Positions 1 through 64,000 of a stretch of 64,000 bases of DNA are shown piece after piece; the first letter of the stretch is position 1, and each line of letters opens with the position of its first letter. Made by a program: the position numbers and the translations under genes. Source of the DNA: Watersipora subatra (Eukaryota > Bryozoa > Gymnolaemata > Cheilostomatida > Watersiporidae); contig NC_088711.1 in the NCBI RefSeq assembly GCF_963576615.1, positions 10,224,869 through 10,288,868 of the forward strand, written 5' to 3'. Below the pieces are notes generated by a model. The model saw only the letters and a list, made by a program, of their open reading frames with translations, was not told the DNA's origin and ran no database searches.

Positions 1-16
1 ACATTCTGATTTATAG

Positions 17-201
17 CTCAAGATAAGGAGGAAACGCAGTGCTTGCTCAAGACGGGTAGGAGTAAGAGCAGAGGCTATGTGAGTTTCCATAGATGTGGGG
101 AGCATCTACGAAACGCCACAAACGACAGCATTATAGATGTAACTCAGACACCTGATGTTACTTTCATACCTAACAGTCCGGTGGGTGGTAATATTCAGTA
201 A
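17..201 (+). CDS. Terminal coding exon of an unrecognised gene entering from the left edge
   Basis: An open frame of 61 codons follows an AG acceptor at 15-16 (TTTATAG) and ends at TAA 199-201. The first two bases (CT) complete a codon split by the upstream intron, so the rest of the gene lies outside the window. The translated tail is polar, with a basic stretch (KTGRSKSRG), two N-x-T/S sequons and an end reading SPVGGNIQ. It has no hydrophobic segment. I do not recognise it; it could be the cytoplasmic or secreted C-terminus of almost any protein. Support is the intact frame, the codon mix, which is richer in G+C than the flanking DNA, and the acceptor at the frame edge. A chance open frame of this length in AT-rich DNA is possible but not likely. 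Confidence 0.45.
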
Positions 202-292
202 CTCAGTTTTAAAATTAGAACCCTGTTGCATGATGCTTTCGTGTCACTTTAGTGTAAGTGCTCAGTGTCTGAATTGGAGAGAGTTGTGCAGC

Positions 293-556
293 GATGCTCC
301 CAAATCTTTGATTCCAGATTTGTAAAGCATATCAAATCGCTGGCATGTGTTTTGCTCCAAATCAAATCACTTAGAAGGGTGACTGCTCAGCTTTCAAATA
401 AAATGAAATTAAAACCATCATCCACTATGTAATTGATGGTTTTAATTTGATTTAATTTACAAGCTGGTTAATCCATTTTTATGGTGCTTTGATGCCAATC
501 TCATGATTGGTGATTTGATGTGATTTGCAAATCTCTAATCAGGATTTGGGAGCATC
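293..556. repeat. Palindromic MITE-like element (long inverted repeat)
   Basis: The two halves are inverted copies around a 13-bp loop at 421-433. The innermost 15 bp of each arm (406-420 and 434-448) pair perfectly, and the outer ends match as GATGCTCCCAAATC against GATTTGGGAGCATC. The middle of the arms is diverged and gapped. No target-site duplication is clear. The structure fits a non-autonomous foldback or MITE copy. An AATAAA inside the left arm could serve the upstream terminal exon, but that is a guess. Confidence 0.75.
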
Positions 557-1088
557 TCTGGAGTTGTTATCAACTCTTTGAGAAATTGATAACAAGGTGC
601 CACAACACCATCCGATTCATAGACTGAGTACTTGGACTAATGTCGCTGTTGTCTTCTACAAGTCAACTCTATGGGCTAAGTCGGTTGAGCAATGTAGGAT
701 CGGAGAAGATATATGAAGCCAAGAAATAATTGTGAAATAAAACTACTGTAAAAACAGTAATAAAGTCAGGAACTAGCAAAAGCGGATTTGCCTGGATCTT
801 TGAGATCGCCAAATTAACTTCCAGCTAATCACAATGTCCAATGTAACTTTCCAATCTACTTCATTAAATTAACAAATAATATTCCTGTCAAAGTAAAAAA
901 TCCTCGCAAATAATGCCACTTGAATACTGCATTCACAGTACTTTACAAGTTCAAGGAGATGTAAATACACATGCTATGATTGTTTTTATTTTAGATCAAG
1001 GATTTCCAAGAGGAGTTTGCAGGGAGTAAGAAATGATAGAGCAAAAATGCTTCCTGAGGCTTTCTAATACATGCAATATCTAGATAGG

Positions 1089-1218
1089 CATAGAACAAGT
1101 TTGTTCCCTATAGCTGTGGGTGAACTGGCAATGAAGGGAGGGCACGCCAGAGGGCATGTGGCATGCCCTCCACCTCATTGCCAATTCATCTGCAGCCATA
1201 GAGAACAAACTTGTTCTA
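1089..1218. repeat. Hairpin MITE-like element
   Basis: Two arms of about 55 bp form a near-perfect hairpin. The outer ends are GAACAAGTTTGTTC and GAACAAACTTGTTC. The inner GGAGGGCA (about 1137-1144) pairs with TGCCCTCC (about 1163-1170), leaving a loop of under 20 nt. The ten bases TCTAGATAGG lie on both sides (1079-1088 and 1215-1224), and a TA dinucleotide also abuts both ends, so the target duplication could be TA (mariner-like) or the longer direct repeat. There is no coding capacity. Confidence 0.75.
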
Positions 1219-1224
1219 GATAGG

Positions 1225-3887
1225 AATACTTTTATATGCAAAAACTCGAACTGTTTCAGCTTGTACTGTGCTCAATTTTGAGTGAATATATTGATCAAAT
1301 TAAAACATACCTGCATACATAAAACATTCAAGATTTTCAACACTGATTTTTTTTAAATAACCCAGACTTATATTCACTTATTTTCACATATCTACATGTA
1401 GTATATGTAGCCCTTTTCTACTGTGTTATTCTGTTCTCATTTAAGCTTGTTAAAGGCCTTTTATGGCTTTGGCGCTGATGTGGTAGTAATTAAGTTATTT
1501 GCAACATTTTTTTTATATCAAATAAAGTAAAATTATTAAACTTTCCAATTTATCATGATAGATTCGTTCGATAACTGAAACAACCTACTTCCCATCATTG
1601 TTCCAGTGGTCCATCACCAGACATTTTGTCATTGAGCATCGACTTTTCAAACAATGTATGCTGTACAACGTCAGCAATGCCATTAGACATACATCATGCT
1701 AAAGGTTTTGTGTGTGCTGCCCTCTGATTTTCCATAATTGGCTACATTGTGCTTGTGGAGGTAACGGGAAAGCTGCTAACAATGATGCACAACAATTGCC
1801 ACATGCATTATTTATATTGGAGCAAGAAAATTCATCATCATGCCAACAGTAAGAAAATATTTTTTGCCCAACAAATCAAGAAAATTTTTTTGGTCACACA
1901 ATGCTGTACATAAATAATAAATATATAAGCAAATTGACAAATGAATACCTACAGAGTGCGGTAGTGTTCAAAATCTAAATAAAGTTAGTTGCTGGAGAAG
2001 TCGGTGTTTGCAGTAAAGATACGATAGATTAATGTCTTCTGTTGCCTTTTCACAATCTTTGTCTTACGATACGCTAACATAAATAGTTACACTAAAATGA
2101 AATAGAATCTTCTTTAGCTCTCAGAATGGTAGCAAAGTAGCCAATTGTTTCAATGTGCATTTTATTTGGTTAGAACATAATCACAAATATTCAATAACTT
2201 ATGTAATACCGCGTTACATACATGTAAGTGCAATCATATTACAACGTATGTAAGATATTTCTCAGACACACTGTATAAACGAATACAGAATAATTAATGA
2301 TGTATTTTTGAGAAGATTTTTTTCCGTTTCGTGAGCATGTTACTATTTCGTCTTAACACGACAAAACTACGATAAACAACTATGTGAATACGTTATGCTA
2401 GTTTGATGAAAGATCTCATATTTTTGATTAAAGATTTGCCTAAAACGATGTTTATGCTTTATTTTGTTACAAAAATTAAAAAGATTACAGACTCAGTTTC
2501 TAACCGACTAAACATTGGCACTTGCTTAAAACCTCGTCGCTTAGTGCCGACAAAACATTTGCATTTCCAAATTAAGCTCCACCTCTACAAAACGACCCAG
2601 AAACTGACCAGGTTTGAGCCACTGCAATTATACCTGACCATTAATATCACGAATGCTTGTGAATGGCCACTGACTGATCATAACGGTGACAATATTGGAT
2701 ACTATATTTATTTGACAACAAAATGAATTCAACAGATAAGTAAAATAACCACTATAGTTCATAATATTTGTAAATTTACAAGGTGCTTTATTCAGCATAT
2801 TTGTTTGTTCGGGTGCCTTGTTCGGGTTAATCCCAACAGAGCTCCATCATTAAACCCCGCCCATATGAGCGCCATCGGCTATCCTTGGGGGCTGTATATC
2901 ATTGCTCTCATGCACAAATATAGTTGTTGCAAGCAAGATGACTGGTGAATGAGTATGGCTCTTTATTACGCAAGCTAAAACTGCACAGAGATGAGTTAAT
3001 GTTCAAACAATCCACAAATGTCCATATATAGTTTCGTAGCTTGTAGACTGTATCTCGTGCTCTTTGTTCTTCTGTCTCACTAGTGTATCTTCCCTCGTTA
3101 CTTATTCTTACCCATCCTGTTATACACTGGCTTTCATATCCTTATATACAGTGGTATGTGATAGTCCATTAGCTTTCCATGAAAGCTTGCATTGCATATT
3201 ACTACACTAATCCCAGGATAGCTTGATGCATATGGCTATTAGAAATAGCTGAGTTTAGCAAATCCACAACAATAGTCATCAAACCCTCGTGTAGTGTTAG
3301 TTAATTTTCTGGCGCAATCCTCAGCAGATGCCAGCCATCGCGAAACACAAACTGAGTTTATGTTGGAATACAATCATGGCCCGTTTGAATCAACATATTT
3401 GCTATCTGTGCTTCCTTGAACATTGCTGTGTATATTTTCGCAACATTTGGAAAGTCTTCTAAACCGATCTAAGATTATTAAAAAAAATCATTACGCTTGC
3501 AAAATTGATCTCCTTTAGCGCTATCAGTCATTATTAATTACAACTTTTCAATAAGCAAATATGAATGGCCATGAATATAGTCTGGAATGTGCTGCTCATT
3601 TTCCGAATTATTAAACACATTAGCACAATGCGGCTATAGCCGCATGGGATGACCATCGGAACTTTTGTTTACTTCTTATACCATTTAATGTATTATCTAC
3701 CTTTTAGAATGATCGTAAGCGTTCTTCCTCTCCGGGATACACCGTAGCGCTATTAGTCGTCAGTGACGCTTGGCTTCCTTGTCTACAGTTTTATCTACAA
3801 GAACCTAGTCACGTTATCATCACGTGACTTGTTACGTTTCATGCTCTCGATGCTCGACGGTGCTCGTGGACTAGCCGGATGGTCAAC
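1225..3887. other. Gene-free stretch
   Basis: AT-rich DNA. Short open frames, including one of 107 codons at 2403-2726, have no family resemblance, no splice context and no codon signal. I see no repeat structure of note. Confidence 0.5.
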
Positions 3888-3907
3888 GCTACACGTCTCT
3901 CACCGCG

Positions 3908-4295
3908 ACGCACTGCACCTGATGATCCAGCTGCATTGAAAGGGAGTTGTTCTCTTCCGTCTATGCGGCTTGACTGCGATGATATGTCGGTCGCTCCATT
4001 GGTAATCATAATGGATTTCGCGAAAAAAATTTATGTAGAAAAAAGAAAGATAAAAACGTTAAACCAAAGACCAGTCTTTGCAATAAACTTTAGTAATACT
4101 CTTAAATTCTACTTAAGTTTACTGCAGAGACTGGTCTCTGGTTAAACGTTCTAATCCTAATTTTTTTACATAAATCTTTGTGCGAAATCCTTTATGATTA
4201 CCAATGGAGCGACCGACATAACATCGCAGCCGAGCCGCATAGACGCAAGAGAACAACTCCTTTTCAGTGCAAGCTGATGAATCAGGTACAGTGCG
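3908..4295. repeat. Long palindrome, arms about 180 bp
   Basis: The left arm (about 3908-4089) and right arm (about 4117-4295) are inverted copies with roughly four in five bases matching, separated by an AT-rich loop of about 27 bp. Landmark pairs are GTCGGTCGCTCCATTGGTAA on the left with its complement near 4197-4216, and GACCAGTCT with AGACTGGTC. The arms are less AT-rich than the flanks. Similarly sized open frames run on both strands, as expected of a palindrome, and I do not call them genes. Just right of the palindrome, the minus strand from 4385 opens with an ATG followed by a basic, mitochondrial-presequence-like peptide and a CAG|GTTAAT donor-like site. I regard that as unproven. 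Confidence 0.8.
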
Positions 4296-4529
4296 ATCTG
4301 CCCGCGATCTGACCGTCAGATTAACCTGAAGGGAGCTAAGGGATGCCTTTGCAACACGTCGAGTCTGACAGAGCCAGGTAGCCATTTTATTTGCCCAATG
4401 TGCGAAGAACAGAGATGGATCTTTAATGTGCTCACAATGTCAGTGTGGTACACGGGGCCTCCAAGTTATGGTCTAGATCTGAAAGAACCAGCAATTTAGG
4501 GTTGAAAGCTTACTGAGAGCTTTTTGTCA

Positions 4530-4609
4530 GATCGGCATTAAGCAGGACTCAAACTACCAGCCTGATGGTTGATAGTCAGAGGCACTACCACTAGGCCACC
4601 TTGACACCT
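4530..4609 (-). mobile_element. tRNA-derived SINE head
   Basis: On the minus strand the sequence reads like a decayed tRNA. An A-box-like GGTGGCCTAGTGGTAGTGCC lies near 4581-4600, and a B-box-like GGTAGTTTGAGTCC near 4544-4557, at tRNA-like spacing. The arms do not fold into a sound cloverleaf, so this is a SINE promoter or tRNA pseudogene, not a working tRNA. Confidence 0.6.
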
Positions 4610-4612
4610 GGT

Positions 4613-5844
4613 TATACCAAGGAATAAATTGGGCAAATACTTGAGACAAGCGCCAGTCTTTCATGGCTTTACATTAAACACTGCAGCTTGTATTATTGGT
4701 AAAACCATACCAGAAGAAAATTCCGTGAAGAAAAATGCATGCCAATACGTGAAAAAAATGGTTAAACTCATATAGCCAACAAAACTATTGCAATGAGTAT
4801 AGATCTCTAGAAGGCACTGCTGCCGTTACAGCATGAATTACACAGAAATAAACACAGTTAACATAAATAGCACAGCACACAGAAATTAACAAACACCTTC
4901 TTTTCTAAGTTAGAATGGTAAATCTTTTTGTAAATTAAAAGCAAATTTTTTGTACAAAAGCTTTTTTATTGCCCATGCAATGTTGGGCAAATACACAATT
5001 AATAAAATTGTAAAACAATAATATTTACGCCAAAAAGTTGAAATAGCCAAAAAAATTACACCCTTACTCGAACAGTTGTACTTGGTCTTTGCTCTGTTCT
5101 ATAATATGGCTGTGAATCTCGACAGTCAAACATGAGTCATGCCAGTATGTACATAGATAGAGAGACTCAGCAGTTAAGATAGTGAGGGAGAGAAGACTCA
5201 GCTGATGATGGAGGAAGAGTCTTCAAATGCAGGACAAAGAGGTTCGGCAGGCGCAAGGGGAAAAGAGCTCAGCAAATGGTGGGAGAAGAAGCTTTACAGG
5301 CAGGGAGAGAGAAAGGCTCTATAGGCAGAGGAAGAGCCTCAGCAGGTAGAAGAGAAAAATGGAGGTTCAGCAGGCCCTTGGGAAAGAGGCTAAGTCATTG
5401 AAGCTGTTCTCTTTTATAGATGTCTCTGTTAGCCTGTGAGAAGGTGTTTAGGTGCTCAAGTTCTGTTCTTTGCAGGGAGTTAGCAATTGAGTAGACTGGT
5501 CTTAAATATGTCATAGGAGTGTAATGATTAGAAATGGTGATGAATTCCAATTGTTTTGGCCTTGATGCTTGTCTGATGCCTTGATTGATGATGAAAATTT
5601 ATGTCTTTTTCCTCTTGGGTTACTTTCACTGAAGGTTTCTAGTTCGCTGGTAGATGGATATATGATGGTTGTTTTGTCTGCTGGTTTTCTGATGTACTAG
5701 GTGTTTTTTGTTTGTTGTAATAATGTGTATATCTCCTGTGGTTTAGACAATTCTCCATTATGTTATGCTAATACTTCCATATCATATAATTTAGAAGTAG
5801 TAGTGGTGGGTGTAGTTGAGAGAAGAAAGCAATGGCAGCCAGCG
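4613..5844. other. Gene-free stretch with a purine-rich degenerate repeat
   Basis: No gene is seen. Between about 5160 and 5400 the plus strand is strongly purine-biased, with loosely repeated units of the form CTCAGCAG plus GAGGAAGAG-type runs, a decayed minisatellite or simple tract. Near 4972 the motif GCCCATGCAATGTTGGGCA resembles motifs near 42.60 and 46.81 kb. Confidence 0.5.
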
Positions 5845-6022
5845 CAGGACTGCCAACCCAAGAGTGAAGCAATGCTTGAGATTTGGTTTTGGGGCAGTTG
5901 ATGTATCAATGATAGTATATATAAAATTGTGGATATTGGGGCAAAAATCTCACACATTTTCATTTTTTCCTTAGTGTGATTGCGTGAGTCTCACACCCAA
6001 TGCATGAGAGTTGGCAGGCCTG
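5845..6022. mobile_element. hAT-like MITE with 8-bp target-site duplication
   Basis: The ends are inverted copies: CAGGACTGCCAAC at the left, and GTTGGCAGGCCTG, its near complement, at the right. The flanking octamers are AGCCAGCG (5837-5844) and AGCCAGTG (6023-6030), 7 of 8 identical. An 8-bp duplication with CAGG...CCTG ends is the hAT pattern. The 178-bp body has no coding capacity, so it is non-autonomous. Confidence 0.75.
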
Positions 6023-6030
6023 AGCCAGTG

Positions 6031-7240
6031 GTGGTAGCGGTGAGTGTGTAGTAATTAGTACTATTAGTAGTAACAGTAGTAATGTCATAATACTGAAGTG
6101 GCAGCCATACCAGTACCACTAAAACCTCTTATAAAATAGTGAATAGATGGCAAATGAAAATAACGGATTTTTGCAATGACATTTAATTACATTCTGCAAT
6201 AAGTAGGACATGTATTGAAGCATTCTGAATCCGGAAACAAACTAAAACAACCGAAAAATGACGACATCATACTTCCAACAAAAGGATTAAGTGGGTTCAG
6301 ATCGGCCCACTTACACGCGTATCTACCGATCTACCTATACGACCATTGAACTTAAAACCACTGGAATGGCAATCACGTGACTTTTACGTTGATAGTGATA
6401 TGTAACGTATGCGCCATATTGAAGAGCTAATCGTATGCTAGTTCTGTTTGTAAACAAACGGTGAAAAATGACAGAAATGTACATAATGAATAGTTATTTT
6501 CCAGCTGGGTGTTAATGAAAACTCCTCCTACACAACGTTCAGAGTGCCCTGATAGAAGAAAACCTACTTATAACACATGGAGTGGGATATATCAAACGAT
6601 AAGAAGATGTAAAATAGATTTTCGTGGACCATGTTATTCATACAAACTGTTGTATTACAAATGCATAAACCCAGCAAATGATATATTCAGGCAAATAACA
6701 ACTGTTCCATTATATTAAAATTTATATTACATATGCATAAATGCATATGGAAAAACAGCACATGAAGTATTTCGATAAAAACAACACATAGGTATGCTGC
6801 CAAAACAGAAACTGTTTTCAAGATTTAAGTGATAATAGCTTATGAATGTATGATACAGTGTATGTATAATACAGTATCTGTAAAAGATGGAATGAACTAC
6901 TGCAACAACTAAACAGAAATTAAAAACAGTTGTAATAGAGGATAATCACAATAATGCAAACAAGGAAATGCAGGATTTAGTGGAATCAGATGATTAAACT
7001 TATCCATACACGTTACAGAAACTGTGTAAAAGGAGGTTTGGATAGCATTGGATATCGAGCCAAGGTGCATCAGAGTTTCTTAGAACTAAATCAGATTAGG
7101 AATAACAGCACAACAACAGCTGCAGATGAATATTACAGTGATTACATTGTTACTGGCCTTTAAAAAGTACTACTTTAGTATTGTATGTCACAAAGATGCA
7201 CCTTGCAGTTTGAGCGTAGGATTATAGCATAATGATGCTG
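6031..7240. other. Unassigned stretch with two coding-like open segments
   Basis: Two plus-strand segments look somewhat protein-like but match nothing I know. About 6509-6718 includes peptides YNTWSGIYQTIRRC and DFRGPCYSYK. 7000-7163 includes CVKGGLDSIGYRAKVHQ and ends at TAA 7161-7163. Neither has convincing splice sites. They may be remnants of transposon genes, since a transposase relic lies next door on the other strand. Confidence 0.25.
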
Positions 7241-7244
7241 TCGG

Positions 7245-8500
7245 AGATCATAAAACAACTGAATAAGGTTTTTCATCAATGCAGTGGTTGGACATGTCAT
7301 CTGCCGTATCCGTAAGGTGTTTCCCAAGGCATAACACATCACTAGATCTTACACTACTGATAAAATACACCACACAAAGAAGTGGATCTGGCTTTGTATT
7401 AATACGAAAGTATTGATCTGCAACTAGCCGGATCCTGATGACACCGTCTGATGGACGCACCAATCCTCCATTGTTTTGTGGCTCGAGTAAAGTATAGAGA
7501 TGTCGGTACTGGATACTTGACTTAGTGGTAACCAGCGACTGACGGCCAATGTCACGACAGCACTTTAGTTAGCTTTTGCACAATGTAGCAAGCTATATAG
7601 ACTATACTGTTACCTATAACAGAAATTTGACACCTGAAATCATTGAGTTCCACAAACTGATCAACTTCTGGAAAAGCCTGTATGATGAGAATCTCGTTTT
7701 GAGCAGTAACATTACCTGTCTTACCAGCATCTGATTTTGCACCTTATTTGCTGATAAGTTTGCGAAAGGTAGCCTTAAACTGAGTAACAGTAGGATTATT
7801 ATTCCAACCACCTAAACAAAAGCATCAATTATAACAATTACATAAAATCAACAAAAATGAATGTCTTATTCACATAAACATAGTACCCTTAATATACAAC
7901 AATACAACTAATAAAATAAGCGAAAATAAAACAGCTCAAAATGCTACCATATCGCTATGTAAAATGAAAATGTGGCAATTTTCACTGGAAGTCATTCACA
8001 CACATCTTAGGCATAAAGCTTAAAGGTTGACTTGCAACAAAATTGACATTACAGTTATTTGGTATCAAAAGATTCACCATGTCTTACTCTGTTGTGTTGT
8101 AGATGCCAAATATGTGGAAATGTGATTACAAGCTCTTAAAAGCTCAAAAACGAAAAGCCACCGTAGACTGGAATCTGTTTATTTATCTGATGTAGTCATT
8201 ACAGTTTGGTTAAACTACTTTAAGTTGAACAACCTTGCAGCACTGTGCTTGACAATATGGTTTTAAATTCAATCATTGAAAAGCATCATTCAACATTGAA
8301 AAATATTACCCTTAAATGACTTCAGTTGAACGTTTTAACCTGTTGTCAAAACATGGATCATTAAAATGTTCGCTGTAGATAAGTGCTCAAGGATCAGGCT
8401 TATTCACTCTTCTGCGGTTGCGATACCATTGTAAATAGCGAGAGTTCTCAGTTGCTTTGTTTGGAAATCTAAAAATTAAAATGAAACTGTAGTAGTTAGT
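7245..8500 (-). pseudogene. Relic of a P-element/THAP9-like DNA transposase
   Basis: Three collinear pieces on the minus strand resemble the THAP9/P-transposase family. First, 8500 down to about 8305 reads like the second half of a THAP zinc finger (RFPNKATE, QWYRNRRR, then SEHFNDPCF, matching the family's W and S-x-HF landmarks); an in-frame TGA lies between the two motifs. Second, 7815 down to about 7740 gives GGWNNNPTVTQFKATFRKL, like the conserved 'GG..NNPTV.QF+..F++LL' block. Third, 7480 down to about 7400 gives NGGLVRPSDGVIRI, like the later 'GGL..PSD.V' block. The catalytic middle is missing and a dispersed repeat sits near 8.02-8.17 kb. In intact members the enzyme cuts and pastes P-type transposons in the nucleus. 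This copy is dead. A decayed domesticated THAP gene is the alternative. Confidence 0.6.
8023..8165. repeat. Dispersed repeat family, copy 1
   Basis: It starts with TTAAAGGTTGACTTGCAA and contains ATTACAGTTATTTGGTATCA and TGTGATTACAAGCT. The same string order recurs at about 26706-26850 in the same orientation. Ends are not defined and there is no coding capacity. Confidence 0.7.
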
Positions 8501-8681
8501 TAGCAACGGTAATAATAACAATAGTATTATTACTCTTATCTCCTTACTGCTAGCTATATCCAGGTACAACAATAAATAATATTATAGGCACTACAAACAT
8601 TTTTTTCAAATATAAATATTTAGAAATAACGTAATGGTTTGTAGTTTCAAAATATTAATATAAAAAAAGGTAACTGGACTT

Positions 8682-11154
8682 TTGGGCGACAGTCACTAGG
8701 GCGACAGACACTTAGGCGACACTCTCGGTTAGAAAGGCAACAACTTCAGACGGAAAGGCGACACGGCAGACAAACCGGCGACAATTCTAGACTGAAAGGC
8801 GATAAATTGGTTTGCTGTTTGGTTGAAGGCAAGGTAATGTGTACGTACTGACAAACTATGAGATGCTGTCGTCGTGTGCAATGCTTACATATATTTTTGA
8901 AACGTAGCATTGACAGTGTTATTGTTTTTTCTACAGACTATTTTATAAATCGAAATAGCAACATGTATTTTTAAACGCCATTGATGGGATTTTTTGATTA
9001 TGCTAGCCCAGAAAATTAACAAAATATTAAGGTTTTTTTCTAAAAATGCATCTAGCTTATTCAATTAAAACACCAAAACTTTGTATCAGCATGTTTGTTC
9101 AAAACTGTTCGAAAAGTCACGTTCTCGGCTGAATTGTCGACAATCTTGTCTCTGATTGTTGAAACTTTAGAGTTATCTTGTTTCTGATTATTAAAACTTT
9201 AGAGTTATTTTGTCTCTGATTGTTGAAAATTTAGATTTATCTTACCTCGAGAAAAAATATTTATGGTTTCGATCGTCGAAATTCACAGTAGCTGGGAGAA
9301 GAGTTTGCTCTTTGTGTGAGATGAAAAGACAATTCCCTATTATTTTGATTTTTCATTTACTTGTGGAAATAATGATTTCCTTATCCTTGTTTCTTTACAA
9401 TTATGATAATAATTCAATGTCATTATAATGCAGACTCAATAGGCTAAATTGCGGTTCACACTGATCTATGTTTGTTAAGATTTTATCTGAGTATGAAGAA
9501 TGAAGGCTTTTTCTGACATAGGTGTCTAAGATATATCCATATTTTACTAACTTCTTCAGCTTTTGTTGCAAGAAGACTAAACAGCATCACAGAAAGCTTA
9601 TGGACAAATGATCCATTCCAAAGCATAGAAATCAACCGGTCCTGACGCCATGTTACCTTTAGAGTCACTTGAGATATTTGACCAAATTACCGTTGTCACA
9701 GATCCCGATGGCACACACAACCTGTAGTTTGAGACAATGAGAAGTGATCAACACCTCAAAGACCTTTGTGATATATACTTAGTTGCAGGTTAATGCTGCC
9801 ATGTGCCACATCATATACTATATTTTGCATTTTAACACGCACTATGCATCTTTTTTATACACAACTATTTTAACAAAGGACAGACTTCAAAAAATATGGG
9901 AAGATATTACATAGACAGCCATCGGCTTGAACTTTGATGACAACTTTATTAAATAGTGGTGTAGGGAATTTCCTACAATTATTTTTGTGTATGATTGGAA
10001 GTGCAAGTGCATTCGAGTACCTGCGAGTCACTGTGTATAATTATACTCCTGTAATTCAAATTATATTTTCATTTAAATTTTAGAACTAGTTGAAAGTAAT
10101 ATTCAGGAGCCAATTTATAACCGTGAACCTGATCTTGTCATTCTAGATAGGAAAGAGAAGTTCTATTGCTAGATGGGTTTATTTACATAGTATCAATCAG
10201 TATAAAGTCATTGTAAAAAAATTAATGCTGCAAACTATTGATATACGTATTTTTTAAAGTTGTATATGATAAAAATCAGCTTTACTATTTGTATAAATAT
10301 ACCAAAAAGCAAATTTATTAAAATGTATCAAGCTAAACTCATATGTATGTATTTATTTTCATACTGCCATCAGAACAAGAATATACATTAATTTGAGAGC
10401 TACTACTGAGGTTCCTAATACATGATACATGAGCCAAAGATAGTATAATGACTCATCAACAGCGGTGTGCTAGTGATTCAAGAATGCATCGCTTCAAAGG
10501 AGTTAAAAAAGTTGGTACCTCTATGATGTCATAAATTAGGCGGAAACGAATCTCAGACTCTTGCCACACTGATAAGCAACTACCCAGTTTTTTTCCAAGC
10601 ATTCAAAGAAGGAAGTGAGAAAAAATATTGACTAGCTAAATGACTTCTGAGCGTGTGGAGTTGACAGACTCTAGAGCTAAATTTGTGGAAAAGGATGAAC
10701 AGAAGAATAGTTGGGCGATTAAAGACAAATTAATCTCAGCCGTTTTTTTAATAATAACCATCTCAATTAAATAAATATTTGGTACATTCATTAATACAAT
10801 ATGAAATTCTACTGTGTGTAAAAGAATAATGTAATCAGATTAATGAGGATATAATCAGGTAATAGATGCCAAGGAAATCAGGTGGAGCAATGCGTAAAAA
10901 ATATACTAATGCAAGATTTTTGATCTGGGCATCAATAAAGTTGGTGTCTTGTTAGTGTTCACTACTAATTCACATCAACATAACAGGCCATAACAGGACT
11001 TAATATTTTGAATTAATTCTGCCCTCAGAATTGTCTCCTCAATGTCCAGTATTATCGCCTTTTTGTCCGCTGTGTCGCTCTTCCGTCTAGAGTTGTCGCC
11101 TTTCGAACCGAAAGTGTCGCCTAAGTGTTTGTCGCCCTATAGACTGTCGCCCAA
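8682..11154. mobile_element. DNA element with long modular terminal inverted repeats (foldback-like)
   Basis: Terminal inverted repeats of about 124 bp lie at 8682-8805 and about 11031-11154. Each is built of spaced modules of the form GGCGACA: TTGGGCGACAGTC, TAGGGCGACA, TTAGGCGACA, AAAGGCGACA and so on. The match is clear over the outer 100 bp and fades inward. The 2.2-kb interior is AT-rich with no recognisable gene; it holds a threefold 32-bp tandem repeat at 9145-9240. No target duplication is obvious. The structure resembles foldback elements, whose long inverted repeats are internally repetitive. The copy must have depended on a transposase supplied elsewhere. The superfamily is not assignable by eye. 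Confidence 0.75.
9145..9240. repeat. Three tandem 32-bp units
   Basis: Three units of the form CTTGTCTCTGATTGTTGAAA plus CTTTAGAGTTAT, with a few differences between copies, lie inside the element at 8682-11154. Confidence 0.8.
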
Positions 11155-11634
11155 CCGTTCATAATTCAAAAAAAATTCCAAGTTTGAATAATAAAAAACC
11201 TTCGTTATGAAGGAAGAACATTTCACTCACTAGCTTACCAACTAGTGGTAGTACTAACTAGTAGTAGCACAACTAGTAGTAGTAGTCGTAGACTTTAGCA
11301 ATAGTAATAGAACTAGTAGTAGAAGTGACCCACTTGTGAAATGTCATGCCCTTTCCTTTGAAATTCCATTCTTGCGGTTTTTGCAGTTCATGGAATAGCA
11401 ATAGCACTGTACACCTACACCCTTCTCGCTCTTACACAAATTATTAGTAGTAATCTCAGTAGTCTGTTTCTTTGAGTTAGCGGTGTATTCGTGATCTTCT
11501 ATAGCTGTTAAATCTGAAATTAGATTTCTTTCTCACATTGAACACAATGAACTTAACTCAAACGGTAACTGAAAATGGCGTCGGCCGAATATCCGTAATC
11601 GCGAATGACCTCTGCCATTCTAGAGGTTTTGAGT
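11155..11634. other. Spacer with ACTAGTAGT-rich simple sequence
   Basis: Between the foldback-like element and the LINE. About 11230-11330 is rich in CTAGTAGTAG repeats. No gene is seen. Confidence 0.5.
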
Positions 11635-13590
11635 TCAATGCATACGACCTATATGGTTTAATAACTCAGCCAGGCGTGCAGTGAAACAACAGCGAAAACT
11701 TTATGACAGAAGTAAGCACACTGGGTTAGAAGTAGATTTCTCCAAGTATAAACAAACTAGGCGTACCAACAGAAAGAGTTTTCGTAAAATGGAGCAGGAA
11801 TATTACCACCGAGTGCTGTTTGAACCCTTGGAAAGGGGTGATAGCAAACCATTTTACTCTTTTTATAGGCGGAAAACTGGAAAAAACTCACAAGGCACTG
11901 CGGTTTTCAAAAATAAATCAGCCTTAGAATCATCTGAGATTTTTAACGAATTTTTTCAGGGTGTTTTTTCAAATAGTGACTGTTTTTCCACAACTCAAAC
12001 TGAACTTTCTGCAGACAAATGCCCTATACAAGTAACAAGTGATGGAGTTCTCAAACTTCTAAATACTCTTAAGCGCGGGAAAGCCCCGGGCCCAGATAAG
12101 TTTAGAAAAGAAGATCTTTGCCTAGAACCTGAAATTATTAGTAAGATATTGGCGAGCATATTCCAGTACTCGTTGAACATTGGAAAACTTCCAGATATCT
12201 GGAAAGTGGCCAATGTAGTTCCGGTACATAAAAAAGGCAGTCGGGAAGATCCGGGAAATTTTAGGCCCATATCTCTGACATGCATTGCTTGCAAATTGTT
12301 AGAACATATTGTGCTTAGTAACATCAATAAAGATCTGGTAAATGTCATATATTCTAACCAACACGGTTTCAGAAAAGGCCTATCTTGCTCCACCCAGCTA
12401 GTCTCTACTGTGAATGAAATAATGAAATTAGTAGATAACAATAATATAGTACATGCAGCGGTACTGGATTTTTCTAAGGCATTTGACAAGGTGTCTCACG
12501 GCTTGTTGATCGACAAATTGATAAAATCAAACATAAACCCGTACATGGTAAATTGGATTAGGGACTTTCTGTCAAACAGACTCCAAAGAGTAGTGATAGA
12601 GGGTGCTGCATCTTCTGACCTGCTGGTTTCATCGGGCGTTCCACAAGGGTCTGTCCTCGGGCCCACCCTATTTTTGGTGTACATAAATGATATCTCCGAT
12701 AATCTAAATTTTTCTACTATCAAGCTTTTTGCAGACGACGCTTTACTTTTTTCTCAGGTAAACACCCTTCAGGATTCAGTGAATTTCCAGGAGGATTTAA
12801 ACATATTAGACCAGTGGGCCTATAACTGGAAAATGAATTTTAACACTGATAAATGCCAAATCGTTCGTTTTGCAAGGCAGAGTAGCGGAAACCCAGATGT
12901 GGTGTATTACCTAAGTGGCAGACCTTTATCTGTAGTAGACAGTTTTAAATACCTCGGAGTTTTTATATCAAATGATTTTAATTGGGATTTACATATAGAC
13001 TCAATCATATCTAAGGCAAGTCAGCGATTGGGAATGATGAAGCATGTTTTGTTTGATGCGCCGTTGAGGGTTAGGAGGGTTGCATATCTCACTCTGTGTA
13101 GACCAATATTGGAATATGCGAGTGAAGTATGGGACCCTCATTTGATGCGACAGGTAGCATCATTGGAAGCAGTTCAAAGAAGGGCGGTTAGGTTTATATC
13201 TGGTTTGAAAGGTAGGCAGAGTGTTACAGAGGCAAGAACTTTTATAGATCTAGAACTTTTAGAACTAAGACGCAAACATGCAAGAATGTCTCTCATGCTA
13301 AAGATTTTGTCTGACGACTGCCATGAATCTCTTATCGAAAGTTTTAACCAAATACAAAATGTTCTTCACAGTCATGAAACAAGACTGGTTACGGGGGGTG
13401 CTCCTTCAGCTGTATGTGCAAACACCGGGTTTTATATGAATAGTTTTTTACCTAGAACATCGCGCAACTTGCGCGGCTTACCATAATTTTATGTTTTATT
13501 GACTATTTTTAAATAAAGTTCTCAACGGCCTTCTTTTGCCCGATTTCGGGATTTACGGGTTCTTAAAACACCTAGACCTAGACCTAGACC
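11635..13590 (+). mobile_element. 5'-truncated non-LTR retrotransposon (LINE, Jockey/CR1-like)
   Basis: Homology begins near 11635, where the frame reads IRPIWFNNSARRAV, typical of the linker after the endonuclease, and runs through reverse transcriptase and the C-terminal region. The endonuclease domain and first ORF are absent, the usual result of incomplete reverse transcription. The 3' part after the stop at 13484-13486 carries AAATAAAG, a short GC-rich stem (CCCGATTTCGGG, about 13540-13551) and ends in a CCTAGA hexamer tail (about 13569-13588), a simple-repeat tail as in several LINE clades. The long intact frame suggests a young copy, though truncation makes it non-autonomous. Confidence 0.9.
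11681..13486 (+). CDS. LINE reverse transcriptase (partial ORF2)
   Basis: This is an uninterrupted 601-codon frame. Reverse transcriptase motifs appear in order: GKAPGPDKF (residues about 135-143), NFRPISLT (about 193-200), HGFRKGLSCSTQL (about 229-241), AVLDFSKAFDKVSH (about 261-274), SGVPQGSVLGP (about 316-326) and the catalytic LFADDALLF (about 349-357). After the fingers-palm-thumb part comes the C-terminal region common to CR1/Jockey-type elements (YASEVWDPH near residue 480). In intact elements this enzyme nicks target DNA and copies the element RNA onto the nick. The given start is not a true initiator, because the frame continues upstream into truncated sequence. All catalytic residues seen are present, so decay is slight. 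Confidence 0.9.
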   Translation: MKQQRKLYDRSKHTGLEVDFSKYKQTRRTNRKSFRKMEQEYYHRVLFEPLERGDSKPFYSFYRRKTGKNSQGTAVFKNKSALESSEIFNEFFQGVFSNSDCFSTTQTELSADKCPIQVTSDGVLKLLNTLKRGKAPGPDKFRKEDLCLEPEIISKILASIFQYSLNIGKLPDIWKVANVVPVHKKGSREDPGNFRPISLTCIACKLLEHIVLSNINKDLVNVIYSNQHGFRKGLSCSTQLVSTVNEIMKLVDNNNIVHAAVLDFSKAFDKVSHGLLIDKLIKSNINPYMVNWIRDFLSNRLQRVVIEGAASSDLLVSSGVPQGSVLGPTLFLVYINDISDNLNFSTIKLFADDALLFSQVNTLQDSVNFQEDLNILDQWAYNWKMNFNTDKCQIVRFARQSSGNPDVVYYLSGRPLSVVDSFKYLGVFISNDFNWDLHIDSIISKASQRLGMMKHVLFDAPLRVRRVAYLTLCRPILEYASEVWDPHLMRQVASLEAVQRRAVRFISGLKGRQSVTEARTFIDLELLELRRKHARMSLMLKILSDDCHESLIESFNQIQNVLHSHETRLVTGGAPSAVCANTGFYMNSFLPRTSRNLRGLP

Positions 13591-16500
13591 TTGACTGAAA
13601 ATATTTCAACGGGAGTCGCTAATATGTTTGTTGCTTGTTCGATATTAAGATCGTCTGGGTAGAATGATAACACATCTTTGTGGCAATATTTCTACCCAAG
13701 CTACTACTCGCTGTCAAGGCAACTCTTCATAAATTGGAAAAGTGTATAATTTTATGGACAAATATGATTTTATTTGTTGGTACTTAGCATTTTGGTTTTG
13801 AAGGTTCGGCTCAATTGATATATTTTTTTAACTTAACACACTATTTTCATGTTTAAAGATCAGAATCGGCACAAATATTTTTATTTTAGACATTCATGCT
13901 TCAGTTTAAACTTAAACTTGTAATTAGAAAAATTTGATTTGAGAATGCACTAAGCATATATACAAGCGAGTAAGAATAATCACAAAACAACGTAATCGAT
14001 TTCCAACATTTCCGTAACAGATGTACCACTTACCATTGTCTATAATTAAATCGAGCGCAGTTTTCATGGAAGAATGTATGGTCAACTCTAGCGCGAAGGT
14101 TTAACCTTCGTTAGAACATTCAAAGAAGGCTTTTTGCTCGTTGCAATTATATGTAATATAATCAATTATAGCAAATTTTAGATGGAATGCCTCATTCATT
14201 GTTGTCTCATAGATTATTGAGCTCTATATGTGATTTGTGGACAGCTCTTATTCAGGTTACCGCATGCATGGCAAAATATTTTGGTTTACATTTGTTGTGA
14301 TTAATACTTTTTGACATTTGATTGCTTTACTTATTCAAACTTGGAATATGTTGCTGAGCAATTTTTAACGTAGTTTCGAAAAATGCGACAACAACAATCG
14401 GCTTTTGCGTCATTGCAGGTCTGTGTGTACAGTTATATAGGTATCCATTCTCAATGCAGCAAGTAAAAAAGAAAAATAATGCGAAAGTCACATTCTTCTG
14501 ATAACATTGGGTTTCACATACTGTATAATATCTATTAGGCTATTATTGTTGTGGGTTTTGTATGTCTGAAGAATAATGTTGCATCAGTCAGGCGATTAGT
14601 TTTCATGAAAGGAATTCTACATTAAAAGAAGAACAAACATTAAATTTCTACTCCAATAAATCAATGCAAGATTATCATCTTTTTATAACATAAATTATTA
14701 TTCACCATAATTCTAATCACTCAACATGTATTGTTCATAAATAAACCAGAGTTTAAACATTTTTGACTTGAGCATTGTGAATTGTTAAAAACTTTAAAAT
14801 GTTATTGCTATTCTTGAGAAAAACTAAGCTGCAGATTTTCCAGCCTGTCACAATAATTCAGTTCATGAGGCATGCAAATGCATATTAATCTAACCACATT
14901 AAAAGCACATTGAACAGATACAAAACGGCAATCTAAGAGCTCCAGTTTTAGCTCAAAAAATTGGAGTAATTCTGGTGTCGCATATGAAATAGTTTGCAGC
15001 TTGGATACAGAGAGCTAAATCTTAGTGTGATAAAAAATTGGTGAGATAACTGTGCCTATTTGATAGGTTTATAGGCTATAGGTTTAATTTTTGGCAGTTT
15101 TATTTTCTAGCCTATATTGCTATACTAGTATTATCTTTGTTGATGCCTACAAATAGTTTTAAATGTTTTGATAATACATGTAGCTCATCCTTGTTATATC
15201 GGTATTGGACAAGATAGAGTGTAATCTCGTCTGATTACGCTCTATCTCGTCTCATACTAATCTAGTCTTGTCTGATTATAAAGCAAAACTCTTAGTATCG
15301 GAGGTCAATTTCTTCACAGCGGTAGCCAGATGGTTCATGATACTAGCTGGCATGGTTCATATCGATTGAGACAAAAATGTGTCTAGCATTCATATAGACA
15401 TACTTTTTAATCAGATGGTAGCCTTAAGCATGCACGAGCTACAATAAGCCAAAACACATTAGTTTTTAACCCTAGTTGACAATTATCACCAGTTGACAGT
15501 TAGAACCAGACGGCTAGTTTCTCAGCTTCATCCATAAAAATAATAATAAAGCACGGGAATGATGCAATGAGGCGCATGATTTTTCTTACTACTGCGGCTT
15601 ATTTTTTGGTTTTCATCACGAAAATGATGAATGCCTCTTATCAAAGCAGAAATGTTTCAGAGGTGTGGATCTGTCTAACATTCTCAAGAGGTGTATTCTG
15701 CAGCCTAATTTATAGTTCACTTGCCCACCTTTTGTGTCATGCTTGACAAGGTCGTGTACTTGGTCAAGTTGAACGCCAATTGTGTGATTTTTTTCCTCTC
15801 TTCACTAATGAAGTTAATAAAATAGTCATGGTTCACACACATGTTTTAGCCATGCACTGCTAGCCAACAATTTTCAGCTTGTTGTTTCCCGTTTTTTACT
15901 TCTCTGTCATTGCGCCATTCTTCATAAGCCATATCTGGCACAGCAAACTTCTCTTTTTTTTCAAATTCTTACTGCCAGAGCATCTCCAGATGCTCTAAAT
16001 CACTTTTAAGGTCTGCTGCACAACCATTTTTACATCACCATATACTGCAGAGTTCGTATAGATGCTGATTGTAAGGTAGACATGAGGTACTTTTGATTGA
16101 GCTCTTTGACCTGTAGATCATTCTTTTTTGTAGGTCTTCATAAATTTGATGCTTATTCATCATTGTTTTAGAGCTTTGGTATGTATGTATTCATGTAGAC
16201 ATAAAAACTGTTCGGAATATATTTTTTTTTCAGATTTTGTACCATTGTTAGTAAATGTAACTTAGTTTCAGAGGCTGAGCTTATAGTCTCAAGTTGTGTG
16301 GAATCCCTTCAATTTAGAAGATGTTTATATATAGATGCATGTAGTACATGATTTGGATCGGCACCAGCTATTGATTTTCCTTTACATTTAGTTATTATGG
16401 GAAAGTTTTAGATTTCTCAATATACTGAATAAAAAAGTTTATATCATCTAGCAGTCAAGTCTTTTGCTCTGGGTTATTCATTCTCCAAAAATTTATCATT

Positions 16501-17535
16501 TTTGATTAATTGGAAATATAAAAACAAAACTCAATAATTTGGTCATTTGTGTTAAATGTTTAAAATGCTTTCATGCTTTGTACGGTGGATTTAATATGAT
16601 TTATTCAATATAAAGAAAATTTGATGAATTTTAAATCTTCAACAGTGATATTATCAGAGATGCAGACTCAATGTAAAGGTTTTTCAACACTTTTATATAA
16701 TGAAAATGTAAAGATAGTATTGATAGTAAAGATAGTACATGGTACTTCACTTAGTTCATAACACAGCCCAAATTATAGCGATAGATACTTCAGGTAATTA
16801 CACATAGCATCATTCCAAATATAATAGACAAAAATATATAAAATCTAAACACGAACAAATTAAAAAGTAATAATGCTCAATAAAAATGGTTTTATTACTT
16901 AATTAAACAAACAGGAAAAAGTATAGGATCGCCCGGTGAGCATTGAATATGGAGCTGAATGTGCCGGAATAGAATTCTGTGGGTTTGTCAACAGTTACTT
17001 CCGAGGTTCTTTGATTGTGTACATTTATTACTGATCGGAAGAAGTTTGTGACTTAAACAGTAAATGAACTTATAAGAAACGTGAGACATAAAACAATGTA
17101 TACATGTAAAACAATGAACAACGATAAATTAAACTACATATAAAACACAAAACATGAGCTAAATACATGATAGTTAAGAGAACATAAAAACTTACAAATA
17201 GTGAGGGAAGCGGAATCCTTCCGGCATAAAAGTATTAATATAGATATAAATTCGGCTTCTGGCGTGTGGGATAAAATCTAACAGTGATGCTTTAACGGTC
17301 GTCACTGTCAGCCAAAGCAGTTAAAAATGTTGCTGTTATAATCTCATGATGTTATAAAACTGATTGTTGCACACAGCCAAATAAAAACTTGGTCAGCCGA
17401 CACCTTGGTTAAAACTAACTTGGGTGTTGTACAAGATACACGAATGCCTCAGCTTTATCTCTAATTGTATGACATAATTTGAAGGCTACAGATAGCTATA
17501 TTTGTGCACACATATAATTAATAGATTTAAATAAA
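13591..17535. other. Gene-free AT-rich stretch
   Basis: Nothing codes convincingly on either strand. A hairpin at 15208-15251 (19-bp arms with two mismatches, 6-nt loop) and a short palindrome CGAAGGTTTAACCTTCG at about 14093-14109 are the only structures noted. Confidence 0.5.
15208..15251. repeat. Short hairpin
   Basis: GACAAGATAGAGTGTAATC (15208-15226) pairs with GATTACGCTCTATCTCGTC (15233-15251) across a 6-nt loop. It may be a MITE remnant. Confidence 0.7.
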
Positions 17536-18570
17536 GTCAAGTGGTGTAGGTGCACCATTGGGGCAAGTGCACCAGCTGTTGATATTTTATCAGCCAATCC
17601 CTGCATAGCTGTCTATGAGTTGCAGGACTATTACCCATGATCCTCCACAGGAAGCTATAGTCCCTGCATTCTGGATTTCAAATTTTTTGTGAAGTGAGCA
17701 ACAAAAACGTAAATGCGCTATTTAAGTAGTTGGCTTTAAATTTAGAGCTGTTCACTGATAATTTTATAACTTTCATTTTAGTGCATATTTGTTTTGGCTA
17801 ACTATTGAGTGCAACTGGTGTCTGTCCATAGCATACTTTTTTTCTTGTTTTAATCCAAACAAATAATTTTGTATTATTTTAATTGGGGTGGTGCACTTGC
17901 CCATGATAATTTTAGAGACAGGGGCAAGTGCACCTATGTAGTACACATTAACATTAACCTATGTGCACCTTAATATATAACAAGGGCAGGGCAAGTACAC
18001 CACCCAGCAAACATGTAGTTCTCCATCAAAAGAGACGATTCAATCTCATTTTAAGTTCTTCAATCTCTATAGTCTTTGTTGGTATACTTTTGAGTTAGTC
18101 TATGTCAAATTTGTGGTTCACCTGAGTAAAACTGGTCACTTGAATTGCAATGGTATAGAATTGCTAATTTTTAAATTTTTAATGTTCAATACGATCAACA
18201 TTTCAGTGGTGCGGTACAAGCTCAAAAAAACTTTTTTTCTCATCTCTATTGAATTTTATATAATTTCAATATCAGCAATTTGGTGCATTTGCCTCTGTTT
18301 ATCAACCAATGCATAACAATGGCAAAGAAGGCTAGGTGGTGCGCTTACCCCTGTATATGGGGTAAATGCACCACCTAGACACACATTTTTTAGCGCTTCA
18401 TATAAAGCAATGATATTTAATTAACAGTCTTTTAGTGCTGATATTCTTGCTCAGAACATTCTGGAGTTTCACAATGACCAATATTATACTCAAATGTTTA
18501 GTTAAAGCAAAGCAGTAAGACTGCGAAATTGAATTACCCTTTTTCGATGGTGTACTTACCCCACTTGACC
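17536..18570. mobile_element. DNA element built from GTGCACTTGCCCC-type modules
   Basis: The outer ends match inversely: GTCAAGTGGTGTAGGTGCAC at the left and GTGTACTTACCCCACTTGAC at the right. Inside, the same motif recurs in both orientations near 17572, 17887, 17922, 17984 and 18335. The copy at 18333-18373 is itself a palindrome (AGGTGGTGC...TTACCCC paired with GGGGTAA...GCACCACCT). No coding sequence is seen and no target duplication is clear. It fits a non-autonomous element with internally repeated inverted motifs, or several related MITEs nested in one another. Confidence 0.65.
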
Positions 18571-19608
18571 CTATCTCCTTCGCATTAATACACGCATTAA
18601 TACACGTAGCTATAAAATTGGACAATAGACAAGACAAAAGTAAAAAGTATGACACATTCTAATACACTGAACATGCCAGAGAATGAATCAGACAATCAGA
18701 CAATGTTGTAATTAATTTATTTTATGTAGACTCCTACCAATATTGCCTTGAAACTCTGCTGTTTTTAAAGGGCTCTGTTTCTTATCGGGTGTCTTTGAGA
18801 CACTAATGTTTGGATGACAAAGTTAAAATGGACTAAACAGATGGCTCAAAGAGTGGATAGTGTATCCAAACGCTACATTTCTTAAAGTTAGCCTGCTATT
18901 ATTAATAGACCACCTCTTGAGGTATTTAAATGTGTTTTGGTTTCTAAAATTTTCACATTGCCATTAAATTACAATTTAGTGATTACAAGTGAAATTTTGG
19001 TAAAAAGTCATCAAATTTTTCAATTGTTTAATGATATTGGGTCAAGGCTTACAGATGTAGAGCGTTCTTCGATTTTCCTTTTTTTTATTGCTAAATGATT
19101 TTCAACATTAAAAACTGGCCTCTTAATTAAGGAAAACCATTCCATTCTTTCTGTTTAGATAAAAAGGCCTGTAATGCTTTAGTTGTTTTTTTTTGTTATT
19201 GCTGGTTGTGTCTGTTCGTACTATTTTTTGTGGTTGGCCTCACAAGCAATACACATAAGTAACTGTTGTTTTATAAATTTTATTCAAGGTTGGAGAAACA
19301 TCTAACAATTGAATTCTTGCAGTTAAGCCTTGTCTTTCTTTATCAGCAATTTTATTAAAACTTAACAAAGGATTTTAGAGTCTACTCATTGAGTTTGTGA
19401 ATACAAGCAGGAGATTTGTTACACTCTGTGGTTATTATGTTAATATATAATGTTCATGTTGCTCTGTCTCTTGTATCCTTCACTGCTCTGACTCTACAGA
19501 TACAAATAGCTCAGTACATCTTCTCTTCCTTTTCTCTCATTTTTCTCTCTCTTTTTCTCTTCACAGTGACTCTTATGGTTTAGGTTTTATTACTGACTTC
19601 CATGTAGC
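18571..19608. other. Gene-free stretch
   Basis: AT-rich, with T-runs and a TCTC-rich tract near 19520-19560. No coding or repeat signal is worth naming. Confidence 0.45.
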
Positions 19609-19760
19609 TCAGTTTTTCATCTTCTCTTGCCATATGTTTGGGTCTAGCTTTTTTAATTTCAAGTTACTCTTAGGTACATTGTTGTATCTCAGCCTGGGTC
19701 TGCCCCGATTCCTCCTTCCTTTCTGTCTTCGAAATTCGTAAAAGGCTATGTAACTGCCAT
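19609..19760 (-). mobile_element. C-terminal scrap of a LINE
   Basis: The minus-strand translation includes GRRNRGRPRLRYNNV followed by NLKLKKLDPNIWQ. This matches the frequent LINE C-terminal pattern of a basic GRP-R-R-(Y/W) block followed about 15 residues later by DP..W. The fragment is short, lacks the reverse transcriptase core and ends just upstream of the first exon of the gene at 19.8 kb. Confidence 0.55.
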
Positions 19761-19824
19761 TGCTTGACGTAAGCCTGTGATTATCATTTGTTTGTAGGTT
19801 TGCATTACTAACCACTCTGTCCTT

Positions 19825-22800
19825 ATGCCTGGTATGAAAGATATAAGTTTACCAACTCGGGCGCGAAGTGCCACTACCAGACAACCTCCCTCAATTCCTA
19901 AAAAGCGGGTGCAAAGCGCGAAAGAGCGTCAACTTACCTATTCCGTGAACCATGTGGGTGACAGACACCTGCTAACAAGTGGTACTTCACAAAGTAGAGA
20001 TAACAAAAAACAGTGAGTAGCCATTCTAGTTATTGAATTAAAGGAGATGTAACAAAATAATTTTACAAAGTATTTACAGTAGTAACTCTTTCATAATTTA
20101 GTTTATGTTGAAACCATTTTTAGACATGCCTTCCTTTATCTGATTTTATGTGATGATGAGTTCAAATGCCAATGACTACGTTTTGTTTGTCTCTGCTTAC
20201 GCAATACATCATCCTATAGGTGAATATAGCGCAAATTTGGAACAAATTGGCTGTTGTTGTATTTTAATACAGTTCCAAATTGTAGAAGATTTTGCACGTG
20301 TTGTTTCTGTAGTATTTATACAAGCCGATCAAATAGCGAAACAAAATTTAAATAATATTAAACTTTGCTGCCTTCTGATCTATATGATGTAATATAAATG
20401 ATATATTACATCATATATTAAATGTTTTACAATATTGTTTGTATTGATAGACAGCAACTTGAATGCTTTAGCAATATGTTATCGAAAAGTTGGGTGCGAT
20501 AACAAATAACCATTTTTATGGTAGGACTAGTTCTTATTATGTGTATTAGGCTATATTAAATAAAGTTTTACAAAACCTGGTGGCGAAAGCAAATGACATG
20601 GTAATAATGTGTAGCCCAGAGTATTATGTTATGTTAGTTGACAGTGTAAGTAGTTGGCTTTATAACATCAACAATACTTTGTGTTTGTCAGTGACTTGTG
20701 CCAAGGCATGATGAACGATTACAAAATGTTTTATGAGGAAAAATAGTCCTTGTTAGAGTAAAGCTGTCGGTCTACCCGGTAGTCAGTTTCACAAACTGCA
20801 AAGAATGCTGCTGTTACACCTCTTTTAACCCCGCGGTATCTAGACTCTGTAAATTAAAGAGAATCTTCAATGTTTTACTTCAATTTACATCAATTTTCAC
20901 CGGTGTTTAATAATATAAAAACAAAAGCTGCAATTTCATATTTTTAGACGAGTTTTTATGTGCAATATAGTGACATATTACAATGTTTTAAGCTTGCTAG
21001 CTCTGGTGATCTTTACAAGTTACCACTTCAAATTTGAAGGAAACTAAATAAAAATGACTCCCAGGTCACATGACTTGTTGCTAACCAATCAAATTTACTA
21101 TCATTGTGTAGCTAACAGATAACTCTTTCTGCTCTATGTGAAAGTTTTCCACATGAATGCATATTTATGGTAGGGCAACTCTACCAAACTTGTTATGTAT
21201 GCGGTACATGGCGTACTGCCGGGTCAAGGTCGTGGGTTTAGATAGTCGTCTCATCTATTGGTATTGCGAGCCCAAGTTTAATTGTGAAATATTGTCAACA
21301 ATAGCCAAAATATATTTCCTTCTTAAATATCATATTATTGACATTGTTTGTCAAGCACTCACTAAAATTTAAAAACTTGTGGCTAGGAAAATGATTAGCA
21401 ACATGCACGAGTTTGAACCTTAGAATTGTGCTGCGCAGGCTTCCAAGATCACTGGAGTTCCTATCGGAGTACATTGCGACCGACTTACCTGTATCTATGG
21501 ACCATCCAGCCTTGAGGGGCTCATTAGTGATGTTGCCAGGTCTGTGTGACACGTACGGCCACAATCTGCCTACAGTTCCACCAAAGCATAACCTTTCAGA
21601 ACATTATCCTTACACTCATGACGTTCCTGCTGCCTACATACACGTAGGTTCCACTTATCCTAGCTTATTTTGTACAAACAGCGTAAGATTAGATAACGAG
21701 AATTTTATTGTGTTTCATGAAAGTTTGAAATAAATGGTTCTTAGAGCTATGTATTTGAACGAGCGTTCACGTAAGTTCACCAAACAGTGATAAAATACAA
21801 TTGCTGTAAATCCTCGTGTATAACCGTACCTGTGAACTTAAAATTCTGTTCAGAAGTTTGGGGTGCGGCTTATACACAAAGTCTAAAAATGATATTTATA
21901 AACTTCTCACTTTGTTTGGGGTTAAGGTACTGTCATGCAAGAAATGTGATGGTACATATAATAAAATAATAATAACATCTCCAGCACTTGTACTGACGTA
22001 ATGAGGTCACTAGTCATGGTTTCTGTCATGTGACATCTCCAGCACTGGTCATGGTCTCTGTCTTGGGACATCTCCAGCACTGGTCATGGTGTCTGTCATG
22101 TGACATCTCCAGCACTGGTCATGGTGTCTGTCATGTGACATCTCCAGCACTGGTCATGGTCTCTGTCATGTGACATCTCCAGCACTGGTCATGGTCACTG
22201 TCATGTGACATCTCCAGCACTGGTCATGGTGTCTGTCATGTGACATCTCCAGCACTGGTCAGGGTCTCTGTCATGTGACATCTCTAGCACTGGTCATGGT
22301 GTCTGTCATGTGACATCTCCAGCACTGGTCATGGTCTCTGTCATGTGACATCTCTAGCACTGGTCATGGTCTCAGTCATGTGACATCTCTAGCACTGGTC
22401 ATGGTGTCTGTCATGTGACATCTCCAGCACTGGTCAGGGTCTCTGTCATGTGACATCTCCAGCACTGGTCATGGTCTCTGTCCTGTGACATCTCCAGCAC
22501 TGGTCAGGGTCTCTGTCATGTGGCATCTCCAGCACTGGTCATGGTCACTGTCATGTGACATCCCTAGCACTGGTCATGGTCTCTGTCATGTGACATCTCT
22601 AGCACTGGTCATGGTCACTGTCATGTGACATCCCTAGCACTGGTCATGGTCTCTGTCATGTGACATCTCTAGCACTGGTCATGGTCACTGTCATGTGACA
22701 TCTCTAGCACTGGTCATGGTCACTGTCATGTGTCATCCCTAGCACTGGTCATGGTCTCTGTCATGTGACATCTCTAGCACTGGTCATGGTCTCTGTCCCG

Positions 22801-25284
22801 TGACATCTCCAGCACTGGTCATGGTGTTTGTCATGTGACATCTCCAGCACTGGTCATGGTGTCTGTCATGTGACATCTCCAGCACTGGTCATGGTCTCTG
22901 TCATGTGACATCTCTAGCGCTGGATTCCATTCCTTGGATTGCTTTTCATCAATGAAAAAATTGCAGCAGCATTTCGGTCGGTAGTTTCCAAAGCTACATT
23001 CACAACTTTAAATTTAAATGCGCCATCGTATTGTGCCCTTCTCAATGACGTGTGTTATAAAATGTGCTCACTGATTTGGTAATTTTTGCTGTAGAGTAAT
23101 TTGCTGAAGGTGTACTGCATCCCCCGCAAAAGTGAGAACACTCATTGGTCGATTGCCACTTAAACCAGCCAATGCAAACGCGTGACGATCGACAAACAGA
23201 GAGTAGATTTGGCGAATAACTCAAGTGGCTAGGTTAAATTAAATGTGTTAAATAAATGGAAAAATGGCGGGTACAGCTTATACACACTGTACACACGTAC
23301 ATGTAATAGACAAAACAACCTTCAAAGTTCAGGGTGAGGGTTATACATGGTAGCCTATATGTGATGATTTACGCTATGTGATACACAAAGCTGTCTGCTC
23401 TTTTCTTAATGTTGTTTCATTTGTATGAGTAAACAACTCTTTATTTTGTGGATAGTGCTGAACAATCGCTCATGATATAGTGGTTACATTAGTTAACTGA
23501 ACAGTTACCTAAATCTGTTGGAAATGGTTCACGGTAAAGTTTAACATTATTAGTTTTCTATTCTATACTGTATTATAACTAATCCATTTAATCCATTATG
23601 TTGTTTTTATCAATACACCATGTAACATAACCACTTATTCAGCGACTCCTACAGCTAACCAACTAATGTATGTATTGAAGCCGATTGAAGTTGACATACG
23701 ACTCTCAGATTCATTATAAGCTGTGACACAACTCGTTCTTCTGCCTTATGGCCGTTCCTTATTGATTTTATGCCTGCTTGTAGAAACCAAAGAAGTACAC
23801 TCATCCATATTATGTGAGTAACCATCTAAACTTTTATAGTGAATACTGGTCGAAAACTTCAAATTAAACGCCATGGCGCTCTATTTTTCAACTCTCATTC
23901 TCTAGTGGTGGTCAATTTGAGATGGCGTTCAAATAAAGGCTGGCATTGCATTTTTCAAAAATCATCTAAACTTTAATAAGTGAATGTTAGTCTAAACTAA
24001 TTATGTGATAATATTACTTGCAGTCTCTCCAGTGTAGTCGCTTTCATTTTGCTAAAATTGATTTCCAACCTGAAGTATTCTAGCAGTAGTCGTGTGCCTG
24101 CCAGGAACGATTAAAGAGGATGTCAGGGTGGACGTGCAACCATACGGGTACAGAAGTGCGTGTCGGCTGCAGATCTGGAGAGACTGTGCATAGATATACA
24201 ATCAGCAAGCAAAGAAACAAAGGTGACATAAGAGATGAGATCGTAGAGTTGGAAAGACTAATTAAAGGTCAGTTACCTAATTTGATAGAGCCATCGGTTT
24301 TTCAGCCTTGTTAGTGCAGTACAGAAACCTCAGCGAGCAGCAATATTATTTTAATTGCTTTTTAATAAGACAGTTGCTGCAGAAGTTAAGTAATGGCCTT
24401 GGCCTCAAAGTACTATTTGAATCAACTAAACTAATAGCCATTAAGATGGAGTGAATCAGGGTCTACTAATTATGTCCTTAATCTAAATATATGGTATGCC
24501 GTAACAATTTACACAAATATAAATCCATTTGTGAGTTTTTCCTGAGACCACTAACAGCGCTGAACTTTGAGTAACAAAGTCTCACAATGACTTCTAGCTA
24601 CTTCTTAAAACGGAAGTCATGCTCCTAATTCAAACACTAAATTGGAGGGCGTTTAAATGTAAATGTATTGCTCAGTTGTTTAAGATTCCCACTTTATCAT
24701 TTGCAAAAAAATTTAAATTTAGTTTGTTTGATCAGTTAGTAAATTTGATTAACAATAATTGCTGCCAGGTATCTAGTTATGTGATTAGTCCAATAACACA
24801 CTGCTAGCTGACAGTGAGTTGTGTTTGTCACTTCTTATGCATCACGTTGTCCTTTCAGGACTCTCTACGGACTGGAGCACCAACAGTGTGGCGCTCTATC
24901 AAAATGAAATAAATGATTTACAGCGAAAGGTTAAATACACCTTATCTCTAACCTCTCCGCTACCGGGCGAGTCGGAAGTATTTGATCCGGTTAGTTATTC
25001 TCTGCTTTAATGGAACAACTGCCCTTTGAATTTTAACACTTTGCTATAATCGGGTTTTATAATAAGCTAAGCTATTTGAGCATATATTTATTTTAGTGAG
25101 CTTGTCCTCATGTGGATGTATTGTTAGGCTGGAATAGTTGTGTTGTTAGACTGGGCTGAGGGAGTTCTGCAAGGAGTATGATACGGCACTGCAGGCTCTT
25201 GTTGAAAGACACCGTCAGTGCATGGTGGAGCTGGATAAACTCGAAGAAATGCAAGCACTACATGACACTGCCAAACAGCATTGA
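19825..25284 (+). CDS. Unrecognised five-exon gene, coiled-coil C-terminal half
   Basis: The model has five exons: 19825-20012, 21439-21643, 24105-24267, 24859-24989 and 25150-25284. Every intron is GT-AG and every junction keeps phase (CA|G; 0; G|GA; 0), giving about 273 residues. Exon 1 starts MPGMKDISLPTRARS and is basic and Ser/Thr/Pro-rich. Exon 2 (residues 64-131) has the hydrophobic SLEFLSEYI and the proline/histidine-rich PTVPPKHNLSEHYPY. Exons 3-5 are heptad-like and charged (DIRDEIVELERLIK, YQNEINDLQRKV, LVERHRQCMVELDKLEEM), so probably coiled coil. It ends AKQH at TGA 25282-25284; an ATTAAA lies near 25566. No signal peptide or membrane segment is visible. I do not recognise the family. 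A cytoskeletal or ciliary protein would suit this make-up, but that is a guess. The intron after exon 2 contains the MITE and minisatellite at 21.8-23.4 kb. Confidence 0.6.
21802..23374. mobile_element. MITE-like element containing a minisatellite
   Basis: The left end (TGTAAATCCTCGTGTATAAC, then GTGCGGCTTATACAC near 21868) recurs inverted at the right end (AGCTTATACACAC near 23277, then GGTTATACATGG and GATTTACGC near 23338-23374). The matched blocks are GTGTATAA with its complement, and the TAAATC outer end. Between them lie the 35-bp array and about 330 bp of unique sequence. It is an intronic insertion in the unrecognised gene. Boundaries are approximate. Confidence 0.55.
21975..22922. 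repeat. 35-bp minisatellite, about 27 copies
   Basis: The unit reads ACATCTCCAGCACTGGTCAT then GGTCTCTGTCATGTG. Copies differ at a few recurrent sites (TCTCC/TCTCT/TCCCT; GTCTCTG/GTGTCTG/GTCACTG), so several variants are interleaved. No stretch looks coding. Confidence 0.95.
23836..23965. repeat. Dispersed repeat related to 63.1-63.3 kb
   Basis: It contains AACGCCATGGCGCTCTATTT, TTCTCTAGTGGTGG and GGCGTTCAAATAAAGGCTGG. The same order of motifs occurs at about 63140-63275, where the last part has expanded in tandem. Confidence 0.6.
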
Positions 25285-25800
25285 GGTAATAAATAGCTCT
25301 ATGAATAGCTTTATGGTGAGTTGTGACTGGTCAGTAAACCTATCGCAATATTTCCTGGAACCATATTTGTTCAGAGTGGAGCGAGTAATCGCAACCTCTT
25401 ACTCAGGAAAGAACCCAACTTCAGTGTTTTTGTGTTACGCTAGGATTTAGCACAGAAGATTAGCTGTCAATTATGTTTGGTTGTCACAACTGAGTTATGG
25501 TAGTTGATAGAAACAGTATGTGTTGCTGACATAGAGTTTTTTGTTATGAGCTTTTGCTATTCATTATTAAAAGTCTTTGTTATACTAAAATATCAGTGAC
25601 AGACATGTGTCTTATTAATGGCTTACACTTGAATAGTAGCATAGGTACAGGAGAAGCTAGCTCATTATGTGGTGCATTCAGATAGTTCAAAGACTCAATG
25701 CTCATCTGTATAGACAGATACTTTGCACACCCTTCACCATAATTCTCTCTTCTCAACACTTTATTTCATTAATTATTTTAATTTCATTATCAAGGTTTAT
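25285..25800. other. Downstream flank of the unrecognised gene
   Basis: Probable 3' untranslated and intergenic DNA. An ATTAAA at about 25566-25571 is a candidate poly(A) signal. Nothing else is seen. Confidence 0.4.
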
Positions 25801-25808
25801 TCCCTCTC

Positions 25809-26296
25809 GGCTGCATTTAAGGCACTTTATCAAGGGCACTTCATCTAGGGCACTACATCTAGGGCACTTCATCTAGGGCACTACATCTAGGGCACTACAT
25901 CTAGGGCACTTCATCGCGGGCACTTCATCTAGGGCACTTCATCTAGGGCACTTTATCTAGGGCACTTCATCTAGGGCACTTCATCTAGGGCACTACATCT
26001 AGGGTACTTCATCTAGGGCACTTTATTCAGAGCATTTCATCCAAGGCACTTCATCTAGGGCACTTCATCTAGGGCACTTCTTCTAGGGCACTTCATTTAG
26101 GGCACTTCATTTAGGGCACTACATCTAGGGCACTTCATCTTGGGCACTTCATCTAGGGCACTTCATCTAGGGCACTACATCTAGGGCACTTCATCTAGGG
26201 CACTTCATTTAGGGCACTTCATCTAAGGCACTTCATCTTAAGCAGTTCACCTAGGGCACTTCATCTCAGGCACTTCATCTTAGGCACTTCATCCAT
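25809..26296. repeat. 14-bp minisatellite, about 34 copies
   Basis: The unit is GGGCACTTCATCTA, with common ACTACAT, ATTTA and ATCTT variants. It starts in decayed copies near 25809 and ends in decayed copies near 26290. Confidence 0.95.
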
Positions 26297-26705
26297 ATTA
26301 CTACTGGGCACCCTCAGGATGCGATACTCTGATATATGATTTTCTCACCTTACGTTGTGGAACGTAATGACTTTTTTCATCTCACCATATGAATCTTTTT
26401 TTACTATACGAATTCAACAAAATTTTCGCTCGAGTTTAAAATTGTCAGTCAGTGGGCTTATTATGTACATCAAAATAGCAAAGAAACCGAAAAGCTGTTT
26501 GCCAAAAATATTTTCGCAACGCCTGAAGGAGACACGATGACCGATTTCTTTCAGTTCAGCAATTCTCGTGCGTAAGATAGTAATATTTCCCTTCAAAACC
26601 AGTAGCAAAGTTGGAGTTGCAATCCCTTGGTACCTAAGGTTTAGTGGTCAGACAACTTCCTTTAACCTGCTAACAAAAATCCACTTCATTACGAAAACGG
26701 CAACG

Positions 26706-26880
26706 TTTAAAGGTTGACTTGCAAAAAAATTCGCATTACAGTTATTTGGTATCAACAGATTCACTATGTTTTACTTTGCTGTGTTGCCGGTGCCAAATAT
26801 GTAGAAGTGTGATTACAAGCTTTTAAAAGCTAAAAAATGAACAGTTAATCGCAACCACACGAGACCGCCGTAGTTTTCAA
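26706..26880. repeat. Dispersed repeat family, copy 2
   Basis: Same family and orientation as 8023-8165: AAAGGTTGACTTGCAA, ATTACAGTTATTTGGTATCA and TGTGATTACAAGCTTTTAAA occur in the same order. This copy continues into GAGACCGCCGTAG, which parallels GCCACCGTAGAC at 8.16 kb. Confidence 0.7.
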
Positions 26881-27681
26881 TCTCTTTCCAAAACGGCTCA
26901 AATGGGGCGTAGTTGTACAAGATGGCTTCTGTTTACACTTTTACGCAACCTCGTTCGTAGAAATATTTTCACAAATATTCTTCACGCATTCAATAAAACC
27001 GTCTATTGTACTTACGCGTCTGTTTTATCGTCATTGTAATGTTGTCTTTGTTATTATACGTACATGTATGTCTGTCTTGAAGGTAAGAACTTTTTATGGT
27101 ACGTAGTACTAATCATAGACATTGTAACGTTACGTTTTAATGCAGATCATAACCAATATAATAGGCAACTATAGTTACTAAGGTTAACACACTATTTTGT
27201 TACTATTTTTCAGTATGTACAGCACTTACATAAAATTTTGCCGATTTTCACCAAAGGATGTTTGCATTCTTTAGTTACTGTGGTTTCTATAGCTCTACTT
27301 ACGGTTTTTTTACCATACGATGCCAACTCTGGAGCGGATCAATATCGTATACTGAGGGTGCACTGTATATACTATACTTGCCCTTCACCTCCACCATAAC
27401 TTTCTCTCCTACTCACCACTCTCATCTATGTTGATATATGTTCATTATGTTGAATAAAACAAATGTATAAAGTTCGAGGCCATTGTAGCATGAGTACAAG
27501 GACAATGCTGTACACAATGTCACCATGCATAATATATTTGCAGATAATTGTACAAAAATAACATTAGCACCAACTGTGGCAATTGCACAGTAAAATATAG
27601 TGTATAGTTGAGACTTGAGGAGTGGAAGTGGAGCATAAGGTACTCAGTAGATTTGCAGATGCTGTCATATACTCGATACCT

Positions 27682-27757
27682 ACAGCATAAAACAGTATAT
27701 AACAGCATATAACAGTATATAACAGCGTAAAACAGCATATAACAGCGTATAACAGAC
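27682..27757. repeat. AACAGTATAT-type short tandem repeat
   Basis: About seven units of 10-11 bp (AACAGTATAT, AACAGCATAT, AACAGCGTAA). The open frames across it are products of the repeat. Confidence 0.85.
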
Positions 27758-27852
27758 ATTTAGTTTTTTGTACAGACAAGTCTGACATGTTTAGATGACA
27801 ACACCATTTCTACAGGTAGGAAAATACAATTACCTGTTGTTCCCAATATAAC

Positions 27853-27858
27853 TTTATT
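27853..27858 (-). terminator. Poly(A) signal AATAAA for the FERM gene
   Basis: TTTATT on the plus strand is AATAAA on the minus strand, about 40 bp past the EPB41L4A stop codon. This is the nearest canonical signal. Confidence 0.5.
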
Positions 27859-27896
27859 TTCTGCGCAGTTATACAGTTTACCCTAACTCTTTTATA

Positions 27897-30800
27897 CTAA
27901 TTGCTGGCTGACAGTACTGTACAGATCTCAGAGCTACCTACCTTTAATGGTGATTTACCACCAGAAGACTTGCTTCTAGATGTCGTGTTGGCTCTAGCTG
28001 TCGAGTCGGTTTTCCTCTTGGAATATTCGGCGTAGAATGAATTGTTTACCGGACTAGACTTGGGAGGTGAAAGTTTATCATGCGTAGAGAAACCGTTAAC
28101 TAAAGGAGAATCGTTATTTGCAAAGCTTAACTGCGACTTTGCTGAGTGGGTTTTGTCGACAACAGCATTTCTTTGCCAAGTGTTGACAATTCTAGCAGGA
28201 GGTCGTTGATCCATACGCTTATATACTGCTGCAGCCTTAACCCAAGGGTCTTGACTGTTTGTATTCTGATCACTACTGTTACTAATGTCAGTGTTTGCCT
28301 TAGTCAGAGAATTTGTATTTCGGGAAGAATGTCGGTTGGGCGGCATTGCCTTGTTTGACGGTCTACCCGGTGCTGCAATCGTACCATAGTCTGAGTAGTG
28401 GTTCGTCTCATTGCCATGAACAAAGTGTGCATTACCGGACTGGTCATAGAGGATGTTCTCATAGCTGCAGCTCAAAAGTTTCTGGGCTCTTTCCAGACGT
28501 GTCGGTGCTGCGGTTTGTTTATGCCTACATATATTAACATCTTTATTAAGGTTTTCATTTAACTATAAAAAGACTAAAGTCTCTGCAATTTTTAGACCTC
28601 AAAAAACATCCATAGAATGAGCATCTAATTAAAGGGATAATTAGTTTCTAGATGAAGGTTTCTAAATGCACCTTTATCAAGTCGTGGTTGATGTTCTAAA
28701 AGTAAACATCTGGTATGTCGTGTTAGAGATTTAAATGCTTTTATTAATTTGTATGAAGCATTTGAGGCAAGCGCAGCAGTCTGGCAAAGCCAAGGGAAAG
28801 ATCTGAGATAATACAACAGCTTAACACTAAGATCTAGGGATACGCACATCTACATCACTGCTATGCAAGATAGCGTCTCTATTTGGTTTAAAAAATTGCA
28901 TGTTGTCTTGTAAGTATATCTTTATATCATCAACTTGTATTTTTTATAATATTTTATAATTCAACGTAACACAAACAAATGCATAAGTTTCAAGAAGCAG
29001 TGTTGCTAAAATCGACAACTTCATGATAATTCAGTGTATGCAGATAACTTACCCAGCTGACTTGAAATGACTGGAAATTGTCTTCTCATACGTGTCACCG
29101 GGAGAAATCCTCTCTTCATCGTTTGCCTTCAACCTGTTGAAAATATTAGTACAGTAGTAGTATTACTAGCCCACTCACTACGCTGGCTCCAAACACGATG
29201 CATAAGCTGAAATAAGAGTGCGTATCGAGAATTATTAGTTTAGTATGTTCTGCGCTCACCCATCTTATTCAGCTGACCTCTAAGGTGTACGCCTTTTACA
29301 TTAGTAGCACCATCAGTCGTACAGAAGACAAGAAACTAAATATTATAAATAAACTGTATTTAAATTTCAACCCTTACACTATTCGCCATAGCTACAGCAG
29401 ACAACATACAACCAGCACCAACTATAATTTCAGCAACAGCAAATAAAAACATTTATGTGTCCAGCAAGTTTAATAGGGGAATTCATTTCATAAACAACCG
29501 TTATGTCTTTTTACATCAAAACATAAATGTACTGGCTAGCATGCCATGCTCGGTTGGAAAGTTGTACCTCAAGTCCCAATGAGCTGTTTAACCAGTTTTT
29601 ACTGAGATATTTAAGTCATCATGGGATTTGGTATGGGCGACAGTTGAGTATACACAATAATAGATGATGGCTGCAGAAACATGTAGATATACCTGATTGT
29701 TGTGTAACCAATTTGTCGAAGCTGCTTATTGGAGAGACCGTTGGTGTCTATCAGGCCAAAGTTAATATGTGATGCCATGTCATGTGAAATATTCCTTTTT
29801 GCAAAATTGTCTCTATAATCATAAAGGTGTAAGCAGTTAGCTTTTTCTCCCATCCCCTTCATTATTAAGTGTAGCTCTAATGTTAAGGTTGTAACATTGT
29901 TTTAAACAAATTTATGTCAACATTTGTAAGTAACAGTACTTCAACAAGAGAGAATCAACAAGGAAAAGTACTTATCCAATTTGATTATCGAGTTTAGTTT
30001 TGCAAGCATGCAATTCCAGATAGAAAGGTGCAAAAGAGCTACTGTGAGACCAATGCCGATGTATTATTGCACCATCATATGCCTCAGTGAGCACATGCAC
30101 TATAAATAATTAAATGTCTGCAATTGTAAAGTACAAGTTAGCTTTTTCTCTGACATTTATTTCAAATAAAGTTGTAAGGTGAAGGTAGAAGCCGATGCAA
30201 TATCATGTACAGTCGACACAATTTAGTATCGCAGTCAAAAGTCAGGTCTTATGATTAGTGAAACTTCATAAGGGAAGATAACTTCCTCTAAATTTAATCC
30301 TTTTTCCTACATATTACTGTATTAGCTGTTAATTAATATCTAGTTCAATAGCTTACTATGTTATCATGGGACAATATAGGTATACAGTGACATTCAATGC
30401 AAACAGATAGCCTATGCGCTCATCAACAATGAAAGGAATTGTTAACCGATAAGTTATATTCTAGTAACATCTTACAATTGATGCCAACTGTTTAACCATG
30501 ATGAATTCATAACATGCTTTGATTGTCAAAACTAAATTGGATGCTCAATGTACTTGCCATAAAAATATGAGGAGGAAGAGCGGAACTAGGATTTATACAC
30601 CAATAACTTTCTGCCAAACTATGGACAGAAAATTATTGTCTCAAAGTAAGCCGTGACAGCACGAAAGTGCCCTTACATCATAAAGCAATTGCTAATTACC
30701 TAAACTATACAAAAAGTAGTTTTTATAAGGGGTATGTTTAATAACATGTGCGCCTCTCACTAAATACCGGAATTAAAAATACCAGATTAGATTCAAATGT

Positions 30801-33800
30801 TCCTTAATTCTATGACATTAATTAGCTGTTGTATCTCATAATCGGGATATTTGCAAATTGAGGGTGGTTCCCATATCAGCCATGGCAACCCTGTAAAATT
30901 TGCACAGCAAAACAACGTAGCAAGAGGCTCGACAGCTTGCATTCCACTTAACGGCGATTAAATGGTTGAACTGCTATGGAAAGTCAAGATTGCTTCAAAT
31001 ATTGCGATTCTCAACAGAAGACAGAAGTCGATGTGTAGTTACCATATCGCCTGAGATAACCCAGTTCAGAGGATTTCGAAAAGACTTTGTCTGTGGTTCA
31101 CTTGCAAAAATTAAGCTGCTATCAACTGTTGCAATCACTGCCAGCAGTTAACATCGGTATCCTGAGGGAAAGTTCCCCTTTCATCAGGATAGCTCGATGT
31201 TGCTTGCGGCTGATTTGGGAACCAGCCTTTATCGTGCTACAGCAGCTGTGATATAGCATGGAATACAAGTGTGGCCTTGCATATAGTGCAAGCGATGGTA
31301 TTGTGCATTACATGATCACAATAAGCATGTTTATGCTCTGTTCTAACCTAATCTGCCTACTAGTTAGAGATCTTTGATTAGGAAAGGCAAATAGAAGTAC
31401 TTACCGATAGCGTCTGTGCATACCAGAAGGAAGTACATCACTTAGAGGAGTAGAGACCTCAGAGCAGACTGACCTACAACAAGTGTCAAAAGCTTCAGCC
31501 ATTTCTACCATCACTACAAAGGATTGGCTGTATTGCCAATAAACAAACCGAAATTCAAAAACAGGAAATACTCTCAATGACTTTAGATGAAGTAAGCTAA
31601 CAATTGATTGGCTGTCAAACTATCAAACTGCTGATTAGATCCTTAGTCATGCCAAGCTCAGGTTTTATGCTAGCAGTTTAGTGGTTAATAGTTCAGAATA
31701 TACTTACTTTTTAATGACTATATAGAGGTGATTTGCCAAAATGAGCTTGAACGTACATTTAAGCCTGATTTACACTTTTGTCACATTCATAAATAAATCA
31801 TTTATTTATGAATGTGCCTTATGGTGCCTTTTAACACATCAGCGATGAAAAATGATAAGCATCATCTCAAATGCTTGAACGACAGCAAGAGAGATGGTAG
31901 GTGTAGGATAGGAATATGGACCGAGTTACGCTGAATGGTAAGACGCGTTCGTCACTCACCCTTCTCTCAAGGTCATGTCGTATCGGTTTCCCCTCCTCCT
32001 CCTGTGTGACACAGATTCTCCATCACTCGCGCTATCATAGCCCCTCTGATACCTGGTAATTAAACTTAGGATATAAGCAGACAACCTTTGCTTATCTTTT
32101 AAAGTAGACAATAGGTCTACAGAAAAAGAGGAGTCTTACCGGCGACGCCTTCTCCTAGACATTCCAGAACGTTCACTTTCATTGTCCGACTCTCTTCTAT
32201 TGTACCTGTAACCAAGCAAATACTCAGCAACAGCATTTCAAGTCAGCCTCAAGCTTGCAAACCATTATATGATGATGTAACACATTCAGTTTCCAAATGT
32301 AAAGTTGGATTCTGACAACTGATGTAAGCTCTTGTACCACAGACAAATCTCTTGTAAGGTTCACCTTGATAGACATGTATTAGCTGGCTGCTGATGCATA
32401 TTTGCTGAGGGACAACTTTACTGTTTTTAAACAAACATGAGTATTCTTGGTAGCTATCAGCTGCTTGCAGACTATTTTAGTCGTTCATGTCCGAAAGTAC
32501 AGGTTTAAAATAAGTTAGTTTAAACATAAATTTAAAATAAGTTTTATTAAGTCTTATTCAAGCAGGTGTAGAGGAAATAAAAACTTAGCTTTTTATTGTT
32601 TGATATTAAATTATTACCAATAAAGTAATTACAAAAAACCATTAGGCAAACCTTTTCAAAGCTTAAAACAAAATGGCAATTTTTAAATTAATGGTCTGTA
32701 ACGAAATCTATGCGAATTGTGTGTGCATCAACAATATTGAAAACCAAGTTAGTTAGAAGTGTGACACAGCATGACGAGCAGAGAGCTTAAGAGTCGTTTC
32801 CTCTTTCACAGAACAAAATGACTTCAGCTTGTGATGCACATATATGTGTAATAAATGCTTGAGCACAAATACTGCAAACCGATCATAGTGTATAACAATA
32901 CTTTGATAGCTTGGAGCAATGTGATGAACAAAGACCACGCAGCATAATATAACCAGCCATGTTTCTAGCAATATATTACCCGTAGTAGTGAGACGGCTCA
33001 TGGGAATCTTCATTCTCTACTGCTTTGTTGCTGTATAAAAATAATGCGCCTTGCACACTTATACTAATAATGGATATCTACTAATGCTTCGAAGAAATTG
33101 TCTTCTCATTTTGTGTGATAAGTGTCTTCCTTTTTCCTGAGTGGTAGCGAGTTTGTCATAAAATTAATGTATCTTCTGCGTCCTTCTCTATACCGTACAC
33201 GCAAGATCAAAACTGTGAACACCAAATTCTGCGCACTAACTACCTACTCTGCACAACTACTCGACATTCAACAGCCTCTCATCATTTCTCAGCTGTCCAG
33301 GCACAAAAGCATATCTATAGACCCACATTAATGAACATTAATACTCAAACAAGAGGTGAAATTATGTCATCCTGCCTTAAACTATCGCTTGAACAGACAC
33401 CAAAAACAGTAAGCCACAGGAGTTATAAAAATGTGAACAATTATTCGAAATAAAAAATTGTCAATAATCGTGCGCATCTGCTCCGTCTGAATAACAGTGA
33501 CAAACAAAGGCAACGAATTACAATGAGGGGTGATGCACCCGATGATCAGTTTTGACGATGGGAAGTTCAATGGATGTATAGTCGGCATGTAGCACTTGAT
33601 TACACCCACAGCTAAGCTGTTCAACAACAAAAACATGGCTTGAATATAGACAATGACAGGTTAATCTTTGCTTTGTCACCATAGTCCTATATTCCGCATA
33701 ACTGTTGACAAACATATTGTCAAATTTAAGGATTAGAGATAATTAGGGTCTTTAGATTAAAACAACTCAGGTATTAGCGGAAGAACAAAAAACCAGGTAA

Positions 33801-36800
33801 AAACAGAAGTGATGTGTAAAGTTAAAAGTTAAATAATCAAGACTGTTTGACCTTGAAATGAAAAGAAAGTCTGGAAGGAGAGCAAGTGTTAGAGTCATGC
33901 AGAAAGCATTACAAGGAGCGCCATTAGCTAACATAAAGAAGGTGTGTATCTGCCTACCTCCTTTTTGTGTATAAGCTCTCTACTTCACTTCCGCTATCAT
34001 TCCAGCCCATCTTTGATGGAAATTTCATCTTTTCACTTCTGACAGATCTGGGAGAATCTTTACCAGATGTGTACAAGCCTCTGCCAAATACAAACAGCTG
34101 ATTGTGTCAGAGCAGAGGCTAAAAACTTATGCTGCACCAACTTATGATATAGCCTGTAATTCCACATGTGTGTGGAATTTTACGTAAGCATAGGTTTCCA
34201 CCTGACTATACTTCTATTGCATAATTCCACATGCGTGTGACAATAGTGACATACGACAAGGTTTTGACTGACAAGTATTTCACTATTGCAATGTTGAAAA
34301 CTTATTTCTCAGTTGAAGAAGTACATGATAAGATGACCATAATCTAGTTGATATTTCCACGCCTAGTGTGATACATGCAGATGCTAGCACTAAAAATTAA
34401 ATAAAAAGTAAACAATTTCTTTCTTTCATCTTTATAAATTTTTTAATAGCTGCCTACCAACTAGTCAAAATCTGTAAAAATTTCAACTGATCATTAGACA
34501 TAATCAATTGATTAAATTAGCTTTTTATTTCTCTTTACAAATGTGTTTCCTTAGTGAATCAATATATTTACCTACCGTATAACATGTGTCATGATCATTA
34601 TTAAACGTCAATATTTCTCCAATTTCATATTGCTTAAGCGTATGTACAAGTTGTAGACTAATACATAGTAAATGAGCTAATTTAGTCAGGTTTCAACTCT
34701 TGACAATGTCTCTCACTGATACAATGCAGACATATGTCACCGTGATATACAAACCATCATGCAACTTTTACCAATCAATAAATTTATTGGATTTGGAGTT
34801 AAATGAGACATCTTAGATCAAATTCTTAGGAATTCATTTAGACAGTCACCCGATATGGGATACACACATCAAATAAGCAATGTATAGTATCTATGTCAGG
34901 CCTGATTTGTAGACAATCTAAATTTTTACCCAGAAGTATTATGAAACTAATATACATGTCCAACGCATTTATTAACTCTAAAATTAGTTACTAGAGTCAT
35001 GAGGAAATGCTCCATTTTGTTATTTAAAAAAATACTAATATCACAAAAACGTCTGATACACATATTTAATAAACCACCAGTGACTTCATCTCGGTCCCTG
35101 TTTGTTCAGCTGTCTGTGTTGCCTGTTAATAAACTTTATTAGTATAAAATTCTCTTAATAGCTCATTCAAAGTTTTACTCAAGTGATGACAAAACAAAAA
35201 AAGATTTACACTTTAACACCAGATTTTTAGAAACCAGTTTACCTTTACCATTATTTTATACTGCTTCAGCGCAAAAAAATCGAATACAGAGTACCATCAC
35301 AATGAAACAGTCTTACAATAGACCTATGCAAAACCTCTGCATTTACTAGTTTTAGAGTTAATGTTAAAAGCCATTTATTTGTCAAGCCTAGATTAATCTA
35401 GACCTGCTGTTTGAGTGTGCCAATTCCTGTGGATCCAGCGCCTCGACTAGTTGCAGTGCTACTGCGCACACGGGCCTCATCATGCCTTAACAAGTAGGAA
35501 CTAAGCTTTCATTTATTTTGTTTAACTTAATCAATATTATAACTATATCTTCATTTTGATTAATGTTATATTTCTACCGATTGATGAAATAAAATACACA
35601 CACACACCACACAAACCAATTAATTAATATAAAATATAGCCTAAGCTATGCAAACGTATTAGCCTACCTTTGAGATAGCCAAGACGGGTCAGCCTCAGGC
35701 ACATATTCTAGCCCAAAGCTATTTGATAAACTTTTTAAATGACTAGATTGGGTCTGACTGATGGAATGTTCAGAGATCGTCTGTTGGCGTTTACTACTTG
35801 CTGACAGAAGCGCTGTCATCGATGCCGGGAGGCTATCACTTGCAGCACAGGTAGGCTGAGTAGGAAGAGGTGTGACAACTATCAAATACATAGCAAGCAC
35901 TAAGCATCATTTTTTTCAATTTTTAATGGTCAGCCACAAAGAGTTCAGGTCAGTAGAATAACGTTTCACGCTCAGATCAATAGAGCTAAATTTAATTTCG
36001 TACAAGTACAGTCAAACCTTGATTTTACATACAAAATTTTCAACATTTGACATAAAATTGAAGCAAATATTAGACTCAACTATGCAATATCATCTGTTAG
36101 ATTCTACGCTGTTCATATAATATTAATCAGCGAGTTATACCTTTTTTTTATAATTTTAAAACCAAGGGTCCCAGAAAAACTATTGCCACTAGTATTCGTG
36201 GTAAAAAAAGAAGTAATAAGACTTTTTTGAGATTAAAACAAAAAGCTACAGACAACCTTTTGGTTTTAATTCTTGAGAAAAAAGTGAAAGTGCTGCGAAG
36301 CAAAGAAAGCGAACAAAAATAATTAAATTAAATAAACCAAAAACATCAAATATAAAAAAAACTAGAAATAAGTTACCAAACAAAGTTTATGTAGTTTTAA
36401 TTCGTTTTTTATTTCTATCAACACCTCTACCTAAGCACAGTTCATCCCCTGTATCATCAAGGCTAACGGAGAGATGACAATAAAAACCTTTTTATAGATT
36501 ATTATGTTATCAGTTTAATTTTTACATACAATTTTATTTTCTAGCAGTTCTGCATAATGCATTATTGTAATGTTATATACAATATATCTGAAGAATTTAT
36601 TATCAAGTTTTTGGATTGTAGAACGAATAAAATAGTATACAGTGTATTTATAAAAGAATATCTGTTTATACAACTAGCAAGTTTTGTCATCCAAAAAACC
36701 TTGAAATGCCATATGTCAAGGTTAGATTCTATTTAAAGAAAGACCGACTATCAGGTCAATTAGAAGTTACATTGTTACAAAGTATTATATTTACTGTGTA

Positions 36801-39800
36801 GTTGTTCTAGTTTGTCTATATCTACTACTAGCAATAACCAGGATTTCTTTCAGAGGCTGATTCTCAGGAACCGAATGGAGTTTGGAAACTAAATATTGTA
36901 GAGAACTATGGGAAGGCTCAGAGGACATGGGTGTGAAGTTTGCATGAAATCAGCCAAAAAATGTGAAAACGTATATTGTTTCCACAGACTAACAGACAGA
37001 CACACACAATTACGAAGGGGATTTATTAATATTGATTACATTGACTGTGATAGTAAACCAATTCACTTACTAATAAGTAAATCCTTATTATAATAAGAGC
37101 CGTGTCCATCCACCTGTTTGATGCCACACTTAGAGGTAAGGAAAAAATAGCGCATCACATGGGAATCAAACTCGTATTTTCAACTTCATGGACCAACACA
37201 CTAGCCACTGCCCCGCGCAGCCACTTGGCAACATTTTGGAATAATTATGTATACGTATTAATAATAGTCATTAGACTCATTGCACATCATGATCTCTGAA
37301 GATGCACAGGACAGAAAGCGCGCGCTGATGTTAATTTAAAGAAGATACATGTAAATATCTATTAAGATCTCAAGGCTGGTTGGCTTCAGTACTTTTTAAG
37401 TTAGCCTACAGTTTCCAGAATTTGTTCATGTTCACCATCATCTGACGCAGATATAGTATCCATCAGCCCGAACATTTTGCAACTTTTTTCCTACTAGCTT
37501 TTTCTAATCTTTATGCCTGTAAAAGCCCACCATCTTCGTTGCAATGCTAGTGCGCGACATCGAGGCAATGTTATCCAAGGTGAGCGAGCGAGCTCACCTG
37601 CGATATGATTGGGCACAGAAGGGGAAGTACTGATATCGGTAGCTTTGCTTCGTCTCCGCTCTTGTCGCTGACTTCTAGTGCGCGTGACGGTCTGAGAAGT
37701 GCTTTCAGGAGCGGAGAGAGCCAACTCCTTTTCCGTCCTGCCACTGTCATGACATTATAAAACAGGCATTATGTCTTAGATTATACTGTTGCAGCAATGA
37801 CAATGGTGACAATGAAAAGATGTTTCTCCTAACAGCACGCATGAATGTGAGAAAGCATGACATTCATGGATTAGAGAAATGCTTATAGAATCAATTAAAA
37901 TACATTCGTGACAGAAACCATTGCTTCTGCGCGCGAGCAAACAAACATCCAAACAGACAGTATTTATGAGTTTGCTCTATGTTAACAGTTTTGCATCTGC
38001 AAGAAGAAGAATAAAAGAATGCCGAATCCTCCGTGAAATGAAAAGCGGTTGATTAGAAATGCTTTCCACCAAGTAAGTGAACAGCAAACCTTGCTTCAGT
38101 CTCCCAGCTAGCTAAATAGATATACAAACTAACTCAGTAAGTGCACAACCACAGAGTGGACTCAAGAAATATTTGTATTTTTTTATATATATTTATATAT
38201 TATTTACATATTCTATATAACATTATCTTTACTATAATTTTTACTATAATAAGAGCCGTGCTCATCCGTCTGTCCAAAGCCAGTCTAAGAGCATTAGGAA
38301 AAAAGATTGCATTGCATGTGAATTGAACATGCATCTTTGGATTCACAGCCAAGTGCACTACCATCTGCACCACTCAAACACCTTTTCTACACCCAACAAT
38401 AATTGTGGACATAGTTATTACACATGACGATATCTCCCCCTCCCAATCATGATACTGGTATAATAATTATGCAGGTAAAAGTCAAGTATGTTGTTGCTTA
38501 TAGCTAAACATGTGAACACTGGTACGAAGAAACAATCTTACATGCTACTGACTGGGCACTTATCGAGCAAGCTGGCCAAATTTCTGTGTCCATGAGGTTT
38601 ACCAGAAACTTTTAGCTGATTACTACCAGCTATTGCTTAATATTACATTCTTGAAATACAAAGAAAAGAAACTGGTATATGTATCCTTACCTGTATCTGA
38701 ACTTGGAACCAAAGTGGAACAAATCACTGAAGACTTTGCTAGTTAGCTCCACCTGCGCAAGACGGAAAAATGCGTGGTGCTCGATACAGCACTTCCAGAA
38801 GCTCTTACACGACTCCTTCGTCTCAAAGAAAAAGTAATAGCTCATCTCATTCCCCTGCAATACCATGATATCTCTGGATCAAAATTGTATACCCAATACA
38901 TATGTCGGTTTGTCTATGTGTTGCAACATACCAACATTAAATGTATGAACAATGGACAACACAGAGAGATTAGTGCACCCGGGTCAGTGATCCACAGGCT
39001 AGGGTTCATGTCTCGTAACATGTGACAGTAAGAGCATCGAAACATCACTCCTGTGCTACATTTGTACCTTGCCATGCTGTGAGCATGGCAAGTAGGCATT
39101 TTTCTTTTCTGATGCTGCTAATACTAAGTGTTAGGCCTGTATAAAACAGTTGACCAGTTCTCCAAAGATTGCAATGCAATGGGCCATACTAGAATGTTTA
39201 ATAAAAAGCATTATGGTCTAATTAAATAAACTAAATTTGCCTAAGAATTATGCGCTAGCACAAAATATTTGAACACACTGCATAAAAAAGTGACAAAACA
39301 AATCAAGATAAAGCATTGATGGAGTGATTAAATTCAGATAGAATATTTAAATTCTCTTTTAAAATTACTAGCAGCATACTGTCTTAGTCTAATGACTGGT
39401 GTGACGTTAGATGCAGCGACAGTGCAAACTTAATAACAAATATATTAAAATATTGTTAATAAAATTAAATACTTATCTTTGAGGGAATATGAAGACTACA
39501 ATGCAATTATATTCATCAGAAGTTTGTGTACTTACCTTTTTATCTTGAACTTTTAAGGTAATTCTTTTGCCTTTAAATGTGATGTCATTTATCCTTGGCC
39601 TAAAGTATATACATTGTAATTGTGTATAAATTGGCTAAGAACAGAAGTGAATCAAATAATAAACATACTACAGATAGCTGATCTTAGAGCATCAATTATA
39701 AAGGGTAGACAGAGAGTCAGGAAGTCAACATATAACTAGTAATACCTACCAGAAATAGAGGTTGACTTTAGCCTTCTGTCTATAAATAACCACACCGGAT

Positions 39801-42800
39801 GGAGTGAGACCTATGTAATATTCTGCATCTCCCGCACCCTGTAATCGTCAGGAAATGGTCATGAATTTATTCTATCTTTTTAAGCTATACATAAGGTTTT
39901 ACTAAAGGCAGTTAGCCTCTAACTGGTAGTAAATGGTAAGCCTCGAGTCTCTCTATGATTCAAGTAAGTAGTACACCTCAAGTCTTTCTAAGATTCAAGT
40001 AAGTGGTACACATCAAGTCTCTCTAAGAGTTAAGTGGTACACACCAAGTCTCTATAAGACTCATGTTAAGGAGTTCTATAAGAGGATTGGGTATTTCTTA
40101 AGCACCAACTATACCATAATATCATAGAAATTCAGGTAACCTATTTATAGAATAAACCACATCAGCATCCATACTAGTGAATGCTAAAAACAAAGTGCTG
40201 TCTGGATAGTCCATTTAAATTGCTACAGAACTTAAGGCAGCACAATTGTGGTTGCGTCAAATTTGAGTTGATTTTAAAAGAAAGTCTTTTTTTGTCTATC
40301 AGTTGATATGTTGTTTGTTGTGTTAGGCGATCTCATTGTCAAGATATTTGAAAGTTAAAATGCCTTTACAGAGCATTCATTGATGTTTTGTGTGATGGAA
40401 CTTCGCCAGTAAAAATGTGGTACCGTGACTGGGTGGAGGTCGACTCCATACATTTCCTGCCACTTCATCTTATCCAAGTACATGTACTCGCATGTCGAGG
40501 GATGCAGGCCTCTACAACAGAACACCTCTGTGTTTATTATGATGCAGACTTATATGGTGAAATGTATGTAGTATGGTGTTATCCAATAGGCTTGTATTTA
40601 CTCACATATTGTGCAAATATGTATCTAACCATACAAAGTTGAGCAGACGCATACAAATGTGTTTGTAGGGAACTATTACAGGCATTTAATACCGGAGTTT
40701 GCTCCTAATTTCACATTAGCAACTTGGATGTTTGTAGAAAAGTTTGCTGCATGGACTGAGTCAGTTACCACCAACATTGGTATGGGCAGGCCATATGCAT
40801 GTACTAATATTTCTGAAAATTATGGTTTATAAATAAATTTCATCTTTTTTGTATTAATAGGCTAATCATGACAACAGAATTTCATGGTCTTATTGCTTGA
40901 TAAAATAAAATAAAAATTATTTAAGAAGTGATGCCTTCCTGACACCACCAATTGACTTAATATTCAGCCTGATGAATGCTGGTCAGGGACTTGTTCCTAT
41001 CAGGTACATAAGAGGTACAAGAGGTACTTTTTTCAAATGAAACCAAAGACTTCTAACCATGAATGGTTAAGTATTCTCACAGCATGCATCTGGTACTGTT
41101 AGTACTCACATCAACTTCTGGTGATTCAAAGCAATCGCTTGCTCCAGCTCCTCAGACTGATGTGGGACTAGCCTTAGTTCTGATACATACCCTAATGTGT
41201 GAGCCTCGGGGCTGTAGTCACCCAACTCGGCTGCAATCCATACAAAATATTAGCTAATCAGAGGCCATTTAAATTAAGAACCATGCAGCGTATTCAGATC
41301 TTTTTATAGATAGTAGGATGAATAATGAAGCAGCTAAGACTCACACTGAATGACAAGAGAGCAGAGTTCTACCAGGTGATCAAATGCCAGTGTAATCCTT
41401 CCATTTAGCACGTCGCGTTTAAGTTGAAGGAAGAACTGGTACCTGCAGAACAAGAGATTAGATCTTGCCAAAACTTTAACATTACGAATTTATGTCATGC
41501 AGTCTTCACAGTATGCACTAGAGAAGTATTCCTGCAAGGATCAGGTGTTAGCATCGTAGAGACAAAACCATGAGCAGGTTTTAGTAGCTGTAGATGTTTT
41601 AGCAGTTGTTGATATGTTTAGTACAGACAACCAATAGCAGTATAGAAAGATTGTATGAACCTGCATTCATAGCCCTAGTCCCTTTTCGTGTGCCATGTTC
41701 ATGGCTTGTTGAAAAAGAGAAAGTAAGCGTTACAACTGGAGCGTGTTTTGATTTAAAAAAAACCTCATTTTCCAAATTACAATTTCTATAGATGACTACA
41801 TTACCACATTGAAAATATTTGATCGCGCTATACATGATTTGCTGTGTATGTTGTAGATGTTTGTACCAACAAATACTAGTATATCTTTGATGGGCTACTA
41901 CACTAACACAATTCTGTACTCACATACTTTTATCAACTAACCTTGGCTGACAGCAAGTAATAAGATTGGCCATGATCAAAAGTCAAAACATATTACCTTG
42001 TAATTTCCTCTTTAAGTTTGCAAGGGTCTGTGGCATAGAACTTGACACCGAAGTAAAGCTTCACTGGATTGGTATGAAGGCCGTAGCCTGTAAGACAGCA
42101 TGCAGTCAGTTTGAATGGATTTAGACCAAGTTTACAGGATGCATGATAATTCACTAATATTATTGGGAAATACTTGAGTGATCCCTTAGCGAAGGTCACG
42201 GCTGTGAGGCTAAATCATTGAGGTAGTGAATAGACTAACGACGTGAAGGAAGACGCTTGTGAATGAATAGATATCAACTTACGCTTTATTTCTCTCATCA
42301 ACGCTTTCTGTAAATCCAACCAATGCTGCAACAATAGACAAAAATAGATTTCTATTAATTGTAATTGTTTGCAGGAAATGAGCGATTAGCAGTGGTGATG
42401 ATTCGGTATGAGACCTCCTACGGGCCACTTCATAAAGTCCTTATATAAAGTTCTAAAGATTAACTAGCATAAAAACAATTCTCAGCCAATAGCGACAGAC
42501 GACATGCATTCTTCTTGAAACAAGATACATTCAGGCATAACAGCATATTTAACAACTAAATAATAATATTACTTATACTAGTAGGCAGTAGGTAGCCCGG
42601 CGATGCCTGGGATTTCTTTCATTATCAATCAGATAGTTTGCAGGTAGGTTTTTAAGCGGCTGGTTCATAGGAACTAGATGGAGTTTAGAAACCAAATATT
42701 TTAACAGCCTGGCAGAAGAGACAGATGATATGCATGTGAAGTTTGGTAGAGATCGGCCAAAAATGTGAAAACGCTATGCGTTTTCACATTTTTGGCCGAT

Positions 42801-44053
42801 CTCCACATAAACCATGGAGTTTATTAATATAGATGAGCAAATAAAAATTTTACCCTCATAATTCCTCCTAGTAAATTAAGCGATAAGAAAATGTTTTAAA
42901 GCTGTTTTTCATTCTCATCAGATTAAGAAAATGATTTGAATGCACAGTAAGAACTCATGAGTTCCCCCTTGCTTTAATGGCCTTCTACGATACTAGATAT
43001 CTTCAGGTCAGCTGACCTCCTAGGCCAACATTTAGTATGCTTTATCGAATATATTGCGGCATGGTGCAACCAGGTGCTGTGTGACACATCGCCATCATTA
43101 CTAGAGCTTTAAACGCTGCACACTGGTTCACAGCGAGGCAGCGTAAGCAATAAACGAGTGGCACATTTCCCAATACTTTGCATCAACACGCAGTCTATGG
43201 AAAGGCTCTCCATACTGAGGGCTGATTTATTGATTATTTTGATGAGCTGTAAAACTTGCACCAAGATAGCTAAAACATTTAGCTTTACACCCCAATTTAC
43301 TATGACCATGCACTCTCGTAAGGGTTTACTCATAATACACAAACACAGGCACATCAAACTAGTGACCACTCAAATTAGCAGTGCTGCAGGTGTTAATCTG
43401 GTGATGTCATCGGGTCAAAAACTGCAGGTGTTAAACTGGTGATGTCATCGGGTCAAAAACTCACCGATATCTTGGTCTGTCCCAAGAGCCTTAGCCCGAA
43501 ATAATCTGTCTCTGAGATGTTAAGATATTTGCAAACCTCATCCAACAGTACTTGACCTTTGCTGTGTTTCTGCAATGCCAGAAAATATATATTTAGGAAA
43601 CACATCTAATCATTGTATTAGAACAGAGTTGTTCGACCAGGTAAGTCGATTAGCCTGTGAACTCTTTATTCCGCTGCCTTGAAAGATTAACATCAAAGCT
43701 CACCAATTATAGGTATTTGGCAGTATTTTAGACACTATTGACTTTTGCCTTAGTGTAAAAAGTTTGTGAAAAAAACTTAAAACATATGAACACTACAACT
43801 AGAACTAGATGATTAAAAGGAGGCAGCAGACCTACAATGTGCCATAATATTATTACAGGATCCTATATGCTACATTTTGTTACATAAAACACGAGAAGTC
43901 ACGAATGGTACAACAAAATGCTAATTAGAAATTGTTTCTCCTGCCAACCTTGACTCGTATATTGTAAGACGTGTCATCCAGCAGAGCCACTTGGCAGGAT
44001 ATGGTTCCTTTTTTCCCAGTTCCTTCTTGGCTGAAACAGCTCAGAGTTACCAT
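27897..44053 (-). CDS. EPB41L4A: FERM-domain protein, EPB41L4A orthologue
   Basis: Cortical adaptor of the band 4.1 superfamily linking membrane proteins to actin. Twenty coding exons: 44053-43949, 43569-43465, 42325-42283, 42087-41997, 41442-41345, 41230-41110, 40511-40424, 39838-39750, 39599-39536, 38854-38691, 37743-37598, 35878-35668, 34080-33958, 33030-32980, 32205-32140, 32052-31960, 31473-31405, 29812-29693, 29133-29053, 28524-27897. All junctions are GT-AG and in phase; total about 851 residues. FERM F1 (about 18-100) has KGQVLLDEVCKYL and ETDYFGLR; F2 (about 112-215) YQFFLQLKRDVLNGR, SELGDYSPEAHTLGY, MYGVDLHPV; F3 (about 218-318) YYIGLTPSGVVIY, FWPRI, CCIEHHAFFRL. FRYSGRT opens the FERM-adjacent region. 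The tail is Arg/Ser-rich, then GLSNKQLRQIGYTTI matches a block near the end of vertebrate EPB41L4A. YFGVKFYATDPCKLKEEITR favours EPB41L4A over 4B. The start is the ATG before VTLSCF; an upstream in-frame ATG exists. Longer than the human protein. Confidence 0.9.
36850..37040 (+). repeat. Intronic dispersed repeat, copy 1
   Basis: It shares the order GGATTTCTTTCA, GGAACC-AATGGAGTTT, AAACTAAATATT, GTGAAGTTTG, and CCAAAAAATGTGAAAACG with about 42604-42775. It ends in CAGACAGACACACA and ATTTATTAATATT, like a retroposon tail. It lies in the intron between exons 11 and 12 of EPB41L4A. Confidence 0.65.
37088..37232 (-). mobile_element. tRNA-derived SINE, copy 1
   Basis: On the minus strand a tRNA-like head (GGGGCAGTGGCTAGTGTG as A box, ACGAGTTTGATTCCCATG as B box) is followed by a body and the tail GGCTCTTATTATA. 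The same tail and body occur at 38245-38395 on the same strand. Confidence 0.65.
38245..38395 (-). mobile_element. tRNA-derived SINE, copy 2
   Basis: Minus strand: GAGTGGTGCAGATGGTAGTG as A box, ATGTTCAATTCACATGC as B box, then CTTTTTTCC and GACAGACGGATGAGCACGGC, ending CTCTTATTATAG. The family is shared with 37088-37232. It lies in the intron between exons 10 and 11 of EPB41L4A, sense to the gene. Confidence 0.65.
42604..42830 (+). repeat. Intronic dispersed repeat, copy 2
   Basis: It opens near the motif AGCCCGGCGATGCCTGGG (42594-42611) and follows the same motif order as 36850-37040, but its right part is folded into a perfect hairpin. It lies in the intron between exons 2 and 3 of EPB41L4A. 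Confidence 0.65.
42751..42801. repeat. Perfect 24-bp hairpin with 3-nt loop
   Basis: Bases 42751-42774 are exactly complementary to 42778-42801 around TAT. The left arm starts GATCGGCCAAAAATG and ends AAAACGC. The related copy at 36.9 kb has only the left arm, so the right arm is an inverted duplication. Confidence 0.95.
43384..43459. repeat. Tandem 38-bp duplication beside a splice donor
   Basis: 43384-43421 and 43422-43459 differ at one base. The second copy ends 4 bp from the donor GT of EPB41L4A exon 2 (donor at 43464-43463). Confidence 0.95.
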
Positions 44054-47000
44054 GATAACGTGTGTGCCCACTAGATGTTGAATTCTCTTCGCTAGACAAT
44101 CTGTAGCAACCAATCATAAACCCTCTAAGCTAATGCGTAGGCCAAACACTGTTTATGGCTTTCATATGCAGCGCATACATGTATAAATCAGCACCTAGCC
44201 CGAGGACAATATTAGCTATGCTATTCTCTAATGATATAAATTTCTTTAAATTCAAAAGGAGAAGATAGTAGAGGGCGAGGAAGCATTAAATATTTATGTA
44301 GGTGTTTGCAGGTTAATGACTATATTTAAAATAGCTATAATAAGCACACAAAATTTAGAACTCATATCTATATGTAATCAAAGCAAACTTGGCACTAAGG
44401 CTAGGTTAAAGAAACACAGCTACACCTGAAGTATTATCAGATGGTTGAGTGCAAAGAGCATGTCTTTACCCGAGGGAACACAGTAGTGGGCCAAAGCTAT
44501 GACCAACTGCTAGGTTTGATGAGTAGCTATTGTGTCTACACTAAGCTAGGAGAAGATCGTAATTATCTCCCAGTTTGTTCCAACAGCACCACCTGAGAAG
44601 TTGTTATCGGACTTTAACAGAGGTACTCGCATGTGACAAGGATATTGAATGACAGGCGACAATATTCTAACAGAATTGAAAAATCAAAAAAATCAATTTT
44701 TGTGCTATGGCCAAGCTCTGCTAGAGGTATTGCAACAATAAAGCATTAATGATAAAATATCACATTATGTATGAATGACTAAAAACGACTTGGCTCAATC
44801 AAGCCAGAAGTGACAATACAAGCAGGTACTTGTGTAAAATGTCAAGTAGGTAATATAAACATCAGCGAAAGAAGGAGCTCACAAATACCACTCGAGGTAA
44901 GATTATGTCAGCACTTTAGGCTGACAAGCAAGTCAAAAAGTGTCAGAATGGTTAGCGATACTCGAGGTCTGCGCAGGCAAGATAGTATACCATTACTCAC
45001 CTGTTCTACAACTTAGACAGGCGCAGCAGGTAAAACTACACTCGAGGTAGAGCTGAACTTGAATTGAACTTGCAGGTAGAACTGCACTCTTTTCAGCTTT
45101 ATAATGATGACCAATTTCGATTACCCCAAACACTACCTCAACCCGCTAATGGACTGTTAATTTTAGTGGAGAGGATAGCGGATAATACACCGACATTAGC
45201 AGCTAGCTGTTTGTCACAAGATTGAGCTTTGGTAAACATAATTAACATCAACAAAAGTGGTTTTATTTGAACAGCACCGCAGTCAAAACATCACATTTGT
45301 GATGCTCAATTAAACCTACCTGCATGCATTTGTATTGTTTATTACCAAACTGATGTGAGCATTCTAAACATGACTTTACCAAAGAGCATACTTTTAAATA
45401 AGTTGGCAGTTGCTAGCTCGGATCTGCTAAGTTCGCACCTTTTTAAATAATGAACGGATTCAAATGGTTACACATTAATTCTCAAGTCTCAGCTGTGACC
45501 ACACAGGCTACTCATAATGTTATCATTTTGGTTTCGAACTTTTTGTCGTGGGTAAAGCTGTAGACAGCTAGATTTCGTACACTTTACTTAACAAGATGAT
45601 GGCAATGCTTAACAGGCTCAGTAAACTTCACACGAATGTCCAACATTACACAGAGCTATTTGAACAGCCCAATTCAATATAACTTACCTTCAAATATGGA
45701 TGAACATTTGCAAACTTGCTACCAGTTGGGCTGCATGCAACAGCAAACCTTTGCATCCATGTCCATATTTTCAGCAAGCGTGAAACAATCACTCTGTAAA
45801 CTGCATGCGTTGGCACAAGCTGGATAATTAATGGAAGCAAAAAATACAATAGCTCGCATTCACCTCGCGTATCAATAATTCACACATTGAACAAAAGAGC
45901 ACAACTACCTATTTCTTTTGTGATGTTTTAGATTGGTGTTGTTTATAGGATTAAGGCAGCTGATATGCACTAGCTTTTACTATTCGCTAAGCCTTGATAA
46001 AGTTTCAGCGGAATTATTGCTGCTACTCCAAAACTACTGGATGATCTTTGAAGTTGTCCCTTCAATTAATACTTCATAACCATTCAAGAACAACGAATCT
46101 TATTGTCCACCTCACATCACACTATTCCACAGTCTGATTTTCATAAAGATATCATTTAGAAGAATATCATGATATCTACACTGTAACTCAGAAAACTATG
46201 TCAAATCTTTCAGCTGTTCATTACTCTTGTTACAGTCTGTACTGCTTGGATCAATGTTAGATCAATCATAGGTTAAAATAAACGTTATAAACGTTAGACC
46301 CTATATCTTAAAGTTCAATAAATCCTATTATTCCATTGCTTACAATGTAAGCAAACACCCTTTTCATTTTCCATTATCTATATATATGTTTGACTCTGAT
46401 TACCCGTGAGTATGTATGCCCTCTATAGAAACTAATTTCTTGATAATAGAATGATCTGAAATTCTGCTTATGGTTTTTTTATACTCCCTAAGGTTTTACG
46501 TACAAGATAATTTTGAGTTCACCACCCGTAAGAGATGTTAATACCGAAAAAGACATTTTTGGAAATGAAAATGATGATAAGTACGATTTCATGAAGAGAT
46601 GACTAAAATGTTAACCAATATGGGATTTGAATACATAACACTCACCTTATTAAAGTGATACTCTAACCGACCGAGCTAATCAGCCAGCATCTGAGGCTTC
46701 AAAATCATTCTACCAATCAGAGATGAAAATTATCTATTTATATCTTTGCTTATTGTATTTGTTTCAAGAATAAAATAGAATAAAAGAATAAAATTCAATG
46801 TATATTTTTCCTCCCTGGCAATGCTGGGCAGGTCTGTTTGTTATTATTACATTAGTCTAATGAGAATCTAGCAGCAGATGCAAAAAGCTATAACTCAGGG
46901 TTTAAAATGAACACATTGAAATGTTATGTTAGTTACACAGAACATACAAGAAATATTCTTTAGATACAAACAGAAAACAACTCCCAATATTGGTGCCAGT

Positions 47001-48194
47001 GCCCAGTTCACTTTTAAAATCACTGTCGTCACCTTTTTTCAAGTTGATAACCAAAACAACCTCTTTCTTCACATTCTTTATTTTAATACGAACATCTATT
47101 CTGGCGGCACTTGGTTGCGTTAAAAACCTGAAACTTGCTCAGCTTGAACTTCTGCTAATCAAAGGCATGACTCAACCAGCGACCTTCACAAACTTGTTAA
47201 GTTATTAGTGATGTTTGGGAGCATTGCTGATTACTACGCGAGGAGTGACAGGCGTCTTAAGTTTTTAGGGCTACACTTCTTTAACTGAAAATAGACCGAG
47301 ATTGTTTTTAACAATCTCTGTCAGTCACAGACTTGGAAACTGATTTGCTGTCAGTGTGTCATGGCATTTGATTGCTGTTTTTCATGTTGTCATATCTTCA
47401 ATAATTAGCAAGTTTATAAGGTCTCAAGGCATATCTAAAACTTTCAACAACAAGCATAAGATTTGCATTTTTGTGTTGAATGCTATTGCTAATCCATGGT
47501 AGGAGTTGTCTACACAACAATCATAACCTCAACAAATACATTCGCCTTTTTAACACATATTTATTGGGTATGTTACATACAATTAATTAAATGTGTATCG
47601 CTATTTATTCCTGGTTCATACGATGAAGATGAAAGCCAAGCAATGTTTAAATGTCTTATTACACAGTGAACTCAGGAAAGAATAATCTTATTTCATATTA
47701 TATACTATATTCCCGTAGATGAATATAAAACTACATATCATTACCTAATAGTAAATGTGAGGAATGTATATCAATATCTTTAACCAGTTTTAGTCACTTG
47801 ATGACACTATAAAGGAGTGTGTGAGATGCTCAAGGCTAAATGTGCATCCATGAGAGAATGAAATTTGTGAGTATTAGTTCTATGGGTTCCGCACAAGGTC
47901 AAGGCAGTCAACAACATCTCTAGACGTGTAAATGCTACTCATCAGAGATTACTTGCATTGCTCCCACGTAATTGATAATATAGTATACATGACAACTCAA
48001 AGATTATCCATTCAATTCTAGCATTAGTAGTATAAACCAACTTTCATTATGAAGACTGAGCAATCAAAAGGTAGCCACTATCAGTATTTGTCATCTGTGA
48101 TCATCAAACAGTGCTTAAATATCTCAGATGCCTATTGGTAGCAGAAATAGCAAAACAAGCTGCAGGTAGAGTCAAAAAGAATATTTTTGTATAG
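44054..48194. other. Intergenic stretch between EPB41L4A and TAF8
   Basis: Upstream flank and probable promoter or 5' UTR exons of EPB41L4A, and the 3' flank of TAF8. CTCGAGGT recurs three times between 44890 and 45060. A tRNA-like fragment is listed separately. No further coding exon was found. Confidence 0.45.
46617..46687 (-). mobile_element. tRNA-Ile-like fragment or SINE head
   Basis: Minus strand: GGCTGATTAGCTCGGTCGGT and TAGAG give a good D-arm/A box; TCACT-TTAATAA-GGTGA gives an anticodon arm with AAT in the loop; ATTCAAATCCC resembles a B box. The acceptor and T stems do not pair well, so a SINE or tRNA pseudogene is more likely than a working tRNA. Confidence 0.5.
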
Positions 48195-50923
48195 CTAGTC
48201 ATTTGAGATTCCATCCACATCCATTTTTACCCTTTTTGTTTTCGGCGCCTCCGGTAGATCTTGCTCATGTTTCAAATCAAATACTTCAAATTCGCTCTCA
48301 TCTTTAGGCATGAGAGCGGAAAGGTAGGACAAAGCTGATGGCTTGCAAGCTATCAGAGGAAATGCTGCATTGATGGGATTATCCCTGTCATCGCAGTAGT
48401 AATCAGTGTCTCCTGTTTTAGCTACAAACTTAGTCAAAGCATTTTCTGTATTTTTCCGCTGCGCAGACGCCTTTTCCCTGACTAACTGGTAGTCGGTGGT
48501 CGGGTGTCGCTGGGCAACTGTCTGAATGTAAGTGTGCTTATCGGGAAAACTAGGAAGATTTTCATGAACATACGTCGGCTGAACAGTGCTGCTGTTTACC
48601 GCTAGAGGTTTTAACCTCTGAGTGTCGGTCTCGTTAGCAGGCGTCTGCACGGGATAACTTCTCCGTAAAACTGAATCAGCGAATGGCCGAAGACCTTGTA
48701 ATGATATTCCTGAATCTATGAGAGCCAGACTCAGGTCACAAACCATAACCTGCAGAAAAAAACAACCTCGTGATAATTGATTGATTCCAAATAATGATAT
48801 ATACATTATTAAATCTTAAGCCATCTTTATTTTGTATTTCATACACATTCATCCGTAGTGAATAAGTCATCGACTGCAATCTTTTTACTCGAGTGCAGAT
48901 TGCCAATCATAAAGCATGGCAATCTTAGAAAATTTTACTTGCACTCATAGCCAATGAATTTTGTTGCCAACAAAAACCAGTGTTTTCAAACATTTACTGT
49001 AAAACACCAGCACAATGATCACTAATCATCTGTCTTCTATGAGAGAAACTTGGCGTTTATAAAATGGTCAAACCTCAACATGAGATGTTAATTTAATTCG
49101 TACCTTCTACAGTATTACATGTAGCATAATACAAATATATTATATAAAAATGTGTGAGAAAAACTAAACACAAAAACCTAAATTATATGTAAAGCTAAAT
49201 TAATTGAAAACTAATAAAATGCATTTATTGTTACTCTATCTTAGAGACATCTGAGTGGAAGTGTAGGCTCAGCACACCTAGGGTCAGCGGTAGAGTGATA
49301 AAAATATGACGTGTGACTTACTTGAACTATATATAATTTAAATAACCATAATTATTATATTTTAACATTTCTCCTAGTTTTTACCAATGTTCACCTGTTT
49401 AGAGATTTTGGCCCTTGTATGTTAAAAACCATTTTATAACTATGTCGAGTAGAATATTTGCCCAAATTTTACGTTATGTCGAAAAATTTCATCTGTAGAG
49501 GTGATACAAGCGGAGGATTGACTCTACAAGACTGGTGACTCACATAGTACATTCCCCATAATGAGTAACATCTACCGTAGCATCAAACATTTGTAGGCAC
49601 AGCAGTCTTGATTAAAGACCACTGCCTCTTCTCACTAGACATGTGATTAATTTTTGCCTAACTACACAAGCTGAGATTCAGGCAATCCAGACAGTTTGGA
49701 GTTGTGGTATCAAGCTTTCAATTCATAGGTAAATTATTAGAGCACGAAAAGAAATGATGGTGATAGCTCCACACCTGAATAGATTCAAGACCAACATGAT
49801 GCAAATAGTCAAATTAGTAATGCACCGATTATGAGCAAATTATTACAGGAGGCTTTTCAATAAATGTAGATGTACAATTGCAGACAAGTTGGAGGGTTTA
49901 TTATAGCTGCGTCAAACCATCATAACTTTATACCACAGAGACACAGATTGCTTAAATGAGTTAGCCCTAATGGTGCTGGTTGTGTTATGTTGCAGCGCAA
50001 GTGAATATTATGATATTGATAGAGTAAATATTTCACTGCAATGTAGAACATAATTAATGAGGTTAAAATAACAATTAACTACTTTATTAGTTTTTGAACA
50101 AACCAATGCTTTTTGTTAGGATGCTAGTAGGATGTTACAACCCTACTAATAGGCTACAGCAGTTAAGTGCTAAAATACACAGGCTAATTATCTTCATCTT
50201 ATGTCTGAGAAGGTAACTCCAAATTGAATGATTGGCCTGACATATCAAACAGTTTTACAATGTGTCACAAATAGCGTTAACTTCGATGATAAAAAATTCC
50301 ACTAAAAAGCAGCATGCTCTCATTATGCCTTGCTGTCCTGCGCATACACCACCTGTTATACTGTTCAAAAAATGACTAAAAACATGAAAATACTAAATAG
50401 AGCCACATTCAATGCATGACAAGCTTTAAAACCTGACGACGCTGTAAAATCTATAGATATTACACAATGCCTCACATGTCAAACATTAAATCTTGCACTC
50501 ATAACAGCATCACATTGATTATTGACCTTCTGTGGGAGACAGAATGTACGAATCACAGCATTGTACAAACAAGTTTCGTTTAAATGTTACGCAGGTAGAA
50601 ATCCCAAAAAAAAACTTTTGTTGTGGCACGAAAAAACCAAGAGCTAATACTTATAACAAGTAGTCATCCCATCTAAGACTATCACTGAAATGATGCTGAA
50701 TTTTTTAGAGGTTGACACCTAAGCGCTTACTAACCTGTGATCTGTTTGCCACCTCTGAATGGTGTTTGGCAGATTTACCAATTTGAGAAATGAAGCTCTG
50801 AACCATCTCAAGGAGTGACTCCAGCGCGAGAGGATCTACTGCTGAGTAGCCGCCAGCACGGATAATAGCAGCTACCGAACTGCTCATTGCTACTCGATAA
50901 GGACTTGTATCCTTGGATCCCAT
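48195..50923 (-). CDS. TAF8: Transcription initiation factor TFIID subunit 8
   Basis: TAF8 is a nuclear TFIID subunit; its histone fold pairs with TAF10 and its C-terminal part holds TAF2 in the complex. Two exons, 50923-50735 and 48749-48195, join in phase 0 at CAG|GTTAGTAAG and CTGCAG|GTT, giving about 247 residues. The histone fold spans about residues 10-85: VAAIIRAGGYSAVDPLALESL, LEMVQSFISQIGKSAKHHSE, then, after the intron, CDLSLALIDSGISL. The TAF8 C-terminal domain follows: LPSFPDKHTYIQT (about 128-140), TTDYQLVREKASAQRKNTE and ALTKFVAKTG, each close to vertebrate TAF8. The end is acidic, then basic (KTKRVKMD), a likely nuclear localisation signal. The protein is shorter than human TAF8, mainly after the conserved domain. 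The start ATG at 50923 sits just before the fold, as in relatives. The 2-kb intron holds nothing I can name. Confidence 0.93.
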
Positions 50924-52338
50924 GATAATCTGCTCACCTCACCACCTACACGAAATGGCCAGCGTTTACAATTGAGCCTGTTGTTGCACTTTTTACATAT
51001 TGCTAAGTCTTTGTATAATTAGTTTAGTTACTTCGGAACTGGTGATAACATTCACTAAGATATCAGCACTGAAACCAGCTCCCGGAAGCTGGGGTGATAC
51101 TTAATACACAATCATCGGTTAGCAATTTTTCTCTTTTAGTTTTACTTTTAAACAGCAATAGTACTATTATTGTATTATTTGTATAGTATTTGTGCAATCC
51201 TTTTCGTCATAATTGACTAACTCTGATAGATGAGAGAAGGCCAAGATATTATACAGGTTACAAAAAGACAAAAACCTGTTTTGTTAGTATCGAACTCTCA
51301 ATTTTGCTATTACTGTTAAAAAAACTACTACAAACATGCATTTCGTTCCTATTGCTGCTGATAAATAAGGTACTGTAGTTTTTTTTCGTCTTACACCAAT
51401 ATTCCAAACACTTTAGCTAAAAAAAGTAGCATCGGAAGGCTTGGATATATCTTAAGAATACGACGGCTCCAAATGAAAGAATGATAGTCAAATACTCTTT
51501 GCAGAGATGTTAGAAGTTTAATGATTAAGTACAGATCAACATTTCCCAAAAAAAAAGCTTTAAAAATGTATGGACAACTACGTCACTGTTTGTCAATATT
51601 TACAAAATTAATAGACTGCTTTTCAAGCAAGTAATGATTACATACATGAAGTCAAATTTAAGAACATATCAAGTCTGAAATAAGACATTAAACCAGTTGT
51701 CTTCCATAAAAAACCGTGCATGAAAGCCTGCAAGTTTGAATGAGGAAGTTCTAAAGTTACACACAATAGTAAGAATAAAACCGATGAAAGCCTGGCCACC
51801 TGTTGGCCACCAGATGTGGCCACCTGTTAAGCATCATAGAAGTTGGAAGAGGCTGGAGAGGCTAATGCATTATGAAATAGAAAGCTGAAATGATACATGA
51901 TTCAAAGCAAAGTGAAGAATGATAAATATTGAGGAAGAAATATGGCCGAAGTTTGGAAGAATCCTGCAAGCAGAGGACACTTACATTGCATTCTCATCAG
52001 CTTACGACGAGATAGTAGATGATTGTACAAGGACAACAATGACCACAAAATCAGCAGCTTGTGATAAGCCGACATCAATTTTTGCGAACTCCAGAAGCTA
52101 CCACCAAAGTTTTCTACCAAGGATCATATGCAAAATGAGGAGCTGCTCAGCTGAGAGCTAAACATGATCAGCGGTATTGCTGAACCTCAGGCCAAACATA
52201 TCATAGTGCACTATTAAACATATGAAACACTATTATTACACTAACGGTGACAAAGAGTGTTTTACAAGGTCAGAGGTAATTCAGGGGTCATACTGATCAG
52301 TATATAAATAAGGAATATGTATGTTAATTTTAGGGTAC
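50924..52338. other. 5' flank of TAF8 and intergenic DNA
   Basis: No coding exon is convincing. Short open frames on both strands near 51.6-52.2 kb lack family features. Confidence 0.45.
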
Positions 52339-52672
52339 TGTAACATTCGATGTATATTCTACGCATCGGCGCCTTCCAATTCTACTAATCACGTGGCTCT
52401 CATTATAATATTATGTGTTAGCTTTATCAGCTTTGTATAATATTATGTGTTAGCTTTATCAGCTTTGTATAATATTATGTGTTAGCTTTATCAGCTTTTG
52501 TTATGTGTTAGCTTTATCAGCTTTGTTATAAGTTAGCTTTATCAACTTTGTTCAAAACTACGTGTCTTATACTAAAACTTTCTTTTCTGGTCCAGACCTG
52601 CGAACAATACACTGCGTTTCAATTCTCCAAACAATATTCCTTACTTGAGCAACTTATAACCAACATATTACA
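52339..52672 (+). repeat. Left LTR of the Gypsy element
   Basis: Begins TGTAACATTCG and ends ATATTACA. It contains several tandem units of the form GTGTTAGCTTTATCAGCTTT, one or two more than the right LTR. Confidence 0.93.
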
Positions 52673-55600
52673 CGGTGTCAGGAGTGGGATGTTTCACTGA
52701 GCTGGCGATCCCATATCCTTTCTCAATGTGTTGCGTTGGTTAAGTAGAGCCATGTAGATGTCTCCAACCGCCTTGGACGTCTTCTCATGCAGGCGTTTGG
52801 CTGTCTGAACAGATTTCTCTGCAAGTCCATTGCTGGATGCGTGGTAAGGGCTAGCTAGATCTTATGTGTTCAATATTCCATGCTCGCATGAACTTTCTGA
52901 GCTCCTCTGAACTGTACGGCTGACCACAATCTGATATTAGAGTCACTGGTCTACCAAATCTTGCGAAATGGGCTTTCAGTTTCTTAATCAGGGTCGCTGC
53001 AGAGGTGTCGCGAAGTGTGTCAATTTAATACCAGCCTGAGAATGAGTCTACAGTCACCAAATACGTAATCGATCTCCAGTAGAACATGTCAGTGGCTACG
53101 ATGCTCCACGGTTGCGACGGTACAGGATACGATAGTAACGGTTCTCTCGGCTGGTGATTTCTGGATGTCTGACATATACTGCAGAGAGCTAGTGCTTTGT
53201 CGATGTCACTACTCCTGCCTGGCCAGAATACTATGTCGTTGGCACGTCGCTTGATTGCTTCGATGCCAATATGTCCTCGATGGAGCTGCTGGATATAGTC
53301 GCCTTTAAGCAATTGAGGTACATTAGCACGATCACCTCTGTAAACTACACCATTCTCAACAACGAGTTCATCACGAAATGCGAAATACGGCTTGATATCT
53401 TTGGCTACACTGGCCTCCTTTCTGGGCCATCCAGTCAGTATGAGTTCACTTATCATACTGAATACGGGACCACTGGTTGTGGCTTGCTGTAGCTCTAGAT
53501 ACTTCTGGTCGGTTATCGGCGTTACGGCGAGTACGTCAAAGTCTATGTGTTCGTTATTGTCATTGTCCGGTAAATAGGCGCGAGACATTGTATCAGCGAG
53601 GTATTGTGTCTTGCTCTTCCTGTATATGATGTTTAGATGATACGGCTTCAGCTGTAGTAACATACTCTGAAGTCTCCTAGGTGCTGCGGATGACAGCTTA
53701 TTCATAATCGATACGAGCGGCTGATGGTCGGTTTCTACGTAAAGTCTCTGAACACATATTCTCTGAATCGGTAACAGGCGAATCTTATGGCCAGCAGTTC
53801 TTATTCTATCTGAAAGTAGTGTTTCTCGGTATCCGTCATAGCTCGGGAGGCAAAACTGAAAACTCTGTTGTCCTAAAGGCAGGCTGCCCCCAGCCCAGAT
53901 TGCGAGGCATCGCAGATAAGTGTTACTGGCTTATTGACGTCGTAATAGGTAGGAGTCGTTGCGTTAGCGATCTCGTCTTTTATGGCTTTCAGCGCTTGTG
54001 CCTGCTGTGCCTCCCAGGTCCATGCTGTGTCTTTACGGGGTAGGTCGTTTAGTACGACAGTCTTCTCGCTCAGGTGCGGTATAAACTTGGCGAGATACTT
54101 GACCATGCCTATGAATCTCTGTAGTTCTTCTACATTAGTTGGGCTTGGCATGTCGGTGATTGCCTTGACCTTAGCAGGGTCAGGTTTCAGTCCCTGATCG
54201 GTTAGTACGTGCCCTACATATCGGACTTCTGTCGTTTTATACTTGCATTTACACGGCGACAGTTTGAGGTTTATCTCCTGCAGTCGTGGCATTACTCTCC
54301 TGACGTTGGAGTCGTGTTCATCCTCAGTCTTACCAGCTATAAGAATATCATCCATTATTATTTGGCACGGATAGTCGGTCAGCGGCTGTTCTATAGCGCG
54401 CTGATATACGTCTGAGGACAAGCAGAGTCCCATCGGCATACACAGATATCGGTATCTGCCAAACGGTGTACCAAACGTGGTAAGGTATGACGAGCTCTCT
54501 TCTAGTGGTATATGGTAGAAAGCTTCTTTCGCGTCGACTACAGTAAAGTGCTTAGCTCCAGATATGTTTGCTGCTACCTGTTCGATTGTCTTAAGTGGGT
54601 GATGAGGTCGTTTGATAGCCTTGTTCAGGTCACCCGGGTCGATACAGATATGTACGTCGTTACTGTCCTTGCCGGTTACTTCGAGTGCGGATACCCAGTC
54701 GGTAGGTTCGGTTACCTTGGTGATAATACCGCGATCCTCTAGTCGGTTTAGAGCTGCTTCTACTTTGTCACGTAGAGGCGCTGGTACAGAGTAGACAGGT
54801 CAAATGACTGGTGCTACTTCTAGATCTATCGTTATCTTGTAGTTACATGGCAGTGTACCTAGTTTGCCATCAAACAACTCTGGATAGTCTTCTAGTAGCT
54901 TGGCTGGAGCCTGCGGCTTTTGCTCTACTTCGAATACTTCCTGACTAAGTGTTACAAGTCCTAATCGTATACTATCACTAAGTCTTAGTAGGCATCTGGG
55001 GTCGCTATCGACTAGTTTGAATCGCAATTTCGACTGAGGGTGCGGTATAACTACGGATCCTACAGTCACTGTCTGAGCACCTCTAAAGCCTAATAGCGTG
55101 CTAGTACGTGATCGGTCGATTTTACTGTGTAGTCCTATACGGCGTACTTGATCGAGCGAAATTACATTTACTTTTGCACCTGTGTCAATCTTAACCTCTA
55201 GCGAGGTGTCATTGACAGTAAAATGAGTTTGTATGTCTCCACGATTGTTACACGGCAGTGATACTGTTTCGATACGGAAATCTTCGTGATACGATTCTGT
55301 GAGTTAATCTACAGTTCCTGGCTGCTTTGCACCTGACCTGCACAGTTTTGCATAGTGATTGAGTTTACCACAATTGTTACATTTATGACCATACGCTGGA
55401 CACTGTTTCGGTGAGTGCCGTTTCCCACAGTTACGGCATGACGATGTGCTATGACTACTTGCAGTTCTGGGTCGTGTTGACGATTTAGCATGATTACTAC
55501 TACAGCTAGTGTTACTGTTACTCAGTCATTGCGTATACAATTTGCGTTTTACTACGTCTACGATCGATTTACTGAATTCGGCTGCATTCTGCTCTGAAAA

Positions 55601-56772
55601 CTCGTATATCTGACAAGTTTGTATAGATTTGGCTAGTGTTAGGTCACTGTTTCTGAGTAGTTGCTTACGTACATTATCATTACGGATACCGGATACAATT
55701 CTGTCGCGTAATAACTCATCTTGCAAGTCTCCAGAATCACATTGCGCAGCTTTAGTTCTAATGTCTGCTAAGAAAGTTTGGAACGGCTCACCTTCTTTTT
55801 GGCTGCGTGCATTGAATCAATAGCCTTCTAAAATGACATTGGTGATCGGCCTGCAGATCTCTCTCAACTTTCGCTTTAAAGTTGCTACCTGCTCCCTGGT
55901 TTCTTGAGGTACAGCTACAATGCCATGCTCCGCATCTTCTGCTATTGCTTCATTGTACGTGAATGACCGTTTTCTTTCTATCGCTTCTGGCCCTGCCAGG
56001 TTAAGCAGCATATACGCCCTGGCAGCCTCTGGTTTGTCACTATATATGGCATTGGCATAAATGTCATATTCTTGCTCAAATATCCTCCAGTTTTCGAACA
56101 CATTTCCCTCGAACGATAGGGGCTGTGGCCTCCTCAGTCCACTGTCCATAACTGACTAGTAGGCAGACTCTTGACACCATGTAATGAAGACGTCCAAGGC
56201 GGTTGGAGACATCTACATGGCTCTACTTAACCAACACAACACGTCGAGAAAGGATATGGGCTCGCCAGCTCAGAGAAACATATCCCGCCCAACTCGCATA
56301 CCGATACCGACCGCGAGACGCTCCTACGACCCACAATCATGGACTCTGAGGCAGTGCAACATAAGCTGTCACAAGAGCGTGCTCGTCAGAAACCATACGC
56401 TGATCACTCTGTTGTTACACTCCTGACACTCACACCAGGTGATACCATGCGTATGCAGACCGACCAAGGCTTCTGTGACACCACCGCGACTATCGTTGAA
56501 ACAGCCAATCCCCGATCGTATGTTGTGCAGCAGAACGACAAAACATACAGACGTAACCGTTGCCACCTGCTACACGTACCGACTCCTGCTGACAACCATG
56601 TTGCTGATACTGTGGTTCCGCCACCACCTACTATGTCTACCACCTCAGATTACAAGCCAGGTGACTCGCCAGCTCGCTCGACACCCGCCGCCGCAACTTA
56701 CACTCCTGTGACAGTGACTAGATCAGGACGTGCAGTTGTTAAACCAATTCAATATCACGACTAGGGAAATGA

Positions 56773-57048
56773 TGTAACATTCGATGTATATTCTACGCAT
56801 CAGCACCTTCTAACTTTACTAATCACGTGGCTCTCATTATAATATTATGTGTTAGCTTTATCAGCTTTGTATAATATTATGTGTTAGTTTTAACAGCTTT
56901 GTTATGTGTTAGCTTTATCAGCTTTGTTCAAAACTACGTGTCTTATACTAAAACTTTCTTTTCTGGTCCAGACCTGCGAACAATACACTGCGTTTCAATT
57001 CTCCAAACAATATTCCTTACTTGAGCAACTTATAACCAACATATTACA
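56773..57048 (+). repeat. Right LTR of the Gypsy element
   Basis: Same ends as the left LTR. Outside the tandem part only a handful of substitutions separate the two, and the last 150 bp or so look identical. The length difference is due to tandem copy number. Confidence 0.93.
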
Positions 57049-57053
57049 GGTAC

Positions 57054-58399
57054 TGAAATATTAACATTATTTTATTTTAAAAAATAAAACCATTCACATC
57101 TTCAAGTGCAAGACTAACAACAAGCTCCAAAACGTCTCATCTCGTTGCACATCACCCTACATGCTATACGTGTATTTTTTTACAGCAAAATGCATATTTG
57201 TTCAGACCATGTCTATTGATCTTGTATCATTTAATAATCTATACCCATAAAACTTCCGAGTTGAATACTTTCAAAGACTGCAAACTCTCCAATAAAGTTG
57301 GGTCACGCTTTATTGTAATTTTGCGAATTGATGTGTCCCTAAACCTGCACAACTTCACCTTTTGTCCGTACATACATACAATAAAGCAATTTTTAAAAAA
57401 TTTTCAGATGGATTCAAGAAGAGCCGTATAGCTTCACAAACTAGGTTCGTAAAACTATACGGCTATGGGTTCAAGAAGTATAGACGAATCATGTAATCAC
57501 GGTAGTCAATAATGTTTTGGTGATAACTTTGGCAACATTGCGAATGCTAAAAAGATAAAACCGAAAGCTACCTATTGTACATTTTTTGTTAGGAAAGTCG
57601 CCGCCAAAAATCGTTTAGAAGACAACAAGTAAAACAAGCGTAAAATTAACGCCCACAGAATAATTAACCATCATTTGATCAAACACGTGACCCGAGTAAA
57701 CCTCAGTCAGTTCGATCTGCGCAGGGGTCCAGGCTTCATTTGTTGTATAACATCTCAACATCGAATAACATCTAAACATCAACGAAATACCAAGTGCCGG
57801 AACTTTGAACTAGTAAGCACAATATTGTTAAATATCAGAGTTAGTGTAATATTTAGAAGAAAGGTAGGATCTCACGCAAACTTTTGCTTGCGTTTTCGTA
57901 ATTCATTTCCTCGAGAACAGCTGAGTGTTACTCTATTAGGCTAGTATTAGCTTGCTTAGTTTGCAAGTTTCTCACACCGGCTTTTTCTCAGCCAAAATCC
58001 ATAGGGACAAAAGCTAATGGAACTCAACAAAACTATATTTTGAAGAAGTTTAAAAGAAAAATTTTCTTCCCTATCCTTGGTAATCTTTAGTTAAGTGTCG
58101 GACTGGTTAACTTTAATCTCGTGTGTTCATCATTTTTTAGGACTTAATTTAATAAGCCAATGAAGCTTAAGTTAACTTGTTTAAAGTAAGAGCGTACGTA
58201 ATCTTTAAAATGGCTAGCTAGGTAAAATAATTCATGATTAGTCAAGCAACTGTGGTTAATGCCCAGACGGCTTCTTGTCAATGTAGAATGTATTGCCTAT
58301 ATAGAATGTACAGCCTATTTCAATGCTTACATTACGTCAAGCTTGATGCAATGACTTTGTGTTAGACTATGTACATGGACTATTGAGTTGCGTTTCGAT
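57054..58399. other. Gene-free stretch
   Basis: A 10-bp inverted repeat (AGCCGTATAG/CTATACGGCT, about 57422-57464) flanked by repeated TTCAAGAAG is the only structure noted. An 89-codon open frame near 57.7-57.9 kb lacks supporting features. Confidence 0.45.
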
Positions 58400-58924
58400 T
58401 TGAATAAAAGTACTAGTACTACTTTATGCCTGTCAGGTATGGTCACCGCACGCAAAAGGCTTAACTGACAAATTAGAAACAATTCAAAGACGGGGGGTTC
58501 GATGGATTTTCAGACTCGGACCTATGGATAGTGTCACAGAGTGCATGCGTGTAAATAACATCCAGGAACTAAAAGATAGAAGAGAAGATTTGGATTTGAA
58601 ATTTTTAAAAAGAATTGAGTTTGGTCTATACGAACTAGACCTCAATAACTATATCTCTTTTAACCCATCCCACCAAACCCGTCATGGAGTAGTCCACCCA
58701 CATTTTAGGATAGACCAATATAAGCACTCTTTTTATAATAGAATGGCACCGAATGTTGTGGGTCAGGGCGTTGACGACTCCCTCAGTTTTTAATACGATC
58801 TTGGTGTTGCAACAAATTAGGTTTTAGCGTTCTTATCAATCATTTTATCTCAAATTTTATGTTCATATAATGCCCTCGGGCGTATTGGACAGATTCGAAT
58901 ATATATATATATATATATATATAC
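58400..58924 (+). mobile_element. 3' end of a second LINE
   Basis: The frame reads YACQVWSPHAKGLTDK, ETIQRRGVRWIF and RREDLDLKFLKRI, the usual C-terminal region after the reverse transcriptase of CR1/Jockey-like LINEs, and stops at TAA 58791-58793. About 110 bp of 3' UTR leads to a TA-repeat tail at about 58901-58922. It is a severely 5'-truncated copy of a different lineage from the LINE at 11.6 kb, since the residues and tails differ. Confidence 0.8.
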
Positions 58925-60057
58925 TAGTGATCTGTTGCTTACTGAGTGTTTGATAAACATACCACAGTCAAGTGTTTTCAACCGGTACTCCTGGATTTGT
59001 GTTGGCACCTTTACGTCTACCGTTCTTTTATGCGTATAATTTGTCAGCTCGTTCTACCTTTAAATGTTGTCCGCAAACAAAAATGCTCTACAACACTGGT
59101 GGTAAGGTAGCCATACCAGAAGATTACCTCACTAATTTCAAGCTTTTGGCTAAGTAGAGCATTAATTCACAGAAGTTATAGAAAGAGGGTAGAAACACTA
59201 CTTTATGTATTATTAACTATTACTTCAGCTGAAGATTTTAGTAGGAATAATAGAGAATTGTGTTCGTGGTTTAAGAAAACTCCATTGGAAAATAGTCGTC
59301 GCCTTAGCACACATTTTAACATAGAAATTAAATGACATATTTTATTGCTATAGCTATTATATTTTCAAAATTTTACTCATACAAATGCGTTACTGGCTCT
59401 ATACCTGTTCTTAAGTCTAGATCAAAAACCGTCAATCAGCATGTATATATATATATATAAATAATAGTTTTTTTAAAGTTATTGGGAATGTAAATATCTG
59501 GCTAAAATATAAATTTTTTGAGCCCGTGGAGGGATATATGACGGGGTGCTTAGGGAAACATAAAATAACACTTTTTAAAGGTCTTTTTTCGTACTCTGAT
59601 ATATGCCAAACTAAAGTTAGCTGTGTATTTTATAGCCTGGCTCATGTGTGGTGGGACATTTCATTCGAGTTGACTGCCATTTTTGTGGCTGCCTATACAG
59701 CAACTTAAATAAGTTCTGGGCCTATATAGAAAAGTATAAAAAATTGTTTTGCTTTGCTATTGTCAAGCCCCAACCAAGGAAATTCTATTTTTCGTTGTCA
59801 CAGTATTTAAGTAGGCCTACTGTATGTCTGATGAAAACTGCTATTGAATAGTAGAAAGCTTTTGTCCAAATTTCAAATATATTGAATTAATACGATATGG
59901 CTTATTGCAACAAGCAATGGCAAAGTTTAGACATGGAAACAATTTGGTTTGGGTGAGAAATCCATAGCTGTTTAATCAGTAATGCATGTGGTTTTCTTGA
60001 CTAATATCTAGTTATTTTGAAACTTGGGTTTATTCTGATTTACAATGCCTTGTAGCC
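58925..60057. other. 5' flank of TM7SF3
   Basis: AT-rich, with a short TA repeat near 59443-59458. The promoter or a non-coding first exon of TM7SF3 probably lies here, but I cannot place it. Confidence 0.4.
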
Positions 60058-63000
60058 ATGTTGTTTAGGTCTTCAAGTTTGTTATGCTTTTCAATAATTG
60101 AAGTATTGTTTGTTTTAGGCCTCATGTTGTTGCTGTTAATGCTGTGCGCTGCTGCAAGCGCGAGTAGCAATGTAACATTGAGTTTAGAGGGTACTCTTGT
60201 TAAAGCAGAACTCGCTCCTCATTCACCCACAGACCTTTTCATACAGCACACTAATACTAACTACTCGGACTTCTATGTTCCTCAGTGTCACGCTAGAAAG
60301 TACAACTTCACTTTAGCCACTGGATCTACTAAAGAGACAAGTTCTTCAGTTGGTAATGACATCTTTAACAGCGACTCCTCGATGACACTCATCAATGATG
60401 TGAATAATGAATCTATTCCTGTCTACTGCGTATACACGTCGTATAACATCTCAGGTATGGCTTCACTGAATAGATGTTATACTAACTAACCTTTGGTTTG
60501 CGAAGTTTTACGTTTGTTGTCTACTGATGACTGCAGGTTTTTTGTCTTTTGCTATTCATAGATATTATAAGCCACACAACACGGACACTTGAACATTGCT
60601 TGTTCATGGCCTGTACGACCTTTATTGTGGTAATCCAATGAAATGCCTCGATATCATTACAAGGCAAATGTTTTCCATTGTATAGGAATTCTGATGGTAT
60701 TTTGCAGCTCCTGTCCCTGGAGGCTGCAACCTAGAGTTTAACTTTGAAAATGATCCAAACATACATAGTTGGTATGATGGCTTCCGTTTGTGGCTGGAAT
60801 TTCAATACGCTAGTGTGAAAAGGCTCGAGTGTGATGACCAAAAGGGATGGGATTACCTGACTTATTCCGTCTATGCTATATACCTTCAGGTTAGTATTGC
60901 GACATACATCTACGGATTAGTCGTGTAAATGTTGGTTGGTATGAGATAACATAATGTAAATGATATATTGATATGAAAATCCAAGCTGAGCTTAGGTTGG
61001 TCTGAGCTCGCTATCAACTTGAAAAAATGTTTCTATCTTTCTATGTTTCTATGTTTCTAAATCTTGAAAAAACTATTTACTGTACATTTCTATTTTGGAT
61101 ATTTTTGATAAAATGACAAGTCATTGCTAAAATACTCTTCGTTGTTGCTTCATTATGTTGGAAATAATAATTTGCTATATTATACACATTAATTGCTCCT
61201 GAGGCTTTCTCAAATATATATCTGTTGGTCAATTCTTTGGAATGAGCTGAATAGTTGCTGGAGCTCTTTACATATGTTAGAGTGAACTTTTCCTTTTTTA
61301 GGTTGCTGGCGACCAGGATACAAATTTTTCAGATATGCTCAGGGATGTCATCACACCTGCTGGTATCGAGAGCAAAGGAACTAAGGTACACACACGCCAG
61401 TATATTAGAGATCATTTACACACTAAGACATAAGCATTTGATTGCTAGCCAGTTAGCAGATCTGTGGATAAGCTTTTGACTAAATAAATATTGTGTGCTA
61501 AGGAGCCATTCTTAAACTTCGAGTATACTAAATGACTGACACTGAGTTATTCTCACTGTAAATTGCCGAACCATACGCTTGATGTTGTTTTCTATCACAT
61601 AGTAGTGTCGCTGAGTTTGCTGTTTTCTCATGCCTCTATAATCATATGCCTTCAACCATGATAATAGATAACAATGGCTTGTGACACGAGTGCGTTTTGG
61701 AACTGTCATGTAATTGTCTTGGGCAATATCGTAGTCTCTGTTAGTACCAATATCACTATTGTGCCTATGAATGATGAGGCAGTCTGTATTAGAGGATCTG
61801 ATCCTAGTATCCGTATTAACACTGAGATTGATTATTTGGATGGGTGTCGGCTGAGCATTTTTAAATCGATCTGAAACCTCCGATAATTTCTGAGCTATTT
61901 AACAAATCCTCTATTATTCAGGGTAACATTATCCTAGCTGACCACACTAAGAAATGTAATACATTGAGAGCTATTTATTATCTCTCAAATGTCAATATTG
62001 AATGAATAACAAACATGCCGACAAATTTCGCGAAGAATTTTTACGTTTCAGTCAGAATGGAAATAACAGGTATTGCAGTTGTCTCTTGCAATGATAAAAT
62101 TCATTGCAATCGATAATGGACTGTTATGGACTATGAATGCATTGTTATATTTCTTTTTATTCACATGCATCACAAAGTTAAATTACCTTTATATATTATA
62201 TTTCTTTTGAATTTCAACAAATATATACATATTTCATTTTTTTATTCTGTAATAATAGAAGCATACAACGATGCAACACAAAAGGGTGGGATCAATACTG
62301 AAGGCAAAAAACTTAGAGAGAATTGATAGATTGGATTGGTATCCGGATCAGCTCTTGCATTTCAAATTGTGGCATATCTAGTTAAAATACCATGAATAAT
62401 TTAGTTCATCTAAAGCCTAAACAGCAGTTGGCCTCTTTCAATTTTTTATTTTTATAGAATAGTCACCCATCTCATTGTTTCGTTTTCATTGCTTTCCAAT
62501 ACAATGTAAAAAAAGTGGAACAGCCTGCCAGCCTTTTACATTTATCCTATGGTGTTATTGCGTTGTCAATACTGGCTATTTTCGGTCTATATCTAGATAA
62601 TAGAACACACCCAGGCACAGTCGAACAAGCCCGCCCTTGTGGTCACCTCCTACCCAGACCAGGGTGTCTTTATAGCAGTTATCGTCGAAGATAAGTTGAC
62701 CGGTCACAAGTCAGCCTATGTTCCACGAGTCTCATATGGCTGTGACATTGATAGACACACTTCAGGGCATCCGTGTCAAGGTATAGCCAACATACCAGTT
62801 TCCAGTCATGACATAAGATCATGTGGTGACATATTATTGTAGCGAATCATGCGTGTAGGAAATGAAAATATTTGTGAGTCATGAATATATATTAGTAATG
62901 CTCCGGCTGTGCCCTTTGTGTCCCTGTTATTCAGATTTAGCTTGGCTGTAAATATCGTCGCTTGTTGCTGAGGAAGTTTTTGACTCGTTTATTGGTTATC

Positions 63001-64000
63001 TTTTTATTGTGTGTTTCTAATAGACCTGACATCATGTGGAAAATATAGCCCTAATTCCGGTAGATAGACCATAAAAAGTTTATTGGTACAATGGCAGTGC
63101 AATGACTGAGTGACAGCCCAAATACCACAAAATCTCTATTTGAACGCCATGGCTCTCGATTTTCCAATCCTTCTCTTATAGTGGCTTTCAAATTAAGGTG
63201 GCTTTCAAATTAAGGTGGCTTTCAAATAAAGGTGGCTTTCAAATAAAGATGGCTTTCAAATAAAGGTGGCTTTCATTTAGAGATTTTACAGTATCTCTTT
63301 CATGTAATTGAAGGCCAGATAGGTCATTTTAAAATCATCCTTCTGCCAAAACTTTCCGATTGCCTCGTCGGTTTGAACCCATATTTATGTCAATGTTACC
63401 TGCTATGGCACTTCATTCTTAGTAAGCTTTCAGTCTACTATTGTAGTTCAGTGGTACTACTACTTGCTGGCAGCCGTGATCACTGTTGCTGGCCTTTTCA
63501 TCACCTTCCTTGGACACAGATTCTTCGCATATGAACTTTTTATAATGGGATTTCTAACTGGACTGCTTTGCGGCTTTATAGGACTGCTTGCTGCTCGGGT
63601 GTCAGTCATAGGTAAGAAGTGTCTGTTTGTGTCAGTCATAGGTAGAAAGGGTCTGTTTATGTCAGTCATAGGTAAGAAGTGTCTGTTTGTGTCAGTCATA
63701 GGTAAGAAGTGTCTGTTTGTATCAGTCATAGGTAAGAAGTGTCTGTTTGTGTCAGTCATAGGTAAGAAGTGTCTGTTTGTGTCAGTCATATGTAAGAAGT
63801 GTCTGTTCGTGTCAGTCATAGGTAAGAAGTGTCTGTTTGTGTCAGTCATAGGTAAGAAGTGTCTGTTTGTGTCAGTCATAGGTTAGAAGTGTCTGTTTGT
63901 GTCAGTCATAGGTAGGAAGGGTCTGTTTATGTCAGTCATAGGTAAGAAGTGTCTGTTTGTGTCAGTCATAGGTAAGAAGTGTCTGTTTGTATCAGTGATA
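60058..64000 (+). CDS. TM7SF3: Seven-transmembrane protein TM7SF3, N-terminal part (runs off the edge)
   Basis: TM7SF3 is a multi-pass membrane protein, linked in vertebrates to cell survival and stress responses. Exons: 60058-60454, 60708-60889, 61302-61385, 62597-62780 and 63447 to about 63611, all GT-AG and in phase. Exon 1 has a hydrophobic leader; an internal ATG (MLLLLMLCAAASA) could be the true start, giving a classic signal peptide, and TTTTAG just before it could even be an acceptor. Exon 1 carries five N-glycosylation sequons (NVT, NYS, NFT, NES, NIS). Exon 2 begins PVPGGCNLEFNFENDPNI, near-identical to the vertebrate family signature PVPGGCNLEF. Exon 4 has YPDQGVFIAVIVEDKL. Exon 5 encodes the first two membrane segments (YYYLLAAVITVAGLFITFLG, ELFIMGFLTGLLCGFIGLLA) around GHRFFAYE, as in relatives (GHRFWKTE). 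Exon 5 ends inside a tandem array. The remaining helices lie beyond the window. Confidence 0.87.
63128..63275. repeat. Dispersed repeat with tandem GTGGCTTTCAAATAAAG units
   Basis: About six 17-18-bp units lie at 63181-63275, preceded by GAACGCCATGGCTCTCGATT. Family shared with 23836-23965. It lies in the intron between exons 4 and 5 of TM7SF3. Confidence 0.8.
63601..64000 (+). repeat. 30-bp tandem array carrying a 5' splice site in nearly every unit
   Basis: The unit is GTCAGTCATAGGTAAGAAGT then GTCTGTTTGT. It starts at the 3' end of TM7SF3 exon 5 and continues to the window edge, at least 13 copies. Most units contain ATAG|GTAAGAAGT, a strong donor; a few are altered (for example ATATGTAAG, AGGTTAG, AGGTAGG). 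Because 30 is a multiple of three, the exon frame stays open through many units (VSVIGKKCLF repeats) until a TAG at about 63884. Confidence 0.95.

What the first reader, a model, noticed from the sequence alone, without database searches (positions are those of the whole stretch)
63601..64000. Tandem array of 5' splice sites at the end of TM7SF3 exon 5
The exon 5 donor (ATAG|GTAAGAAGT) is contained in a 30-bp unit repeated at least 13 times up to the window edge. Most units keep a donor-quality sequence and the coding frame stays open through about the first nine units. Thus many equivalent donors compete, each adding ten residues (VSVIGKKCLF type) in frame. The insertion would fall just after the second membrane helix. 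Either the first donor dominates, the products vary in length, or the array acts as a U1 snRNP platform. I know of no described case in this gene.
Basis: partly seen in the sequence, partly recalled or inferred. Interest (0 to 1): 0.75.

Follow-up and report, generated by a model that had tools for sequence, protein, structure and literature searches.

The report
Repeat array duplicating a splice donor
At the end of one coding exon of an animal gene resembling TM7SF3, a 30-base stretch carrying the signal that marks where the exon stops has been copied head to tail at least thirteen times, which may let cells make slightly longer versions of the protein; the kind of thing is already known from a few genes, so this looks like a tidy new example, not a new principle.

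Summary
A 30-bp minisatellite runs from 63599 to the window edge (13.4 copies; 13 hits, 0 expected). Each unit straddles a donor, ATAG|GTAAGAAGT; 9 of 13 full units keep it exactly. The frame stays open through donors 1-10 (TAG at 63884-63886). The gene is TM7SF3-like: 29% identity over 227 aa to human TM7SF3 recalled from memory, plus a sub-threshold PF13886 match. The natural donor is most likely unit 1 (exon ends at 63611).

A 9-unit block duplication and substitutions that do not spare the donor suggest a young, mainly neutral expansion, though only nine distinct changes were available. Best reading: a minisatellite born at the exon-5/intron-5 boundary, spliced mostly at its first few donors, giving minor +10-residue isoforms. 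Nothing found supports a selected U1 platform.

The kind is known: IFI6 (Turri 1995, seen as a citation and one passage of a citing paper) and dual-specific splice-site arrays in UBC and VCX3A (PMC10809524). Which donors are used, the array's 3' end, exon 6, the species and polymorphism could not be tested.

The parts
60124..60454 (+). TM7SF3-like exon 1 (model; signal-peptide-like start by eye), donor CAG|GTATGG
   Evidence: open frame and junction phase; donor score 5.43
60708..60889 (+). exon 2 (model), encodes PVPGGCNLEF... block shared with recalled human TM7SF3
61302..61385 (+). exon 3 (model)
   Evidence: donor AAG|GTACAC is weak, 0.04
62621..62780 (+). exon 4 (model); acceptor uncertain, donor weak
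   Evidence: acceptor scores -2.52, donor -0.21
63423..63611 (+). exon 5 (acceptor 63423 or 63447), two hydrophobic stretches; its last 13 bases are the first part of repeat unit 1; both ends phase 1
63599..64000 (+). 30-bp minisatellite, 13.4 units, each carrying ATAG|GTAAGAAGT or a variant; continues past the window edge
63612..63613 (+). GT of donor 1 (probable natural donor of exon 5); further donor GTs every 30 bases to 63972
   Evidence: score 4.56 and U1 duplex -9.4 kcal/mol, against -0.67 and -6.1 for CGG|GTGTCA at 63598, the best other GT in exon 5
63884..63886 (+). in-frame TAG in unit 10, closing the read-through frame after donor 10
63601..64000 (+). higher-order structure: units 1-5 repeated as units 10-14 (270-bp block duplication; unit 14 seen only for 10 bases)
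   Evidence: lag-9 identity 0.977 over 130 positions (0.91-0.95 at lags 1-8 and 10-12); 4 of 5 comparable variants shared at lag 9, none at lags 1-8, 10 and 11 (none comparable at lag 12)

Best explanation
A short tandem duplication, followed by slippage or unequal exchange, took in the exon-5/intron-5 boundary of a TM7SF3-like gene (13 exonic plus 17 intronic bases) and grew into a 30-bp minisatellite, so the intron now begins with a ladder of near-identical donors. The spliceosome most likely joins exon 5 to exon 6 from unit 1 and the next few strong units. This would give a normal product plus minor in-frame products lengthened by 10, 20, 30 residues (VSVIGKKCLF type) in the loop after the second helix. 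Donors beyond unit 10 would give an in-frame stop and probably mRNA decay. The expansion is tolerated because it adds donors without removing the original one, and it drifts mainly neutrally. Shown: the array, the donor strengths, the frame, the block duplication, and no visible sparing of donor positions. Inferred: origin from the boundary, which donors are used, fate of long products, neutrality.
For: Array and donors. Unit 1, next to unique exon sequence, is identical to the consensus. Exon 5 through VSVI aligns with recalled human TM7SF3 up to ...ITRLTPI, so unit 1's exonic part fits the normal coding sequence. Reading on into the repeat lowers the PF13886 score from 23.5 to 21.6 bits, so the extension does not look like normal TM7SF3 sequence. 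Substitutions: 4 of 9 in the donor, 2.7 expected, P(at least 4)=0.27; a missense-stop-synonymous mixture of 4, 1 and 4. Eight other arrays (period 10 or more, about 3 copies or more, score above 100, overlapping rows merged by me) lie in this window, so minisatellites are common locally. Precedent: in IFI6, two downstream repeat units serve as splice donors and three mRNA species result (passage in PMC4526556).
Against: No RNA evidence. Only nine distinct substitutions, so weak constraint would be missed; 4 of 9 are synonymous by single-base reading where about a quarter are expected (roughly P=0.17, worked by hand), a slight lean toward peptide constraint, though one of the four (position 16) occurs in unit 2 together with position 15, and the codon there changes Lys to Arg. 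The competing rule is that the intron-proximal donor wins when several strong donors are bound (recalled; in DOK7 the proximal of two donors 11 nt apart is preferred, but it is also the stronger, passages in PMC5585400). Applied here, that rule would favour the last donors, giving stop-containing mRNA. The array end and exon 6 lie outside the window. Modelled RNA accessibility does not single out unit 1 (0.31; range 0.16-0.47).
Confidence: 0.6

Rival explanations
1. Dual-specific array: each unit carries T-rich sequence then CATAG|GTAAG, so each can act as acceptor and donor. Pieces of the array of 60, 90 ... nt can be spliced out internally and each splice regenerates the same donor, collapsing the array back toward the normal exon.
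For: In-array acceptors score as well as most of the gene model's own: TCAG| up to 2.4 and ATAG| up to 1.5, against 0.74, 6.98, -2.52, and -0.18 or -1.07. Unit length is a multiple of 3. [quoted passage not shown]
Against: The acceptor scores are not rare: 4.5% and 7.9% of 3820 AGs elsewhere on + reach the usual in-array values 2.18 and 1.27. No yURAy branch-point match in the 400 bases 63601-64000; in the first two units the only looser yUnAy match is a variant of unit 2. Neighbouring units are only 30 nt apart, shorter than usual animal introns (recalled). No RNA data.
Confidence: 0.2
2. Selected U1 snRNP platform: the repeated donors recruit U1 to strengthen definition of exon 5 or protect the transcript from premature polyadenylation.
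For: Donor density about 49-fold over the + strand background (9 in 0.4 kb against 0.46 per kb; about 33-fold over the - strand's 0.68); multiple U1 can bind before the surplus is removed on U2 engagement (passage in PMC8283771 citing Hodson 2012).
Against: Substitutions are not depleted at donor positions, and 4 of 13 donors are altered. Copies inherit the donor by descent, so density alone is no evidence of selection.
Confidence: 0.07
3. The array is essentially coding: the true exon 5 reads through many units and uses a donor late in, or beyond, the array.
For: Frame open for more than nine units; slight excess of synonymous changes, 4 of 9.
Against: In-frame stop in unit 10; openness follows from the 30-bp period; read-through lowers the family score; the repeat peptide is hydrophobic with paired lysines (19-residue hydropathy about 0.8-1.7), unlike a usual extramembrane loop (recalled).
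Confidence: 0.05
4. Assembly artefact: the copy number or the 270-bp block duplication was inflated in assembly.
For: Tandem arrays are error-prone; 9-unit block repeat; only one assembly seen.
Against: Units 1-4 and 10-13 differ at 2 of 120 positions and the partial unit 14 differs from unit 5 at 1 of 10, as expected of true diverged copies, though alleles could do the same; in any case the repeat itself would be real.
Confidence: 0.08

Closest known systems
IFI6 (6-16/G1P3) minisatellite with multiple splice donor sites (Turri, Cuin and Porter 1995, NAR 23:1854)
   Same: [quoted passage not shown] downstream repeat units serve as donors and three mRNA species result (passage of PMC4526556). 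The paper itself is not held.
   Different: Different gene; IFI6 unit about 12 bp (recalled) against 30 bp here; use is reported in IFI6, untested here.
Dual-specific splice-site arrays in tandem repeats (UBC, VCX3A; Duan et al. 2024, PMC10809524)
   Same: AGGT in the units of a tandem array, unit a multiple of 3, laddered in-frame isoforms.
   Different: In UBC the unit is itself coding (228 bp) and acceptor use is shown; here the array straddles a donor, and acceptor use is only possible on paper.
Intron gain by tandem duplication of AGGT segments (Rogers 1989; fission-yeast 24-bp repeats, ATP2A1), as described in PMC4974935; also internal tandem repeats at exon-intron boundaries said to form novel introns, PMC2812944
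   Same: Short AGGT-bearing segment amplified in tandem; introns may span several copies (passages); repeats at exon-intron boundaries modify gene structure (passages).
   Different: Here an existing intron boundary seems to have been duplicated; no new intron is shown.

Membership tests
Minisatellite-borne multiple splice donors (IFI6 type) | Tandem array of 10-100 bp units at an exon-intron boundary | tested here: met
   the boundary itself is a model
Minisatellite-borne multiple splice donors (IFI6 type) | Donor consensus within the units | tested here: met
   9 of 13 units exact; 12 of 13 (frequency score) or 11 of 13 (U1 duplex) at or above the weakest modelled donor
Minisatellite-borne multiple splice donors (IFI6 type) | More than one unit used as donor in mRNA | not testable with these tools
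   no RNA reads
Dual-specific splice-site array (UBC type) | AGGT in each unit, unit length a multiple of 3 | tested here: met
   12 of 13 units keep AGGT; unit 7 has ATGT; period 30
Dual-specific splice-site array (UBC type) | Acceptor context (pyrimidine tract, branch point) in the unit | tested here: inconclusive
   tract and AG comparable to most of the gene model's own; no yURAy branch-point match
Dual-specific splice-site array (UBC type) | Use as both 5' and 3' splice site | not testable with these tools
   no RNA reads
TM7SF3 (TM7S3/TM198-like) gene | Similarity to TM7SF3 outside and inside the membrane domain | tested here: met
TM7SF3 (TM7S3/TM198-like) gene | PF13886 above the curated cut-off | tested here: inconclusive
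   23.5 bits for the last 99 aa, 20.8 for the 307-aa model, against cut-off 29.2; 40 of 199 profile positions matched before the window ends. The exon-5 open frame alone, array included, showed no PF13886 match at E up to 1. An unrelated-looking DUF4282 also matches below its cut-off (17.4 bits, E=0.007)

The most novel reading that the evidence does not exclude
The array acts as a self-collapsing, dual-specific splice ladder at an existing intron boundary: units are removed by internal or recursive splicing that regenerates the same donor, so the gene is buffered against repeat growth while also making graded, copy-number-dependent loop lengths in a multi-pass membrane protein.
Probability: 0.1. 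Interest if true: 0.65.

Novelty: new member of a known kind. Interest (0 to 1): 0.36.

Why it matters
It is a natural competition experiment: nine identical donors and four variants, 30 nt apart, in one transcript, the first ten in an open frame. Long cDNA reads would show directly how the spliceosome chooses among equal donors by position, and how copy number changes isoforms. It also illustrates how a minisatellite can arise on a splice site and be tolerated. It does not by itself point to a new mechanism.

Tried and rejected
Own genome: none held. Relatives: the exact 25-mer gave 0 matches in viral contigs and genome contigs. A protein search with the 307-aa model found 10 pattern stretches in genome contigs and 1 in viral contigs, none confirmed by tblastn. 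So no species, orthologue or allele could be compared; the organism is not established. PDB: the one chain listed at E up to 10 had E=0.22, no convincing relative.

A different end of exon 5 (CGG|GTGTCA at 63598) was rejected as much weaker: -0.67 against 4.56. RNA structure as a chooser of donors was not supported: the array folds less stably than 100 mononucleotide shuffles (-79.5 against a mean of -94.4, sd 5.3) and accessibility does not single out unit 1. Other arrays with donors: of the 8 others I examined none holds AGGTRAG on either strand; the one at 39928-40063 has GTAAG 3 times on +. Arrays with fewer than three copies (such as 43384-43461) were left out of that count.

Literature: ten searches. 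For this gene: 116 papers hold 'TM7SF3' (20 listed); 'TM7SF3'+'splice'+'sponge' gave 6, of which the 5 listed are circRNA, leukaemia, fibrosis and cancer papers by title. I saw nothing on such an array in TM7SF3 in those listings; the papers were not read for it. A guess that the window is from a sponge was not supported by anything found (one search gave 2 papers, neither to the point by title). Passages that led nowhere: DDX3Y and its MSY2 minisatellite, earthworm metallothionein minisatellites, PMC8724738 (hits in its reference list only).

Caveat: the donor and acceptor frequency tables are human-like values from memory, and the species is unknown. Scores are for ranking only.

Full report
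What is there. The last 402 bases of the window are a 30-bp tandem array, 63599-64000, 13.4 copies, 93% matches, no indels; a 25-mer of the unit is found 13 times in register, with none in 100 shuffles. With the register set at 63601, eight of 13 full units equal the consensus GTCAGTCATAGGTAAGAAGTGTCTGTTTGT. The array runs off the window, so its length is a minimum.

The gene. Open frames joined at plausible splice sites give a five-exon model whose phases fit. The 307-aa product (made with the 63447 acceptor) aligns with human TM7SF3 as I recall it: 66 of 227 identical, E=1e-24, including PVPGGCNLEF, a QGV..VIV block and GHRF..ELF. That recalled sequence is itself a strong PF13886 match (6.9e-42). 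The window product matches PF13886 only below the curated cut-off (20.8 bits for the whole model; 23.5 for its last 99 aa; cut-off 29.2), over 40 of the 199 profile positions, the rest lying beyond the window. The exon-5 frame alone, with the array, showed no PF13886 match at E up to 1, and DUF4282 also matches below its cut-off. The acceptors of exons 4 and 5 are uncertain. I therefore call it TM7SF3-like. The species is not known; it is a eukaryote by its introns and gene content, and no genome is held.

The donor. Exon 5 ends most plausibly at 63611, ATAG|GTAAGAAGT: score 4.56 and U1 duplex -9.4 kcal/mol, against -0.67 and -6.1 for CGG|GTGTCA at 63598. The array thus starts 13 bases inside the exon and carries the boundary with it. 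Nine of 13 units keep the exact donor. By the frequency-table score 12 of 13 reach the weakest modelled donor (unit 2 fails); by U1 duplex energy 11 of 13 do (units 7 and 10 fail). The consensus unit donor is about as strong as those of exons 1 and 2 and much stronger than those of exons 3 and 4 (all). Donors of that score occur at 0.46 per kb on + and 0.68 per kb on - elsewhere in the window.

The frame. Thirty is a multiple of three, so each further donor adds ten residues. A TAG at 63884-63886 closes the frame inside unit 10, after donor 10. Donors 1-10 keep an open frame; donors 11-13 carry the stop. Since the copies descend from one open unit, the open frame is not evidence for coding. 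Reading into the repeat lowers the family score (23.5 to 21.6 bits), and the repeat peptide is hydrophobic with paired lysines.

History. Comparing units at every lag, lag 9 stands out: 0.977 identity, with 4 of 5 variants that could be shared being shared, and none at the other lags that had any to compare. So a block of nine units was probably duplicated. Collapsed to distinct changes there are nine substitutions: 4 synonymous, 4 missense, 1 stop read one base at a time; 4 of 9 in the 9-base donor, where 2.7 are expected, P(at least 4)=0.27. The neutral expectation is about 24-27% synonymous and 69-70% missense, so synonymous changes are somewhat in excess (roughly P=0.17, worked by hand); one of them sits in unit 2 beside a second change, and together they swap Lys for Arg. 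The numbers are too small to exclude weak constraint, but donor positions show no sparing. Eight other arrays scoring over 100, with about three copies or more, lie in the window, one of them, 17 bp, 0.3 kb upstream in the modelled intron 4. A minisatellite landing on a splice site in such a genome is not startling.

How it would work. In the early complex several donors can be bound by U1 and the surplus is removed when U2 engages; choice depends on affinity and position (passage in PMC8283771). In IFI6 two downstream repeat units serve as donors and three mRNA species result (passage in PMC4526556), which is why I expect the first few units here to dominate. The counter-case is intron-proximal preference, as in DOK7 with donors 11 nt apart; there the proximal donor is also the stronger, and when the distal one was replaced by a copy of it, SRSF1's suppression of the upstream site was weakened (passages in PMC5585400). 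Intron-proximal choice here would yield stop-containing messages. A third possibility is that units also act as acceptors: the T-rich stretch and AG are as good as most modelled acceptors of this gene, though 4.5-7.9% of AGs elsewhere are as good, and dual-specific arrays are spliced this way in UBC. But no yURAy branch-point match is present in 63601-64000.

Comparison. The nearest precedent in kind is the IFI6 minisatellite (Turri 1995; the paper is not held, and is known here from reference lists and one passage of a citing paper). The dual-specific arrays of PMC10809524 (abstract, sections 7 and 8, and passages seen), AGGT-segment duplications (passages of PMC4974935) and boundary repeats in human paralogues (passages of PMC2812944) are the next. 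Structural features of the first are met; use is untested. I file it as a probable new member of that kind.

Verdict. Interest is moderate: an unusually clean natural competition among equal donors, but ordinary in its likely origin and with known precedent. Its use in mRNA is undetermined.

Noticed in passing
52404-57064: A Gypsy-like retrotransposon on the minus strand (RVT_1, RNase H and integrase H2C2 matches; the Gypsy label is by eye). Near-identical peptide strings and the same 25/32-bp short repeat appear at about 52404-52700 and 56838-57064, which look like its terminal repeats. A + strand frame at 56175-56426 shares a peptide with the minus-strand frame at 52694-52861, so the element appears rearranged.
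   Followed up: partly
11633-13486: A 617-aa open frame with a reverse transcriptase domain (RVT_1, E=1.4e-36), by eye of a LINE-like element.
   Followed up: no
48198-48815 (minus): Open frame with the C-terminal domain of TFIID subunit 8 (TAF8_C, E=3.7e-15).
   Followed up: no
22008-22923 and 25821-26293: Two larger minisatellites, 35 bp x 26.2 and 14 bp x 33.8 copies; neither holds AGGTRAG on either strand.
   Followed up: partly
63181-63275: A second minisatellite, 17 bp x 5.6 (96% matches), in the modelled intron 4, about 0.3 kb upstream of the donor array.
   Followed up: no
46612-46685 (minus): Rfam tRNA match at 37.9 bits that ARAGORN does not report; a tRNA-derived repeat or pseudogene is possible.
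   Followed up: no
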